DNA from: Congeria kusceri | Lineage: Eukaryota; Mollusca; Bivalvia; Myida; Dreissenidae | Direction of reading: 5' to 3' | NCBI GenBank assembly: GCA_027627225.1 | Contig: CM051034.1 | Span: forward strand, 10,046,761 to 10,110,760 | Length of the DNA: 64,000 nt | Shown: piece after piece, positions 1 to 64,000 of the stretch | Layout of the letters: each line of letters starts with the position of its first letter | How positions within the stretch are numbered: position 1 is the first letter of the stretch | Translations under genes and position numbers: made by a program | Notes under the pieces: generated by a model | The model's input: only the letters and a program-made list of their open reading frames with translations | Told to the model about the DNA's origin: nothing | Databases searched by the model: none

Positions 1-40
1 CAGAACACCAGTCCAAAAATGGGGTACCACCAACAAAACT

Positions 41-231
41 TTATTGTTTTAAGTCATTTATAATCTGTTTTATCCGCTCTATCAACCCCCACCTACCAAA
101 TTTTAATACATCGGCGTTCCACCCCCTCGTCACCTTTTGTAAAACATTGTTGCATACTATTGAACAAGTTACTCTCTTTCTGGATATCTCCCAATTGAAT
201 TTGGTGTATAGTTCATTTTGCATGAGTTGCA
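41..231 (-). CDS. candidate 3'-terminal coding exon, unknown protein
   Basis: On the minus strand a pyrimidine-rich stretch ending in CAG (acceptor at 232-234) precedes 191 nt that stay open, in phase 2, for 62 codons to a TAA at 41-43. The stop overlaps an AATAAA signal at 40-45. The C-terminus is rich in W, R and K (ends IERIKQIINDLKQ). I recognise no family, and no convincing upstream exon was found between this point and the CHMP3 3' end at about 7.2 kb. It may be the last exon of a gene whose other exons I missed, a decayed gene copy, or chance. Confidence 0.27.
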
Positions 232-574
232 CTGTACCAAAGTGAAAAATCTAAGAAAGTTGTTTTCAATTCAGCCATGTATTTCTAATTTTCTATGACA
301 GTTTGAGCATATCTTGGTATAATACAGTTTACACAGTATCATTGAGGCAATATATCTGTATATATTGTATGATTGACATTTGTTTGTTGAATTTTTAATA
401 CCTCAGTTGCTCGAAACATTCAACAATTTTGTCAGATGATTTAAACTTTAGTTTAATTAGTATATTATGCATGTGTATATTATTTTCAATAACATGCATG
501 TCAAGATTTTTTGAGCTTTTAAAATAAATTGTATTGAAATGAGAAATTGCTTTCTTTTTTGTATACGCCCGTTT
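232..574. other. AT-rich spacer, nothing recognised
   Basis: No coding frame, RNA gene or repeat could be supported here. Confidence 0.4.
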
Positions 575-1075
575 GAAAAATGGGTTGTATTATGGGAATG
601 CCCAAGCGGGTTGGCGGGCGGCAGGAGATCTTTGTCTGGAGCATAACTTTGCTCCGGTCCAGGTCACAATTAAAGGTCAAATATAGGAAATCAAGGTCCC
701 TAGGTCTAATGTCAAGGTCACAAGTCAAGGTCAAAGATAAGAAATCAATCCTTACCACTTTGTCCGGAGCATATCTTTGTCCAGTATGAATGGTTTTACA
801 AATAACTTGGCAGAAGTGATAAGCATTATAAGACGGAGTGTCGTGCGCAAGAACAAGGTCCCTAGGGTGAAGGTCAAGGTCACAAGTCAAGTATAAGAAA
901 TCAATCCTTACCACTTTGTCTGGATGCATGTCTTTTTCCAGCATAGATAGATTTGCAAATAACTTGGCTTGGTGAGACAGTGTCACGCGCCAGAAGCAGG
1001 CCCCTAGGTCCAAGTTAAAAGGTCAAATATAAGAAATCAATCCTTAACACTTTGTCCGGAGCATATCTGTCGTTG
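575..1075. repeat. dispersed repeat with AAGGTCA-type motifs
   Basis: Three imperfect internal repeats share the phrases TTTGTCCGGAGCATATCTTT, AAGGTCAAGGTCACAAGTCA and AAGAAATCAATCCTTA. This internal repetition is the evidence for a repeat. The open frames on both strands here follow from the repetition and are not genes. A related phrase set recurs at 62.8-63.3 kb. Confidence 0.6.
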
Positions 1076-1204
1076 AATCTTAATCCCTAAAAATGCTCCT
1101 TTGTCTTTTTGACAATGGCACTCTTGTTTTAACATAACTATGAAAAAGTTATGAAAGGTCAGAACTCAGAGGTCGACAATGACTAAAAGTAAAGGCCAAG
1201 ACTA

Positions 1205-1370
1205 TGCTCTCCAGCTAGCGCCGTGGTTGGTACACTAGCTTCAACCTTGAAAATGGGGATTCAAGTCCATGCCCTGACATGTTAATTTGGTTTGTGGTAA
1301 CCACACTGGACAGCTGGGTTCCACCAGAACCCCCATACCAAGGGTTTTCAGTATTCAATAAACAGACATT
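1205..1370 (+). repeat. possible tRNA-derived SINE fragment
   Basis: An A-box-like TGGTTGGTACACT (1224-1236) is followed 20 nt later by a B-box-like GATTCAAGTCC (1257-1267), the spacing of a tRNA-type internal promoter. The flanks do not fold into a proper cloverleaf, so a tRNA-derived retroposon or chance is more likely than a tRNA gene. Confidence 0.3.
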
Positions 1371-1442
1371 GTAGCAGTCATTCAAACATTTTCACATGTT
1401 TCTGTGGTGTTTTATTCCAAAGCTAATTGGGTTGGGGTAAGT

Positions 1443-1671
1443 AAACATTCTCCAGGTGTGTACATTATGCAGAAGGACATCAAACATGAAGTACAAAGGA
1501 AACATTCTCCTGGTGTGTACATTATGCAGAAGGACATCAAACATGAAGTACAAAGGAAACATTCTCCAGGTGTGTACATTATGCAGAAGGACATCAAACA
1601 TGAAGTACAAAGGAAACATTCTCCTGGTGTGTACATTATGCAGAAGGACATCAAACATGAAGTACAAAGGC
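1443..1671. repeat. 57-bp tandem repeat, 4 copies
   Basis: Four nearly identical 57-bp units begin AAACATTCTCC. They alternate between two variants, CCAGG and CCTGG, in the order A-B-A-B, so the array probably grew by doubling a 114-bp dimer. Because 57 is a multiple of 3 the array is open in several frames on both strands with a 19-residue period. This is a by-product, not evidence of coding. Confidence 0.9.
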
Positions 1672-1794
1672 TGAGGCTACACTTTTCTTGTTGTGATGGA
1701 ACTATGGGATTGATGCCATAGGAGACAGAATTAACAAGAGCTGTTTGTAAAACAGTTATGCCCCCTACTAGGTTAAAATAGCTAAAAAAACTAA

Positions 1795-2190
1795 TCAAGG
1801 GCCATAACTCCACAGTTACTGGGACGATTTGGTTGGTTAATTATTGAACTTGACCTAGATATTATTATTACAAACATTTTCATGATGTTTGGTGAATATG
1901 GGATAAAAACCATTGGAATAGGGGAAACGGCAAAACAGGCTAATTCTAGATAATTCCAGAGCCATAACTCCACAATTTCTGGGGCACTTTGGCTGATTAT
2001 CGAATTTGACCTAGATATTATTATTACAAACATTTTCATGAAGTTTGGTGAAGATCGGATGACAACTGTGGGACTTAGAGAGCGGAAATGGCTAAAAATG
2101 CAAATTTCAGATAATTCAAGGGTTACAACTCCACAATTCCTGGGATAATTTGGCTGATTAGCGATCTTGACCCAGATATTACGTCCACAA
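1795..2190. repeat. degenerate dispersed repeat (about 165-bp units)
   Basis: Three diverged units share phrases such as CATAACTCCACA, TTTGGCTGATTA and ACAAACATTTTCATGAAG. The third is interrupted at about 2190 by the SINE described next and resumes at 2501. Confidence 0.55.
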
Positions 2191-2500
2191 ACTGTTTTGT
2201 TTGTTTGCTTGGATTTTTTGATACTTTTAATAGCATTTCAGTCATATCACGGCGGTCAGTGAACCTACTCACACTTCCTGGGCAAGCTTAGCCGATCTAA
2301 CCGGTTTACCAGTACTAAGTGCATATACTTTTGCCAGTAACTGACAACTGCCAACTTGAATCAGAGGTAGTGGAAGAATGGCCATAGAAATAATTTCATG
2401 ACCAATCCAATCCCCACACAAGTAATGTGGCCGGGCTGGGGAGTGAACTTACGAACCCCGGATTGACAGTAAAGCGCTCTACCAACTGAACTAGCCGGGC
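2191..2500 (-). mobile_element. tRNA-derived SINE inserted in a dispersed repeat
   Basis: Read on the minus strand it starts at 2500 with a tRNA-like head: GCCCGGCTAGTTCAGTTGG holds the A box, and GGGGTTCGTAAGTTC resembles a T arm. An Asp-like CTGTCAA anticodon loop lies between them. A non-tRNA body of about 230 nt follows, ending in a T-rich tail. The host repeat reads ACAAAC | ATTTTCATGAAG across the insertion, which fixes both ends to a few bases. From memory the body resembles molluscan V-SINE/RUDI-like elements; this is untested. Confidence 0.6.
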
Positions 2501-2834
2501 ATTTTCATGAAGTTTGGTGAGAGAGGAAAGTGGTCTACCGACCGACCGACCGTCATTAGCAAACCATATTTAAGTTACTCCTACACAAAGAGAACTATGT
2601 GTAATACCATCAGCAAGTAATATGGGCATTGTTGTAGACAGACAACACATGAAAAAACTTTAAAGTTTTTATATGTTCAAATGAAATAAATAAGTAAACA
2701 TAAATGATAATATCTCTAAAACATGTGAAAAATGATAGCCATGCGTACATACTATTTACCAAACTAAAATGTGTAATGGCAAACACCTGTACAATAACAA
2801 CAATAAGCAAGGGTCTCAGTTTACAGTTTAACAT

Positions 2835-4900
2835 TTGCTAAGATATTGAATTTATGAATGACAGGTGCGCTGTGCAAACCCTATGCTTCTATTGAGACAT
2901 GACTGGGTCCGATTTCTGAGTAGAACCAGCAAACTCTGCCTATAAATGAATACTCATCTGTTGTTCAGCAATTAATCCTCAAACCTTACACTAACAACTT
3001 GGTAAACAGACATCAGCCCCTCGGTCCTATCACCTTCGTAAATAAATGCATTGGCTGAATTTGTTCAAACCCGGACACAAGCTCCTAAATTATATTATTG
3101 TTTTGATTAAATAGAGTAATCTGTAACAAGATGTGTTGTATAATGAATGTGTGCTTATTAGTATGAAGAACTTGCCAATTGCATGTGCCTGTATAACATG
3201 TATGAGTAATGTAAGCAATAAAGTGTATATTGTACATCAATTTGAAGTGGTCAATGTCTTAGTTGGAAGGGGCTTATGTCCATCATTTTTTATGAAGGGT
3301 TAATGGTCTGAGGTCTTAAAATCCTAGAATTTAGCAACTCATCTTCATCAGTGTGAAAATTTATACTGACAATATTTGATTGACAGTGTGTTAGGCATTT
3401 TCCGCAAACTTGGACTTAATTGTTTGACGGAAAAGTATTTTAAAAACTTAGGTATACTGTCAACGGTGTTTGTGGGGCTTTGACCTAAACAGTCGTGAAT
3501 ATACATCCCATAGCCTACGGTCCATTACCTTTGCATGTTCATGTACAATCTTCAAACGCATAAAATAAGCAAACAAATTTTAGCACATGTATTACATAGT
3601 TACTATCCCCATTACTATCAACCTAAACTTATTCTTAAACATAAGACAACAAAAATTAAATCTTAACCATAACTGCTTTTTTCTTTTTTTTTTTTGGGGG
3701 GGGGGGGGGGGGGCTCGTTTGTTTAACAACAAATTAAATATAATCAAGTTCATTAATATGTTTAATTCAATTCAAGACACCATGTAAAATGATGCAAATG
3801 ACCTGAACCAAATACAGAACGACTCCAGAAAGCAAGATCTGGAGAAAGAAGAAAATTTACTTTAAACTGTTTAAACTGTCACAATAACAAAATAGTATCA
3901 ATAAAAATACTATAACAAAACAACAAGATAATGGTTAACGAAAAATAAAAGCTTCTTTTATGAAAACTGAAATAACTTCATAATACATTATGAAAGAAAA
4001 AGTAACAATTTCTCATAGAAAGTGTTGATGAAAAATAATGCATACAATGTGAAATGTTTCTAACTATGTACATGTATGTATAAATTTTGCTGCAAATAAA
4101 TGTTCATATTTGTGGTCATATTGTGTGTGTATTAAAGACAGAAGAAATACCTTCATCTGCAATACTGTAATGCAGAGAACAACATTATATAATTATTTTC
4201 AAGTAAAATATTGACCATGTACACCATGTTAAGTTTCTTAATGTATGCATATTTAACCGAAAAATATAAATGCAATGTGAAAGTCACTCAACTGCTATGA
4301 AAAGTGCTTTAAGTGCTACAATACACAGTAATCTGGACTCATATTTACAAAAAGTCTTATGTGTATATCAGCTTCAGTTTTACTTGGATGAAAACTTTAA
4401 ATCCATACATTGATTATATCCTCATCAATGATAAAAAGAATTTACACATGCTCTTTACTACGAGTTGTAAATTGTGGTCGAGATTGTCTTAGATCCTATC
4501 AGAATGTTAAAATATGGTTATTTCTGTTTGTGTATCCCTTTGCAACCCGCATATAGCACTTACCCTGCAATACAAATAATATACACGAGATATACAGGCA
4601 TTCAGGCAGTCTTAACAAATAATTTTGAAATCAGTGTCCTCTTGGTCCACTAAGCCAGCTAAAAAGACAGGACCGGACTACAACTTAGTGGACCATAGTT
4701 TGTAGGCTTTCTTTCAATCTTTTGTATTCAATATGTTATAGAAATAATTAAAAACAATCATGGTTTTTAGACTGTCAGTAGGCGCTTTGTTTACTTTTTA
4801 AACTATGATTTTATTGATGACCAAAAGACCTTAAATTGATGGACCGCTGGTCCAGTTAACTAAAAAAAATTGCTGGACCAAGAAAAAATTTGGGTGACGC
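2835..4900. other. AT-rich intergenic DNA with an oligo(T)/oligo(G) tract
   Basis: No supported gene. At 3684-3713 a run of 12 T is followed by 18 G. The rest is AT-rich unique or decayed repeat sequence. An isolated AATAAA near 3218 on the plus strand has no gene attached. Confidence 0.4.
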
Positions 4901-4907
4901 GGGCCAT

Positions 4908-5093
4908 GGTCCACTGGTTAATCGTTAAGACTGATTCAGGGTAGTTTCATATCAACCCAGAGTGTACATGGTCCACTGGTTAATCGTTATGACTGATTCA
5001 GGGTAGTTTCATATCAACCCAGAGTGTACATGGTCAACTGGTTAATCGTTAAGACTGATTCAGGGTAGTTTCATATCAACCTAGAGTGTACAT
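4908..5093. repeat. 62-bp tandem repeat, 3 copies
   Basis: Three units start GGTCCACTGGTTAATCGTTA at 4908, 4970 and 5032 and differ at only a few positions. The unit is not a multiple of three and has no coding character. Confidence 0.9.
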
Positions 5094-5601
5094 GCATCCA
5101 GGGACCATATTCCAGAAACATCTTATGTTTATCATAAAATAGTTTCCACCACGTTTCATTTTTGTAAATGTGATATTTCTGGGGGGTTTTCTGGCCAATC
5201 TAGTCCGTAAGTTCCCAAATGATGGTTTGACTTTCAGTGTTTGGAAATAAGAGGTGTTTAGTGTAGAAATAAAGACTACTGAAGTTGTATTTACTGTTTT
5301 ACTCATTTTTTTTTCCAGAACATTCTATTGTATGTAGTTTATCTATAATAATTATTTTTTTTTTAATCAAAAAAATATAATTTTTCCAGTTTTAGGTGAA
5401 TTGATGCTAAAATTCCCAATTTGATGGGTATAGGTAATATTTTCAAGAGTGAACAAAAAGCCCTGTATTTCTAAAACTACACACCGATTTGTAAATCCCT
5501 TCACATTTCGGTAAACTATTGATCATTATATTATGATAATTTATAAACACGAAGCACATGGAATAAAAGGTGAAAGAAAATAATGATTTTAAAGTTATGG
5601 A

Positions 5602-5745
5602 TATAGAGAATACTAGGTTAGTGTTGAATACAGATAAGTTTATTTAGCGGGGCTTAGAAAACCTAAACCACAAAGGTTTAGGTTTTCGTGCCAAGCAAAT
5701 AAACGTATCTGTATTTAACACAAACCTGGTATTCTATTTATCCCA
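5602..5745. repeat. foldback (inverted repeat) element
   Basis: The left arm around GAATACTAGGTTAGTGTTG and the right arm ending ACCTGGTATTCTATTT are reverse complements over about 40 nt, enclosing a second palindrome (CTAAACC / GGTTTAG). It looks like a MITE or part of a longer foldback extending to about 5960, where a partial third arm (GAATACAGCTAAGTTTATCC) occurs. Confidence 0.6.
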
Positions 5746-6425
5746 TCATTTTCTGTCTTTATTTTGAAAATAAACGAAATAAAATCACTGAATAACACGA
5801 AAACACATCAAATGACGTTACAAAAATAAACAAAGTGACGTCATTATAATGCGCGTGTTTGCTGTATTCAACAAGGTGGAATACAGCTAAGTTTATCCCA
5901 CGGGGTGTTATTTCGTCATTGCAGGCGTGATGATGCGATAAAAGATTTTACTTAAAGATGTTTTTGAAAGATGGCCCCACGTGACATACTCAGCAGTAAT
6001 GTTTTAGGAAATCATGGATCTGACAACCAAGAAAGATATTTCTAGATCAAATACCCGAGACGATTTTGAATAATAATTTTATCTCTCACAACAAGGGCTG
6101 TGTATTATAATACTTAAATAAATATCCAAGTAAAACCTAACATTCCAAAAATAAACTGTGTGAGGTTTTATTTTTTATTTTATAGGTTTTTTAAACATTG
6201 TTTTGCACTTTACTGCTCAACTTTGCATGCAAAACAGTAACAGAAACTTTTTGTAGAATAAAGTTGAAAATAAAAATGTGCACCAAAACTAAAAGAGACA
6301 TAGCTTTTCAAATTTTCAAATTCATAAAAACAAAATTACCAGCAAATTACTATGCAAGTTGAATATTCCAGATAGCACTGAATTCATTCTAACAAACTTT
6401 AAACAATGTGCAGCCACATGGATTC

Positions 6426-6683
6426 GAGGCGAGTCGTGGGAAAACCGGTCTTAATGCATGTGAGTAAAGTTTTGTCCCGGATTAGCCTATGCAGTCCGCA
6501 AGGCTAACCCAGAATGGCACTTTCCGCCTAAAGCGGATTTATGTATAGAAGCGACTTCCTTGAAACAGAAATACTATAAAAGCGGAAAGTGCCATCCCGA
6601 TTTGCCTGTGCAGACTGCACAGGCTAATCCGGGATGACACTGTACGCACATGCATTAAGCCCGGTTTTCCCACGACGCGCCTC
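6426..6683. mobile_element. palindromic MITE, copy 1
   Basis: A 258-bp element whose ends are inverted repeats (GAGGCGAGTCGTGGGAAAAC at left, GTTTTCCCACGACGCGCCTC at right), with GCATGTG/CACATGC and CTGTGCAG palindromes inside. It matches copies at 8636-8896 and a truncated end at 63731. It has no coding capacity. It lies downstream of CHMP3. Confidence 0.85.
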
Positions 6684-6883
6684 ATTAATACCTGATGAAA
6701 TATATAACCACATTTGTATTGGATCAGGCCCACGACTACGAAAGTACTCAATCTCAAAGTTAGTCTCAACATAAAAAATTGACCAATGAGAATGCTTGTA
6801 ACATTTGGGCTTTGTTGTGGGGCCTGAATTCTCAAACTAATTCAAATACATTCTGAAATGTATAAAGCCCCAGCTACAGCGAT

Positions 6884-6951
6884 GGTTGAGTGTAAAACTG
6901 TTGTATCTGCTTAACATTTCTATATCAGATACAATAGTTTCACACTCAACC
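6884..6951. repeat. short perfect-type hairpin
   Basis: Arms of 26 nt (GGTTGAGTGTAAAACTGTTG... and its reverse complement ending CACACTCAACC) are separated by 16 nt. Only two positions mismatch. It lies about 320 bp beyond the CHMP3 stop codon. Confidence 0.7.
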
Positions 6952-7268
6952 CTCAATATTTACGAGCGTTAGAAAATATACATATATAACTTCATATGCT
7001 TAAAAAAAGCCAGCCAACATTGTTTTGTGCAGAACCCTTTAACCGAGTTATCTATGTATATTCTCCAACACCAATCTGCAATAAACTACATCCTTCTTTC
7101 TTTTTTTTTCCATCTAACAACACACAACATGTATCATTTATCACAGAACTAAACACTGACTATCTGGTTTCAAACTGAACCGACTGAGTTTCAATGCAGT
7201 TGCACCTATGTCACACATGTCAAATACACAGAGCGTATACGGACAGAGTCTTGCATCATGACGGCTCA

Positions 7269-7405
7269 TTAGCTTCTCAATGCTTCAAGTTTGGCCATCA
7301 GATCTTCGTCGTCATCGCTGGCAGCCGCAGTGGCGCCCTCTTCCTCTCCGACAGATGTAGCTGGAAGTGTGTCTGTAACCGCTTTTGGTGCCTCGCCAAG
7401 CTGAC
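7269..7405 (-). CDS. CHMP3: CHMP3 coding exon 6 with stop
   Basis: Residues 175-219, starting GQLGEAPKAVTDTLP and ending in the MIM DEDLMAKLEALRS. TAA stop at 7269-7271. The acceptor is TATTGCAG. Confidence 0.95.
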
Positions 7406-10400
7406 CTGCAATAACAATCTTTCGAGTGTAACCAAGAAAACTCATTCCACTAAAGACATATATGAGACATAAATAAGGATCTCTAGTGCATAACAGAGAA
7501 AACAATGTTTATTTCTGGTAGTCCATGAACAAATCTGACAGAATCTGGTGTGATTTCATGTACATGTAACTTCATAGGGTTAAAGCAAACCATTTGGAGT
7601 CTAGCTACAGGGCTTTCATTAACTTTTGAAAACTGGAAGTTTGAACTTCCTGGCCTCTGATTTTGGAAGTTTTGCTCCTAATATTTGGAAGTTCTGACAG
7701 TATTGCGCTACATAAGTCCTGAGCATTTCAGAAATGAAATTAAGTATAAAATTCAAGTTTTTTAAGGCCAGTTCTTTTTCATCAGGTGTTTATATACCAA
7801 TTTGTTCAGTGAAATAGGTATACATTCAGATAAATTACTGAATTTTTCTTCTAACTTGTTCATCCTTACATGATGGAACTTCCATTGCTGAAATTTTGGA
7901 AGTTCTGAAACTTCCATGGCTGCAATTTTGGAAGTCCTGAGACAAAAACTGGGAGTAACTTACTCCCAAACTTCCCTTAATGCAAGCCCTGTTAGCTTGT
8001 TAAAATGTTCATACATGTAGATCTAAAAAGATTCACCATCAAATGCAAACTAAAGACTATTCAAACGATTCACTGGTATTAAAATTCGCATCTAAAAATT
8101 TCACATTTCAGTTTATAAATTTTCTTTCCTTTGAATACTAACAGAATTTCTAATCTACAAACAAAATCTCCCAATAAACTACTGGTACAAGCAAGGGCTT
8201 GTAATGGAGGTTTGAAAACACCATGGTCGTAACAAATTCAACTGATTTAACTGATTGTCCTCCAAAATATACAAGTTTAAAGCAACTGACATCTGAAAAC
8301 AAGATTTATGAGACTACAGCACCTGCTGTTAGCTCATAGAGAACTTTGTCCACTTCCTCCTGAGCCGCCTCCTCCATTTCCTCCGAGTCATCAAGGCCTT
8401 CCATCGTGTCCTCCAGCATTTCCTCAATGATTCCAGCCTGGAAGTACATAACACTAAAATGTTGTATTTTTTAATCATAACGTAAGTGTAAACTAGGTAG
8501 ATTTTCTGTCATAAACTAGTTAGTGGATCTTAAGCTATATCAAAGAATTCAGCATTTCTTCAATTGATTGTTTATGGATTTAAACCATGCCTACTCAGGT
8601 CAATTTCCAAAAAACACCTTGTAAAGAATTTAAATGAGGCACGTCGTTGGAAAACCGGGCTTAATGCATGTGTGTAAAGTGTCGTCCCGGATAAGCCTGT
8701 GCAGTCCACACAGGCTTATCCGGGACGGCACTTTCCGCTTTCATGTTATTTTTTGTTTCAAGGAAGTCTCTTCTAAACATAAATCCACTGCAGGCGGAAA
8801 GTACCGTACTGGATTAGCCTGTGCTGACTGCACAGGCTAATCCCGGACAACACTTTTGGCACATGCATTAAGCCAGGTTTTCCCACGACGCGCCTCAAAT
8901 GTGTTTATAAGACATACTCTTCAAACACCAAACTCCTGGCATTCTGAATGACTAAACGCATTGTCAAGCATAATTTGTTGACAAGTATATAATTCCAGCC
9001 TCGACTGACTGAATAGTGAAGATCTGGTTAATTTAAAGAAAACTCAGTACACGACTGGTAACTAGAATTGTCTTCATAATTTCAGATTTTCATTATAGAG
9101 ACATTTGCGTATACATTCAGCCTAGAATAACATATTTAAGTCAGTTTTCTTTATCTTTCTAATAAACACAAACTTAATAAATGCTAAAATACCAGTGAAA
9201 GAAGTATCATTTTCAATACCAGAACTTTTAGAAGTACCTCCTATAATTCTTATGAAGCATATTAGAACACCAGCATCAGTTCTAATCTGATCAGCCAGTA
9301 TATATAGCACCATATCTTACACAAGATAGACGAGTATGCTCCATGAGTCTAAAATTCTAACCTTCATCATTTCCTTGGACATCTCCATCATCGTCCTCTG
9401 AATGTCGGGCACCTTGATCAAGGCTTGCATGGACTTCATAACATCTGTGCTTTTCTCCAGGGCTCCTGCTATTCTCAGAGTAGCTGCAAATCAAAGTACA
9501 TTTGTATGACTGGTGCATACACAGTTCTCAAATACTCTTGGACAAGAAGATAGTTGTTAGAATGACATCTCAAATACCCTTGGACAAGAAGATAGTTGTT
9601 AGAATGACATCTCAAATACTCTTGGACAAGAAGATAGTTGTTAGAATGACATCTCAAATACCCTTGGACAAGAAGATAGTTGTTAGAATGACATCTCAAA
9701 TACTCTTGGACAAGAAGATAGTTGTTAGAATGACATCTCAAATACTCTTGGACAAGAAGATAGTTGTTAGAATGACATCTCATATACTCTTGGACAAGAA
9801 GATAGTTGTTAGAATGACATCTCAAATACCCTTGGACAAGAAGATAGTTGTTAGAATGACATCTCAAATACTCTTGGACAAGAAGATAGTTGTTAGAATG
9901 ACATCTCAAATACTCTTGGACAAGAAGATAGTTGTTAGAATGACATCTCAAATACCCTTGGACAAGAAGATAGTTGTTAGAATGACATCTCAAATACCCT
10001 TGGACAAGAAGATATTTGTTAGAATGACATCTCAAATACTCTTGGACAAGAAGATAGTTGTTAGAATGACATCTCAAATACTCTTGGACAAGAAGATAGT
10101 TGTTAGAATGACATCTCAAATACTCTTGGACAAGAAGATAGTTGTTAGAATGACATCTCAAATACTCTTGGACAAGAAGATATTTGTTAGAATGACATCT
10201 CAAATACTCTTGGACAAGAAGATAGTTGTTAGAATGACATCTCAAATACTCTTGGACAAGAAGATAGTTGTTAGAATGACATCTCAAATACTCTTGGACA
10301 AGAAGATAGTTGTTAGAATGACATCTCAAATACTCTTGGACAAGAAGATAGTTGTTAGAATGACATCTCAAATACTCTTGGACAAGAAGATAGTTGTTAG

Positions 10401-13400
10401 AATGACATCTCAAATACTCTTGGACAAGAACATAGTTGTTAGAATGACATCTCAAATACCCTTGGAATAGAAGCTACTTGTTAGAATGACATCTCAAATA
10501 CTCTTGGACAAGAAGATAGTTGTTAGAATGACATCTCAAATACTCTTGGACAAGAAGATAGTTGTTAGAATGACATCTCAAATACTCTTGGACAAGAGGA
10601 TAGTTGTTAGAATGACATCTCAAATACTCTTGGACAAGAAGATAGTTGTTAGAATGACATCTCAAATACTCTTGGACAAGAAGATAGTTGTTAGAATGAC
10701 ATCTCAAATACTCTTGGACAAGAAGATAGTTGTTAGAATGACATCTCAAATACTCTTGGACAAGAAGATAGTTGTTAGAATGACATCTCAAATACTCTTG
10801 GACAAGAAGATAGTTGTTAGAATGACATCTCAAATACTCTTGGACAAGAAGATAGTTGTTAGAATGACATCTCAAATACTCTTGGACAAGAAGATAGTTA
10901 TTAGAATGACATCTCATATACTCTTGGACAAGAAGATAGTTGTTAGAATGACATCTCAAATACTCTTGGACAAGAAGATAGTTGTTAGAATGACATCTCA
11001 AATACTCTTGGACAAGAAGATAGTTGTTAGAATGACATCTCAAATACCCTTGGACAAGAAGATAGTTGTTAGAATGACATCTCAAATACTCTTGGACAAG
11101 AAGATAGTTGTTAGAATGACATCTCAAATACTCTTGGACAAGAAGATAGTTGTTAGAATGACATCTCAAATACTCTTGGACAAGAAGATAGTTGTTAGAA
11201 TGACATCTCAAATACTCTTGGACAAGAAGATAGTTGTTAGAATGACATCTCATATACTCTTGGACAAGAAGATAGTTGTTAGAATGACATCTCAAATACT
11301 CTTGGACAAGAAGATAGTTGTTAGAATGACATCTCAAATACTCTTGGACAAGAAGATAGTTGTTAGAATGACATCTCAAATACTCTTGGACAAGAAGATA
11401 GTTGTTAGAATGACATCTCAAATACTCTTGGACAAGAAGATAGTTGTTAGAATGACATCTCAAATACTCTTGGACAAGAAGATAGTTGTTAGAATGACAT
11501 CTCAAATACTCTTGGACAAGAAGATAGTTGTTAGAATGACATCTCAAATACCCTTGGACAAGAAGATAGTTGTTAGAATGACATCTCAAATACTCTTGGA
11601 CAAGAAGATAGTTGTTAGAATGACATCTCAAATACTCTTGGACAAGAAGATAGTTGTTAGAATGACATCTCAAATACTCTTGGACAAGAAGATAGTTGTT
11701 AGAATGACATCTCAAATACTCTTGGACAAGAAGATAGTTGTTAGAATGACATCTCATATACTCTTGGACAAGAAGATAGTTGTTAGAATGACATCTCAAA
11801 TACTCTTGGACAAGAAGATAGTTGTTAGAATGACATCTCAAATACTCTTGGACAAGAAGATAGTTGTTAGAATGACATCTCAAATACCCTTGGACTAGAA
11901 GATAGTTGTTAGATGACATCTCATATACTCTTGGACAAGAAGATAGTTGTTAGAATGACATCTCAAATACTCTTGGACAAGAGGATAGTTGTTAGAATGA
12001 CATCTCAAACACTTTTGGACAAGAAGATAGTTGTTAGAATGACATCTCATATACTCTTGGACAAGAAGATAGTTGTTAGAATGACATCTCAAATACCCTT
12101 GGACAAGAAGATAGTTGTTAGAATGACATCTCAAATACTCTTGGACAAGAAGATAGTTGTTAGAATGACATCTCATATACTCTTGGACAAGAAGATAGTT
12201 GTTAGAATGACATCTCAAATACTCTTGGACAAGAAGATAGTTGTTAGAATGACATCTCATATACTCTTGGACAAGAAGATAGTTGTTAGAATGACATCTC
12301 AAATACTCTTGGACAAGAAGATAGTTGTTAGAATGACATCTCAAATACTCTTGGACAAGAAGATAGTTGTTAGAATGACATCTCAAATACCCTTGGACAA
12401 GAAGATAGTTGTTAGAATGACATCTCAAATACTCTTGGACAAGAAGATAGTTGTTAGAATGACATCTCATATACTCTTGGACAAGAAGATAGTTGTTAGA
12501 ATGACATCTCAAATACTCTTGGACAAGAAGATAGTTGTTAGAATGACATCTCAAATACCCTTGGACAAGAAGATAGTTGTTAGATGACATCTCATATACT
12601 CTTGGACAAGAAGATAGTTGTTAGAATGACATCTCAAATACCCTTGGACAAGAAGATAGTTGTTAGAATGACATCTCAAATACTCTTGGACAAGAAGATA
12701 GTTGTTAGAATGACATCTCATATACTCTTGGACAAGAAGATAGTTGTTAGAATGACATCTCAAATACTCTTGGACAAGAAGATAGTTGTTAGAATGACAT
12801 CTCATATACTCTTGGACAAGAAGATAGTTGTTAGAATGACATCTCAAATACTCTTGGACAAGAAGATAGTTGTTAGAATGACATCTCAAATACTCTTGGA
12901 CAAGAAGATAGTTGTTAGAATGACATCTCAAATACTCTTGGACAAGAAGATAGTTGTTAGAATGACATCTCAAATACCCTTGGACAAGAAGATAGTTGTT
13001 AGAATGACATCTCAAATACCCTTGGACAAGAAGATAGTTGTTAGAATGACATCTCAAATACCCTTGGACTAGAAGATAGTTGTTAGATGACATCTCAAAT
13101 ACCCTTGGACAAGAAGATAGTTGTTAGAATGACATCTCAAATACCCTTGGACAAGAAGATAGTTGTTAGAATGACATCTCAAATACCCTTGGACAAGAAG
13201 ATAGTTGTTAGAATGACATCTCAAATACCCTTGGACAAGAAGATACTTGTTAGAATGACCATCAGTTCTTAAGGTATATTAAAAACAAACAATTATAGGT
13301 TAATGCTAATTGATGAAAACTTATAAGTTTACACATATCCATCTATGTTTTGTTACCGCTGGTAGCTGATATAATATATTCAATCCTATTTCCTTGTGAT

Positions 13401-16400
13401 TTCACAAAGAGAGACTATTTATGTTGCAATCACCATATAATTATTCAGTATAAATACTTTGTGTCAAGATCTATACATTCTAATCGCTATTTCTATTGCA
13501 GCCAGGACACACTACATGTGGCTAAAGAAAATTATGTTTGACTACAACTTTTTTTCACAAAACCCTATAAAGCACCAAAAATAAATAGGAGTTTAACACA
13601 GTAAGCTAAATTTGACTAAAACATAGCCAGGGGAACCTTGTTTCAAAACATACCTAACTGATTCTTCATATTCATAGATATAGAGTTCAGATGTGCCTTA
13701 GAAGCATAAAGTCTGTTCACTGCCTTTCGAGATCGTACGATTTCCTTCGCCAGAATACTGCATGCCGCTTTCTCCCCTTTCTTTGCAGAGTCTTTTAACT
13801 GTCTTTTTGTCTTTTCTTCCTCTCTCTGAATGGCTTGTATAACAAAAATTTGGCATTATTTAAATTATTAACTGGCCTCTCCCAATGAATGTTAAACTAT
13901 TTACTAGCGTTAAGATATTAATTGTAATGAATCAATGAAGTTGTCATGTCTTCTATGTTGATATGTGCTAAATAAAATAAATAACCAGAGATGATATTCA
14001 ATATGGTTTTAAAATTTCAATACAACATTGAATCCTAGAATATATTAATACAAAAATATAATATACTGGTATGTAACAAAAACTAACAAGACATTGTTTT
14101 ACCTGAGTAAACTGTCATGCTCCTTATGATTTATGAATGACAACATAAATGCAGTTTGCAATGCTATCTTTTAAAAATAACATACCATACCTTTTATTTG
14201 CCGCTCAAGAACATAACCTTCTTTTCTGATCTTATGTGTCCAATCATTCACCTAAAATAATGACAAAATATGTGTTTTTCTTTGTTTAATTATTGACACA
14301 AGTGGTGGTTCTGTATAAGGGCAGTTTACAATACACAGCCACCATTTGCAGGAGAAAGTGCATTTTGTTCACTGGTGTTTAAAGAAAGTTTACATTTAAT
14401 AGGAGCAAAAAAAAAGAGATGGTGTAATTATAAATTAAAATCTATCACTCATAACAAATCAATATATTTTTCATTCGTGTAGCAGATTATCGTTAAAATT
14501 GAACATACTGGGTGGCAGACAAGGTTATTTATTTATATATATATATATTTTTTTAAATTTTTTTTTTTTTTTTTTTTTTTAAATATTTATTCACAAATAT
14601 GCATGATACATTTCATTACAAGCATCACAGGAATAAGCATATATCTATATATACAGTACAAGCATATAATGTGAAAAAAGAGCATGCCAAACTATAATAT
14701 ATATGATTATGCAAAAGATGTAATTAAGAACTAAAACATTATAACAAAAAGACTCTACCAGTTCCCACGAACTTTTATATTTATCAGGTAAATGTGTTTT
14801 TTGCATAACTGCAAAGGCTAGTTTGCAGCTACTTCTAAGGCCATGAACTGTTGGAGTTACCAATTTACGTTTACAGAGGTAAATAAAGCGTTTTATTTCG
14901 AGACAAAATATATTATACTTTCCAGACAATTTACAACTTGATCCCAATAAAAAGGTTTTACAATCAAAACTAAAGTTATTATCGATGTTTTTGACATAAG
15001 ATGTGATGTCATGTAATAGCGTTTGTATTACATTACAACTCCAAAATAAGTGAACAAGCGTCTCTGTTTCTGTCTTACAGAAAGTACATTTGTCTGAATC
15101 ACGGATCTTCATTTTATTTAGCAAGTTATTTGTGGCTAGAATATTATGCGTTAGTCTTACTTGGAACCACTGATTATATGAATCTCTTGTCGTTGTAAAG
15201 ATCCATGAATGCAAAATTTCCCACTCCGACTTATCAATATTAAAGAAGCTATTCCACTTTGATTGGCCTGTAGGTATTTCATTATTTTGTATTAATATTT
15301 TATATATACTGGGTTTATTTTTATTGCAACACAATATTGGCTTAATGTAACATGGAATAATAGGAAAACAACAGTCATTAGTAAGTGATGTGATATCCGT
15401 GAGCCTTAGAGAACATAGGTATTTTTTTATTGATTGTATCATTCCTTCGAATTGCAGGAAGTTTACGCTGATACCAAGTTTTTGTTCAAATTCTATTCTA
15501 TTTATAAATGTTCCGTTATAATTCATAATGTCTTTTACATACCTAATTCCTCTGTTATACCATGTTGGAACAAAAAAAGGTCTCTGCCCAATTAAAAACT
15601 TATGGTTAAAGAAGAGAGGAAGCTCTTGAAATTTTGTGATATTATCTACTGGGAAAAGATCAATAAAATCTGCAAAGGATTTTAAAACATCTTTCCAAAA
15701 AGGATTGAACAACTTTGCTGTGGCAAATTCAATATAGTACTTTCCAAAGTTTAATATTTTTTCTAATTCAAGTACATTGTTCAGCACAAATCTGTAGCAT
15801 TTACTATTATATCCTGTAGATAGTCTATCTAACCAGAGTATTTTCAACTTTTTAACATAAGAAAAAACGTCAACCATTTTCAAACCTCCAAATTCATAAA
15901 ACATGTCATTAATTGTATTTAATATTTGTGTATTTGGGGTTGGTAATGTGGAAAATAGGTTTGTTAAAAGAGGTAATAAAAGTGATTTGACAACTGCTAT
16001 TCTGCCAATTGGCGTTAGTACTCTTCTATTCCATAACCTTATACAGTGTTCAATACTTTTCATTTTATCATTAAAATTTATATGCACAATGTTTTCCAGG
16101 TCTATGTGAAACTGTATGCCAAGTAATTTAAAACTAGTGTTCCCCCAATCCAACTTCCATTTCGTTTTTATAGAGCGAGTGCTATATTTTAAGGTACCAA
16201 TCCAAATAACATGGGTTTTGTCAAAGTTAACTTTTAAACCTGAGTATTGGGAAAATTGATGTAAAATATCTAGAGCGTTATTAACTGAGTTTTCACTTCC
16301 ATCTAACAACAATGTTGTGTCATCTGCAAATTGTGTTATTTTGTATTCTGTGCCATTGATAAAAATACCTTTAATGATTTTGGTGTTTCTGATTTTTATG

Positions 16401-19400
16401 GATAAAATTTCAGCACATAAAATAAACAAATACGGACTTATTGGATCCCCCTGTCTACAGCCACGGCCTATGTTAAAGAATTCGGAAAGGAAGCCGTTCA
16501 ATTGCACAGCAGTGGAAGTATTATGATAAAAAAGTGATATCCATTTAGTAAAACTTGGACCAAAATTGAAAAAGGAAAGTGTTTGGAATATAAAATCAAA
16601 AGATAGAGTATCGAATGCTTTTTCACAGTCAATCATCATCAGCAATCCAGGTATATTTTGTTTTTCAGTATAGTTCATTATATCATATACTAAACGAATG
16701 TTTTCCCCAATAAATCTTCCTTTGATAAACCCTGTTTGATCTTTATTTATCAAAAGATCTAAAACAGACTTCAGTCTTGCAGCTATAGTTCCGGAGGCTA
16801 ATTTGTATACAATATTTAATAGAGTTATAGGTCTCCAATTTTTTAAAAACTGCTTTGGTTTATTTTCTTTAGGAATACATGTGATATATCCTTGTTTCTG
16901 AGTTATAGATAGTTCTCCTTTTATAAAAGCAAAGTTAAGTGCTCTTACAACAAAATGACCAATTTTTCCCCAAAAGACTTTTAAAAAATTAGATGTAAAT
17001 CCATCAGAACCAGGACTTTTGTCATTTTTCATATTTTTTAAGGTATTCGAAACTTCGGAGAATCATAAAACCCCTTCCAATGATGAAGACTGTTCTGGAC
17101 TTAATTTGTTAGTATTTGCATTTTCTAAATAGCTATCAATATCAAGATTATTTTTTTCTTTGGACGTCATATATAAATTTTTATAAAATAAATCTGTTTC
17201 TTTCAGAATTTCTGATTGATTATAAATAATATTCCCATCACCGGTTTATAAAAAAGGTATAACTTTGTTGGTGTAGTTATATTTTTCTAAATTACAAAAG
17301 AAATTTGTTGGTTTTTCACCATTTTCTATCCATTCAGCTCTGGATCTGATTATATTTCCTTTAATTTTTTCTTCTCTTATAAACTGTAGTTCATTGTGTA
17401 GAGTGATTAACAACGCATTATTATCCTGATTCAAATTATTCTCAATCGTTTCAATTTCCATAATTAACCCCTGTTCTTTATTAATTTGACACTTCTTTTT
17501 ATGTGATGAATAAGAAATTGTTGAGCCTCTGATTTCCATCAATAATGTTTCCAGAAAAAGTTGGTCGTCAATTTGAAACTGTATATCTGCATTACAGACT
17601 GAGGAGATATTTTCTAATTATATACTGGCAATGCATATTGTATTTTTATTTGTTCGATTTTATCATTAATGTAAGCAAGATAATCTTTATCTAGAAGAAG
17701 GGAGTTGTTGAATTTCCAAAGTCCTTTTCCATGTGGAATATTTTCAAAATCCAAAATTAAAGTAATGACTGAGTGATCAGAACGATAACTAATTCCTATA
17801 TTACAATCTCTGATATGAGGTATGAAATCACTAGTAACCAAGAAAAAATCTAGCCTTGCCTGTTGTAAGGGGTTTGTCCTTCGCCATGAGAACTTTTTTA
17901 AATCTCCGTGTATTTCTCTGAATGGGTCGTGTAAATTTTGTTCTCCAATAAAATTTGTTAAAATGTTTCTTGCTTTTATGTTATTATTGTTGTATTTGTA
18001 ATTACTGTAATCAAGATTTGTATTTAACACCAAGTTAAAATCACCACACCATATAAAAGATTCATTCCCTATATTTTCAATTATAGTAAAAATATGCTGA
18101 TAGAAAGTAGGGTTATCATTATTTGGGCCATAAACGTTAATAAGTGTTAACTGTTTACCTTGTATAGTAAGATTTAAAATTATATAGTTGCCTTTATCAT
18201 CTGTAAAAACTTGGTTAACCATGACATCTAATCCTTTGGTAAACAAAATCCCCACCCCTCGGGCATTTGATTTTGCAAAACTATAAAAGGCCTCTGCATT
18301 CCACAGTGAATATAATTGTTTTTCCATGTCCGATGTAAAATGTAAATCTTGCAAACAAAATATATGTGAATTTGTTTCTTTAAAAAAATGAAAAACATCT
18401 GATCTGTTTTTTGGATCAGTTAAGCCTCCGCAATTATATGAGATAATCTTTAATTTATTCATCTATGAATATATTTGAAAAAAGACGTTATTAGGAAAAT
18501 ACTGGCATCAGCAAAGATGCAGCTATTCAACAATGTCAAAGTTCGCAGAACATTCCTGATTTTTATATACAGCATGGCAAGCATAGAAGAAAAACAACTT
18601 CAAACTGAGAAAGAAATCGTGAAAATTTACACAAAATACAAAGTGTACAGTACAAATAAATTGCCCTAAATATAAGACTAAGACATAGTTGCTAGTTGGA
18701 GATATGATTTTTTTTATTCATAATACAAAATGATACTGTAATATGCCTATTGTGGATATATTTGAATTAAATTAAGTAATGATAGGGCAAAACAAAAACT
18801 AAGGCTATATATCAATCAAAAATATATACAAGATGAATACATTTACTGCCATTAAAAGTAATAATACAGACAAGGTTATTGAGATTATTTTTAAAATGCC
18901 TATGTGTGTTGGTTTAAATTGCTCTGGCAAGCAAAATGGAAGTGTTTTCATACAAATACTTATGGAACATTAATAAGGAATAGTTTTTCTGTCCAGGTAT
19001 GTAAGTTGTATTGTGATCCGTACACAATGACTATGTCATTTCTGGACATGAAATTTGCTATCAAAATCCTGTTGGAACAATATACACAAAGAAGGAAAAC
19101 TTTCCACCATAGAATTGATCCTGCCCCAGCATCACACAAACATTGTCCATATAAAAAGTATCTCAATGTTGGTCCAGAGCATGTTGGTCAGTCATTCCAG
19201 CTCCCTTAATGCATAAATTGATTTATGCATGGTTTAAACATTGTAAAATGCATATGTATGGGCAGTTTGTTCCATTTGTAACATTTCACATAAAAACAAA
19301 AAGCAGTTTGAAAATCGCGAATATTTTGCCAAAGTACAACCTAGATTTAGCTCTTTCTGATGACCTTTTTCACATGCAGTGTGACCCATTGGTCCAGCCC

Positions 19401-20144
19401 TTCTGATTGGTTGTCATCGTTAGCTGCTATGCGCAGGTGCGCATGCTATAATTAGTTTGTCTAATTAAAATTGGGATTTTGCTGAATGTAGTACTCCAAT
19501 TATTTTGAATAAACATTTTGATGCAAAATACTTTTAACACATTTTTTAAACCTATAAATTTATTTAATAAGAATTATGTAATTATGCGTTTTCTCAAATT
19601 TTGTTCAAATTAATCGCTACACTAAGTCCACTGGTCTCATGTAAACATTACCTACTTTCCATTTAGGAAGAGTAAAAATGTGAAACATCTAAATTTAATG
19701 GTAAATAAACAGACAAACATATTAAAACACATTTCAATTAAATAAGTTAATCTATTAAGCATTTTGAGTGGTTTATTTATTATGATTTATATAGAGTCCT
19801 GGACCGGCGAGTAACAAGGGATATAGCTGAAGATTGACGTTTGCAGACACGTGTACATACACTTAAGTCGAGCCAGACTATGGACCAATCATACATGGAA
19901 AATAAGACAAGGTAATGTATTTGGTTATGAGATGATGTCTTGAAACTTAATATGGAATTCCGTCAAGACTGAATCATTGTCACAAGACATTTTGTAATAG
20001 AAATTAGTCTATTAGAACTTTACTGTTCTGAAACATCATGTTTTAAGTAATTCTGATTTTTAATTGTAAGAATGTAAAAGACAATTTCAGTATCATTACC
20101 ATATCTTTTGGAGATCTTGCATTTTCTTTCCCAAACAGTCCCAT
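7269..20144 (-). CDS. CHMP3: CHMP3 (charged multivesicular body protein 3, Vps24), complete six-exon gene
   Basis: Encodes an ESCRT-III subunit. With CHMP2 it caps and remodels membrane-bound filaments during multivesicular-body sorting, cytokinetic abscission and membrane repair, and is recycled by VPS4. The exons, in transcript order, are 20100-20144, 14191-14251, 13654-13833, 9362-9483, 8323-8437 and 7269-7405. All junctions are GT-AG and all phases match, giving 660 nt or 219 aa (human CHMP3 is 222). The N-terminus is MGLFGK, followed by a basic helical core (VNDWTHKIRKE, REEEKTKRQLKDSAKKGEK, SRKAVNRLYASKAHLNSI, MSKEMMKAGIIEEMLED) and an acidic C-terminus. The last 13 residues, DEDLMAKLEALRS, form the MIT-interacting motif that binds VPS4 or AMSH, with K at the usual R. 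Introns hold a LINE (intron 1), a 42-bp minisatellite (intron 3) and MITEs (introns 4 and 5). No AATAAA was seen between the stop and about 6960. Confidence 0.95.
7608..7991. mobile_element. hAT-like MITE in CHMP3 intron 5
   Basis: The terminal inverted repeats are CAGGGCTTTCATTAA at left and TTAATGCAAGCCCTG at right (one mismatch), which is the CAGGG-type end seen in hAT elements. The flanks CTAGCTA and TTAGCTTG share TAGCT, a possible eroded target duplication. The interior repeats GGAAGTT phrases and has no coding capacity. Confidence 0.6.
8323..8437 (-). CDS. CHMP3: CHMP3 coding exon 5
   Basis: Residues 137-174 (AGIIEEMLEDTMEGLDDSEE onward to YELTA) plus one base of codon 175. The acidic segment acts in autoinhibition in this family. 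Confidence 0.94.
8636..8896. mobile_element. palindromic MITE, copy 2, in CHMP3 intron 4
   Basis: Same family as 6426-6683. The ends are GAGGCACGTCGTTGGAAAAC and TTTTCCCACGACGCGCCTC, with an inner palindrome GTCCACACAGGCTTATCCGG. It lies between CHMP3 exons 4 and 5. Confidence 0.85.
9362..9483 (-). CDS. CHMP3: CHMP3 coding exon 4
   Basis: Residues 96-136, beginning ATLRIAGALEKSTDVMKSMQ. Its acceptor (TTTGATTTGCAG) has only a short pyrimidine stretch. The 42-bp minisatellite starts about 40 nt upstream of it. The donor is GTTAGA. Confidence 0.94.
9525..13262. repeat. 42-bp minisatellite, about 89 copies, CHMP3 intron 3
   Basis: The unit starts CTCAAATACTCTTGGACAAG and continues AAGATAGTTGTTAGAATGACAT (42 bp). 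By eye most copies are identical. Variants are CCCTTGG for CTCTTGG, CATATA for CAAATA, and a one-base loss (GTTAGATGAC) near 11910, 12583 and 13085. In CHMP3 sense each unit reads TTCTAAC, then AACTATCTTCTTGTCCAAG, a branch-point and 3'-splice-like arrangement. The array fills most of intron 3 and stops about 40 nt short of the real exon-4 acceptor. The 42-bp period keeps long frames open on both strands; these are not proteins. Confidence 0.98.
13654..13833 (-). CDS. CHMP3: CHMP3 coding exon 3
   Basis: Residues 36-95, including REEEKTKRQLKDSAKKGEK and AVNRLYASKAHLNSI, then one base of codon 96. The donor is GTATGT. It covers the second half of the helical hairpin that binds membranes and polymerises. 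Confidence 0.94.
14191..14251 (-). CDS. CHMP3: CHMP3 coding exon 2
   Basis: Residues 16-35 (VNDWTHKIRKEGYVLERQIK) plus one base of codon 36. The acceptor is TATTTTAG and the donor GTATGG. This is the start of the basic helix alpha-1 of the ESCRT-III core. Confidence 0.93.
14516..14529. repeat. LINE target-site duplication, 3' side
   Basis: CAGACAAGGTTATT is identical to 18867-18880 and directly flanks the poly(A)/TA-rich tail of the LINE. Confidence 0.85.
14645..17032 (-). pseudogene. LINE ORF2 reverse transcriptase and C-terminal zinc-like motif
   Basis: A 795-residue open segment downstream of a second in-frame stop (TGA near 17063). RT blocks in order: SPGSDGFTSNF, NWRPITLLN, DQTGFIKGRFIGENI, MIDCEKAFDTLSF, GCRQGDPISPYLFIL, FADDTTLLLDG (catalytic FADD) and SGLKVNFDKTH. 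Near the C-terminus KCTFCKTETETLVHLFWSC gives a C-x2-C-x7-H-x4-C motif as in L1 ORF2 proteins. With the stops and frameshift upstream the element cannot produce a full ORF2. Confidence 0.92.
17246..17542 (-). pseudogene. LINE ORF2 linker segment
   Basis: Joins the endonuclease to the reverse transcriptase. It contains SRAEWIENGEKPTNFFCNLE, typical of the L1 region just before the RT. The frame is already open from about 17600 and closes at a TAA near 17243. It is the same frame as the RT segment below. Confidence 0.85.
17614..18462 (-). pseudogene. LINE ORF2 N-terminal part: AP-like endonuclease
   Basis: A 282-residue open segment. It shows the endonuclease motifs ISYNCGG, FCLQDLH, NVYGPN, WCGDFNLVLN, a WRR...ARLDFFLV block and SDHSVITL near the C-terminus. 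The motif usually read LQE(T)H has D in place of the metal-binding E, a possible loss of activity or a lineage variant. The segment ends at a TAA/TAG just after a frameshift near 17620, after which ORF2 continues in another frame. Confidence 0.88.
18867..18880. repeat. LINE target-site duplication, 5' side
   Basis: CAGACAAGGTTATT, identical to 14516-14529, sits at the 5' boundary of the minus-strand LINE. Confidence 0.85.
18881..20099. other. 5' part of CHMP3 intron 1
   Basis: AT-rich intron sequence. A 101-codon plus-strand frame (18904-19209) has no ATG at its listed start and no recognisable domain. Nothing else could be supported. Confidence 0.45.
20100..20144 (-). CDS. CHMP3: CHMP3 coding exon 1
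   Basis: Residues 1-15, beginning MGLFGKENARSPKDM. It ends in phase 0 at a GTAATG donor. ATG at 20142-20144 is chosen because MGLFGK is the conserved start of CHMP3 proteins. Confidence 0.92.
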
Positions 20145-20311
20145 AATCTTGTTTAAAATTTAAAATCCCGACAATAAAATTATGACAGAATGTAAACTTC
20201 CGCGAAGGGCAGTAACTCTAAACTTCAAAAAAATAATTTCGTCGTCAAAATCACAAAACGGAGACTTATTCTGGTACCCGATCTTTACTTACTTCGTGGC
20301 AAACAACTCGG
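20145..20311 (-). promoter_or_regulatory. CHMP3 5' UTR and probable promoter region
   Basis: The only unique DNA between the CHMP3 ATG and the satellite is about 167 bp. On the minus strand it holds an ETS-like GCGGAAGT within CTTCGCGGAAGTTTAC, and no TATA box at an obvious place. Core promoter elements must therefore lie here, within the first satellite monomer, or beyond the array. Confidence 0.4.
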
Positions 20312-23300
20312 TTTTTAGCGGCTACTTTCTAGTTGAATGTAACCCGCCTCAGCGCAAGTGTCATACTGTAGTCTCCAATCTTAACACATATCAGCGATTT
20401 ATTTGTGCATACCAATGCTAACCCTACCAACATCTCCACAAAAGAATATCAAAGCAAGTGTCTAAACATAAAAACATGTCTTCGAGTTAAACTTTGTTGA
20501 TTAATTTAGAGAGTACAGCCCTACATGACTATTTATTTAGTGTGCTGTGTCCTAGAAGACAACTTTAAGTTTTGATATCGCGAAAAAACAAACAATTCTA
20601 CCTCATTATTAACATATTTCTAATGTGCATGCAAAATTTCAGACCGATCCACAAAGTACAAATGCTTCAAAACGCATTTGAGAATGATGCCTGATAAGCA
20701 ATCTGGCTTGAATTTTCAGTGCTTTGATAATATGGGGTGCCTGAGTCAAAGTGTGTACTTAATTCATAGAAAACAGTCAAACTACTTGCATATGTTTACA
20801 TAATTTAATGCAATAGAAATAAATATTGTATAAAACGTGTTCATTTCTGGTTTTAGCATGATTTAGTGTGCTGCAAGTTTCACAAGACGTGTTTCCGTAG
20901 TTTGTTTTCTTCTTTTTTAACCTGAAAAAGCCGTTTTCGCTGTAAAATTCGTAATGCACATTAAAATCATGATATTTATCGCATGTTTTGCATAAAACTT
21001 ATTACAGCCAATAAAACCACACAGTAACATGGTGATTTTATGTACACATTGCCCTTTTAGTGCCGCTCCCTGTTTTGTGTTTAGGTTACAATATACAAAT
21101 TCCAATCCTTATGTAATTTAATGTAAAAGCGACAATTTTAAGCAAAAATAAATGCAACATTTTGCACATAGGGACCCTCATAACCAAACCGTTTCTTAAA
21201 GAGCATTCTAAGCTGAATTGATTTAAGCAATCAAACGGGTATGTCATGTATTATGTAAGAAAGAACTAGACACTAAACAAAGTTGACTGTTTTATCACCA
21301 TCTTTTTAGCGGCTACTTTCTAGTTGAGTGTAACCCGCCTCAGCGCAAGTGTCATACTGTAGTCTCCAATCTTAAAACATACCAGTTATTTATTTGTATA
21401 CCAATGCTAACCCTACCAACATCTCCAAAAAAGAATATCAAAGCAAGTGTCTAAACATGAAAACATGTCTTCGAGTTAAACTTGTTGATTTATTTAGAGA
21501 GTACATCCCAACATGACTTATTTATTTAGTGTGTTGTGACCTAGAAGACAACTTAAAGTTTTGATATCGCGATAAAAACGCAATTCTACATCATTATTAA
21601 CATATTTCTAATGTGCATGCAAACAATATTTCAGACCGATCCAGAAAGTAGAAATGATTGGAAACGGATTTGAGAATGATACCTGATAAGCAATCTGGCT
21701 TGCATTGTCAGTGCTTTGATTGTATGGTGTGCCTGAGTCAAATTGTGTACTTATTTCATAGAAATCAGTAAAACTACTAGCATATGTTTACATAGTTAAA
21801 TGCAATAGAAATAAATATTGTACACAACGTGTTCATTTTTGGTTTTAGCATGATTTAGTGTGCTGCAATTTTCACAAGACGGGTTTCCGTACATTTGTTC
21901 TTCTTTTTTACCTGAAAAAGCCGTTTTCGCTGTAAAATTCGTAATGCACATTAAAATCATGATATGTATAGCATGTTTTACAAAAAACTTATTACAGCCA
22001 ATAAAACCACACAGTAACATGGTGAATTTATTTACACATTGCCCCTTTAGTGCCGCTCCCTGTTTTGTGTTTAGGTTACAATATACTAATTCCAATCCTT
22101 ATGTAATTTAATGTAAAAGCGATAATTTTAACCAAAAATAAATGCAACATTTTGCACAAAGGGACCTTCATAACCATACCTTTTCTTAAAGAGCATTCTA
22201 AGCTGAATTGATTGAAGCAATAAAAAGGGTATGTCATGTATAATGTAAGAAAGAATTTGACACTAAACAAAGTTGACTGTTTTATCACCATCTTTTTAGC
22301 GGCTACTTTCTAGTTCAATGTAACCCGCCTCAGCGCAAGTGTCATACTGTAGTCTACAATCTTAAAACATATCAGTGATTTATTTGTGCATACCAATTCT
22401 TGCCCTAACAACATCTCCACAAAAGAATATCAAAGCAAGTGTCTAAACATAAAAACATGTCTTCGAGTTAAACTTGTTGATTTATTTAGAGGGTACAGTC
22501 ATACATGACTTATTTATTTAGTGTGTTGTGACCTAGAAGACAACCTAAATTTTTGATATCGCGAGAAAAAACACAATTTTACATCATTGTTAACATATTT
22601 CTAAGGTGCATGCAAAATTTCAGACCGATCCACAAAGTAAAAATGCTTGAAAACGCATTTGAGAATGATGCCTGATAAGCAATCTGGCTTGCATTTTCAG
22701 TGCTTTGATTATATGGGGTGCCTGAGTCAAATTGTGTCCTTAATTCATAGAAATCAGTCAAACAACTAGCATATGTTTACATACTTTAATGCAATAGAAA
22801 TAAATATTGTATAAAACGTGTTCATTTCTGGTTTTAGCATGATTTAGTGTGCTGCAAGATTCACAAGACTGGTAACCGTTCTTTTTTTCTTTTTTTTTTA
22901 ACTGAAAAAAAAGCCGTTTTCGCTGTAAAATTCGTAATGCACATTAAAATCATGATATTTATCGCATGTTTTCCATAAAACTTATTAAGGTCAATAAAAC
23001 CACACAGTAACATGGTGATTTTATGTAACATTGCCCCTTTAGTGCCGCTCCCTGTTTTGTGTTTAGATTCCTATATACAAATTCCAATCCTTATGTAATA
23101 TAATATAAAAGCGATAACTTTAACCAAAAATAAATGCAACATTTTGCACATAGGGACCCTCATAACCATATCTTTTCTTAAAGAGCATTCTTAGCTGAAT
23201 TGATTTAACAATACAAAGGGTATGTCATGTATAATGTTAAAAAGAACCCGACACTAAACAAAGTTGACTGTTTTATCACCATCTTTTTAGCGGCTACTTT

Positions 23301-25599
23301 TTAGTTGAATGTAACCCGCCTCAGCGCAAGTGTCATACTGTAGTCTCCAATCGGAAAACATATCAGTGATTTATTTGTGCATACCAATGCTTGCCCTACC
23401 AACATCTCCACAAAAGAACATCAAAGCAAGTGTCTAAACATAAGAACATGTCTACGAGTAAAACTTGTTGATTTATTTACAGAGTACAGTCCTACATGAC
23501 TTATTTATTTAGTGTGTTGTGACCTAGAAGACAACTTAAAGTTTTGATATCGCGAAAAAAAAAAAACAATTCTACATCATTATTAACATATTTCTAACGT
23601 GCATGCAAACTTTCAAACCTATCCCGAAAGTCGAAATGCTTGAAAACGCATTTGAGAATGATGCCTGATAAGCAATCTGGCTTGCATTTTAAGTGCTTTG
23701 ATTATATGGGGTGCCTGATTCAAATTGTGTACTTAATTCATAGAAATCAGTCAAACTACTAGCATATGTTTACATACTTTAATGCAATAGAAATAAATAT
23801 TGTATAAAACGTGTTCATTTTTGGTTTCAGCATGATTTAGTGTGCTGCAAGTTTGACAAGACGTGTTTTCGTACATTTTTTTCTTCTTTTTTTTTACCTG
23901 AAAAATCCGTTTTCGCTATAAAATTCGTAATGCACATTAAACTCATGATATTTATCGCATGTTTTCCATATATAAAATATTACAGCTAATAAAACCACAC
24001 AGTAACATGGTGATTGTATGTATACATTGCCCCTTTTAGTGCCGCTCCCTGTTTTGTGTTTAGGTTACATATACTAATTCCAATCCTTATGTAATTTAAT
24101 GTAAAAGCGATAACTTTAACCAAAAATAAATGCAACATTTTGCACATAGGGACCCAAATAACCATGTCTTTTGTTAAAGAGCATTCTAAGCTGAATTGAT
24201 TTCAGCAATCAAAAGGGTATGTCATGTATTATGTAAGAAAGAACTCGACACTAAACAAAGTTGACTTTTATATCACCATCTTTTTAGTGGCTACTTTCTA
24301 GTTGAATGTAACCCGCCTCAGCGCAAGTGTCATACTGTAGTCTACAATCTTAAAACATATCAGTGATTTATTTGTGCATACCAATGCTTACCTTACCAAC
24401 ATCTCCACAAAAGAATATCAAAGCAAGAGTCTAAACATAAAAACATGTCTTCGAGTTAAACTTGTTGATTTATTTAGAGAGTACAGCCCTACATGACTTA
24501 TTTATTTAGCGTGTTGTGACCTAGAAGACAACTTAAAGTTTTGATACCGCGAAAAAAACACAATTCTACATCATGATTAACATATTTATAATGTGCATGC
24601 AAAATTTCAGACCGATCCAGAAAGTAGAAATGCTTGAAAACACATTTGCTAATGATGCCTGATAAGCAATCTGGCTTGCATTTACAGTGCTTTGATTATA
24701 TGGGGTGCCTGATTCAAATTGTGTACTTAATTCATAGAAATCAGTCAAACTACTTGCATATGTTTACATACTTTGATGCAATAGAAATAAATATTGTGTA
24801 AAACGTGTTCATTTTTGGTATGAGCATGATTTAGTGTGCTGCAAGATTCACAAGACGGGTTTCCGTACTTCTTTTCTTCTTTTTTTTTACCTGAAAAAAG
24901 CCGTTTTAGCTGTAAAATTCGCAATGCACATTAGACTCATGATATTTATCGCATGTTTTCCGTAAAACTTATTACAGCCAATAAAACCACACAGTAACAT
25001 GGTGATTTTATGTACACATTGCCCCTTTAGTGCCGCTCCCTGTTTTGTGTTTAGGTTACAATATACTAATTCCAATCCTTATGTAATTTAATGTAAAAGC
25101 GATAACCTTAACCAAAAATAAATGCAACATTTTGCACATAGGGATCCTCATAACCACACCTTTTCTTAAAGAGCATTCTAAGCTGAATTGATTTAAGCAA
25201 TCAAAAGGGTATGTCATGTATTATGTAAGAAAGAACTCGACACTAAACAAAGTTGACTGTTTTATCACCATCTTTTTAGCGGCTACTTTCTAGTTGAATG
25301 TAACCCGCCTCAGCGCAAGTGTCATAAGATAGTCTCCAATCTTGAAACATATCAGTGATTTATTTTTGCATGCCAATGCTTACCCTACCAACATCTCCAC
25401 AAAAGAATATCAAAGCAAGTTTCTAAACATAAAAACATGTCTTCGAGTTAAACTTGTTGATTTATTTAGAGAGTACGTAGGGACGTGACTTATTTATTTA
25501 GTGTGTTGTGACCTAGAAGACAACTGAAAGTTTAGATATCGCGAAAAAAAAACAATTCTACATAATTATTTACATATTTCTAATGTGTTTGCAAAATTT

Positions 25600-28500
25600 C
25601 AGACCGATCCACAAAGTAAAAATGCTTGAAAACGCATTTGAGAATGATGCCTGATAAGCAATCTGGCTTGCATTTTCAGTGCTTTGATTATATGGGGTGC
25701 CTGAGTCAAACTGTGTACTTAATTCATAGAAATAAGTTAAACTACTAGCATAGGTTTACATACTTTAATGCAATAGAAATAAATATTGTATAAAACGTGT
25801 TCATTTCTGGTTTTAGCATGATTTAGTGTGCTGCAAGATACACGAGACGGGTTTCATTACATTTTTTCTTTTTCTTTTTACCTGAATAAGCCGTTTTCGC
25901 TGTAAAATTCGTAATGCACATTAAAATCATGATATTTATGGCATGTTTTGCATAAAACTTATTACAGCCAATAAAATCACCCAGAAACATGGTGATTTTA
26001 TGTACACATTGCCCCTTTAGTGCCGCTCCCTGTTTTGTGTTTAGGTTACAATATACTAATTCCAATCCTTATGTACTTTAATGTAAAAGCGATAAATTTA
26101 ACCAAAAATAAATGCAACATTTTGCACTTAGGGACCCTCATAACCAAACCGTTTCTTAAAGAGCATTCTAAGCTGAATTGATTTAATCAATCAAAAGGGT
26201 ATGTCATGTATTATGTAAGAAAGAACTCGACACTAAACAAAGTTGACTGTTTTATCACCATCTTTTTAGCGGCTACTTTCTAGTTGAATGTAACCCGCCT
26301 CAGCGCAAGTGTCATACTGTAGTCTCCAATCTTAAAACATGTCGGTGATTTATTTGTGCATGCCAATGCTTACCCTGCCAACATCACCACAAAAGAATAT
26401 CAAAGCAAGTGTCTAAACATAAAAACATGTCTTCGTGTTAAAGTTGTTGATTTATTTAGAGAGTACAGCACTACGTGACTTATTTATTTATTGTGTTGTG
26501 ACCTAGAAGGCAACTTAAAGTTTAGATATCGCGAAAAAAACACAATTCAACATCATTAGTTACATATTTATAATGTGCATGCAAAATTTCAAACCGATCC
26601 ACAAAGTAAAAATGCTTGAAAACGCATTTGAGAATGATGCCTGATCAGCAATCTGGCTTGCATTTTCAGTGCTTTGAGTATATGGGGTGCCTGAGTCAAA
26701 TTGTGTATTTAATTCATAGAAATCAGTTAAACTACTAGCATAGGTTTACATACTTTAATGCAATAGAAATAAATATTGTGTAAAACGTGTTCATTTCTGC
26801 TTTTAGCATGATTTAGTGTGCTGCCAGATTCACAAGACGGGTTTCATTACATTTTTTCTTTTTCTTTTCACTTGAAAAAGCCGTTTTCGCTGTAAAATTC
26901 GTAATGCACATTAAAATCATGATATTTATCGCATGTTTTGCATAAAACTTATTACAGCCAATAAAACCACACAGTAACATGGTGATTTTATGTACACATT
27001 GCCCCTTTAGTGCCGCTCCCTGTTTTGTGTTTAGGTTACAATATACTAATTCCAATCCTTATGTAATTTAATGTAAAAGCGATAAATTTAACCAAAAATG
27101 AATGCAACATTTTTGCACATAGGGATCCTCATAACCATACCTTTTCTAAAAGCGCATTCTAAGCTGAATTGATTTAAGCAATCAAAAGGGTATGTCATGT
27201 ATTATGTAAGAAAGAACTCGACACTCAACAAAGTTGACTGTTTTATCACAATCTTTTTAGCGGCTACTTTCTAGTTGAATGTAACCCGCCTCAGCGCAAG
27301 TGTCATAAGGTAGTCTCCAATCTTAAAACATATCAGTGATTTATTTGTGCATGCCAATGCTTACCCTACCAACATCACCACAAAACAATATCAAAGCAAT
27401 GGTCTAAACATAAAAACATGTCTTCGAGTTAAACTTTTTGATTTATTTAGAGGGAACATCCCTACGTGACTTATTTATTTAGTGTGTTGTGACCTAGAAG
27501 ACAACTTAAAGTTTAGATATCGCGAAAAAAACACAATTCAACATCATTAGTTACATATTTATAATGTGCATGCAAAATTTCAGACCGATCCACTAAGTCA
27601 AAATGCTTGAAAACGCATTTGAGAATGATGCCTGATAAGCAATCTGGCTTACATTTTCAGTGCTTTGAGTATATGGGGTGCCTGAGTCAAATTGTGTATT
27701 TAATTCATAGAAATCAGTTAAACTACTAGCATAGGTTTACATACTTTAATGCAATAGAAATAAATATTGTATAAAACGTGTTCATTTATGCTTTTAGCAT
27801 GATTTAGTGTGCTGCCAGATTCACTAGACGGGTTTCATTACATTTTTTCTTTTTCTTTTCAGTTGAAAAAGCCATTTTCGCTGTAAAATTCGTAATGCAC
27901 ATTAAAATCATGATATTTATCGCATGTTTTGTATAAAACTTATTACAGCCAATAAAACCACACAGTAACATGGTGATTTTATGTACACATTGCCCCTTTA
28001 GTGCCGCTCCGTGTTTTGTGTTTAGGTTACAATATACTAATTCCAATCCTTATGTAATTTAATGTAAAAGCGATAACCAAAAATAAATGCAACATTTTGC
28101 ACATAGGGACCCTCATAACCATACCGTTTCTAAAAGAGCATTCTAAGCTGAATTGATTTAAGCAATCAAAAGGGTATGTCATGTATTATGTAAGAAAGAA
28201 CTCGACACTAAACAAAGTTGACTGTTTTATCACCATCCTTTTAGCGGCTACTTTCTAGTTGAATGTAACCCGCCACAGCGCATGTGTCATACTGTAGTCT
28301 CCAATCTTAAAACATATCAGGGATTTATTTGTGCATACCAATGCTTACCCTACCAACATCTCCACAGAAGAATATCAAAACAAGTGTCTAAACATAAAAA
28401 CATGTCTTCGAGTTAAACTTGTTGATTTATTTAGAGAGTACAGCCCTACGTGACTTATTTATTTAGTGTGTTGTGACCTACAAGACACCTTAAAGTTTAG

Positions 28501-29590
28501 ATATCGCGAAAAAAAAAAAATTCTACATCATTATTTACATATTTATAATGTGCTTGCAAAATTTCAGACCGATCCACAAAGTAAAAATGCTTGAAAACGC
28601 ATTTGAGAATGATGCCTGATCAGCAATCTGGCTTGCATTTTCAGTGCTTTGATTATATGAAGTGTCTGAGTCAAATTGTGTACTTAAGTCATAGAAATCA
28701 GTCAAACTACTAGCATAGGTTTACATACTTTAATGCAATAGAAATAGATATTGTATAAAACGTGTTCATTTCTGGTTTTGGCATGATTTAGTGTGCTGCA
28801 AGTTTCAAAAGACCTGTTTCCGTACGTTTTTTCTTTTTTTTTTTACCTGAATAAGCCGTTTTCGCTGTAAAATTCGTAATGCACATTAAACTCATGATAT
28901 TTATGGCATGTTTTGCATAAAACTTATTACAGCCAATAAAACCACACAGTAACATGGTGATTTTATGTACACATTGCCCCTTTGGTGCCGCTCCCTGTTT
29001 TGTGTTTAGGTTACAATATACTAATTCCAATCCTTATGTAATTTAATGTAAAAGCGATAAATTTAACCAAAAATAAATGCAACATTTTGCACATAGGGAT
29101 CCTCATAACCATACCTTTTCTCAAAGAGCATTCTAAGCTGAATTGATTTAAGCAATCAAAAGGGTATGTCATGTATTATATAAGAATGAACTCGACACTA
29201 AACAAAGTTGACTGTTTTATCACCATCTTTTTAGCGGCTACTTTCTAGCTGAATGTAACCCGCCTCAGTGCAAGTGTCTTAAGGTAGTCTCCAATCTTAA
29301 AACATATCAGTGATTTATTTGTGCATGCCAATGCTTACCCTACCAACATCACCACAAAACAATATCAAAGCAAGTGTCTAAACATAAAAACATGTCTTCG
29401 AGTTAAACTTGTTGATTTATTTAGAGAGTACAGCCCTACGTGACTTATTTATTTAGTGTATTGTGACCTAGAAGACAAGTTAAAGTTTAGATATCGCGAA
29501 AAAAAAAACAATTCTACATCATTAGTTACATATTTATAATGTGCATGCAAAATTTCAGACCGATCCACAAAGTAAAAATGCTTGAAAACG
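25600..29590. repeat. higher-order block 1 (four monomers, 3,956 bp)
   Basis: Nearly base-identical to the next 3,956 bp. Landmarks at 25823, 26813, 27804 and 28788 recur at exactly +3956, including monomer-specific variants and length changes. The left edge lies near 25.6 kb, where 25481-25560 differs from its partner. Confidence 0.88.
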
Positions 29591-32500
29591 CATTTGAGAA
29601 TGATGCCTGATAAGCAATCTGGCTTGCATTTTCAGTGCTTTGATTATATGGGGTGCCTGAGTCAAACTGTGTACTTAATTCATAGAAATAAGTTAAACTA
29701 CTAGCATAGGTTTACATACTTTAATGCAATAGAAATAAATATTGTATAAAACGTGTTCATTTCTGGTTTTAGCATGATTTAGTGTGCTGCAAGATACACG
29801 AGACGGGTTTCATTACATTTTTTCTTTTTCTTTTTACCTGAATAAGCCGTTTTCGCTGTAAAATTCGTAATGCACATTAAAATCATGATATTTATGGCAT
29901 GTTTTGCATAAAACTTATTACAGCCAATAAAACCACTCAGAAACATGGTGATTTTATGTACACATTGCCCCTTTAGTGCCGCTCCCTGTTTTGTGTTTAA
30001 GTTACAATATACTAATTCCAATCCTTATGTACTTTAATGTAAAAGCGATAAATTTAACCAAAAATAAATGCAACATTTTGCACTTAGGGACCCTCATAAC
30101 CAAACCGTTTCTTAAAGAGTATTCTAAGCTGAATTGATTTAATCAATCAAAAGGGTATGTCATGTATTATGTAAGAAAGAACTCGACACTAAACAAAGTT
30201 GACTGTTTTATCACCATCTTTTTAGCGGCTACTTTCTAGTTGAATGTAACCCGCCTCAGCGCAAGTGTCATACTGTAGTCTCCAATCTTAAAACATGTCG
30301 GTGATTTATTTGTGCATGCCAATGCTTACCCTGCCAACATCACCACAAAAGAATATCAAAGCAAGTGTCTAAACATAAAAACATGTCTTCGTGTTAAAGT
30401 TGTTGATTTATTTAGAGAGTACAGCACTACGTGACTTATTTATTTATTGTGTTGTGACCTAGAAGGCAACTTAAAGTTTAGATATCGCGAAAAAAACACA
30501 ATTCAACATCATTAGTTACATATTTATAATGTGCATGCAAAATTTCAGACCGATCCACAAAGTAAAAATGCTTGAAAACGCATTTGAGAATGATGCCTGA
30601 TAAGCAATCTGGCTTGCATTTTCAGTGCTTTGAGTATATGGGGTGCCTGAGTCAAATTGTGTATTTAATTCATAGAAATCAGTTAAACTACTAGCATAGG
30701 TTTACATACTTTAATGCAATAGAAATAAATATTGTGTAAAACGTGTTCATTTCTGCTTTTAGCATGATTTAGTGTGCTGCCAGATTCACAAGACGGGTTT
30801 CATTACATTTTTTCTTTTTCTTTTCACTTGAAAAAGCCGTTTTCGCTGTAAAATTCGTAATGCACATTAAAATCATGATATTTATCGCATGTTTTGCATA
30901 AAACTTATTACAGCCAATAAAACCACACAGTAACATGGTGATTTTATGTACACATTGCCCCTTTAGTGCCGCTCCCTGTTTTGTGTTTAGGTTACAATAT
31001 ACTAATTCCAATCCTTATGTAATTTAATGTAAAAGCGATAAATTTAACCAAAAATGAATGCAACATTTTTGCACATAGGGATCCTCATAACCATACCTTT
31101 TCTAAAAGCGCATTCTAAGCTGAATTGATTTAAGCAATCAAAAGTGTATGTCATGTATTATGTAAGAAAGAACTCGACACTAAACAAAGTTGACTGTTTT
31201 ATCACAATCTTTTTAGCGGCTACTTTCTAGTTGAATGTAACCCGCCTCAGCGCAAGTGTCATAAGGTAGTCTCCAATCTTAAAACATATCAGTGATTTAT
31301 TTGTGCATGCCAATGCTTACCCTACCAACATCACCACAAAACAATATCAAAGCAATGGTCTAAACATAAAAACATGTCTTCGAGTTAAACTTTTTGATTT
31401 ATTTAGAGGGAACATCCCTACGTGACTTATTTATTTAGTGTGTTGTGACCTAGAAGACAACTTAAAGTTTAGATATCGCGAAAAAAACACAATTCAACAT
31501 CATTAGTTACATATTTATAATGTGCATGCAAAATTTCAGACCGATCCACTAAGTCAAAATGCTTGAAAACGCATTTGAGAATGATGCCTGATAAGCAATC
31601 TGGCTTACATTTTCAGTGCTTTGAGTATATGGGGTGCCTGAGTCAAATTGTGTATTTAATTCATAGAAATCAGTTAAACTACTAGCATAGGTTTACATAC
31701 TTTAATGCAATAGAAATAAATATTGTATAAAACGTGTTCATTTATGCTTTTAGCATGATTTAGTGTGCTGCCAGATTCACTAGACGGGTTTCATTACATT
31801 TTTTCTTTTTCTTTTCAGTTGAAAAAGCCATTTTCGCTGTAAAATTCGTAATGCACATTAAAATCATGATATTTATCGCATGTTTTGTATAAAACTTATT
31901 ACAGCCAATAAAACCACACAGTAACATGGTGATTTTATGTACACATTGCCCCTTTAGTGCCGCTCCGTGTTTTGTGTTTAGGTTACAATATACTAATTCC
32001 AATCCTTATGTAATTTAATGTAAAAGCGATAACCAAAAATAAATGCAACATTTTGCACATAGGGACCCTCATAACCATACCGTTTCTAAAAGAGCATTCT
32101 AAGCTGAATTGATTTAAGCAATCAAAAGGGTATGTCATGTATTATGTAAGAAAGAACTCGACACTAAACAAAGTTGACTGTTTTATCACCATCCTTTTAG
32201 CGGCTACTTTCTAGTTGAATGTAACTCGCCACAGCGCATGTGTCATACTGTAGTCTCCAATCTTAAAACATATCAGGGATTTATTTGTGCATACCAATGC
32301 TTACCCTACCAACATCTCCACAGAAGAATATCAAAACAAGTGTCTAAACATAAAAACATGTCTTCGAGTTAAACTTGTTGATTTATTTAGAGAGTACAGC
32401 CCTACGTGACTTATTTATTTAGTGTGTTGTGACCTACAAGACACCTTAAAGTTTAGATATCGCGAAAAAAAAAAAATTCTACATCATTATTTACATATTT

Positions 32501-33590
32501 ATAATGTGCTTGCAAAATTTCAGACCGATCCACAAAGTAAAAATGCTTGAAAACGCATTTGAGAATGATGCCTGATCAGCAATCTGGCTTGCATTTTCAG
32601 TGCTTTGATTATATGAAGTGTCTGAGTCAAATTGTGTACTTAAGTCATAGAAATCAGTCAAACTACTAGCATAGGTTTACATACTTTAATGCAATAGAAA
32701 TAGATATTGTATAAAACGTGTTCATTTCTGGTTTTGGCATGATTTAGTGTGCTGCAAGTTTCAAAAGACGTGTTTCCGTACGTTTTTTCTTTTTTTTTTT
32801 ACCTGAATAAGCCGTTTTCGCTGTAAAATTCGTAATGCACATTAAACTCATGATATTTATGGCATGTTTTGCATAAAACTTATTACAGCCAATAAAACCA
32901 CACAGTAACATGGTGATTTTATGTACACATTGCCCCTTTGGTGCCGCTCCCTGTTTTGTGTTTAGGTTACAATATACTAATTCCAATCCTTATGTAATTT
33001 AATGTAAAAGCGATAAATTTAACCAAAAATAAATGCAACATTTTGCACATAGGGATCCTCATAACCATACCTTTTCTCAAAGAGCATTCTAAGCTGAATT
33101 GATTTAAGCAATCAAAAGGGTATGTCATGTATTATATAAGAATGAACTCGACACTAAACAAAGTTGACTGTTTTATCACCATCTTTTTAGCGGCTACTTT
33201 CTAGCTGAATGTAACCCGCCTCAGTGCAAGTGTCATAAGGTAGTCTCCAATCTTAAAACATATCAGTGATTTATTTGTGCATGCCAATGCTTACCCTACC
33301 AACATCACCACAAAACAATATCAAAGCAAGTGTCTAAACATAAAAACATGTCTTCGAGTTAAACTTGTTGATTTATTTAGAGAGTACAGCCCTACGTGAC
33401 TTATTTATTTAGTGTATTGTGACCTAGAAGACAAGTTAAAGTTTAGATATCGCGAAAAAAAAAACAATTCTACATCATTAGTTACATATTTATAATGTGC
33501 ATGCAAAATTTCAGACCGATCCACAAAGTAAAAATGCTTGAAAACGCATTTGAGAATGATGCCTGATAAGCAATCTGGCTTGCATTTTCA
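29591..33590. repeat. higher-order block 2 (four monomers)
   Basis: Second copy of the 3,956-bp block. Identity stops near 33590, where TTGAGTATATGGGATGCC replaces TTGATTATATGGGGTGCC of the partner. Confidence 0.88.
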
Positions 33591-36009
33591 GTGCTTTGAG
33601 TATATGGGATGCCTGAGTCAAATTGTGTACTTAATACATAGAAATGAGTCAAACTACTAGCATATGTTTACATACTTTAATCCAATAGAAATAAATTTTG
33701 TATAAAATGTGTTCATTTCTGCTTTTAGCATGATTTAGTGTGCTGCAAGATTCACAAGACGGGTTTCATTTCATTTTTTCTTTTTCTTTTCACTTGAAAA
33801 AGCCGTTTTCGCTGTAAAATTTGTAATGCACATTAAAATCATGATATTTATCGCATGTTTTGCATAAAACTTATTACAGCCAATAAAACCACACAGTAAC
33901 ATGATGATTTTATGTACACATTGCCCCTTTAGTGCCGCTCCCTGTTTTGTGTTTAGGTTACAATATACTAATTCCAATCCTTATGTAATTTAATGTAAAA
34001 GCGATAACCTTAACCAAAAATAAATGCAACATTTTGCACATAGGGACCCTCATAACCACACCATTTCTTAAAGAGCATTCTAAGCTGAATTGATTTAAGC
34101 AATCAAAAGGGTATGTCATGTATTATGTAAGAAAAAAGTCGACACTAAACAAAGTTGATTGTTTTATCACCATCTTTTTAGCGGCTACTTTCTAGTTGAA
34201 TGTAACCCGCCTCAGCGCATGTGTCATTCTGTAGTCTCCAATCTTAAAACATATCAGGGATTTATTTGTGCATACCAATGCTTACCATACCAACATCTCC
34301 ACAGAAGAATATTAAAGCAAGTGTCTATACATAAAAACATGTCTTCGAGTTAAACTTGTTGATTTATTTAGAGAGTACAGCCCTACGTGACTTATTTATT
34401 TAGTATGCTGTGACCTAGAAGACAACTTAAAGTTTAGATATCGTGAAAAAAAAAACAATTCTACGTCATTATTTACATATTTCTAATGTGCTTGCAAAAT
34501 TTCAGACCGATCCACAAAGTAAAAATGCTTGAAAACGCATTTGAGAATGATGCCTGATAAGCAATGTGGCTTGCATTTTCAGTGCTTTGATTATATGGGG
34601 TGCCTGAGTCAAATTGTGTACTTAATCCATAGAAATGATTCAAACTACTGGCATATGTTTACATACTATAATCCAATAGAAATAAATATTGTATAAAACG
34701 TGTTCATTTCTGGTTTTAGCATGCTTTAGTGTGCTGCAAGATTCACAAGACGGGTTTCCGTATTTTTTTATTTTTTTTACCTGAATAAGCCGTTTTCGCT
34801 GTAAAATTCGTAATGGACATTAAACTCATGATATTATCACATGTTTTGCATAAAACTTATTACAGCCAATAAAACCACACAGTAACATGGTGATTTTATG
34901 TACACATTGCTCCTTTAGTGCCGCTCCCTGTTTTGTGTTTAGGTTACAAAATACTAATTCCAATCCTTATTTAATGTAATGTAAAAGCGATAACTTTAAC
35001 CAAAAATAAATGCAACATTTTGCACATAGGGACCCTCATAACTGTACCTTTTCTTAAAGTGCATTCTAAGCTGAATTGATTTAAGCAATCAAAAGGGTAT
35101 GTCATGTATTATGTAAGAAAGAACTCGACACTAAACAAAGTTGACTGTTTTATCACCATCTTTTTAGCGGCTACTTTCTAGTTGAATGTAACCCGCCTCA
35201 GCGCAAGTGTCATAAGGTATTCTCCAATCTTAAAACATATCAGTGATTTATTTGTGCATGCCAATGCTTACCCTACCAACATCACCACAAAACAATATCA
35301 AAGCAAGTGTCTAAACATAAAAACATGTCTTCGAGTTAAACTTGTTGATTTATTTAGAGAGTACAGCCCTACGTGACTTATTTATTTAGTGTGTTGTGAC
35401 CTAGAAGACAAGTTAAAGTTTAGATATCGCGAAAAAAAAAAACGATTCTACATCATTAGTTACATATTTATAATGTGCATGCAAAATTTCAGACCGATCC
35501 ACAAAGTAAAAATGCTTGAAAACGCATTTGAGATTGATGCCTGATAAGCAATCTGGCTTGCATTTTCAGTGCTTTGAGTATATGGGATGCCTGAGTCAAA
35601 TTGTGTACTTAATACATAGAAATGAGTCAAACTACTAGCATAGGTTTACATACTTTAATCCAATAGAAATAAATTTTGTATACAACGTGTTCATTTCTGC
35701 TTTTAGCATGATTTAGTGTGCTGCAAGATTCACAAGACGGGTTTCATTACATTTTTTCTTTTTCTTTTCACTTGAAAAAGCCGTTTCGCTGTAAAATTTG
35801 TAATTCACATTAAAATCATGATATTTATCGCATGTTTTGCATAAAACTTATTACAGCCAATAAAACCACACAGTAACATGGTGATTTTATGTACACATTG
35901 CCCCTTTAGTGCCGCTCCCTGTTTTGTGTTTAGGTTACAATATACTAATTCCAATCCTTATGTAATTTAATGTAAAAGCGATAATCTTAACCAAAAATAA
36001 ATGCAACAT

Positions 36010-37960
36010 TTTGCACATAGGGACCCTCATAACCACACCTTTTCTTAAAGAGCATTCTAAGCTGAATTGATTTAAGCAATCAAAAGGGTATGTCATGTAT
36101 TATGTAAGAAAGAACTCGACACTAAACAAAGTTGACTGTTTTATCACCATCTTTTTAGCGGCTACTTTCTAGTTGAATGTAACCCGCCTCAGCGCAAGTG
36201 TCATAAGATAGTCTATAATCTTAAAACATATCAGTGATTTATTTTTGCATGCCAATGCTTACCCTACCAACATCTCCACAAAAGAATATCAAAGCAAGTT
36301 TCTAAACATAAAAACATGTCTTCGATTTAAACTTGTTGATTTATTTAGAGAGTACGTCGGGACGTGACTTATTTATTTAGTGTGTTGTGACCTAGAAGAC
36401 AACTGAAAGTTTAGATATCGCGAAAAAAAAACAATTCTACATAATTATTTACATATTTCTAATGTGTTTGCAAAATTTCAGACCGATCCACAAAGTAAAA
36501 ATGCTTGAAAACGCATTTGAGAATGATGCCTGATAAGCAATCTGGCTTGCATTTTCAGTGCTTTGATTATATGGGGTGCCTGAGTCCAATTGTGTACTTA
36601 ATTCATAGAAATAAGTTAAACTACTAGCATAGGTTTACATACTTTAATGCAATAGAAATAAATATTGTATAAAACGTGTTCATTTCTGGTTTTAGCATGA
36701 TTTAGTGTGCTGCAAGATTCACGAGACGGGTTTCATTACATTTTTTCTTTTTCTTTTTACCTGAATAAGCCGTTTTCGCTGTAAAATTCGTAATGCACAT
36801 TAAAATCATGATATTTATCGCATGTTTTGCATAAAACTTATTACAGCCAATAAAACCACACAGTAACATGGTGATTTTATGTACACATTGCCCCTTTAGT
36901 GCCGCTCCCTGTTTTGTGTTTAGGTTACAATATACTAACTCCAATCCTTATGTAATTTAATGTAAAATCGATAACCTTAACCAAAAATAAATGCAACATT
37001 TTGCACATAGGGACCCTCATAACCACACCTTTTCTTAAAGAGCATTCTAAGCTGAATTGATTTAAGCAATCAAAAGGGTATGTCATGTATTATGTAAGAA
37101 AGAACTCGACACTAAACAAAGTTGACTGTTTTATCACCATCTTTTTAGCGGCTACTTTCTAGTTGAATGTAACCCGCCTCAGCGCAAGTGTCATAAGATA
37201 GTCTATAATCTTAAAACATATCAGTGATTTATTTTTGCATGCCAATGCTTACCCTACCAACATCTCCACAAAAGAATATCAAAGCAAGTTTCTAAACATA
37301 AAAACATGTCTTCGAGTTAAACTTGTTGATTTATTTAGAGAGTACGTCGGGACGTGACTTATTTATTTAGTGTGTTGTGACCTAGAAGACAACTGAAAGT
37401 TTAGATATCGCGAAAAAAAAACAATTCTACATAATTATTTACATATTTCTAATGTGTTTGCAAAATTTCAGACCGATCCACAAAGTAAAAATGCTTGAAA
37501 ACGCATTTGAGAATGATGCCTGATAAGCAATCTGGCTTGCATTTTCAGTGCTTTGATTATATGGGGTGCCTGAGTCCAATTGTGTACTTAATTCATAGAA
37601 ATAAGTTAAACTACTAGCATAGGTTTACATACTTTAATGCAATAGAAATAAATATTGTATAAAACGTGTTCATTTCTGGTTTTAGCATGATTTAGTGTGC
37701 TGCAAGATTCACGAGACGGGTTTCATTACATTTTTTCTTTTTCTTTTTACCTGAATAAGCCGTTTTCGCTGTAAAATTCGTAATACACATTAAAATCATG
37801 ATATTTATCGCATGTTTTGCATAAAACTTATTACAGCCAATAAAACCACACAGTAACATGGTGATTTTATGTACACATTGCCCCTTTAGTGCCGCTCCCT
37901 GTTTTGTGTTTAGGTTACAATATACTAATTCCAATCCTTATGTAATTTAATGTAAAAGCG
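36010..37960. repeat. recent single-monomer duplication
   Basis: Two adjacent 990-bp monomers share private variants, for example GATAGTCTATAATC and GAGTACGTCGGGACGTGAC. They differ at only a few bases, so they are a young doublet within the array. Confidence 0.8.
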
Positions 37961-40600
37961 ATAAATTTAACCAAAAATAAATGCAACATTTTGCACATAG
38001 GGACCCTCATAACCAAACCGTTTCTTAAAGAGCATTCTAAGCTGAATTGATTTAATCAATCAAAAGGGTATGTCATGTATTATGTAAGAAAGAACTCGAC
38101 ACTAAACAAAGTTGACTGTTTTATCACCATCTTTTTAGCGGCTACTTTCTAGTTGAATGTAACCCGCCTCAGCGCAAGTGTCATAAGGTATTCTCCAATC
38201 TTAAAACATATCAGTGATTTATTTGTGCGTGCCAATGCTTACCCTACCAACATCACCACAAAAGAATATCAAAGCAAGTGTCTAAACATAAAAACATGTC
38301 TTCGAGTTAAACTTGTTGATTTATTTACAGAGTACAGCCCTACGTGACTTATTTATTTAGTGTGTTGTGACCTTGAAGACAACTTAAAGATTAGATATCG
38401 CGAAAAAAACACAATTCTACATCATTAGTTACATACTTATAATGTGCATGCAAAATTTCAGACCGATCCACAAAGTAAAAATGCTTGAAAACGCATTTGA
38501 GAATGATGCCTGATAAGCAATCTGGCTTGCATTTTCAGTGCTTTGAGTATATGGGATGCCTGAGTCAAATTGTGTACTTAATACATAGAAATCAGTCAAA
38601 CTACTAGCATATGTTTACATACTTTAATGCAATAGAAATAAATATTGTATAAAACGTGTTCATTTCTGCTTTTAGCATGATTTAGTGTGCTGCAAGATTC
38701 ACAAGACGGGTTTCATTACATTTTTTCTTTTTCTTTTCACTTGAAAAAGCCGTTTTCGCTGTAAAATTCGTAATGCACATTAACTCATGATATTTATCGC
38801 ATGTTTTGCATAAAACTTATTACAGCCAATAAAACCACACAGTAACATGGTGATTTTATGTACACATTGCCCCTTTAGTGCCGCTCCCTGTTTTGTGTTT
38901 AGGTTACAATATACTAATTCCAATCCTTATGTTATTTAATGTAAAAGCGATAAATTTAACCAAAAATAAATGCAACATTTTGCACATAGGGACCCTCATA
39001 ACCACACCATTTCTTAAAGAGCATTCTAATCTGAATTGATTTAAGCAATCAAAAGGGTATGTCATGTATTATGTAAGAAAGAAGTCGACACTAAACAAAG
39101 TTGACTGTTTTATCACCATCTTTTTAGCGGCTACTTTCTAGTTGAATGTAACCCGCCTCAGCGCATGTGTCATACTGTAGTCTCCAATCTTAAAACATAT
39201 CAGGGATTTATTTGTGCATACCAATGCTTACCCTACCAACATCTCCACAGAAGAATATTAAAGCAAGTGTCTAAACATAAAAACATGTCTTCGAGTTAAA
39301 CTTGTTGATTTATTTAGAGAGTACAGCCCTACGTGACTTATTTATTTAGTGTGTTGTGACCCTAGAAGACAACTTAAAGTTTAGATTTCGCGAAAAAAAA
39401 AAATATTCTACGTCATTATTTACATATTTCTAATGTGCTTGCAAAATTTCAGACCGATCCACAAAGTAAAAATGCTTGAAAACGCATTTGAAAATGGTGC
39501 CTGATAAGCAATGTGGCTTGCATTTTCAGTGCTTTGATTATATGGGGTGCCTGAGTCAAATTGTGTACTTAATCCATAGAAATGAGTCAAACTACTAGCA
39601 AATGTTTACATACTTTAATGCAATAGAAATAAATATTGTATAAAACGTGTTCATTTCTGGTTTTAGCATGCTTTAGTGTGCTGCAAGATTCACAAGACGG
39701 GTTTCCGTATTTTTTTTGTGTTTTTTTACCTGAATAAGCCGTTTTCGCTGTAAAATTCGTAATGCACATTAAACTCATGATATTTATCGCATGTTTTGCA
39801 TAAAACTTATTACAGCCAATAAAACCACACAGTAACATGATGATTTTATGTACACATTGCCCCTTTAGTGCCGCTCCCTGTTTTGTGTTTAGGTTACAAT
39901 ATACTAATTCCAATCCTTATGTAATTTAATATAAAAGAGATAACTTTAACCAAAAATAAATGCAACATTTTGCACATAGGGACCCTCACAACAATACCTT
40001 TTCTTAAAGAGCATTCTAAGCTGAATTGATTTAAGCAATCAAAAGGGTATGTCATGTATTATGTAAGAAAGAACTCGACACTAAACAAAGTTGACTGTTT
40101 TATCACCATCTTTTTAGCGGCTACTTTCTAGTTGAATGTAACCCGCCTCAGCGCAAGTGTCTTAAGGTAGTCTCCAATCTTAAAACATATCAGTGATTTA
40201 TTTGTGCATGCCAATGCTTACCCTACCAACATCTTCACAAAAGAATATCAAAGCAAGTGTCTAAACATAAAAACATGTCTTCGAGTTAAACTTGTTGATT
40301 TATTTAGAGAGTACAGCCCTACGTGGCTTATTTATTTAGTGTGTCACAACCTAGAAGACAACTTAAAGATTAGATATCGCCAAAAACATAACAATTCGAC
40401 ATCATTATTTGCATATTTCTAATGTGCATGCAAAATTTCAGACCGATCCACAAAGTAAAAATGCTTGAAAACGCATTTGAGAATGATGCCTGATAAAGCA
40501 AGTGTCTAAACATAAAAACATGTCTTCGAGTTAAACATGTTGATTTATTTAGAGAGTACAGCCCTACATGACTTATTTATCTAGTGCGTTGTGACCTAGA

Positions 40601-42095
40601 TGGCTAAGTTTCGTTACTTTCTATCGGCAATTTTAAACGAGCTTGAAATACAAGTACTTCTTTTCATGTCGTTGTAATATCGTTCCGCCTTTCATTCAAC
40701 CTTTGTCTTGTCTGTTTATATGCATGCTTGCCATTGCAGTATAAATTGTAGTTTTGTAAAAAGCTCACCCTGTTTAACTGTTTGTCTATTTCGGATACTC
40801 GGATAAGTGTTCAGGAACTAATTCAGTGTAAGCAGTTAATGCGTCTTGGTAGTTAATTTGATTTCGAATAATGCTCAAAATACCAATCACGTTACTATAC
40901 ATTAAGTTTGTGTTGAAGTAAAAAGTATTTCAGCAAAAGTAAATGTGTATTGCATCACCATCTTAGAATTATTACATTTGGAAATACGTTAACAATGTAG
41001 ATCTAGTTATTTGTAATTGATGCTATTAGAATTTACTGTATAATTCTTGTTTTTGTATTTATTTTCAGGTTGCTGATTCATTTAGAAATTGTTGGATTAA
41101 TTTTGTGTGCATGGCTGGCCAACTGTACTGACAATTCAAAGGATCTTGAAATTGACTGTTATATATATTTAAAAAAAAAAAAAAAGTTCTTCTGCACAAG
41201 TGTTGTTTTTTATTTATGTTTCATTATTACCAGTATTAATTAACAAATCATATACACCTTAGGTATTATGATTAAGGTTGAAAAGTTGGCGTGCCTTACA
41301 GAGAAAGGAAATTGCAATTAATTTATACAATTAATGAAAATGCCTTGAAACTTATAGCTGAAACACTGTACATGTCACTCTTATTACTGTGATATGACTG
41401 GAAATATTGACTAAATCATTTGATGTATAACACTTATGCCAGCGTATAAGTGATATTATTTGGGCATACATATAATTAACAAATTTTAATTACACTGTTT
41501 AAACCTTTATTTGATATATAGTTTCAAATCAAACAAATAATAACACAGTTAATTCACACATATTCTAAACCAAACATCTACATATATATTTCTGGTTAAT
41601 AATAACACAATGGTAATGTACATAAGTGCAATAAATGTTCTCCAGTGAAATACAATTGTCAATTTATTGCATACAATATATTTTAAAGACTGAACATGTT
41701 TACTTTCAGAATAAATGTATACATGTAAAATATTATTTATATATATTTGCAAATCAACCATTTCAACTGTATACAAATAATGGGCATATTCCTAAAGTAA
41801 ACTATCTACATTAAAATCTTCACTGAAATAATTTGATGCAGGCTCAGGCAATGCACACCATCAAACAAATCAGTACTACATAATTGAACATATTTAAATT
41901 TAATTGCTCAATGTTCTCTAAAGCTACAGATAAAAGTAATTAAATTATCATTTTAAACATATAAGTTTCCTTTCACCTTGCAAATGTACAACAGATTCTT
42001 GGGGTATGTTACAAAGTATGTAAGATGTCCTCATTATTCCTTTGTTTGCCACACACTGTTAATATTCAAATTTTATAACTTACTCATATATAATT
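40601..42095. other. spacer beyond the satellite
   Basis: No supported gene. On the plus strand an acceptor-like TATTTATTTTCAG near 41070 is followed by about 100 nt and then a run of A at 41170-41184, which could be the end of a non-coding transcript or a retroposed copy. The rest is AT-rich. Confidence 0.3.
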
Positions 42096-42197
42096 TTTAT
42101 TGTAGAAAGTTGTTTTTTTACATTTGACATTTTATAATCTCATGATAAATCCGCTAGATACCATAGTAATCACACAGATGAATAGCGAAATTTTTGT

Positions 42198-42730
42198 TTA
42201 TGAACTTTCTTGTCTTGTGCAGTTGGAAGAGAACAGTATAACACATGTTGGGGCTTTTTTCTGTTCTTTCTTACTGTTGTACTGATGCTTTGGAGTGGAA
42301 ACTTCACACTGAAACAATATAACAGTTTAAATAAATTATTAATATTAATAAATTAATCATGTATTTATTTATAGTTTGTTAGACCAATTCATATTATTTA
42401 AATAAGGATAATGGTCTTTATTAACATAAGATTGAAATGTATTATTTATTGTAAATTATTTAAAATAATAGAACAGTGTATTTTAAGATCTATAAATAAG
42501 CATTACTAAATTTCTGGTGTATTTTTTTATCAATAGTAAACAACACGTTCGAATATCCGAAATATACGTATGAATGTTCAGACAGGTTATTCAATTGATA
42601 TACATTCAACGAGATTTAAATCACTAAAAGATCAGGCAAAACGAACGCAAACAATTTAAAAAAAACTATGTTTTTATGTATGGCATACCGTTTGTCTGCC
42701 ATATTGTATTGTCCATGAGTAATCGGCCAT
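42198..42730 (-). CDS. candidate two-exon micro-gene, 50 aa, unknown
   Basis: Exon 1 (42689-42730) starts at ATG in a good context (CCATGG) and encodes MADYSWTIQYGRQT to a GTATGC donor in phase 0. Exon 2 (42198-42308) follows a TATATTGTTTCAG acceptor and encodes 36 residues starting CEVSTPKHQYNSKKEQKK, then TAA. AATAAA lies at 42096-42101. On the minus strand a palindromic TGACGTCA (42739-42746) and CCAAT (42733-42737) sit just upstream of the ATG. That is very close, so the true transcription start, or start codon, may differ. The product is short, basic in the middle and has four cysteines. No family is recognised. It could equally be a non-coding RNA exon pair or chance. Confidence 0.35.
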
Positions 42731-42760
42731 GGATTGGTTGACGTCAGACTAAACGGAGAC
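42731..42760 (-). promoter_or_regulatory. CRE palindrome plus CCAAT box
   Basis: TGACGTCA at 42739-42746 and CCAAT (minus strand) at 42733-42737 form the pair TGACGTCAACCAAT directly upstream of the micro-gene ATG. Motif identity is read from the sequence; function is inferred. Confidence 0.4.
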
Positions 42761-43574
42761 AGGGCATTTCGTCCCCAAGACATTTCCACCCTGGACTTTG
42801 TCTTTAAAGCGGTTAAATCAAATGTTGATAAAGTTAGGTTCTAATAGCTGGTTTTTATGGAAAATGGATTAATTAATTTATGCATTTAAATTCGTTTATC
42901 AAATGCATTAATGAGCACTTAAAGATGAGCACATTTCTATAATATGTTTCTTATTTCCATGTTCGTTGTTTGCACATATGCAAATGAATTTAATGTGCGC
43001 TTTGATGCAAGTTCATATTAATTATAGTTATCATGTAATTAAATAATTAAACTGTATCATTGTGTGGCTTTTCTGTTATATCATTTATATAGTTATGTAT
43101 GGACTTGACATTCATGTGTAAGAACTTTTACAAATAATTATTGATGCATTTTGTCACCAATACTGATAATATTACATATCACCCAGTGGCGATCCACCCC
43201 AAATTACACATGGTAGACTTTTATCAAGATAAGCATGCATAATTACATCACGGTATCCGGAGAAAAGCCCCTTGCTCAAAAGCCCACATTGTTCAATCTA
43301 CCAAGGGGTTTATGTCCACTCTGTCAAATATACCAAGGGGCTTATGTCCATGTGTGCATTTTTAGACCAGAGTTTTTCACAGATTTTCGGATTTTTTAAA
43401 TGTCGCTGAACGTTTAAAATGCATAAACTAAAGCATTGGACTTAACAACTCAAATTAAAGCTTTTGGGTCAACACCAAAGTACATTGTAGTGGTACATAT
43501 AATTGGTGAAACGGAACGCACTTTGGTAATATTTTTTACATCCACATTTTGACAATTTCAGACGATATCAAAAT
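42761..43574. other. spacer with a short duplicated phrase
   Basis: ACCAAGGGG(T/C)TTATGTCCA is repeated at about 43301 and 43333. No gene or RNA was recognised. Confidence 0.35.
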
Positions 43575-43830
43575 TCATTATTATCATCATCATCATCAGA
43601 TCATATTTATTATCATCTGATCATCACCAACAGCACCATTATCATCGGATTATCATCATCAGATAATCATCATTATCATCAGCGTCATCATCATCAGATC
43701 ATTATTATTTTATCAAATTATAATAATCATCATCAGATCATCACCATCATCATCATTTTCATCATCATTGTCGTCGTCATTATCATCCTTATCATCAGCA
43801 TTATCAGATTAAAATCATCATCATTTTTCC
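43575..43830. repeat. degenerate (ATC)n microsatellite tract
   Basis: About 250 bp dominated by ATC/ATT trinucleotides with recurring CATCAGATCAT phrases. Confidence 0.85.
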
Positions 43831-44183
43831 AACCATCAAATTTTAAGTCAATTGAAAAAAAGAAAGCCACATCAAAACTAAAATTTTGAAAATAGAAGAG
43901 TGATAATTTATTAATACTATATAAATATGTTATGACTTGAAAGAGTTCGTCTTTTGACAGAGTGTTCCGAATTTCGACACCCCCAAAATGTTTTTAAAAA
44001 CATAACACGAACGTGGAGCTTTAGGGTATTTTCCAATAAACATTTTCTTTTTAATAAAGAGCAAAATTCATAGTATGAACATGTGAAAAGAGAGCAAAAA
44101 ACATTAGCAGTCAATTTCGATGTCCATCAATTTTATCCAAATTACAAGCAAAATTCACAGTAAAAGGGATACTCAGTATAGAG

Positions 44184-44338
44184 GATATTTGTTTAATGCA
44201 GTGTAAGATCGTATTTAATTTCATGAGTGGCCATAGAAACTATATTTTCACGAGTGGCGCAGCCACGTGTGAAAATATCTAGTTTGTATGACCACGAATG
44301 AAATAAAATACGATCTTACAAAGTATTAAACAAATTTT
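44184..44338. repeat. long hairpin, part of a foldback MITE
   Basis: Two arms of about 75 nt pair across a 3-nt centre. The outer part is ATTTGTTTAATGCAGTGTAA with its partner TTACAAAGTATTAAACAAAT, and the centre is GTGGCGCAGCCACGTG. A TGACGTCATTATGATTCG segment near 44432, also seen in the 5.6-5.9 kb foldback as GTGACGTCATTATAATGCG, suggests one family extending to about 44770. Confidence 0.65.
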
Positions 44339-45417
44339 CTTTTTTTTTCATGCTTTTGAACGATAAATTAAAAAAATGCGCGATATATGTTGAAGCGTCA
44401 CATGTTTTCTGTACTATAACGTCATACATATGACGTCATTATGATTCGAAATTGTCGATCACTGTTGTGGTGCAAAAATAGTGCCACTCCTTACTGCGTC
44501 GTTGTCGCTTAATTATATCTGTATTGAATTTTATTATGTGTTTTGTGTTGTTTAAAAAGGCCGATGTTTACACTGACGATTAGGGTATTCACATACTTTC
44601 AAAAAATAAACATTAAAACAAAGTTAGAAGTAGTTCCATATAACCAAGAGTGAAATGATCAAGCGTTATAATTTCACTCGACCTAGAGTGAAATGATCGG
44701 GTTATCATTCACTGGTATTTCCCACTCATTCACCGCATAGCATGAAATAAAACTTCATTTCAAACTAGAGCGGGCGGAAGATATAATTAGCTACATGTAT
44801 TCAAATAATATTTACAAGAGCAGGAATTATTTTACAGAAAGTGAATTATGCGGAAAAAAATAAAACGGTTGTGTAAGTAACATTTATGCATAGTGAATCG
44901 TCATATATAAATTGTTCAAAACAGCTAGATCTATAACATTGAAGACCGAACAAAGCATTAATTTGGTCAATGCTTTCTAAAATCCTTTGTATCTCCAGCA
45001 CTACGGATATACTTGTACAGTGTATATGTATTTTAAGTATTTTTAGAGGGCGGTCGCTGAATCCGCCATTGTATTCTTTTTGCATTATTTCCCGTCACAT
45101 GGTCATGTAGCCCAGTTAGATAGATCTACTAAATTTATAGAAAAAACAACAACAACAAACAAACTTTTAACCTGTACATTACGTATTTATTAATAACCGC
45201 TTAGTATTCAAACCAATACAATTTGCAAAACATACATAATAATTACAACAGGTAAAATGTCAATAAACTTAACACCTTGACAAAGGTCTATGTGCACAAA
45301 AATATTTTCTAGAACTAGTCCGAATGTCCAGAAGCCAACACCGGAATACCAGTTTTGACGGTTTTCCAACCGTCTATGAAATGCACGTACTGCTTAAGGA
45401 GTACCATGTCTACGTTT

Positions 45418-45895
45418 AAAAGTGCGTGGTCTGTGATTTATGCGATGTTTCATTCAGTAGTGCGAGGTCTGTAGTTTATGCATGACACGCGATGTTTCAT
45501 TCAGAAGTGCGTGGTATGTGGTTTATGCGATGTTTCATTCAATAGAGCGTGGTCTGTGGTTTATGCATGAGACGCGATGTTTCGTTCAGAAGTGCGTCTC
45601 TGTGGTTTATGCAGGAGACGCGATATTTCGTTCAGAAGTGTGTGGTCTGCAGTTTATGCAGGAGACGCGATATTTCGTTCAGAAGTGTGTGGTCTGTAGT
45701 TTATGCAAGAGACGTGATATTTCGTTCAGAAGTGCGTGGTCTGGGGTTTATGCAGGAGACGCGATATTTCGTTCAGCTGTGCGTGGTCCGTAGTTTATGC
45801 AGGAGACGCGATATTTTGTTCAGAAGTGTGTGGTCTGTGGTTTATGCAGGTGACGCAATGTTTTGTTCAGAAATGCGTGGTCTGTGGTTTATGCA
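45418..45895. repeat. 47-bp minisatellite, about 10 copies, at the 3' end of the PDZ gene
   Basis: The unit contains TTTATGCAGGAGACGCGATA and TTTCGTTCAGAAGTGCGTGG and is spaced 47 bp (for example 45634, 45681, 45728, 45775). The last copy on the right overlaps the final codons and stop of the predicted PDZ-gene exon, so the array probably arose from coding/3'-UTR sequence. Plus-strand frames here are shadows of the repeat. Confidence 0.9.
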
Positions 45896-46016
45896 GCAGC
45901 AATTTCATGCTGACACGATGTTTCTCTGCGTATACTTTGTCCACGACGGCCATCACCTCGTCCCTGGTGAACCCCTCCACCCTGTGGCGGTCCACGCCTA
46001 GTATCACCATGCCAAC
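45867..46016 (-). CDS. PDZ gene, terminal exon F
   Basis: Acceptor TTTATTGCAG, 49 codons from VGMVILGVDRHRVEGFTRDE to HKPQTTHF, then TGA. The last eight residues and stop fall in the end copy of the 47-bp minisatellite. The true end could differ if a splice donor (AAA|GTATAC at the VDKVY codons) is used. Confidence 0.72.
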   Translation of the reverse strand, partial: VGMVILGVDRHRVEGFTRDEVMAVVDKVYAEKHRVSMKLLLHKPQTTHF

Positions 46017-49000
46017 CTGCAATAAAATACAACCACAAACATGAATGCGTCTCTTATATTACCTGAAAATCAGTACATACGGTTTTTCATCTCAATTATT
46101 TTCTTAACTATAAAGTGACTGCATTATAGATATTTGATTGCAATTATTTTCTAAATTAACCCGTATAAATGGCCATACCCACCAGCAATAGAACCTAAAA
46201 CACGTACGTCGCGGAGCATGACGCGAAGTTAACCAAGTTCTTATATGTACATGTTTTGTACGTTCTTATATCTACATATTTGAACATTATATTGAATTTA
46301 AAATATTCACTTTACACAAAGTTATTACATGTATAATATATTTTCTGCTTTCATTGCACAACACAAACAATGGCAGACTTATCTTGAGCAGTTGTTGCTA
46401 CAATGTAGTTTTATAAGTAATTGTTAAATAATTTGTAAATGTATTTCTCAAAATATGCTTTGTTTTCGTGGTGATTAAGCCATAAGACGTTATCATGTAG
46501 TTTAAATAAAACAAGAAATGTCTTTAAAAAACGACAATCGGCGTTGACATCAATATTGAGATATCATTTTTACCCTAAACATAATATAAGAGGGCCAAGA
46601 TGATCGGTTACGTGGCTTCTCAGACCCCAGATGTTTCGGTCCCCACTTAGACAAGGCGACTTCTCGGACCCCAGATTTTTTGAGCACCATAAGAAAACTT
46701 ATCAGATCCCAAAATTAATGTTTGCTTAATTCAATAATATGTGTACCGTGAATAAAGCGATCATACCGCCCAGGTTTTCACCAATGATACATGAATAGCC
46801 TAAATAATTTACGTTAACATCATTATTATATAAATTTGTCAGTCAAATTTAACAAATTAACAATGTACGAAAATAATTGCGGGAATGAATGAAAATTATT
46901 TTGTATCAGACGCGTATAGTTATTCAGATCTTAATTACTATACCATACCTTCATCTTGAAGTTATCTATGCATAATACATACACATTTCAAAGTCAACTT
47001 ATCATTTATACCGTGTATCCTAATGAAAAGCAATCTTCAGAGAACATTAGGCGCATTTGAAATAATGATGACTTCCATTTTTGATAACACAAACATAAAA
47101 TTTCATTAGACTATGACGATTTAAAATTATATTCGGTAGGAATATGATGTATCTCAAGGGTTTCTGCTTATAATTGGTATTGCAAATAATGTATTAATGC
47201 TACGCAAATGAAGTAAAATTAACATGAATAACATTTCGACGTATTCCGCCACATTTTATTTATTGACATATATCTTTTTACAGGTTGATTAACATCTACA
47301 CGAGAAGTTGATAGAAATGTGCAATTATATTTAATTCTTAATAGAACGCAACCACGATTCAATTTCAAACTAGAACTTTGTCACATGGGTGACAGCGGGC
47401 CCCGATTGATAGCATTTTTGAAGGTAGGGGTCATCCAGTTAACTAGTTCATGTCAGCAATTCCATCTATGTCAAAGATTACCTAAAGCTTCGTGGAATAT
47501 ATATTAGTACATGCATGTTTACATTGATAACCAATAAGTGTAGAATATCTGAGAAACACAATACCTAATGCAATATAAACAAAACTTCCGAATGTGGGAG
47601 ACAAATTTACCATCTTTACGCACAACCACATATTACCCTCAACAATGAAGACAAGTTTCAAGAAAGTCTGTTGGAAATTGTAGGAGGAGTTGCATTCACA
47701 AGGAATTTTCCCTCTATATTCATTACAATAGCTCGATCTGTTATTGAGTAATTGAGAAGAAAACGTTTTTCTATTTTTAGTAACGGTGACCTTGACCTTG
47801 ATCCCATCCACCCCCTATGCAATCCCAAGCGATGTCTTGATAAAATGTATCTATGTTTGAAGTTGAATTATAATAGCTCAATTCATTCTCAAGTAATTGA
47901 GCGGAAACCGGTTTTTTATTTTTTGTAACGGTGACCTTGACAGTGACCCCATCCACCCCCATGTAATCCCAAGCCAGGTCTCGATATAAGGTATCTATAG
48001 ATGAAGTTTCATTAAAATATTTCAATTCATTCTCAAGTTAGAGAGCTGAAACCAAAAGTTTACTCCGCCTGAAAATGAAAAATTAACAAAGGGCAATAAC
48101 TCCAGAATTATGAAGTGCAGAGTAACGGTTCTTGTGCACTGCACTTCTCCTCAATGAGATCTGTCCACCTATGAAGTTTCAAGTTTATACCTCTTATAGT
48201 CTAAGAGTTATGCTCCAGGCAAAAATGAAGTATGAAAAATTAACAAAGGGCAATAACTCCAGAACCATGAAATGCAGAGTAATGGTTCTTGTGCATTGCA
48301 CTTCTCCTTAATTACATCTATCCACCCATGAAGTTTCAAATTAATAGCTTAAACGGTTTTGAAGTTATGAAAGAAAAACATGAAAATGTGGACGGACGGA
48401 CGGACAGACAGGGTGATTACTATCGGGCACCCTCAAAAAATTTGCGGGGCCCTAATTAACATGCACAATATTTAAAGTTTAATTTTTTTCCCCATATATT
48501 GAAATATTCGCTCTTATGATTCTCTAGACGCTAATTGATGCATGTATATTATAACAGCTATACACCGGCAGCTAAACGCGCGTTAATTTTATAATGACCT
48601 TGAGTGTGTTGAACTCGAGAGAATCAATTGTTATTTATAGAGCGTACCGCAAGGCTAAACAAAACAGTGGATTAATTCTGAGAACGAATATAATATTCTG
48701 TTCTTGACATACAATGAGAAAATATGTTCATAATTATGTTATTAGCATTCAATTTCCCGCTGCATAATTATCGCAAGAAATCTAGGTCAAAAGTGATCTT
48801 AGACAGCTACGCCGAAAAAACAACAAAAACAGTAAGGGCCACCAGCCTCTGCTCATAATCCCTAAACATCAAACATCACAAATAAGTAAGTCTGCTAGAT
48901 ATACTGGTAATGGAACTTCTCGTATTCCGACAAAGTTTACTGAAATGTATTCATTTAAAGGGACTTGTTCACAGATTGGGACATTTTTTGAAGTGTGTCA

Positions 49001-52000
49001 TTAAATGCCTTAAATTGTTAGATTTAAACATCGGAACTCTAGAGCTCCATTATAATAACAAGAATAGAATTAAAAAGAGAAATTAAAAGAAAAAAGTTTG
49101 TCCCTATCGGGGTTCGAACCAGTGCCCTTTGGATTAAAAGGTTATCGCCGTAACCACTCGGCCATCCGGACTGTTATAAGAAGCCTGCGTTTAATACTTG
49201 ATATAAGTGATCCACGTGTTGTTACAAAATTTAACGGAAACGACAGAAACATTCCAAATTATTCAATCGTATCGCGTTTGTAACGCTTTATAATTTTATC
49301 AATTTCAAATGATCACTATTCATAAACGAAACTGTATTTTCATAATGAGTCTACGCCATTAGTGTCATTTCGCTCCCTGGTGTACAGTGTTCTTTTATTT
49401 TTGGAATCTGTGACAAAAAGTTGGGAAAATGTCATTTTGACAATCTGTGAACAAGTCCCTTTAACATGTCAAATCATGTTAGAAACGAAAACAAAATCGC
49501 ATTATTGTTATCTATCGGCCAATAAACAACTCTTTGTCGTTCTGATGCGTGGCTATTAAACCACTCGTGCTAACGTCCTCGTAGTTTAATTCCTACACAT
49601 CAGAACTCCAATTCGTTGTTTATTGGCCGATAAACAACGATAAATCGAAACTTATTTCTTAATCAAAAACGGTTTCTAATCGAGTCAATACTCAAACCCC
49701 ATAACTCTCCACTCCACAATACCTCTATAGTACTGTCGTCGTGCGCCGCCCCGTGTTTGTCTATCCTCGCTATCTTAACCTCTCGTTCACCGTTATTCAC
49801 CTCCTCTGCAAACTCGATACCTGAAAACATAAAGGGAGCATTGGCGGATTCTAAGTACTTCTGATTTAATAGTTCATATATAACAACGAAATTAAGTTAT
49901 ATGTAAGTTCATGACAATATAGGAATAATACAAAGTTTAACAACAACACCTACAACAGCGAGAGCTGTCAGAGAACAGCGCGCTCAACTATTCGAAGTAT
50001 TTCAGTTCGTACATATTCTGGAAATTGGACGGGACATAAATTGGTTGAAACACAAAGCTGAGGTATAGCAATTTTTTACCAATGTATTCGAAGTTTCAAG
50101 CGAATACCTTATGTAGTTTAGAAATAATACTTTGGTACATAAACTTTAATCCCAAATATATGTGAAAAGTGGGCATACCTCTGTCAAAATACAACATAGA
50201 GTTATGGGGATTATTGCACTTGCATGATGCTGGAGTTGATTACAAATATGTATTCCAAGTTTCAAGTGAATACCTTATGAAGTTTAAAAATTATAAGACT
50301 GAATAAACACTTCACTGAAAATCAATATGAAAAGGAGGAATAACACAAAACAGAGTAATGGGGAATGTTGCACTTGGTGTTGGAGTTGACGACAAAGGTA
50401 TAGTCTAAGTTTCAAGTGAATAACTGATGTAGTTTTGAAGTTACTTTAACCAGAAAAGTATGTGAAAAATTGGCATAACTCTGTCAAAATACAAAACAAA
50501 GTTATGGGGAATGCTGCACTTGGTGTTGAAGTTGATGCCAAAGGTATATTCAAAGCTTCAAGTGAATAACTTATGTAGTTTTCAAGTTACAAGACTGTTG
50601 AATATAAACTTTAACCAGAAAAATATATGTTATATAGACAACCGTAGGACACGGATGCCCCCACATTCCGTTTGTTGTTACAAAACTTTAATGATGTCGG
50701 AAAAAATGCACCGAAATCCCCAGGTGCACAAGTTGACATGCTGATTAATATTTTTATAAAGTTTAATCACTCTAGCAATAATACTTTTTGAGTTACACGT
50801 GACACAAGTCCAAAAATGTCATGTTTTGATAACAAATGGGCTATAACTCCGCTGATGTATAAAAAAACACACACAGGCGCACAAGTTCATCTGCTGATTA
50901 ATATGTTTATAAAGTTACATCACTCTAGCAGCAATACTTTTTGAGTTATGCGCGACACAAGTCCAACAATGTCAGTTTTTGCTAAAAAATGGCCATAACT
51001 CCGCTGATGTCGGAAAAAAATGCACCAAAATACCCAGGTGCACAAGCCCCGATGCCGATAAATATGCTTATAAAGTTTCATTACTCTAGCAGTTATACTT
51101 TTTGAGTTATGCGCGACACAAATATCCGACGGACGGACGGACAGACGGACGGACGGACAGACGGACGGACAAGGGCAAATCTATATGCCCCACCCCCATC
51201 TAAAGTGGGGGCATAAAAAGAGGCATACATTTATCAAAATACAAAACTGAGTTATGGGGAATGTTGCTCCTGATGCTGGAGTTGATGACAGAGGTATATT
51301 CCAAGTTTCAAGTGAATAACTTATGTAGTTTTGAAGTTACAGGACTTTTGAATGTAAACTTTAACCAAGATCAGACGCGGACGCCGACGCCGGCACGAGT
51401 TGGAAAGTTCACCTATTCTTCGAATGGTCGAGCTAAAACAAGGGCAAATCTATATGCCGCCCCCCCCCCCCCCTCTAAAGTGGGGGCATAAGAATGGTCG
51501 AGCTAAAACAACAAAAACAAATTCTTGGGACACAGATATACTACCTATTGAAGGTTTTGTTTTTGACAGGTGCACCACGACACTGCCCGGGATTTTTTCG
51601 ATTTGTCCTGAATCGTGGGAGCTGAAGTCACTGCAACGAAACGTGTTTATTGTATACTACATATACATTCATTATGGTCAGTCTGTTAGTGTCATAAGTC
51701 GATGCAGCCATCGTAATAAAACACTAACACCCGTAGTGTCCGTAAGATCTTTCTTAGCCACCAAAATACCCAAAATTCTCTAATACCAAATTGCTTGGAA
51801 TACTCTGACACCAAAATACCCAGAATTTTTAAACACCAAAATTCCCAAAATTCTCTAATACCAAATTGCCTGGAATACTCTGACACCAAAATACCAAGAA
51901 TTCTCAGACACCGAAATACACAAAATGCTCTAATACCAAATTATGTTGAATGCTCAGACACCAAAATACACAAAATGATCTAATACCAAATTATGCGCAA

Positions 52001-55000
52001 TGCTCTGACACCAAAACACACATAAAGCTCAAATACCAAATTATGTGTAATGCTCAGACACCAAAAGACACAAAATACTCTAATACCAAATTATGTGAAA
52101 TGCTCCGACACCGAAGTACCCAGAATTCTTTAACAACGAAGCACGCGGAATTCTCGGACACTTGAATACTTACGGAAATCTCAGAAACAAACTGAAACAT
52201 ACACAGATTTTTTCTAATAATTTGTTGCACACAGACTTGTCAGACAAGAGAAATACCCAGAACAAAAGAGCTAAACCGACGAAACTGAGTCCGCAGTAAA
52301 AAGGTAAAGGTAAAGGATAGGTTTATAGTCTGATATTGATATACATCTTCAGCCGACTTTCACATTTACCCCCCGATCACTGGGTCATAAGTAATCCGTT
52401 AACACTAGTCTAACAGAACACGTACTTTCAAACACATAGCCAAAATTAAATAACTTCGCTTAAATATATTGAACAGTCCGATGGACTAACAGCCAAAAAT
52501 AGCAATAAGTTTCCATATTAAGAACCAGTTTATTAATCGTAATAATTTTAATAACGCGTAACTGCAATCTGATTAAAATCAAGTCCTAAAATACGCTTCG
52601 CATTAGGATCTGAGGACGACCAGTAGAAGGTCATCTTTTGACAACTTTTCAGTCAGCCAATCAGAGCCTTGCTTTCATGGTTTTGAAAAGTGAAAGTGAA
52701 ATTAGCTGGGATACGTTTAGTTATTTAACATTCATATTTGTACCATGTAAACACAATTAAGAATCAAGTTGTGGGATATACCGGTACGCCAAATAAGAAC
52801 AACTTGTGGCAGAAATATATATTTATATGCGATGCAACATTCCGTGGAAAATAATAAATCTAATAGTACATTACAACAAAAACAAACAAGGTAATGCTTC
52901 TCGAAAGGATCAATTCTATTGGTTGAGATATAAATAGCTTTTTGAAACTTCTAGGTTTGCGAGAAAAAGTAATTCAACAGGCCGTCATCAGATCTTCCTG
53001 CAGAAAGATCGTTAACTTTAGTCAGATTGGCGTAATTGATACCTGAATGTGGCAATGCTGGAACCTTCCTCGGAATGCTCCATGTCCAGGTACTCAAAGT
53101 GGTCAAGCGCGGACTTCACTTCCGTTTGACCGCTGTTGACACTCCGGACGGGCGACTTCAGACGACCGCCTTTGTCGCCGTCATGCGACGCTTTCATAAT
53201 GTCCACGATTTCGGCCTCTTTGCGGCTTTGGTTCATGGACTTGATGTGAAAATGACCACCGTCGGCTGAAAATGTGTAGCAAGGATCTGTAATTGAACTG
53301 TTTCTGTTAATATTTTGATGAATGAGGCTATTTGCTAAACATGTTTGTCTAACACAAAGTATATAAATACAAAGCATTTACTGTAGACAAGTTGAAGAAG
53401 TATAATATATAACCGGGTACTAAAGAAGTATGATGGATTTACAATTTTAAAATGTGTATGTTAATGTTAATTAAATTAATTGTGAATAATCACAAAACGG
53501 TTTTGCCTGTACAGCCGAAAACTCCGATATACCGGTACATTGACTCGGCGTGGTTTAGATTACACAACATAAATAAACAGTGCAAGGTCGACACTCGTGT
53601 TTATTGATTGCTTTGCGTTTCCTTCGAGATTTTTATGTTGTTTTTTTTCCTATCTGATTTTAAGTTATTTTGTCACTTTCATCTGCTTATTTTGAAAAAC
53701 AGCAACAACAACATGTATATGAAAGATCGTGCATGCACACAGTTTTAAAGATAAAAAATACGTTGTTATATATATGAAAGCAATCCACACTTCATAAGTA
53801 TATAGCTTGCTATTATAATATTGAAAAATCAAAGATATTTACAGACAAAAGGCGTAAAAAAGTTGTTCTCTTCCGCTTAACCCAACCACCCCACCGCTTT
53901 TTTCCGCCGACCACGGAAGTTTGTTATTGCCTATCGATCATTAACTTCTTCTGACTTTCGGTAAAAAGAGCAGTTTTCACTAATATGCGGCTTTTTAAGG
54001 CAAATTTTTTCTTATTGTATACCCCCCCCCCCCCCTCTAGATGTTTTGGAGACGTAAGCGGAAACCAACGGTTATATGTTTGACCTAATTATTATAACAG
54101 TGCAATGGCCGATGGAATATTTATAACAAACTTTATTTCGATAACATGACACATGTGAAAACAATATAAAAGAAGAAGACGAAGAAAAAAGAAGGACAAA
54201 AGCAACAACACATCATGTTTATTGAAGTGTTTTGTTTCGCCCATGTGCTTGTTACATGAATACCATAATTATGGTAATGTCAGAACATATGGCGCGTTAA
54301 TAAAAAAAACCCCGCATATTCTGCAAAAATAAAATTATATTAATTAATCCAGTGTCTGTTCACGTGAACGGCGTTGGAGTAACCTCCGTTACATAACAAA
54401 TATTTTCTAAAAAATGTACTCCACAGAACAAAAATGTATTTGATAACATACTATGCACCTATCAATATTTTCCCCAGGTGAGCGGCGATACTTAAGACTG
54501 AACGTGATACACGACACGCCGAATGATTGCGGGTCCCGGCAATTCGACTTTGGTTTTTAGATCCCGGCAATATTGGCACCTGGGGCGGTATTCACAAAAC
54601 ATCTTAAGTTACATTTTATCCTTATCCTTGAATTTGAAAAGTTTCTCAACTGTATATTTCCATAAAGAAACAACTAAGCACTAAGTAACACTTTAAATAA
54701 CATCATTATGAAAGTGTTATTTGAGGAATATCAACAACATATGCATATGTTTATTAAGTAAAGAATTTTAATACATTCAAATTGTGCACTTAAGTGAAAA
54801 TATTTCAGAAATTACTTAAGATGTTTTGTGAATACCAGCAATTTGACACACCAATTAAGCATCTCCCACTGAGGGGATTTATACAGAAATGCTTGGCTGT
54901 ATGGTGGGGAAATTGACACCAAAAAAATAATTTCCTTGCGTCAGCGTCCCCCCCCCCCCCCCCCACACACACACACCCGCATTCCCTGCGGAAAAATATT

Positions 55001-58000
55001 GATAGGTGCACTACGGAATGACATGACTTTGTGCAAAATGGCCAAAACAAACTGGGCACCGCATGCAGGGAAAGCGAACACAGTAAATGAACAACATGTA
55101 TCAAGTACCTTCACCATAATCAATTTTTTCCTCAATCGATTTTGATGTGTCATTATTCTCTGCAACAATAATAAATATCAAACATCTCAGCAAATAACAT
55201 AATGACAAGTTTAGTATTTTTCTGCCAGATTATATTAAAAAAAGGTTCTGGACACGTCACTTTAACTGAGTAAAGAACCTAACCTTGTACAACGTATTCA
55301 TAATGCTTCTAATATACGTATACATTTATAATTATATCAACATATTACAATTAATACGACTACTATAATTATTTGCTGTTAGTTAACAATTAAACACTCG
55401 ATTATATCTGAGATAGAAAGTTTTGCGAAGACTGATCCTGATGCTTAGGTTAGACTTTTATTTAAACGCAGCCTGAGCTAAAAGTGTCTCTGTTTCCAAT
55501 AACACAATTCCGTGGTTATTACATCTTCCTCACCAATTTCTTGGTCACCCAAAGCTGCAATGTTTATATGTTCATTCTTTCATATTTTCGTGATTAACTG
55601 CAGTGATCATAGTTCTATGTTTCCACTTAACAATTGCACTGGCTACTAGTATTTTCCATGACCATGTTTCCACTTACCCATTTCCGTGGGTACTTTCCAT
55701 GACCATGTTTCTTCTTACAGATTTCATGATTATTATCAACGACCATATTTCCACTCACCCATTTCCCTGGTTGTTACAATGATCATATTTCCACTCATCC
55801 TTTTTTCCTGGTTATTTTAACGGCCATATATTCACTCACCTATTTCCGTAGTTACTTTCAACGACCATATTTCCCCTTACCATTTCTGTAGTTACTTTTA
55901 ACGACCATATTTCCCCTTACCATTCCCCTGGTTATTTTAACGACAATATTTCCCCTTATTATTTCACTGGTTATTTTCAACGACAATGTTTCCCCTTTCC
56001 ATTTCCCTGGTTATTTTAACGGCCATATTTCCCCTTACCATTTCCCTGGTTATTTCAACGACCATATTTCCACTTGCCCATTTCCCTAGTTATCTCAACG
56101 ACCATATTTCCACTTACCCTATTTTCCTGACTAACAAAGTTGGTTATCAACAGTAATCATGACTCCACGTCTCCACTCACCCATCTCCCTGACTAACAAC
56201 AGTGGTCATAACTCCACATTTCCACTTACCCATCTCCCTGACTAACAACAGTGATTATGACTCCCTCATTTCCACTCACCTACCACCCTGACTAACAACA
56301 GAGATCATGACTATACGTCTCCACTCACCCATTTCCCTGACTAACAACAGTGATCATGACTCCCTCATTTCCACTCACCCATCTCCCTGGTTATCAACAG
56401 TAATCATGACTCCACATTTCCACTCACCCATCTCCCTGACTAACAACAGTGATCATGACTCCACTTCTCTACTAAACCATTTCCCCGGTGATCAACAGTA
56501 ATCATGACTCCACATTTCCACTCACCTATCACCCTGACTAACAACAGAGATCATGACTCCACGTCTCCACTCACCCATTTCCTTGACTAACAACAGTGAT
56601 CATGACTCCCTCATCTCCACGCACCCATCTCCCTGGTTATCAACAGTAATCATGACTCCACATTTTACTCACCCATCACCCTGGTTATCAACGGTGATCA
56701 TGACTCCACATTTCCACTCACCCATCTCCCTGACTAACAACAGTGATCACGACTCCACATTTTCACTCACCCATCCCCCCGACTAACAACAGTGATCACG
56801 ACTCCACATTTCACTCACCCATTTCCCTGATTAACAACAGTGATCATGACTCCACATTTCCACTCACCCATCTTTCTGACTAACAACAGAGATCATGACT
56901 CCACGTCTCCACTCACCCATTTCCCTGACTAACAACAGTGATCATGACTCCCTCATTTCCACTCACCCATCTCCCTGGTTATCAACAGTAATCATGACTC
57001 CACATTTTCACTCACCCATCTCCCTGACTAACAACAGTGATAATGACTCCACATTTCACTCACCTATCACCCTGACTAACAACAGTGATCATGACTCCAC
57101 ATTTCACTCACCCATCTCCCTGACTAAGAACAGAGATCATAACTCCACATTTCCACTCACCCATCTCCCTGGTTATCAACAGTAATCATGACTCCACATT
57201 TCCACTCACCCATCTCCCTGACTAACAACAATGATCATGACTCCACATTTCACTCACCCATCTCCCTGACCAACAACAGTGATCATGACTCCACATTTCC
57301 ACTCACCCATCTCCCTGGTTATCAACAGTAATCATGACTCCACGTCTCCACTCACCCATCTCCCTGAATAACAACAGAGATCATGACTCTATGTTGCCAC
57401 TCACCCATGCCCCTGGTTATCAACAGTTATCATGACTCCAAATTTCCACTCACCCATCTCCCTGACTAACAACAGTGATCATGACTCCACGTCTCCACTC
57501 ACCCATCTCCCTGGTTATCAACAGTAATCATGACTCCACGTCTCTACTCACCTATCACCCTGACTAAATAAAGTGATCAGGACTCCACATTTTCACTCAC
57601 CTATCTGCCTGGTTATCAACAGTAATCATGACTCCACATTTCACTCACCCATCTCCCTGACTAACAACATAAATAATGACTCCACGTCTCCACTCACCCA
57701 TCTCCCTGGTTATCAACAGTAATCATGACTCCACATTTTCACTCACCCATCTCCCTGGTTATCAACAGTGATCATGACTCCACATTTTCACTCACCCATC
57801 CCCCTGACTAACAACAGAGATCATGACTCCACGTCTCCACTCACCCATCTCCCTGGTTATCAACAGTAATCATGACTCCACATTTTCACTCACCCATCTC
57901 CCTGACTAACAACAGTAATCATGACTCAACATTTCCACTCACCCATCTCCCTGGTTATCAACAGTAATCATGACTCCACATTTTCACTCACCCATCTCCC

Positions 58001-60777
58001 TGACTAACAACAGTAATCATGACTCAACATTTCCACTCACCCATCTCCCTGGTTATCAACAGTAGTCATGACTCCACAACTCCACTCACTCATCTCCCGG
58101 ACTAACAACAGTGATAATGACTCCACATTTCCACTCACCCATCTCCCTGGTTATCAACAGAGATCATGACTCCACATTTCCACTCACCCATCTCTCTGAC
58201 TAACAACAGTGATCATGACTCCAAATTTCCACTCACCCATCTCCCTGGTTATCAACAGTGATCATGACTCCACATTTCACTCATCCATCTCCCTGACTAA
58301 CAACAGTGATTATGACTCCACATTTTCACTCACCCACCTCCCTGGTTATCAACAGTAATCACGACTTCACGTCTCCACTCACCTATCACCCAGACTAACA
58401 ACAGTGAGCATGACTCCACATTTTCATTCACCCACCTCCCTGGTTATCAACAGTAATCACGACTTCACGTCTCCACTCACCTATCACCCTGACTAACAAC
58501 AGTGATCATGACTCCACATTTATTTTCACTCACCCATCTCCCTCGTTATCAACAGAAATCATGACTCCACATTTCACACACCCATCTACCTGACTAACAA
58601 CAGAGATCATGACTCCACATTTCCACTCACCCATCTCCCTGACTAACAACAGAGATAATGACTCCACATTTCCACTCACCCATCTCACTGGTTATCAACA
58701 GTAATCATGACTCCACGTCTCCACTCACCCATCTCCATGACTAACAACAGAGATCATGACTCCACATTTCCACTCACCCATCTCCCTGGTTATCAACAGT
58801 AATCATGAATCCACGTCTCCACTCACCCATCTCCCTCACTAACAACAGAGATCATGACTCCACGTCTCCACTCACCCATATCCCTGGTTATCAACAGTAA
58901 TCATGACTCCACGTCTCCACTCACCCATCTCCCTGGTTATCAACAGTGATCATGACTCCATGTCTCCACTCACCTATCTCGCTCACTAACAACAGAGATC
59001 ATGACTCCACGTCCCCACTCGCCCATCTCCCTGGTTATCAACAGTAATCATGACTCCACATTCGACTCACTCATCTCCCTGAATAACAACAGAGATCATG
59101 ACTCCACATTTCACTCACCCATCTCCCTGACTAACAGAGATCATGACTCCACGTCTGCACTCACATATCTCCCTGGATATCAACAGTAATCATGACTCTT
59201 CCACTCACCCATCTCCCTGACTAACAACAGAGATCATGACTCCACATTTCCACTTACCCATCTCCCTGACTAACAACAGTGATCATGACTCCACGTCTCC
59301 ACTCACCCATCTCCCTGAATAACAACAGAGAACATGACTCCACATTTCCACTCACCCATCTCCCTGACTAACAACAGTGATTATGACTCCACGTCTCCAC
59401 TCACCCATCTCCCTGGTTATCAACAGTAATCATGACTCCACGTCTCCACTCACCTATCACCCAGACTAACAACAGTGAGCATGACTCCACATTTTCACTC
59501 ACCCACCTCCCTGGTTATCAACAGTAATCACGACTTCACGTCTCCACTCACCTATCACCCAGACTAACAACAGTGAGCATGACTCCACATTTTCATTCAC
59601 CCACCTCCCTGGTTATCAACAGTAGTCACGACTTCACGTCTCCACTCACCTATCACCCTGACTAACAACAGTGATCATGACTCCACATTTTTTTTCACTC
59701 ACCCATCTCCCTCGTTATCAACAGAAATCATGACTCCACATTTCACACACCCATCTACCTGACTAACAACAGAGATCATGACTCCACATTTCCACTCACC
59801 CATCTCCCTGACTAACAACAGAGATAATGACTCCACATTTCCACTCACCCATCTCACTGGTTATCAACAGTAATCATGACTCCACGTCTCCACTCACCCA
59901 TCTCCATGACTAACAACAGAGATCATGACTCCACATTTCCACTCACCCATCTCCCTGGTTATCAACAGTAATCATGAATCCACGTCTCCACTCACCCATC
60001 TCCCTCACTAACAACAGAGATCATGACTCCACGTCTCCACTCACCCATATCCCTGGTTATCAACAGTAATCATGACTCCACGTCTCCACTCACCCATCTC
60101 CCTGGTTATCAACAGTGATCATGACTCCATGTCTCCACTCACCTATCTCGCTCACTAACAACAGAGATCATGACTCCACGTCCTCACTCGCCCATCTCCC
60201 TGGTTATCAACAGTAATCATGACTCCACATTCGACTCACTCATCTCCCTGAATAACAACAGAGATCATGACTCCACATTTCACTCACCCATCTCCCTGAC
60301 TAACAGAGATCATGACTCCACGTCTCCACTCACATATCTCCCTGGTTATCAACAGTAATCATGACTCTTCCACTCACCCATCTCCCTGACTAACAACAGA
60401 GATCATGACTCCACATTTCCACTTACCCATCTCCCTGACTAACAACAGTGATCATGACTCCACGTCTCCACTCACCCATCTCCCTGAAAAACAACAGAGA
60501 ACATGACTCCACATTTCCACTCACCCATCTCCCTGACTAACAAAAGTGATCATGACTCCACGTCTCCACTCACTCATTTCCCTGACTAACAACGGAGAAC
60601 ATGACCCCACGTCTCCACTCACCCATTTCCGTGGTGATGAGGGTCCTCTTGGGTTTCTGCTTGAGCCTGTGGTTGAGCGGCAGGTGCAGCTTCATTGACA
60701 ACGTTTGGTAGGCCTCGATCTCGTACCGGTTCACCAGGTTGTCGTACTGCACCACGTCGTGTGCGTAGATCACACCC
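45867..60777 (-). CDS. PDZ-domain protein gene, 5'-partial, six exons
   Basis: Exons in transcript order are 60623-60777, 55109-55159, 53043-53286, 51545-51630, 49723-49820 and 45867-46016. All junctions are GT-AG with matching phases (784 nt, 260 residues plus split first codon). The first exon (GVIYAHDVVQYDNLVNRYEI...) matches no family I know. A charged, Ser-rich linker follows. Residues about 165-245 form a PDZ domain: beta-1 SVVVHLSKTK, a carboxylate-binding loop SIGIEF in place of GLGF, IARIDKHGAAHDDSTIEVGM, ILGVDRHRVEG and helix FTRDEVMAVVDKV. The first helix position is R rather than the H of class I PDZ domains. A short tail ends LHKPQTTHF. It presumably acts as a scaffold binding C-terminal peptides (family knowledge). 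AATAAA lies at 45186-45191. Upstream exons were not found in the window. Confidence 0.78.
46500..48825. mobile_element. inverted-pair element, copy A (with nested insertion)
   Basis: Reverse-complement match to 61270-62635. One end holds GACAATCGGCGTTGACATCA, the other AAATCTAGGTCAAAAGTGAT and GACAGCTACGCCG. Without the nested insertion it would be about 1.3 kb, like copy B. There is no coding frame. Both ends carry CGGCGT pointing inward, a hint of very short terminal inverted repeats. Confidence 0.75.
47368..48450. repeat. dispersed repeat nested in copy A
   Basis: Copy B lacks this stretch: its match passes from ...CAATTTCAA directly to ATTAACATGCAC. It contains duplicated phrases (GTAACGGTGACCTTGAC; CAAAGGGCAATAACTCCAGAA), then GGACGGACGGACGGACAGAC and GTGATTACTATCGGGC, with GGGCCC at both ends. 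Confidence 0.75.
48955..49464. mobile_element. TTAA-bounded MITE carrying a tRNA-like sequence
   Basis: The ends are inverted repeats of about 23 nt: TTAAAGGGACTTGTTCACAG at left and its complement at right (CTGTGAACAAGTCCCTTTAA). The 510-bp element has no coding frame. TTAA at both ends may be the target site, as in piggyBac-type elements. The interior holds a tRNA-like segment. Confidence 0.8.
49100..49171 (-). tRNA. tRNA-like sequence (probably pseudo, element-borne)
   Basis: A 72-nt stretch beginning GTCCGGATGGCCGAGTGGTT (A box, good D arm GCC...GGC) with B box GGTTCGAACC and ends GTCC/GGAC that pair. The anticodon loop reads CTTTTAA (TTT, Lys-like), but the anticodon and T stems pair badly. 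It lies inside a MITE, so a tRNA-derived pseudogene is likelier than a working tRNA. Confidence 0.4.
49723..49820 (-). CDS. PDZ gene, exon E (PDZ core)
   Basis: Acceptor GTTTTCAG, 32 codons IEFAEEVNNGEREVKIARID... to DSTIE, donor GTATTG. It contains the GLGF-like loop end and the G-A-A-H-D-D turn typical of the PDZ middle. Confidence 0.8.
49960..51500. repeat. dispersed repeat cluster in the PDZ-gene intron
   Basis: The phrase TTTCAAGTGAATAACTTATG and variants recur at about 50.10, 50.27, 50.41, 50.56 and 51.31 kb, with ACAAAACAGAGTTATGGGGA between. A second family (GGCCATAACTCCGCTGATGT) occupies 50.65-51.2 kb. (ACGG)n lies at 51127-51172, and a run of 14 C at 51460-51473. The cluster ends with CTTCGAATGGTCGAGCTAAAA. 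Confidence 0.75.
51545..51630 (-). CDS. PDZ gene, exon D (start of PDZ domain)
   Basis: Acceptor TTCGTTGCAG, then SDFSSHDSGQIEKIPG and SVVVHLSKTKPSI, donor GTAGTA. It supplies PDZ strand beta-1 and half of the ligand-binding loop. It is found only by phase: exon C cannot join exon E without it. Confidence 0.75.
51765..52170. repeat. about 24/49-bp tandem repeat
   Basis: Alternating phrases ACACCAAAATAC(A/C)CA(A/G)AAT and CTCTAATACCAAATTATG give a dimer of about 49 bp, degenerate on the right. It lies in the intron between PDZ-gene exons C and D. Confidence 0.8.
52171..53042. other. intron sequence, nothing recognised
   Basis: AT-rich. GTAAAGGTAAAGG near 52305 and short decayed repeats only. 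Confidence 0.4.
53043..53286 (-). CDS. PDZ gene, exon C
   Basis: Eighty whole codons from PCYTFSADGGHFHIKSMNQS to EEGSSIATF between an ATTACAG acceptor and a GTATCA donor. The linker is rich in S, K, D and E. GC-rich codons contrast with the AT-rich introns, which supports coding. Confidence 0.75.
53287..54586. other. intron sequence with a C tract
   Basis: A run of 14 C at 54022-54035. No exon was needed or found between exons B and C here. Confidence 0.4.
54587..54836. mobile_element. 250-bp MITE with perfect 23-nt inverted ends
   Basis: GGTATTCACAAAACATCTTA at left is matched by its exact complement at right (TAAGATGTTTTGTGAATACC). The interior is AT-rich and non-coding. It lies in the intron between exons B and C. 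Confidence 0.85.
54948..54976. repeat. C17 followed by (AC)n
   Basis: Seventeen C at 54948-54964, then alternating AC. Minus-strand glycine-rich frames over it are artefacts. Confidence 0.9.
55109..55159 (-). CDS. PDZ gene, exon B (51 nt)
   Basis: A small exon (NNDTSKSIEEKIDYGE with split codons at both ends) between TTGCAG and GTACTT. It is accepted because it joins exons A and C in frame (G|AG and G|AT). It is acidic and polar. Confidence 0.65.
55500..60622. repeat. 49-bp minisatellite, about 100 copies, starting at the PDZ-gene exon A donor
   Basis: The unit reads CCACTCACCCATCTCCCTGA, then CTAACAACAGTGATCATGACTCCA plus a variable tail. A second main type has GGTTATCAACAGTAATCATG. In gene sense the unit boundary is GGGAGATGG|GTGAGTGG, a copy of the exon A/intron junction GAAATGG|GTGAGTGG. 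The left part (55.5-56.1 kb) is strongly diverged (TTTCCCTGGTTATTTTAACG units). The right part near the exon is much more uniform. Confidence 0.97.
58312..60581. repeat. 1,169-bp higher-order duplication in the 49-bp array
   Basis: 58312-59412 and 59481-60581 match almost base for base at an offset of 1,169 bp, including private variants such as CCTCGTTATCAACAGAAATC (58541 and 59710) and CATTCGACTCACTCATC. Confidence 0.88.
60623..60777 (-). CDS. PDZ gene, exon A (most 5' seen)
   Basis: Acceptor TTCCCTCCAG, 51 whole codons ending KRTLITTEM plus G, donor GTGAGT. The last exon bases GAAATGG and the donor are the seed of the adjoining 49-bp array. ORF continuity and phase support coding; the product segment is unrecognised. 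Confidence 0.75.
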
Positions 60778-61269
60778 CTGGAGGGAACCACGTAAATAGA
60801 TCTAAATATATATCTTCAACTTTTTACTGGATGCATTGGATAATACGCTGCATTGTGCGCAGTGTACTGCATCTTGCATTAAATTGGATTGTACATTGTA
60901 CACAACTTACAAATATTGTACTTGATAGCAGTTTCCTACATTGCCCTTACAGAATTTGCCCTGTATTTAAGGGAATGCAATGTCCAACAACGGAGGCAGT
61001 TACGCCAATACATTCATTAATACATATAGGCACACAATTTAAAACGCCAACACGTTTCCACTTTATCTTTCAAAATGAGAGGCACATATAATAATAGCTT
61101 GAACCATATTGAGCAAATCCAATTAAAAACGACCTTTTCAGGTGTAATGCATCGACAATTTTCAAAGTCTTTTAATAACACATGTTAACAAGAACATAGC
61201 GCAGTGCACACGCACTAGGCGCGAACGTTTACAGTACGGTCATTGTCCAGACTGAGTGTTACTGGTCAT
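60778..61269. other. sequence upstream of exon A
   Basis: Presumed intron. No coding frame or repeat recognised. Confidence 0.35.
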
Positions 61270-62635
61270 GCCGTTTTTTTCGGCGTAGCTGTCTAAGATT
61301 ACTTTTGACCTAGATATCTTGCGATAATTATGCAGCGGGAAAATTTAATGCGAATAGAATTGGTCAAATTTTCTCATTTTAGGGAATGCAAACTTACAAC
61401 AATGGTTTGATGTATACCAACAACTGTTGCATACTTTTGGGGATTACATTAGTAATATGTACATAATTGTTTACATAAGTGGTTAAAACAAAATTTTAAA
61501 CATATTCTCGATATACACTCTAGAACAGAGCGTAAGTTTGAACATATTTTCTCATTGTATGTCATGAACAGAATATTATATTCATTCCCAGAATTAATCC
61601 ACTACATTGTTTAGCCTTTAAAGAGCAATTGATCCTAGCGAGTTCAACACACTCACGATCATTCTGAAAATGAAAATAGCGTGCGTTTAGCTGCCAGTGT
61701 ATAGCTGTTATGCATCAATTAGTGTTCAAAGAATCATGAGAGCAAATATTTCAATAAATGGGGAATTTACGTTTATAAAGGTTGTGTGCATGTTAATTGA
61801 AATTGAATTGCAATTGCGTTCTGTTAAGAATTAATTAGAATAGCACATTTCTATCAACTTCTCCAGTAGATGTTAATCAGCCTATAAAAATATATCTTTG
61901 AATAAATAAAATTTGGTGAAATAAGTCTCGGAATACGTCGAAATGTTCTTCGTGTTACTTTTACTTCATTAGCGTAGCATTAATACATTATTTGCAATAC
62001 CAATCATACACAGAAACCCTTGATACATCATATTCCTACCGAATATAATTTTCAATCACCATAGTCTAATTAAATTTTATGGTTGTGTTATGAAAAATGG
62101 AAGCCATCATTATTTCAGATGCGCTGAATGTTCTGTGGAGATTGCTTTTCATTAGGATATACAGTATAAATGATTAATTGACGTCGAAATCTTTATGTAT
62201 TATGAATAGATAACTTCCAAGATGAAGGTAGGGTATATTGCCGGTACTTAAAAATAACTATACACGTCTGATACAAAATAATTTTCATTCATTCCAGCAA
62301 TTATTTTCGTACATTGTTAATTAGTTTAATTTGGCTTACACATTTATATAATAATAATGTTAACGTAAAATATTTAGGTTATTCGTGTATCACTGGTGGA
62401 AATATGGGGCGGTATGATCGGTTTATTGACGGTACAAATATTAATAATTCTTGAATTAATCACAAATTAATGTTGGGATCGGAGAAGTTTTCTTATGGTG
62501 TCCGAAAAATCTGGGGTCCGAGAAGCCAAGTAATCAAGCATCTTGGCCCTTTTGTATTATGTTTAGGGTAAAAAGATATCGCAATATTAATGTCAACGCC
62601 GATTGTCTTTTAAAGACATTTCTTGTTTATTTGTA
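61270..62635. mobile_element. inverted-pair element, copy B
   Basis: Reverse complement of 46500-48825 minus the nested insertion. Landmarks are CGGCGTAGCTGTCTAAGATT at the left end and AACGCCGATTGTC near the right. Copies differ at many positions, so the duplication is not recent. Confidence 0.75.
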
Positions 62636-62789
62636 ATTTAACACCTTCTGTATAAGCTTCGTTAATTGCAGAAATGAAATTGCCACTGTTACGTATTATT
62701 ATACTCGGTCGTTGACAGATGTTCACCTTTATACTTAGAAATAAACCAAGCTCTCAACTACCTTAAAAGCTGTGGTCGATATTAGGAGT

Positions 62790-63345
62790 AATTTTGAACG
62801 TTTTGTTAGTTGTCACAAAGGCGGTTCTGTGTATGTGCTTGAGTGCGTCCGTCCGTGAGTGCGCCCGTCCCTGCGTGCGTGCGTGAGTCCGTCCGATTTA
62901 GTCCGGACTGAAACTTCGTCATTCATCAGGCAATTTTAAAATAACTTGCCACAAATGTTCACCATGTGGAGACGGCGAATGGCGCGCAAGACCTGTGTCT
63001 CTATCTCAATGGTCAATGTCACATTTAGAGGTCAAGGTCGAATTCGGACATAAAACAGCTTGTCCTGACTGTAACTTCATCATTCATTTGCGAATTGTAA
63101 AATAACATGCAACAAATGTTCACCATGCGTAGACGGCGTGTCGCGCGAAAGACCTGTGTCCCTAGCTCAAAGGTCAAGGTCACACTTGGAGGTCAAAGGT
63201 CAAACATTGGCATAATTCAGCTTGTCCGGACTAGAACTTTATCATTCACTGAGAGGTCAAAGGAGCAGATTTGCTTGCTAAAACTGTGATTTTGAAATAA
63301 TTACAATACAAGTTGCTTTCTTGACAACGGGCTCGGCATGTTGCC
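62790..63345. repeat. dispersed repeat with GTCCGTCCG start and AGGTCA motifs
   Basis: Two diverged internal units share TTCATCATTCAT, AAATGTTCACCATG, AGACGGCG and AAGACCTGTGTC. AAGGTCAAGGTCACACTTGG and a perfect AGGTCA-A-AGGTCA follow. It is related in style to 575-1075. Confidence 0.65.
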
Positions 63346-63730
63346 AACAGGCATCTAGTTTAAATATATTGTAAAAAAACCTACATCAGTTTTGATCAAG
63401 GGTCAATTACTGAACATATCAGATTTTATCTATATTGTAGATTACCGTTTTCAGAAATTTTACGAACTATTATTGTTACAAATTTATTCGCGTTTTCACT
63501 TTTATATTTGTTGTCAAATTCAATTGATGTTTATTAATAAATGACACCTTATTGTGCAGAATTCGGAGCCTACACTACAATAGGAGTGAGAATACCACGT
63601 CACCGTTGAAAATCTTGACAGAAACCATAAATGCTTTTAATAAAAACACATACTGAATTTGAAGAGATTCTTACAATTGACGGAAATCTAATATACGTGA
63701 ATTACAATTGTTTCGTCCATATTTATATCA

Positions 63731-63782
63731 GGCGTGTCGTGGGAAACCCGGGCTTAATGCATGTGCGTAAAGTGTCGTCCTA
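63731..63782. mobile_element. truncated end of the palindromic MITE family
   Basis: GGCGTGTCGTGGGAAACCCG, then GGCTTAATGCATGTGCGTAA and AGTGTCGTCC match the ends of 6426-6683 and 8636-8896. The similarity stops at about 63782, with no partner arm. Confidence 0.75.
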
Positions 63783-64000
63783 TATTACACCTTCAACAAA
63801 TTTCCAACATTTCCATTGGCTAAAAGAGGTCACTCGACTGCCCTGTATTTTCCCATACAGGGCATCTCCAGAAAATATTAGGTTAGTAAAAAAAATCAAA
63901 ATGTCCGCCTGTCGATTAAAATGGTTTTCTTTGTCAATTTTGTGTTAACTTTAACTTGATAAGTTGGCAAATTTCAATACTAACTACATGAACGTATAAG

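Follow-up and report, generated by a model that had tools for sequence, protein, structure and literature searches.

About one hundred tandem copies of an exon's 5′ splice site in an intron of a PDZD7-like gene of Congeria kusceri: a probable exon-boundary minisatellite

How does an exon come to be followed by about one hundred look-alikes of its own 5′ splice site, and which of these does it use? This question is raised by a stretch of 64,000 nucleotides from the bivalve Congeria kusceri (GCA_027627225.1, contig CM051034.1, positions 10,046,761 to 10,110,760), hereafter the window, to which all coordinates refer unless another locus is named. On its minus strand an exon, here called exon A, ends with the boundary ACGGAAATGG|GTGAGTGG, and 103 further copies follow, down to about 55.5 kb. 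The locus represents a natural experiment in splice-site choice, in which one exon faces about 100 similar donors, set mostly in 49-nt steps, and in which wrong choices are predicted to destroy the product. The reading favoured here, to which we assign a probability of roughly 0.75, is that the host gene, which is PDZD7-like, holds in one intron an exon-boundary minisatellite, or 'mirage', which would have been seeded by the end of exon A and would be tolerated through use of the exon-proximal donor. The seed, the direction of copying, the confinement of the unit core to this one place, the quality of the donors, their effects on the reading frame and the presence of sister arrays can all be read from the DNA itself.

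An anchor scan of the gene strand yielded 104 in-phase copies, namely the real boundary, 91 copies with the 49-bp period and 12 in a distal part. A 13th distal anchor at 55401, encountered when the scan was extended by 50 nt, lay at the limit of the scan and was left out as probably due to chance. According to Tandem Repeats Finder (TRF), the 49-bp array covers 56148-60630 with 91.8 copies, and a 40/79-bp stretch of greater divergence covers 55653-56129. The corresponding features are:

56148..60630, minus strand: main array with a 49-bp unit, from TRF and anchor scan; 91 copies besides the real boundary, the units carrying an exon-end-like stretch and a donor
55503..56129, minus strand: distal part of the array, of greater divergence, with 12 anchors spaced near 40 bp in the better stretches
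60615..60638, minus strand: boundary seed, i.e. the last 16 nt of exon A (ATCACCACGGAAATGG) plus the real donor GTGAGTGG, from anchor scan and unit comparison

Measured from one GT to the next, 68 of the 91 main-part units are exactly 49 nt long, and the array makes up 70% of its host intron, which spans 7,357 nt from exon A to exon C. Two unit types occur in the main array, one carrying ATAAC (34/91) and a commoner one (57/91). The motif GTRAGT is intact in 87 of the 104 copies and lost in 17, several of them distal, and the 9-mer TGGGTGAGT is present in 63/104; in 78 of 103 copies a CAG precedes the GT by exactly 8 nt, and in 82 there is one near that spot. A preliminary description had reported an intron with some 100 tandem donor-like sites after the real one, many of them with a CAG shortly before the GT, and both observations are borne out by these counts. 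It had also let the array begin precisely at the splice site, which needs correction: the edge of the array lies 7 nt inside exon A, and the repeat unit takes in about the last 16 nt of the exon.

The host gene, judged by its predicted domains, is PDZD7-like, i.e. related to the gene of a hearing protein. The domain order of PDZD7, namely PDZ1, PDZ2, harmonin-homology domain (HHD) and PDZ3, is the order found on the minus strand, where two PDZ exons and two HHD exons were located in 60 kb taken upstream of the window. Within the window the gene comprises:

60623..60777, minus strand: exon A, 155 nt, the last part found of the HHD-like domain, ending in LITTEM plus one nucleotide; from open reading frame and phase, seven relatives and the PDZD7 HHD match
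53043..53265, minus strand: exon C, the next exon found, in phase with exon A; from open reading frame and phase
49723..49820, minus strand: first part of the PDZ3 exon; Pfam PDZ on the joined exons, PDB match to PDZD7 with E 0.0037
45867..46016, minus strand: second part of the PDZ3 exon, holding the stop codon and probably the last coding exon; Pfam PDZ and PDB on the joined exons

When the HHD exons are joined with exon A, the best PDB match is PDZD7 (7de7, E 9.8e-16), followed by whirlin (1.2e-4), and in Pfam the domain reaches 26.5 bits for USH1C_N, just below the cut-off of 27. Both PDZ1 and PDZ3 have PDZD7 as their best PDB match, and PDZ2 matches DLG4 and then KIAA1526. The HHD is single in the genome, with three matches, one for each exon. 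Taken alone, exon A is without a match in Pfam or PDB, 26 residues of HHD1 are without a PDB match, and exon C has two chance-level PDB matches (E 0.75 and 0.8); Pfam searches of the three minus frames gave no result in 45.0-54.9 kb or in locus L010, and a CKS match in 60.6-64.0 kb was dropped as far below cut-off. The exons considered are those found, and others may lie upstream of PDZ1 or between them; the end of the PDZ1 exon was placed by eye.

Whether the copies are good donors was assessed with a simple score matrix, in which the real donor of exon A reaches 8.58. At least this score is attained by 87 GT sites of the array (17.0 per kb), elsewhere on the strand (58.5 kb) by 21 sites (0.36 per kb) and on the opposite strand of the array by none. 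The preliminary description had suggested comparing the unit donors with shuffled sequence, and the outcome is clear, 200 dinucleotide shuffles of the array giving 14 such sites on average and never more than 25, against the 87 observed. Likewise, the duplex energy to the U1 5′ end is as good as that of the real donor at 75 array sites and at none elsewhere on the strand. This abundance of strong donors is what would be expected if the array recruited U1, guarding the intron from early polyadenylation or regulating the splicing of exon A. Poly(A) signals are also few in the array, with one AATAAA and no ATTAAA in 5,119 nt. The 2,238 nt that make up the rest of the intron contain five and one, and the 56,643 nt of the strand outside the intron contain 115 and 80; however, the scarcity in the array may simply reflect base composition. 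Within the unit the donor hexamer ranks fourth of 49 windows, with a mean majority frequency of 0.969, behind windows that include AGTCAT (0.978) and CTGTTG (0.973), so that special selection on the hexamer was rejected and a function resting on it is argued against. GTRAGT has moreover been lost from 17 copies, and a U1 platform or decoy is regarded as an unlikely explanation of the array.

The effect of each donor on the reading frame points to the copy that is probably used. When the extra donors of exon A are joined to exon C, all 103 lead to a stop before the end of exon C, so that splicing at them would do harm or, in the best case, serve to reduce output, and the exon-proximal copy, as the sole one of the 104 that joins the next exon found without a stop, is taken to be the working donor. 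The other copies would most likely be passive, lying too far from the acceptor and enhancers of the exon for exon definition, and transcripts that did use inner copies would be expected to go to nonsense-mediated decay. The array of exon A is accompanied by two comparable ones further upstream in the same gene, both on the minus strand (G000:C11). The first, at the PDZ2 exon (L011, 3015-5858), has a 48-bp unit in about 61 copies, 60 of them extra; its real donor lies at L011 5832, and the unit consists of some 26-30 nt of exon end, the rest being intron. In the extra copies the exonic part is on average 90% identical, the GT is intact in 52/60, 41 score at least 6 and four are as good as the real donor. 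The second, at the HHD1 exon (L010, 869-2502), has a 36-bp unit in 42 copies, 41 of them extra, with the real donor at L010 2478 and 23-24 nt of exon end in the unit; the extra copies are 81% identical in their exonic part, 36/41 keep the GT and 29/41 equal or exceed the real donor. At both exons the edge of the array lies 23-25 nt inside the exon. That the first HHD1 copy is the true donor follows from the joined HHD1-HHD2 protein, which aligns with PDZD7 without insertion.

The HHD1 array is also the place where some copies could act as productive alternative donors and add peptides, in the manner reported for human IFI6 (6-16). Its unit of 36 bp corresponds to 12 codons, three of the 41 extra donors keep the frame open (adding 12, 24 and 36 residues), and the 29 that match or outscore the real donor would not lack strength. 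On the other hand, a stop arises in the other 38 cases at HHD1 and in every case at exon A, and an insertion would sit inside a domain that aligns gap-free with PDZD7 at that point. Productive use of the copies therefore seems quite improbable as a general account of these arrays, and passive tolerance, with splicing at the exon-proximal donor, is preferred.

With regard to the origin of the repeat, the consensus of the ATAAC units, ATAACCAGGGAGATGG, is identical to the end of exon A (ATCACCACGGAAATGG) at 13 of 16 positions, a likeness attained by none of 117,450 other 16-mers taken from both strands of the whole window with the array left out. Without the last three nucleotides, which are common to donors anyway, 10 of 13 positions agree, and eight of the 117,450 background sequences do as well. 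The commoner unit type matches the exon end at 10/16, which 226 background 16-mers equal, and among the 12 distal units four (at 56077, 55758, 55677 and 55503) match at 13/16 and the other eight at 5-12 of 16. The CAG of the units itself would correspond to the CAC of the exon's CCACGG after a single C-to-G change. The direction of copying is indicated by seven relatives of exon A from a protein collection, six of which were taken into the alignment: in all seven the end of the exon reads L-I/V-TTE-M/I/L-G, and the likeness is lost beyond it. Three relatives have a readable continuation (65, 119 and 66 residues) without self-repeat, the top self-identity at lags 8-24 being 0.16; the other four continue for 1-10 residues, which are too few to rule out an array, and one of these, P0004, continues with EW as at the exon A locus. 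The conservation of the exon end in 7/7 relatives, together with three readable intron stretches without a repeat, indicates that the exon end is old and that the array is derived from it. In a search of 1.55 Gb in 1,071 contigs with a 31-nt unit core and up to two mismatches, all 39 matches, a count that can be a lower bound, fell inside this array, and the reversed control gave none, so that a dispersed satellite was rejected on counts that can themselves be lower bounds. A 34-nt exact unit core was absent from viral contigs and no phage records were found; a scan of viral and prokaryote contigs with exon A returned a single Streptomyces match (18 residues, 61%), dismissed as chance.

These observations also bear on the idea that an unrelated repeat inserted next to the exon or replaced its end, the likeness between the two being a matter of chance. 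Large minisatellites are indeed common in this genome (57 arrays in the 324 kb scanned), but the unit core is restricted to this array, the protein sequence of the exon end is conserved among relatives, the ATAAC units resemble the exon more closely than any of the background 16-mers, and two sister arrays hold exon ends at 81-90% identity, all of which leaves an unrelated repeat very improbable. The proposal of the preliminary description that the array grew from the exon-intron boundary is, by contrast, well supported by the exon bases in the unit, the conserved exon end, the private core and the two sister cases.

Growth from this boundary would have begun with a tandem duplication that captured about 16 nt of the end of exon A and about 30 nt of the start of the intron, and unequal exchange together with block duplication would then have raised the number to about 104 copies, as suggested by the order of the units, the diverged distal edge and a repeat of 24-unit blocks. 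The identity between units is 0.82 at lag 1 and 0.865 at lag 2, with a peak of 0.899 at lag 24, which is explained by a block of about 24 units that is repeated 1,169 bp further on:

58333..60622 (edges approximate), minus strand: higher-order duplication within the array, with two blocks, each of about 24 units, at an offset of 1,169 bp; from the lag-24 identity peak and matching spacing irregularities

Corresponding donors in the two blocks are, for example, 60377 and 59208, and the same odd spacings of 44 and 46 nt recur at 60377-60287 and 59208-59118. Divergence is greatest at the distal edge.

Other repeats and elements are found nearby. A self-comparison of the window disclosed a 20-kb tandem array at 20312-40501, with a unit of about 990 bp and copies 92-95% alike, and a 42-bp minisatellite occupies 9526-13259 (89 copies, 97% matches), whose period is a multiple of three and in which long frames are open on both strands. 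Two long minus-strand frames at 14645-18462 resemble, as judged by eye from their motifs, a LINE-type reverse transcriptase and endonuclease. In another sample, L021 (1085-10000, G000:C11), a 55-bp array of about 162 copies nearly fills the sampled 10 kb.

The presence of the CAG in so many units had led the preliminary description to regard each unit as a potential 8-nt micro-exon, here read as CAG|GGAGATGG|GTGAGT, and to consider nested or recursive splicing. The CAGs at exactly 8 nt before the GT fit this idea, and it is further favoured by the density of AGs that reach the weakest real acceptor of the gene, which at 3.91 per kb in the array is about twice that in the rest of the window (1.91). 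One unit provides a conspicuous candidate:

60475..60500, minus strand: best acceptor with an 8-nt micro-exon (60483-60476) and a donor (60475); acceptor score 9.2, compared with 2.26-8.19 at the four real acceptors

This candidate, which reads TTCTCTGTTGTTTTTCAG|GGAGATGG|GTGAGTGG, scores higher as an acceptor than any other site compared, the four real ones of the gene included, and the unit at 59314 scores 7.26. The unit CAGs, considered as acceptors, are rejected only in part, with a mean pyrimidine fraction of 0.58 and a maximum of 0.82, compared with 0.59-0.82 at the real ones. Nevertheless, 20 of the 480 AGs of the array reach the weakest of the four real acceptors and seven reach their median. 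The introns between adjacent micro-exons would measure some 41 nt, which is probably not enough, an insert of 8 nt breaks the frame, the twelve best acceptors listed include no ATAAC unit, and the CAG may be no more than an altered copy of the exon's CCACGG. Most of the micro-exon proposal is left without support, although single micro-exons keep some probability in view of the acceptor at 60483 and the doubled AG density. As to recursive splicing, 13 units on the gene strand between 55839 and 60142 read YAG|GTRAGT and have the shape of a recursive splice point, which is recognised by a pyrimidine-tract acceptor abutting a donor; however, the 17 nt upstream of these 13 sites contain 24-47% pyrimidines, against 59-82% at the four real acceptors, and the suggestion finds no support. 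Nested or recursive splicing by way of such micro-exons accordingly deserves hardly any credence.

The recurrence of such arrays within one gene raises the matter of how unusual they are. Among the seven internal exon ends found in the gene, three carry donor arrays (104, 61 and 42 copies). The terminal exon is associated with a further repeat, which was left out of both exon-end counts:

45442..45896, minus strand: 47-bp array of 11 copies (TRF), the first of which includes the final nine codons of the PDZ3 exon with the stop; not a donor array

Among other PDZ exon ends of the same genome, a boundary array was found at 1/20, these controls being 20 of 88 listed matches, some of them in the same gene clusters, with donors guessed from their score. 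The positive case, in an unrelated PDZ gene (L044, 1-694, G000:C12), consists of four tandem copies of a 60-nt boundary piece (40 nt of exon and 20 of intron) that are identical at 54-60 of 60 positions; in L049, a 28-bp repeat about 110 nt beyond the likely donor was kept out of the count. The comparison of 3/7 with 1/20 gives a Fisher p of 0.042, and three of seven random exon ends falling within 75 nt of one of 29 arrays in 123.9 kb has a P of 0.0014, both values being post hoc, calculated after the pattern had been seen. Of the 57 minisatellite arrays mentioned above, four have a consensus-unit donor of at least 8.5, two of them being this array and its distal part; the consensus donors of the PDZ2 and HHD1 units lie under that line, at 8.17 and 6.92. 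It is possible, and is put forward tentatively, that 5′ splice sites are the preferred target of a process that amplifies them in place, for example one acting on transcribed DNA at exon ends. It would have struck a minimum of three of the seven internal exon ends here and one or more exons of an unrelated PDZ gene, in which case this genome would contain many boundary arrays that the spliceosome must ignore. In any event, the three arrays suggest that the ends of exons can give rise to minisatellites more than once within a gene, a point of relevance to the growth of introns and to the possible rise of new ones.

Minisatellites at exon boundaries are a known kind, as exemplified by the mirages of amphioxus, human IFI6 and human boundary minisatellites. 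The closest relatives are the amphioxus mirages, minisatellite-like tandem repeats over exon-intron boundaries in, for example, Adh3, the globins BflGb6 and BflGb9, troponin C and PGBD5, which are said not to seem to disturb regular splicing.(PMC3087553, PMC3902484) As in these, tandem copies in the intron of exon A span the exon-intron boundary and many copies keep splice signals.(PMC3087553, PMC3902484) The unit here holds exon and intron sequence across the splice site (13/16 in 34 units and 10/16 in 57, more clearly so in the sister arrays), the first copy is the authentic boundary and is contiguous with the array, and GTRAGT is kept in 87/104. The edges of amphioxus mirages are described as escaping homogenisation,(PMC3087553) and the distal edge is likewise the most diverged part here. 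More than one mirage per gene is already known, since in PGBD5 of amphioxus repeats occur at a 5′ as well as at a 3′ splice site.(PMC3902484) The scale differs, as far as the amphioxus cases are described: BflGb6 has six and three copies of 150-160 bp in two haplotypes and Adh3 has units of 10-72 bp, whereas about 104 copies occur at one boundary here and 61 and 42 at two others.

In human IFI6 (6-16), a minisatellite contains several donors, two downstream units of which are said to be used (PMC4526556, citing Turri 1995; the title appears also in PMC2572611). Common to IFI6 and exon A is a minisatellite at the donor of an exon with a donor in the repeat,(PMC4526556) but unlike the two used units of IFI6, use of the copies at exon A would truncate the protein. 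Human segmental duplications carry internal tandem repeats at exon-intron boundaries, on average four units of 30 bp, which alter gene structure; these too are boundary minisatellites, although much smaller.(PMC2812944) It has also been described that introns can be gained by tandem duplication of splice-site segments.(PMC4974935) The present case resembles this model in that duplication across the boundary brings ready-made splice signals, and differs from it in that the copies remain in the old intron and a new intron is not inferred. An intronic minisatellite of C. elegans is enriched near multiple alternative splicing decisions and shares with this array its association with splicing; it is, however, a 24-base repeat present in many genes and is not described, in the part of the report that deals with it, as an exon-end copy, whereas the unit here is private to one boundary.(PMC4039745) The donor units of IFI6, the C. 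elegans minisatellite and the twofold density of acceptor-like AGs count against passivity of the array. A report on an earthworm was considered and set aside,(PMC12783039) the literature search yielded neither a boundary array with as many copies nor a gene with three donor arrays, and a search for oyster, mollusc or PDZD7 cases found nothing relevant. In conclusion, what is unusual here is the degree and the recurrence of a known kind of boundary minisatellite, and this array, as an extreme case of a known oddity, offers a good test case for the correct picking of splice sites.
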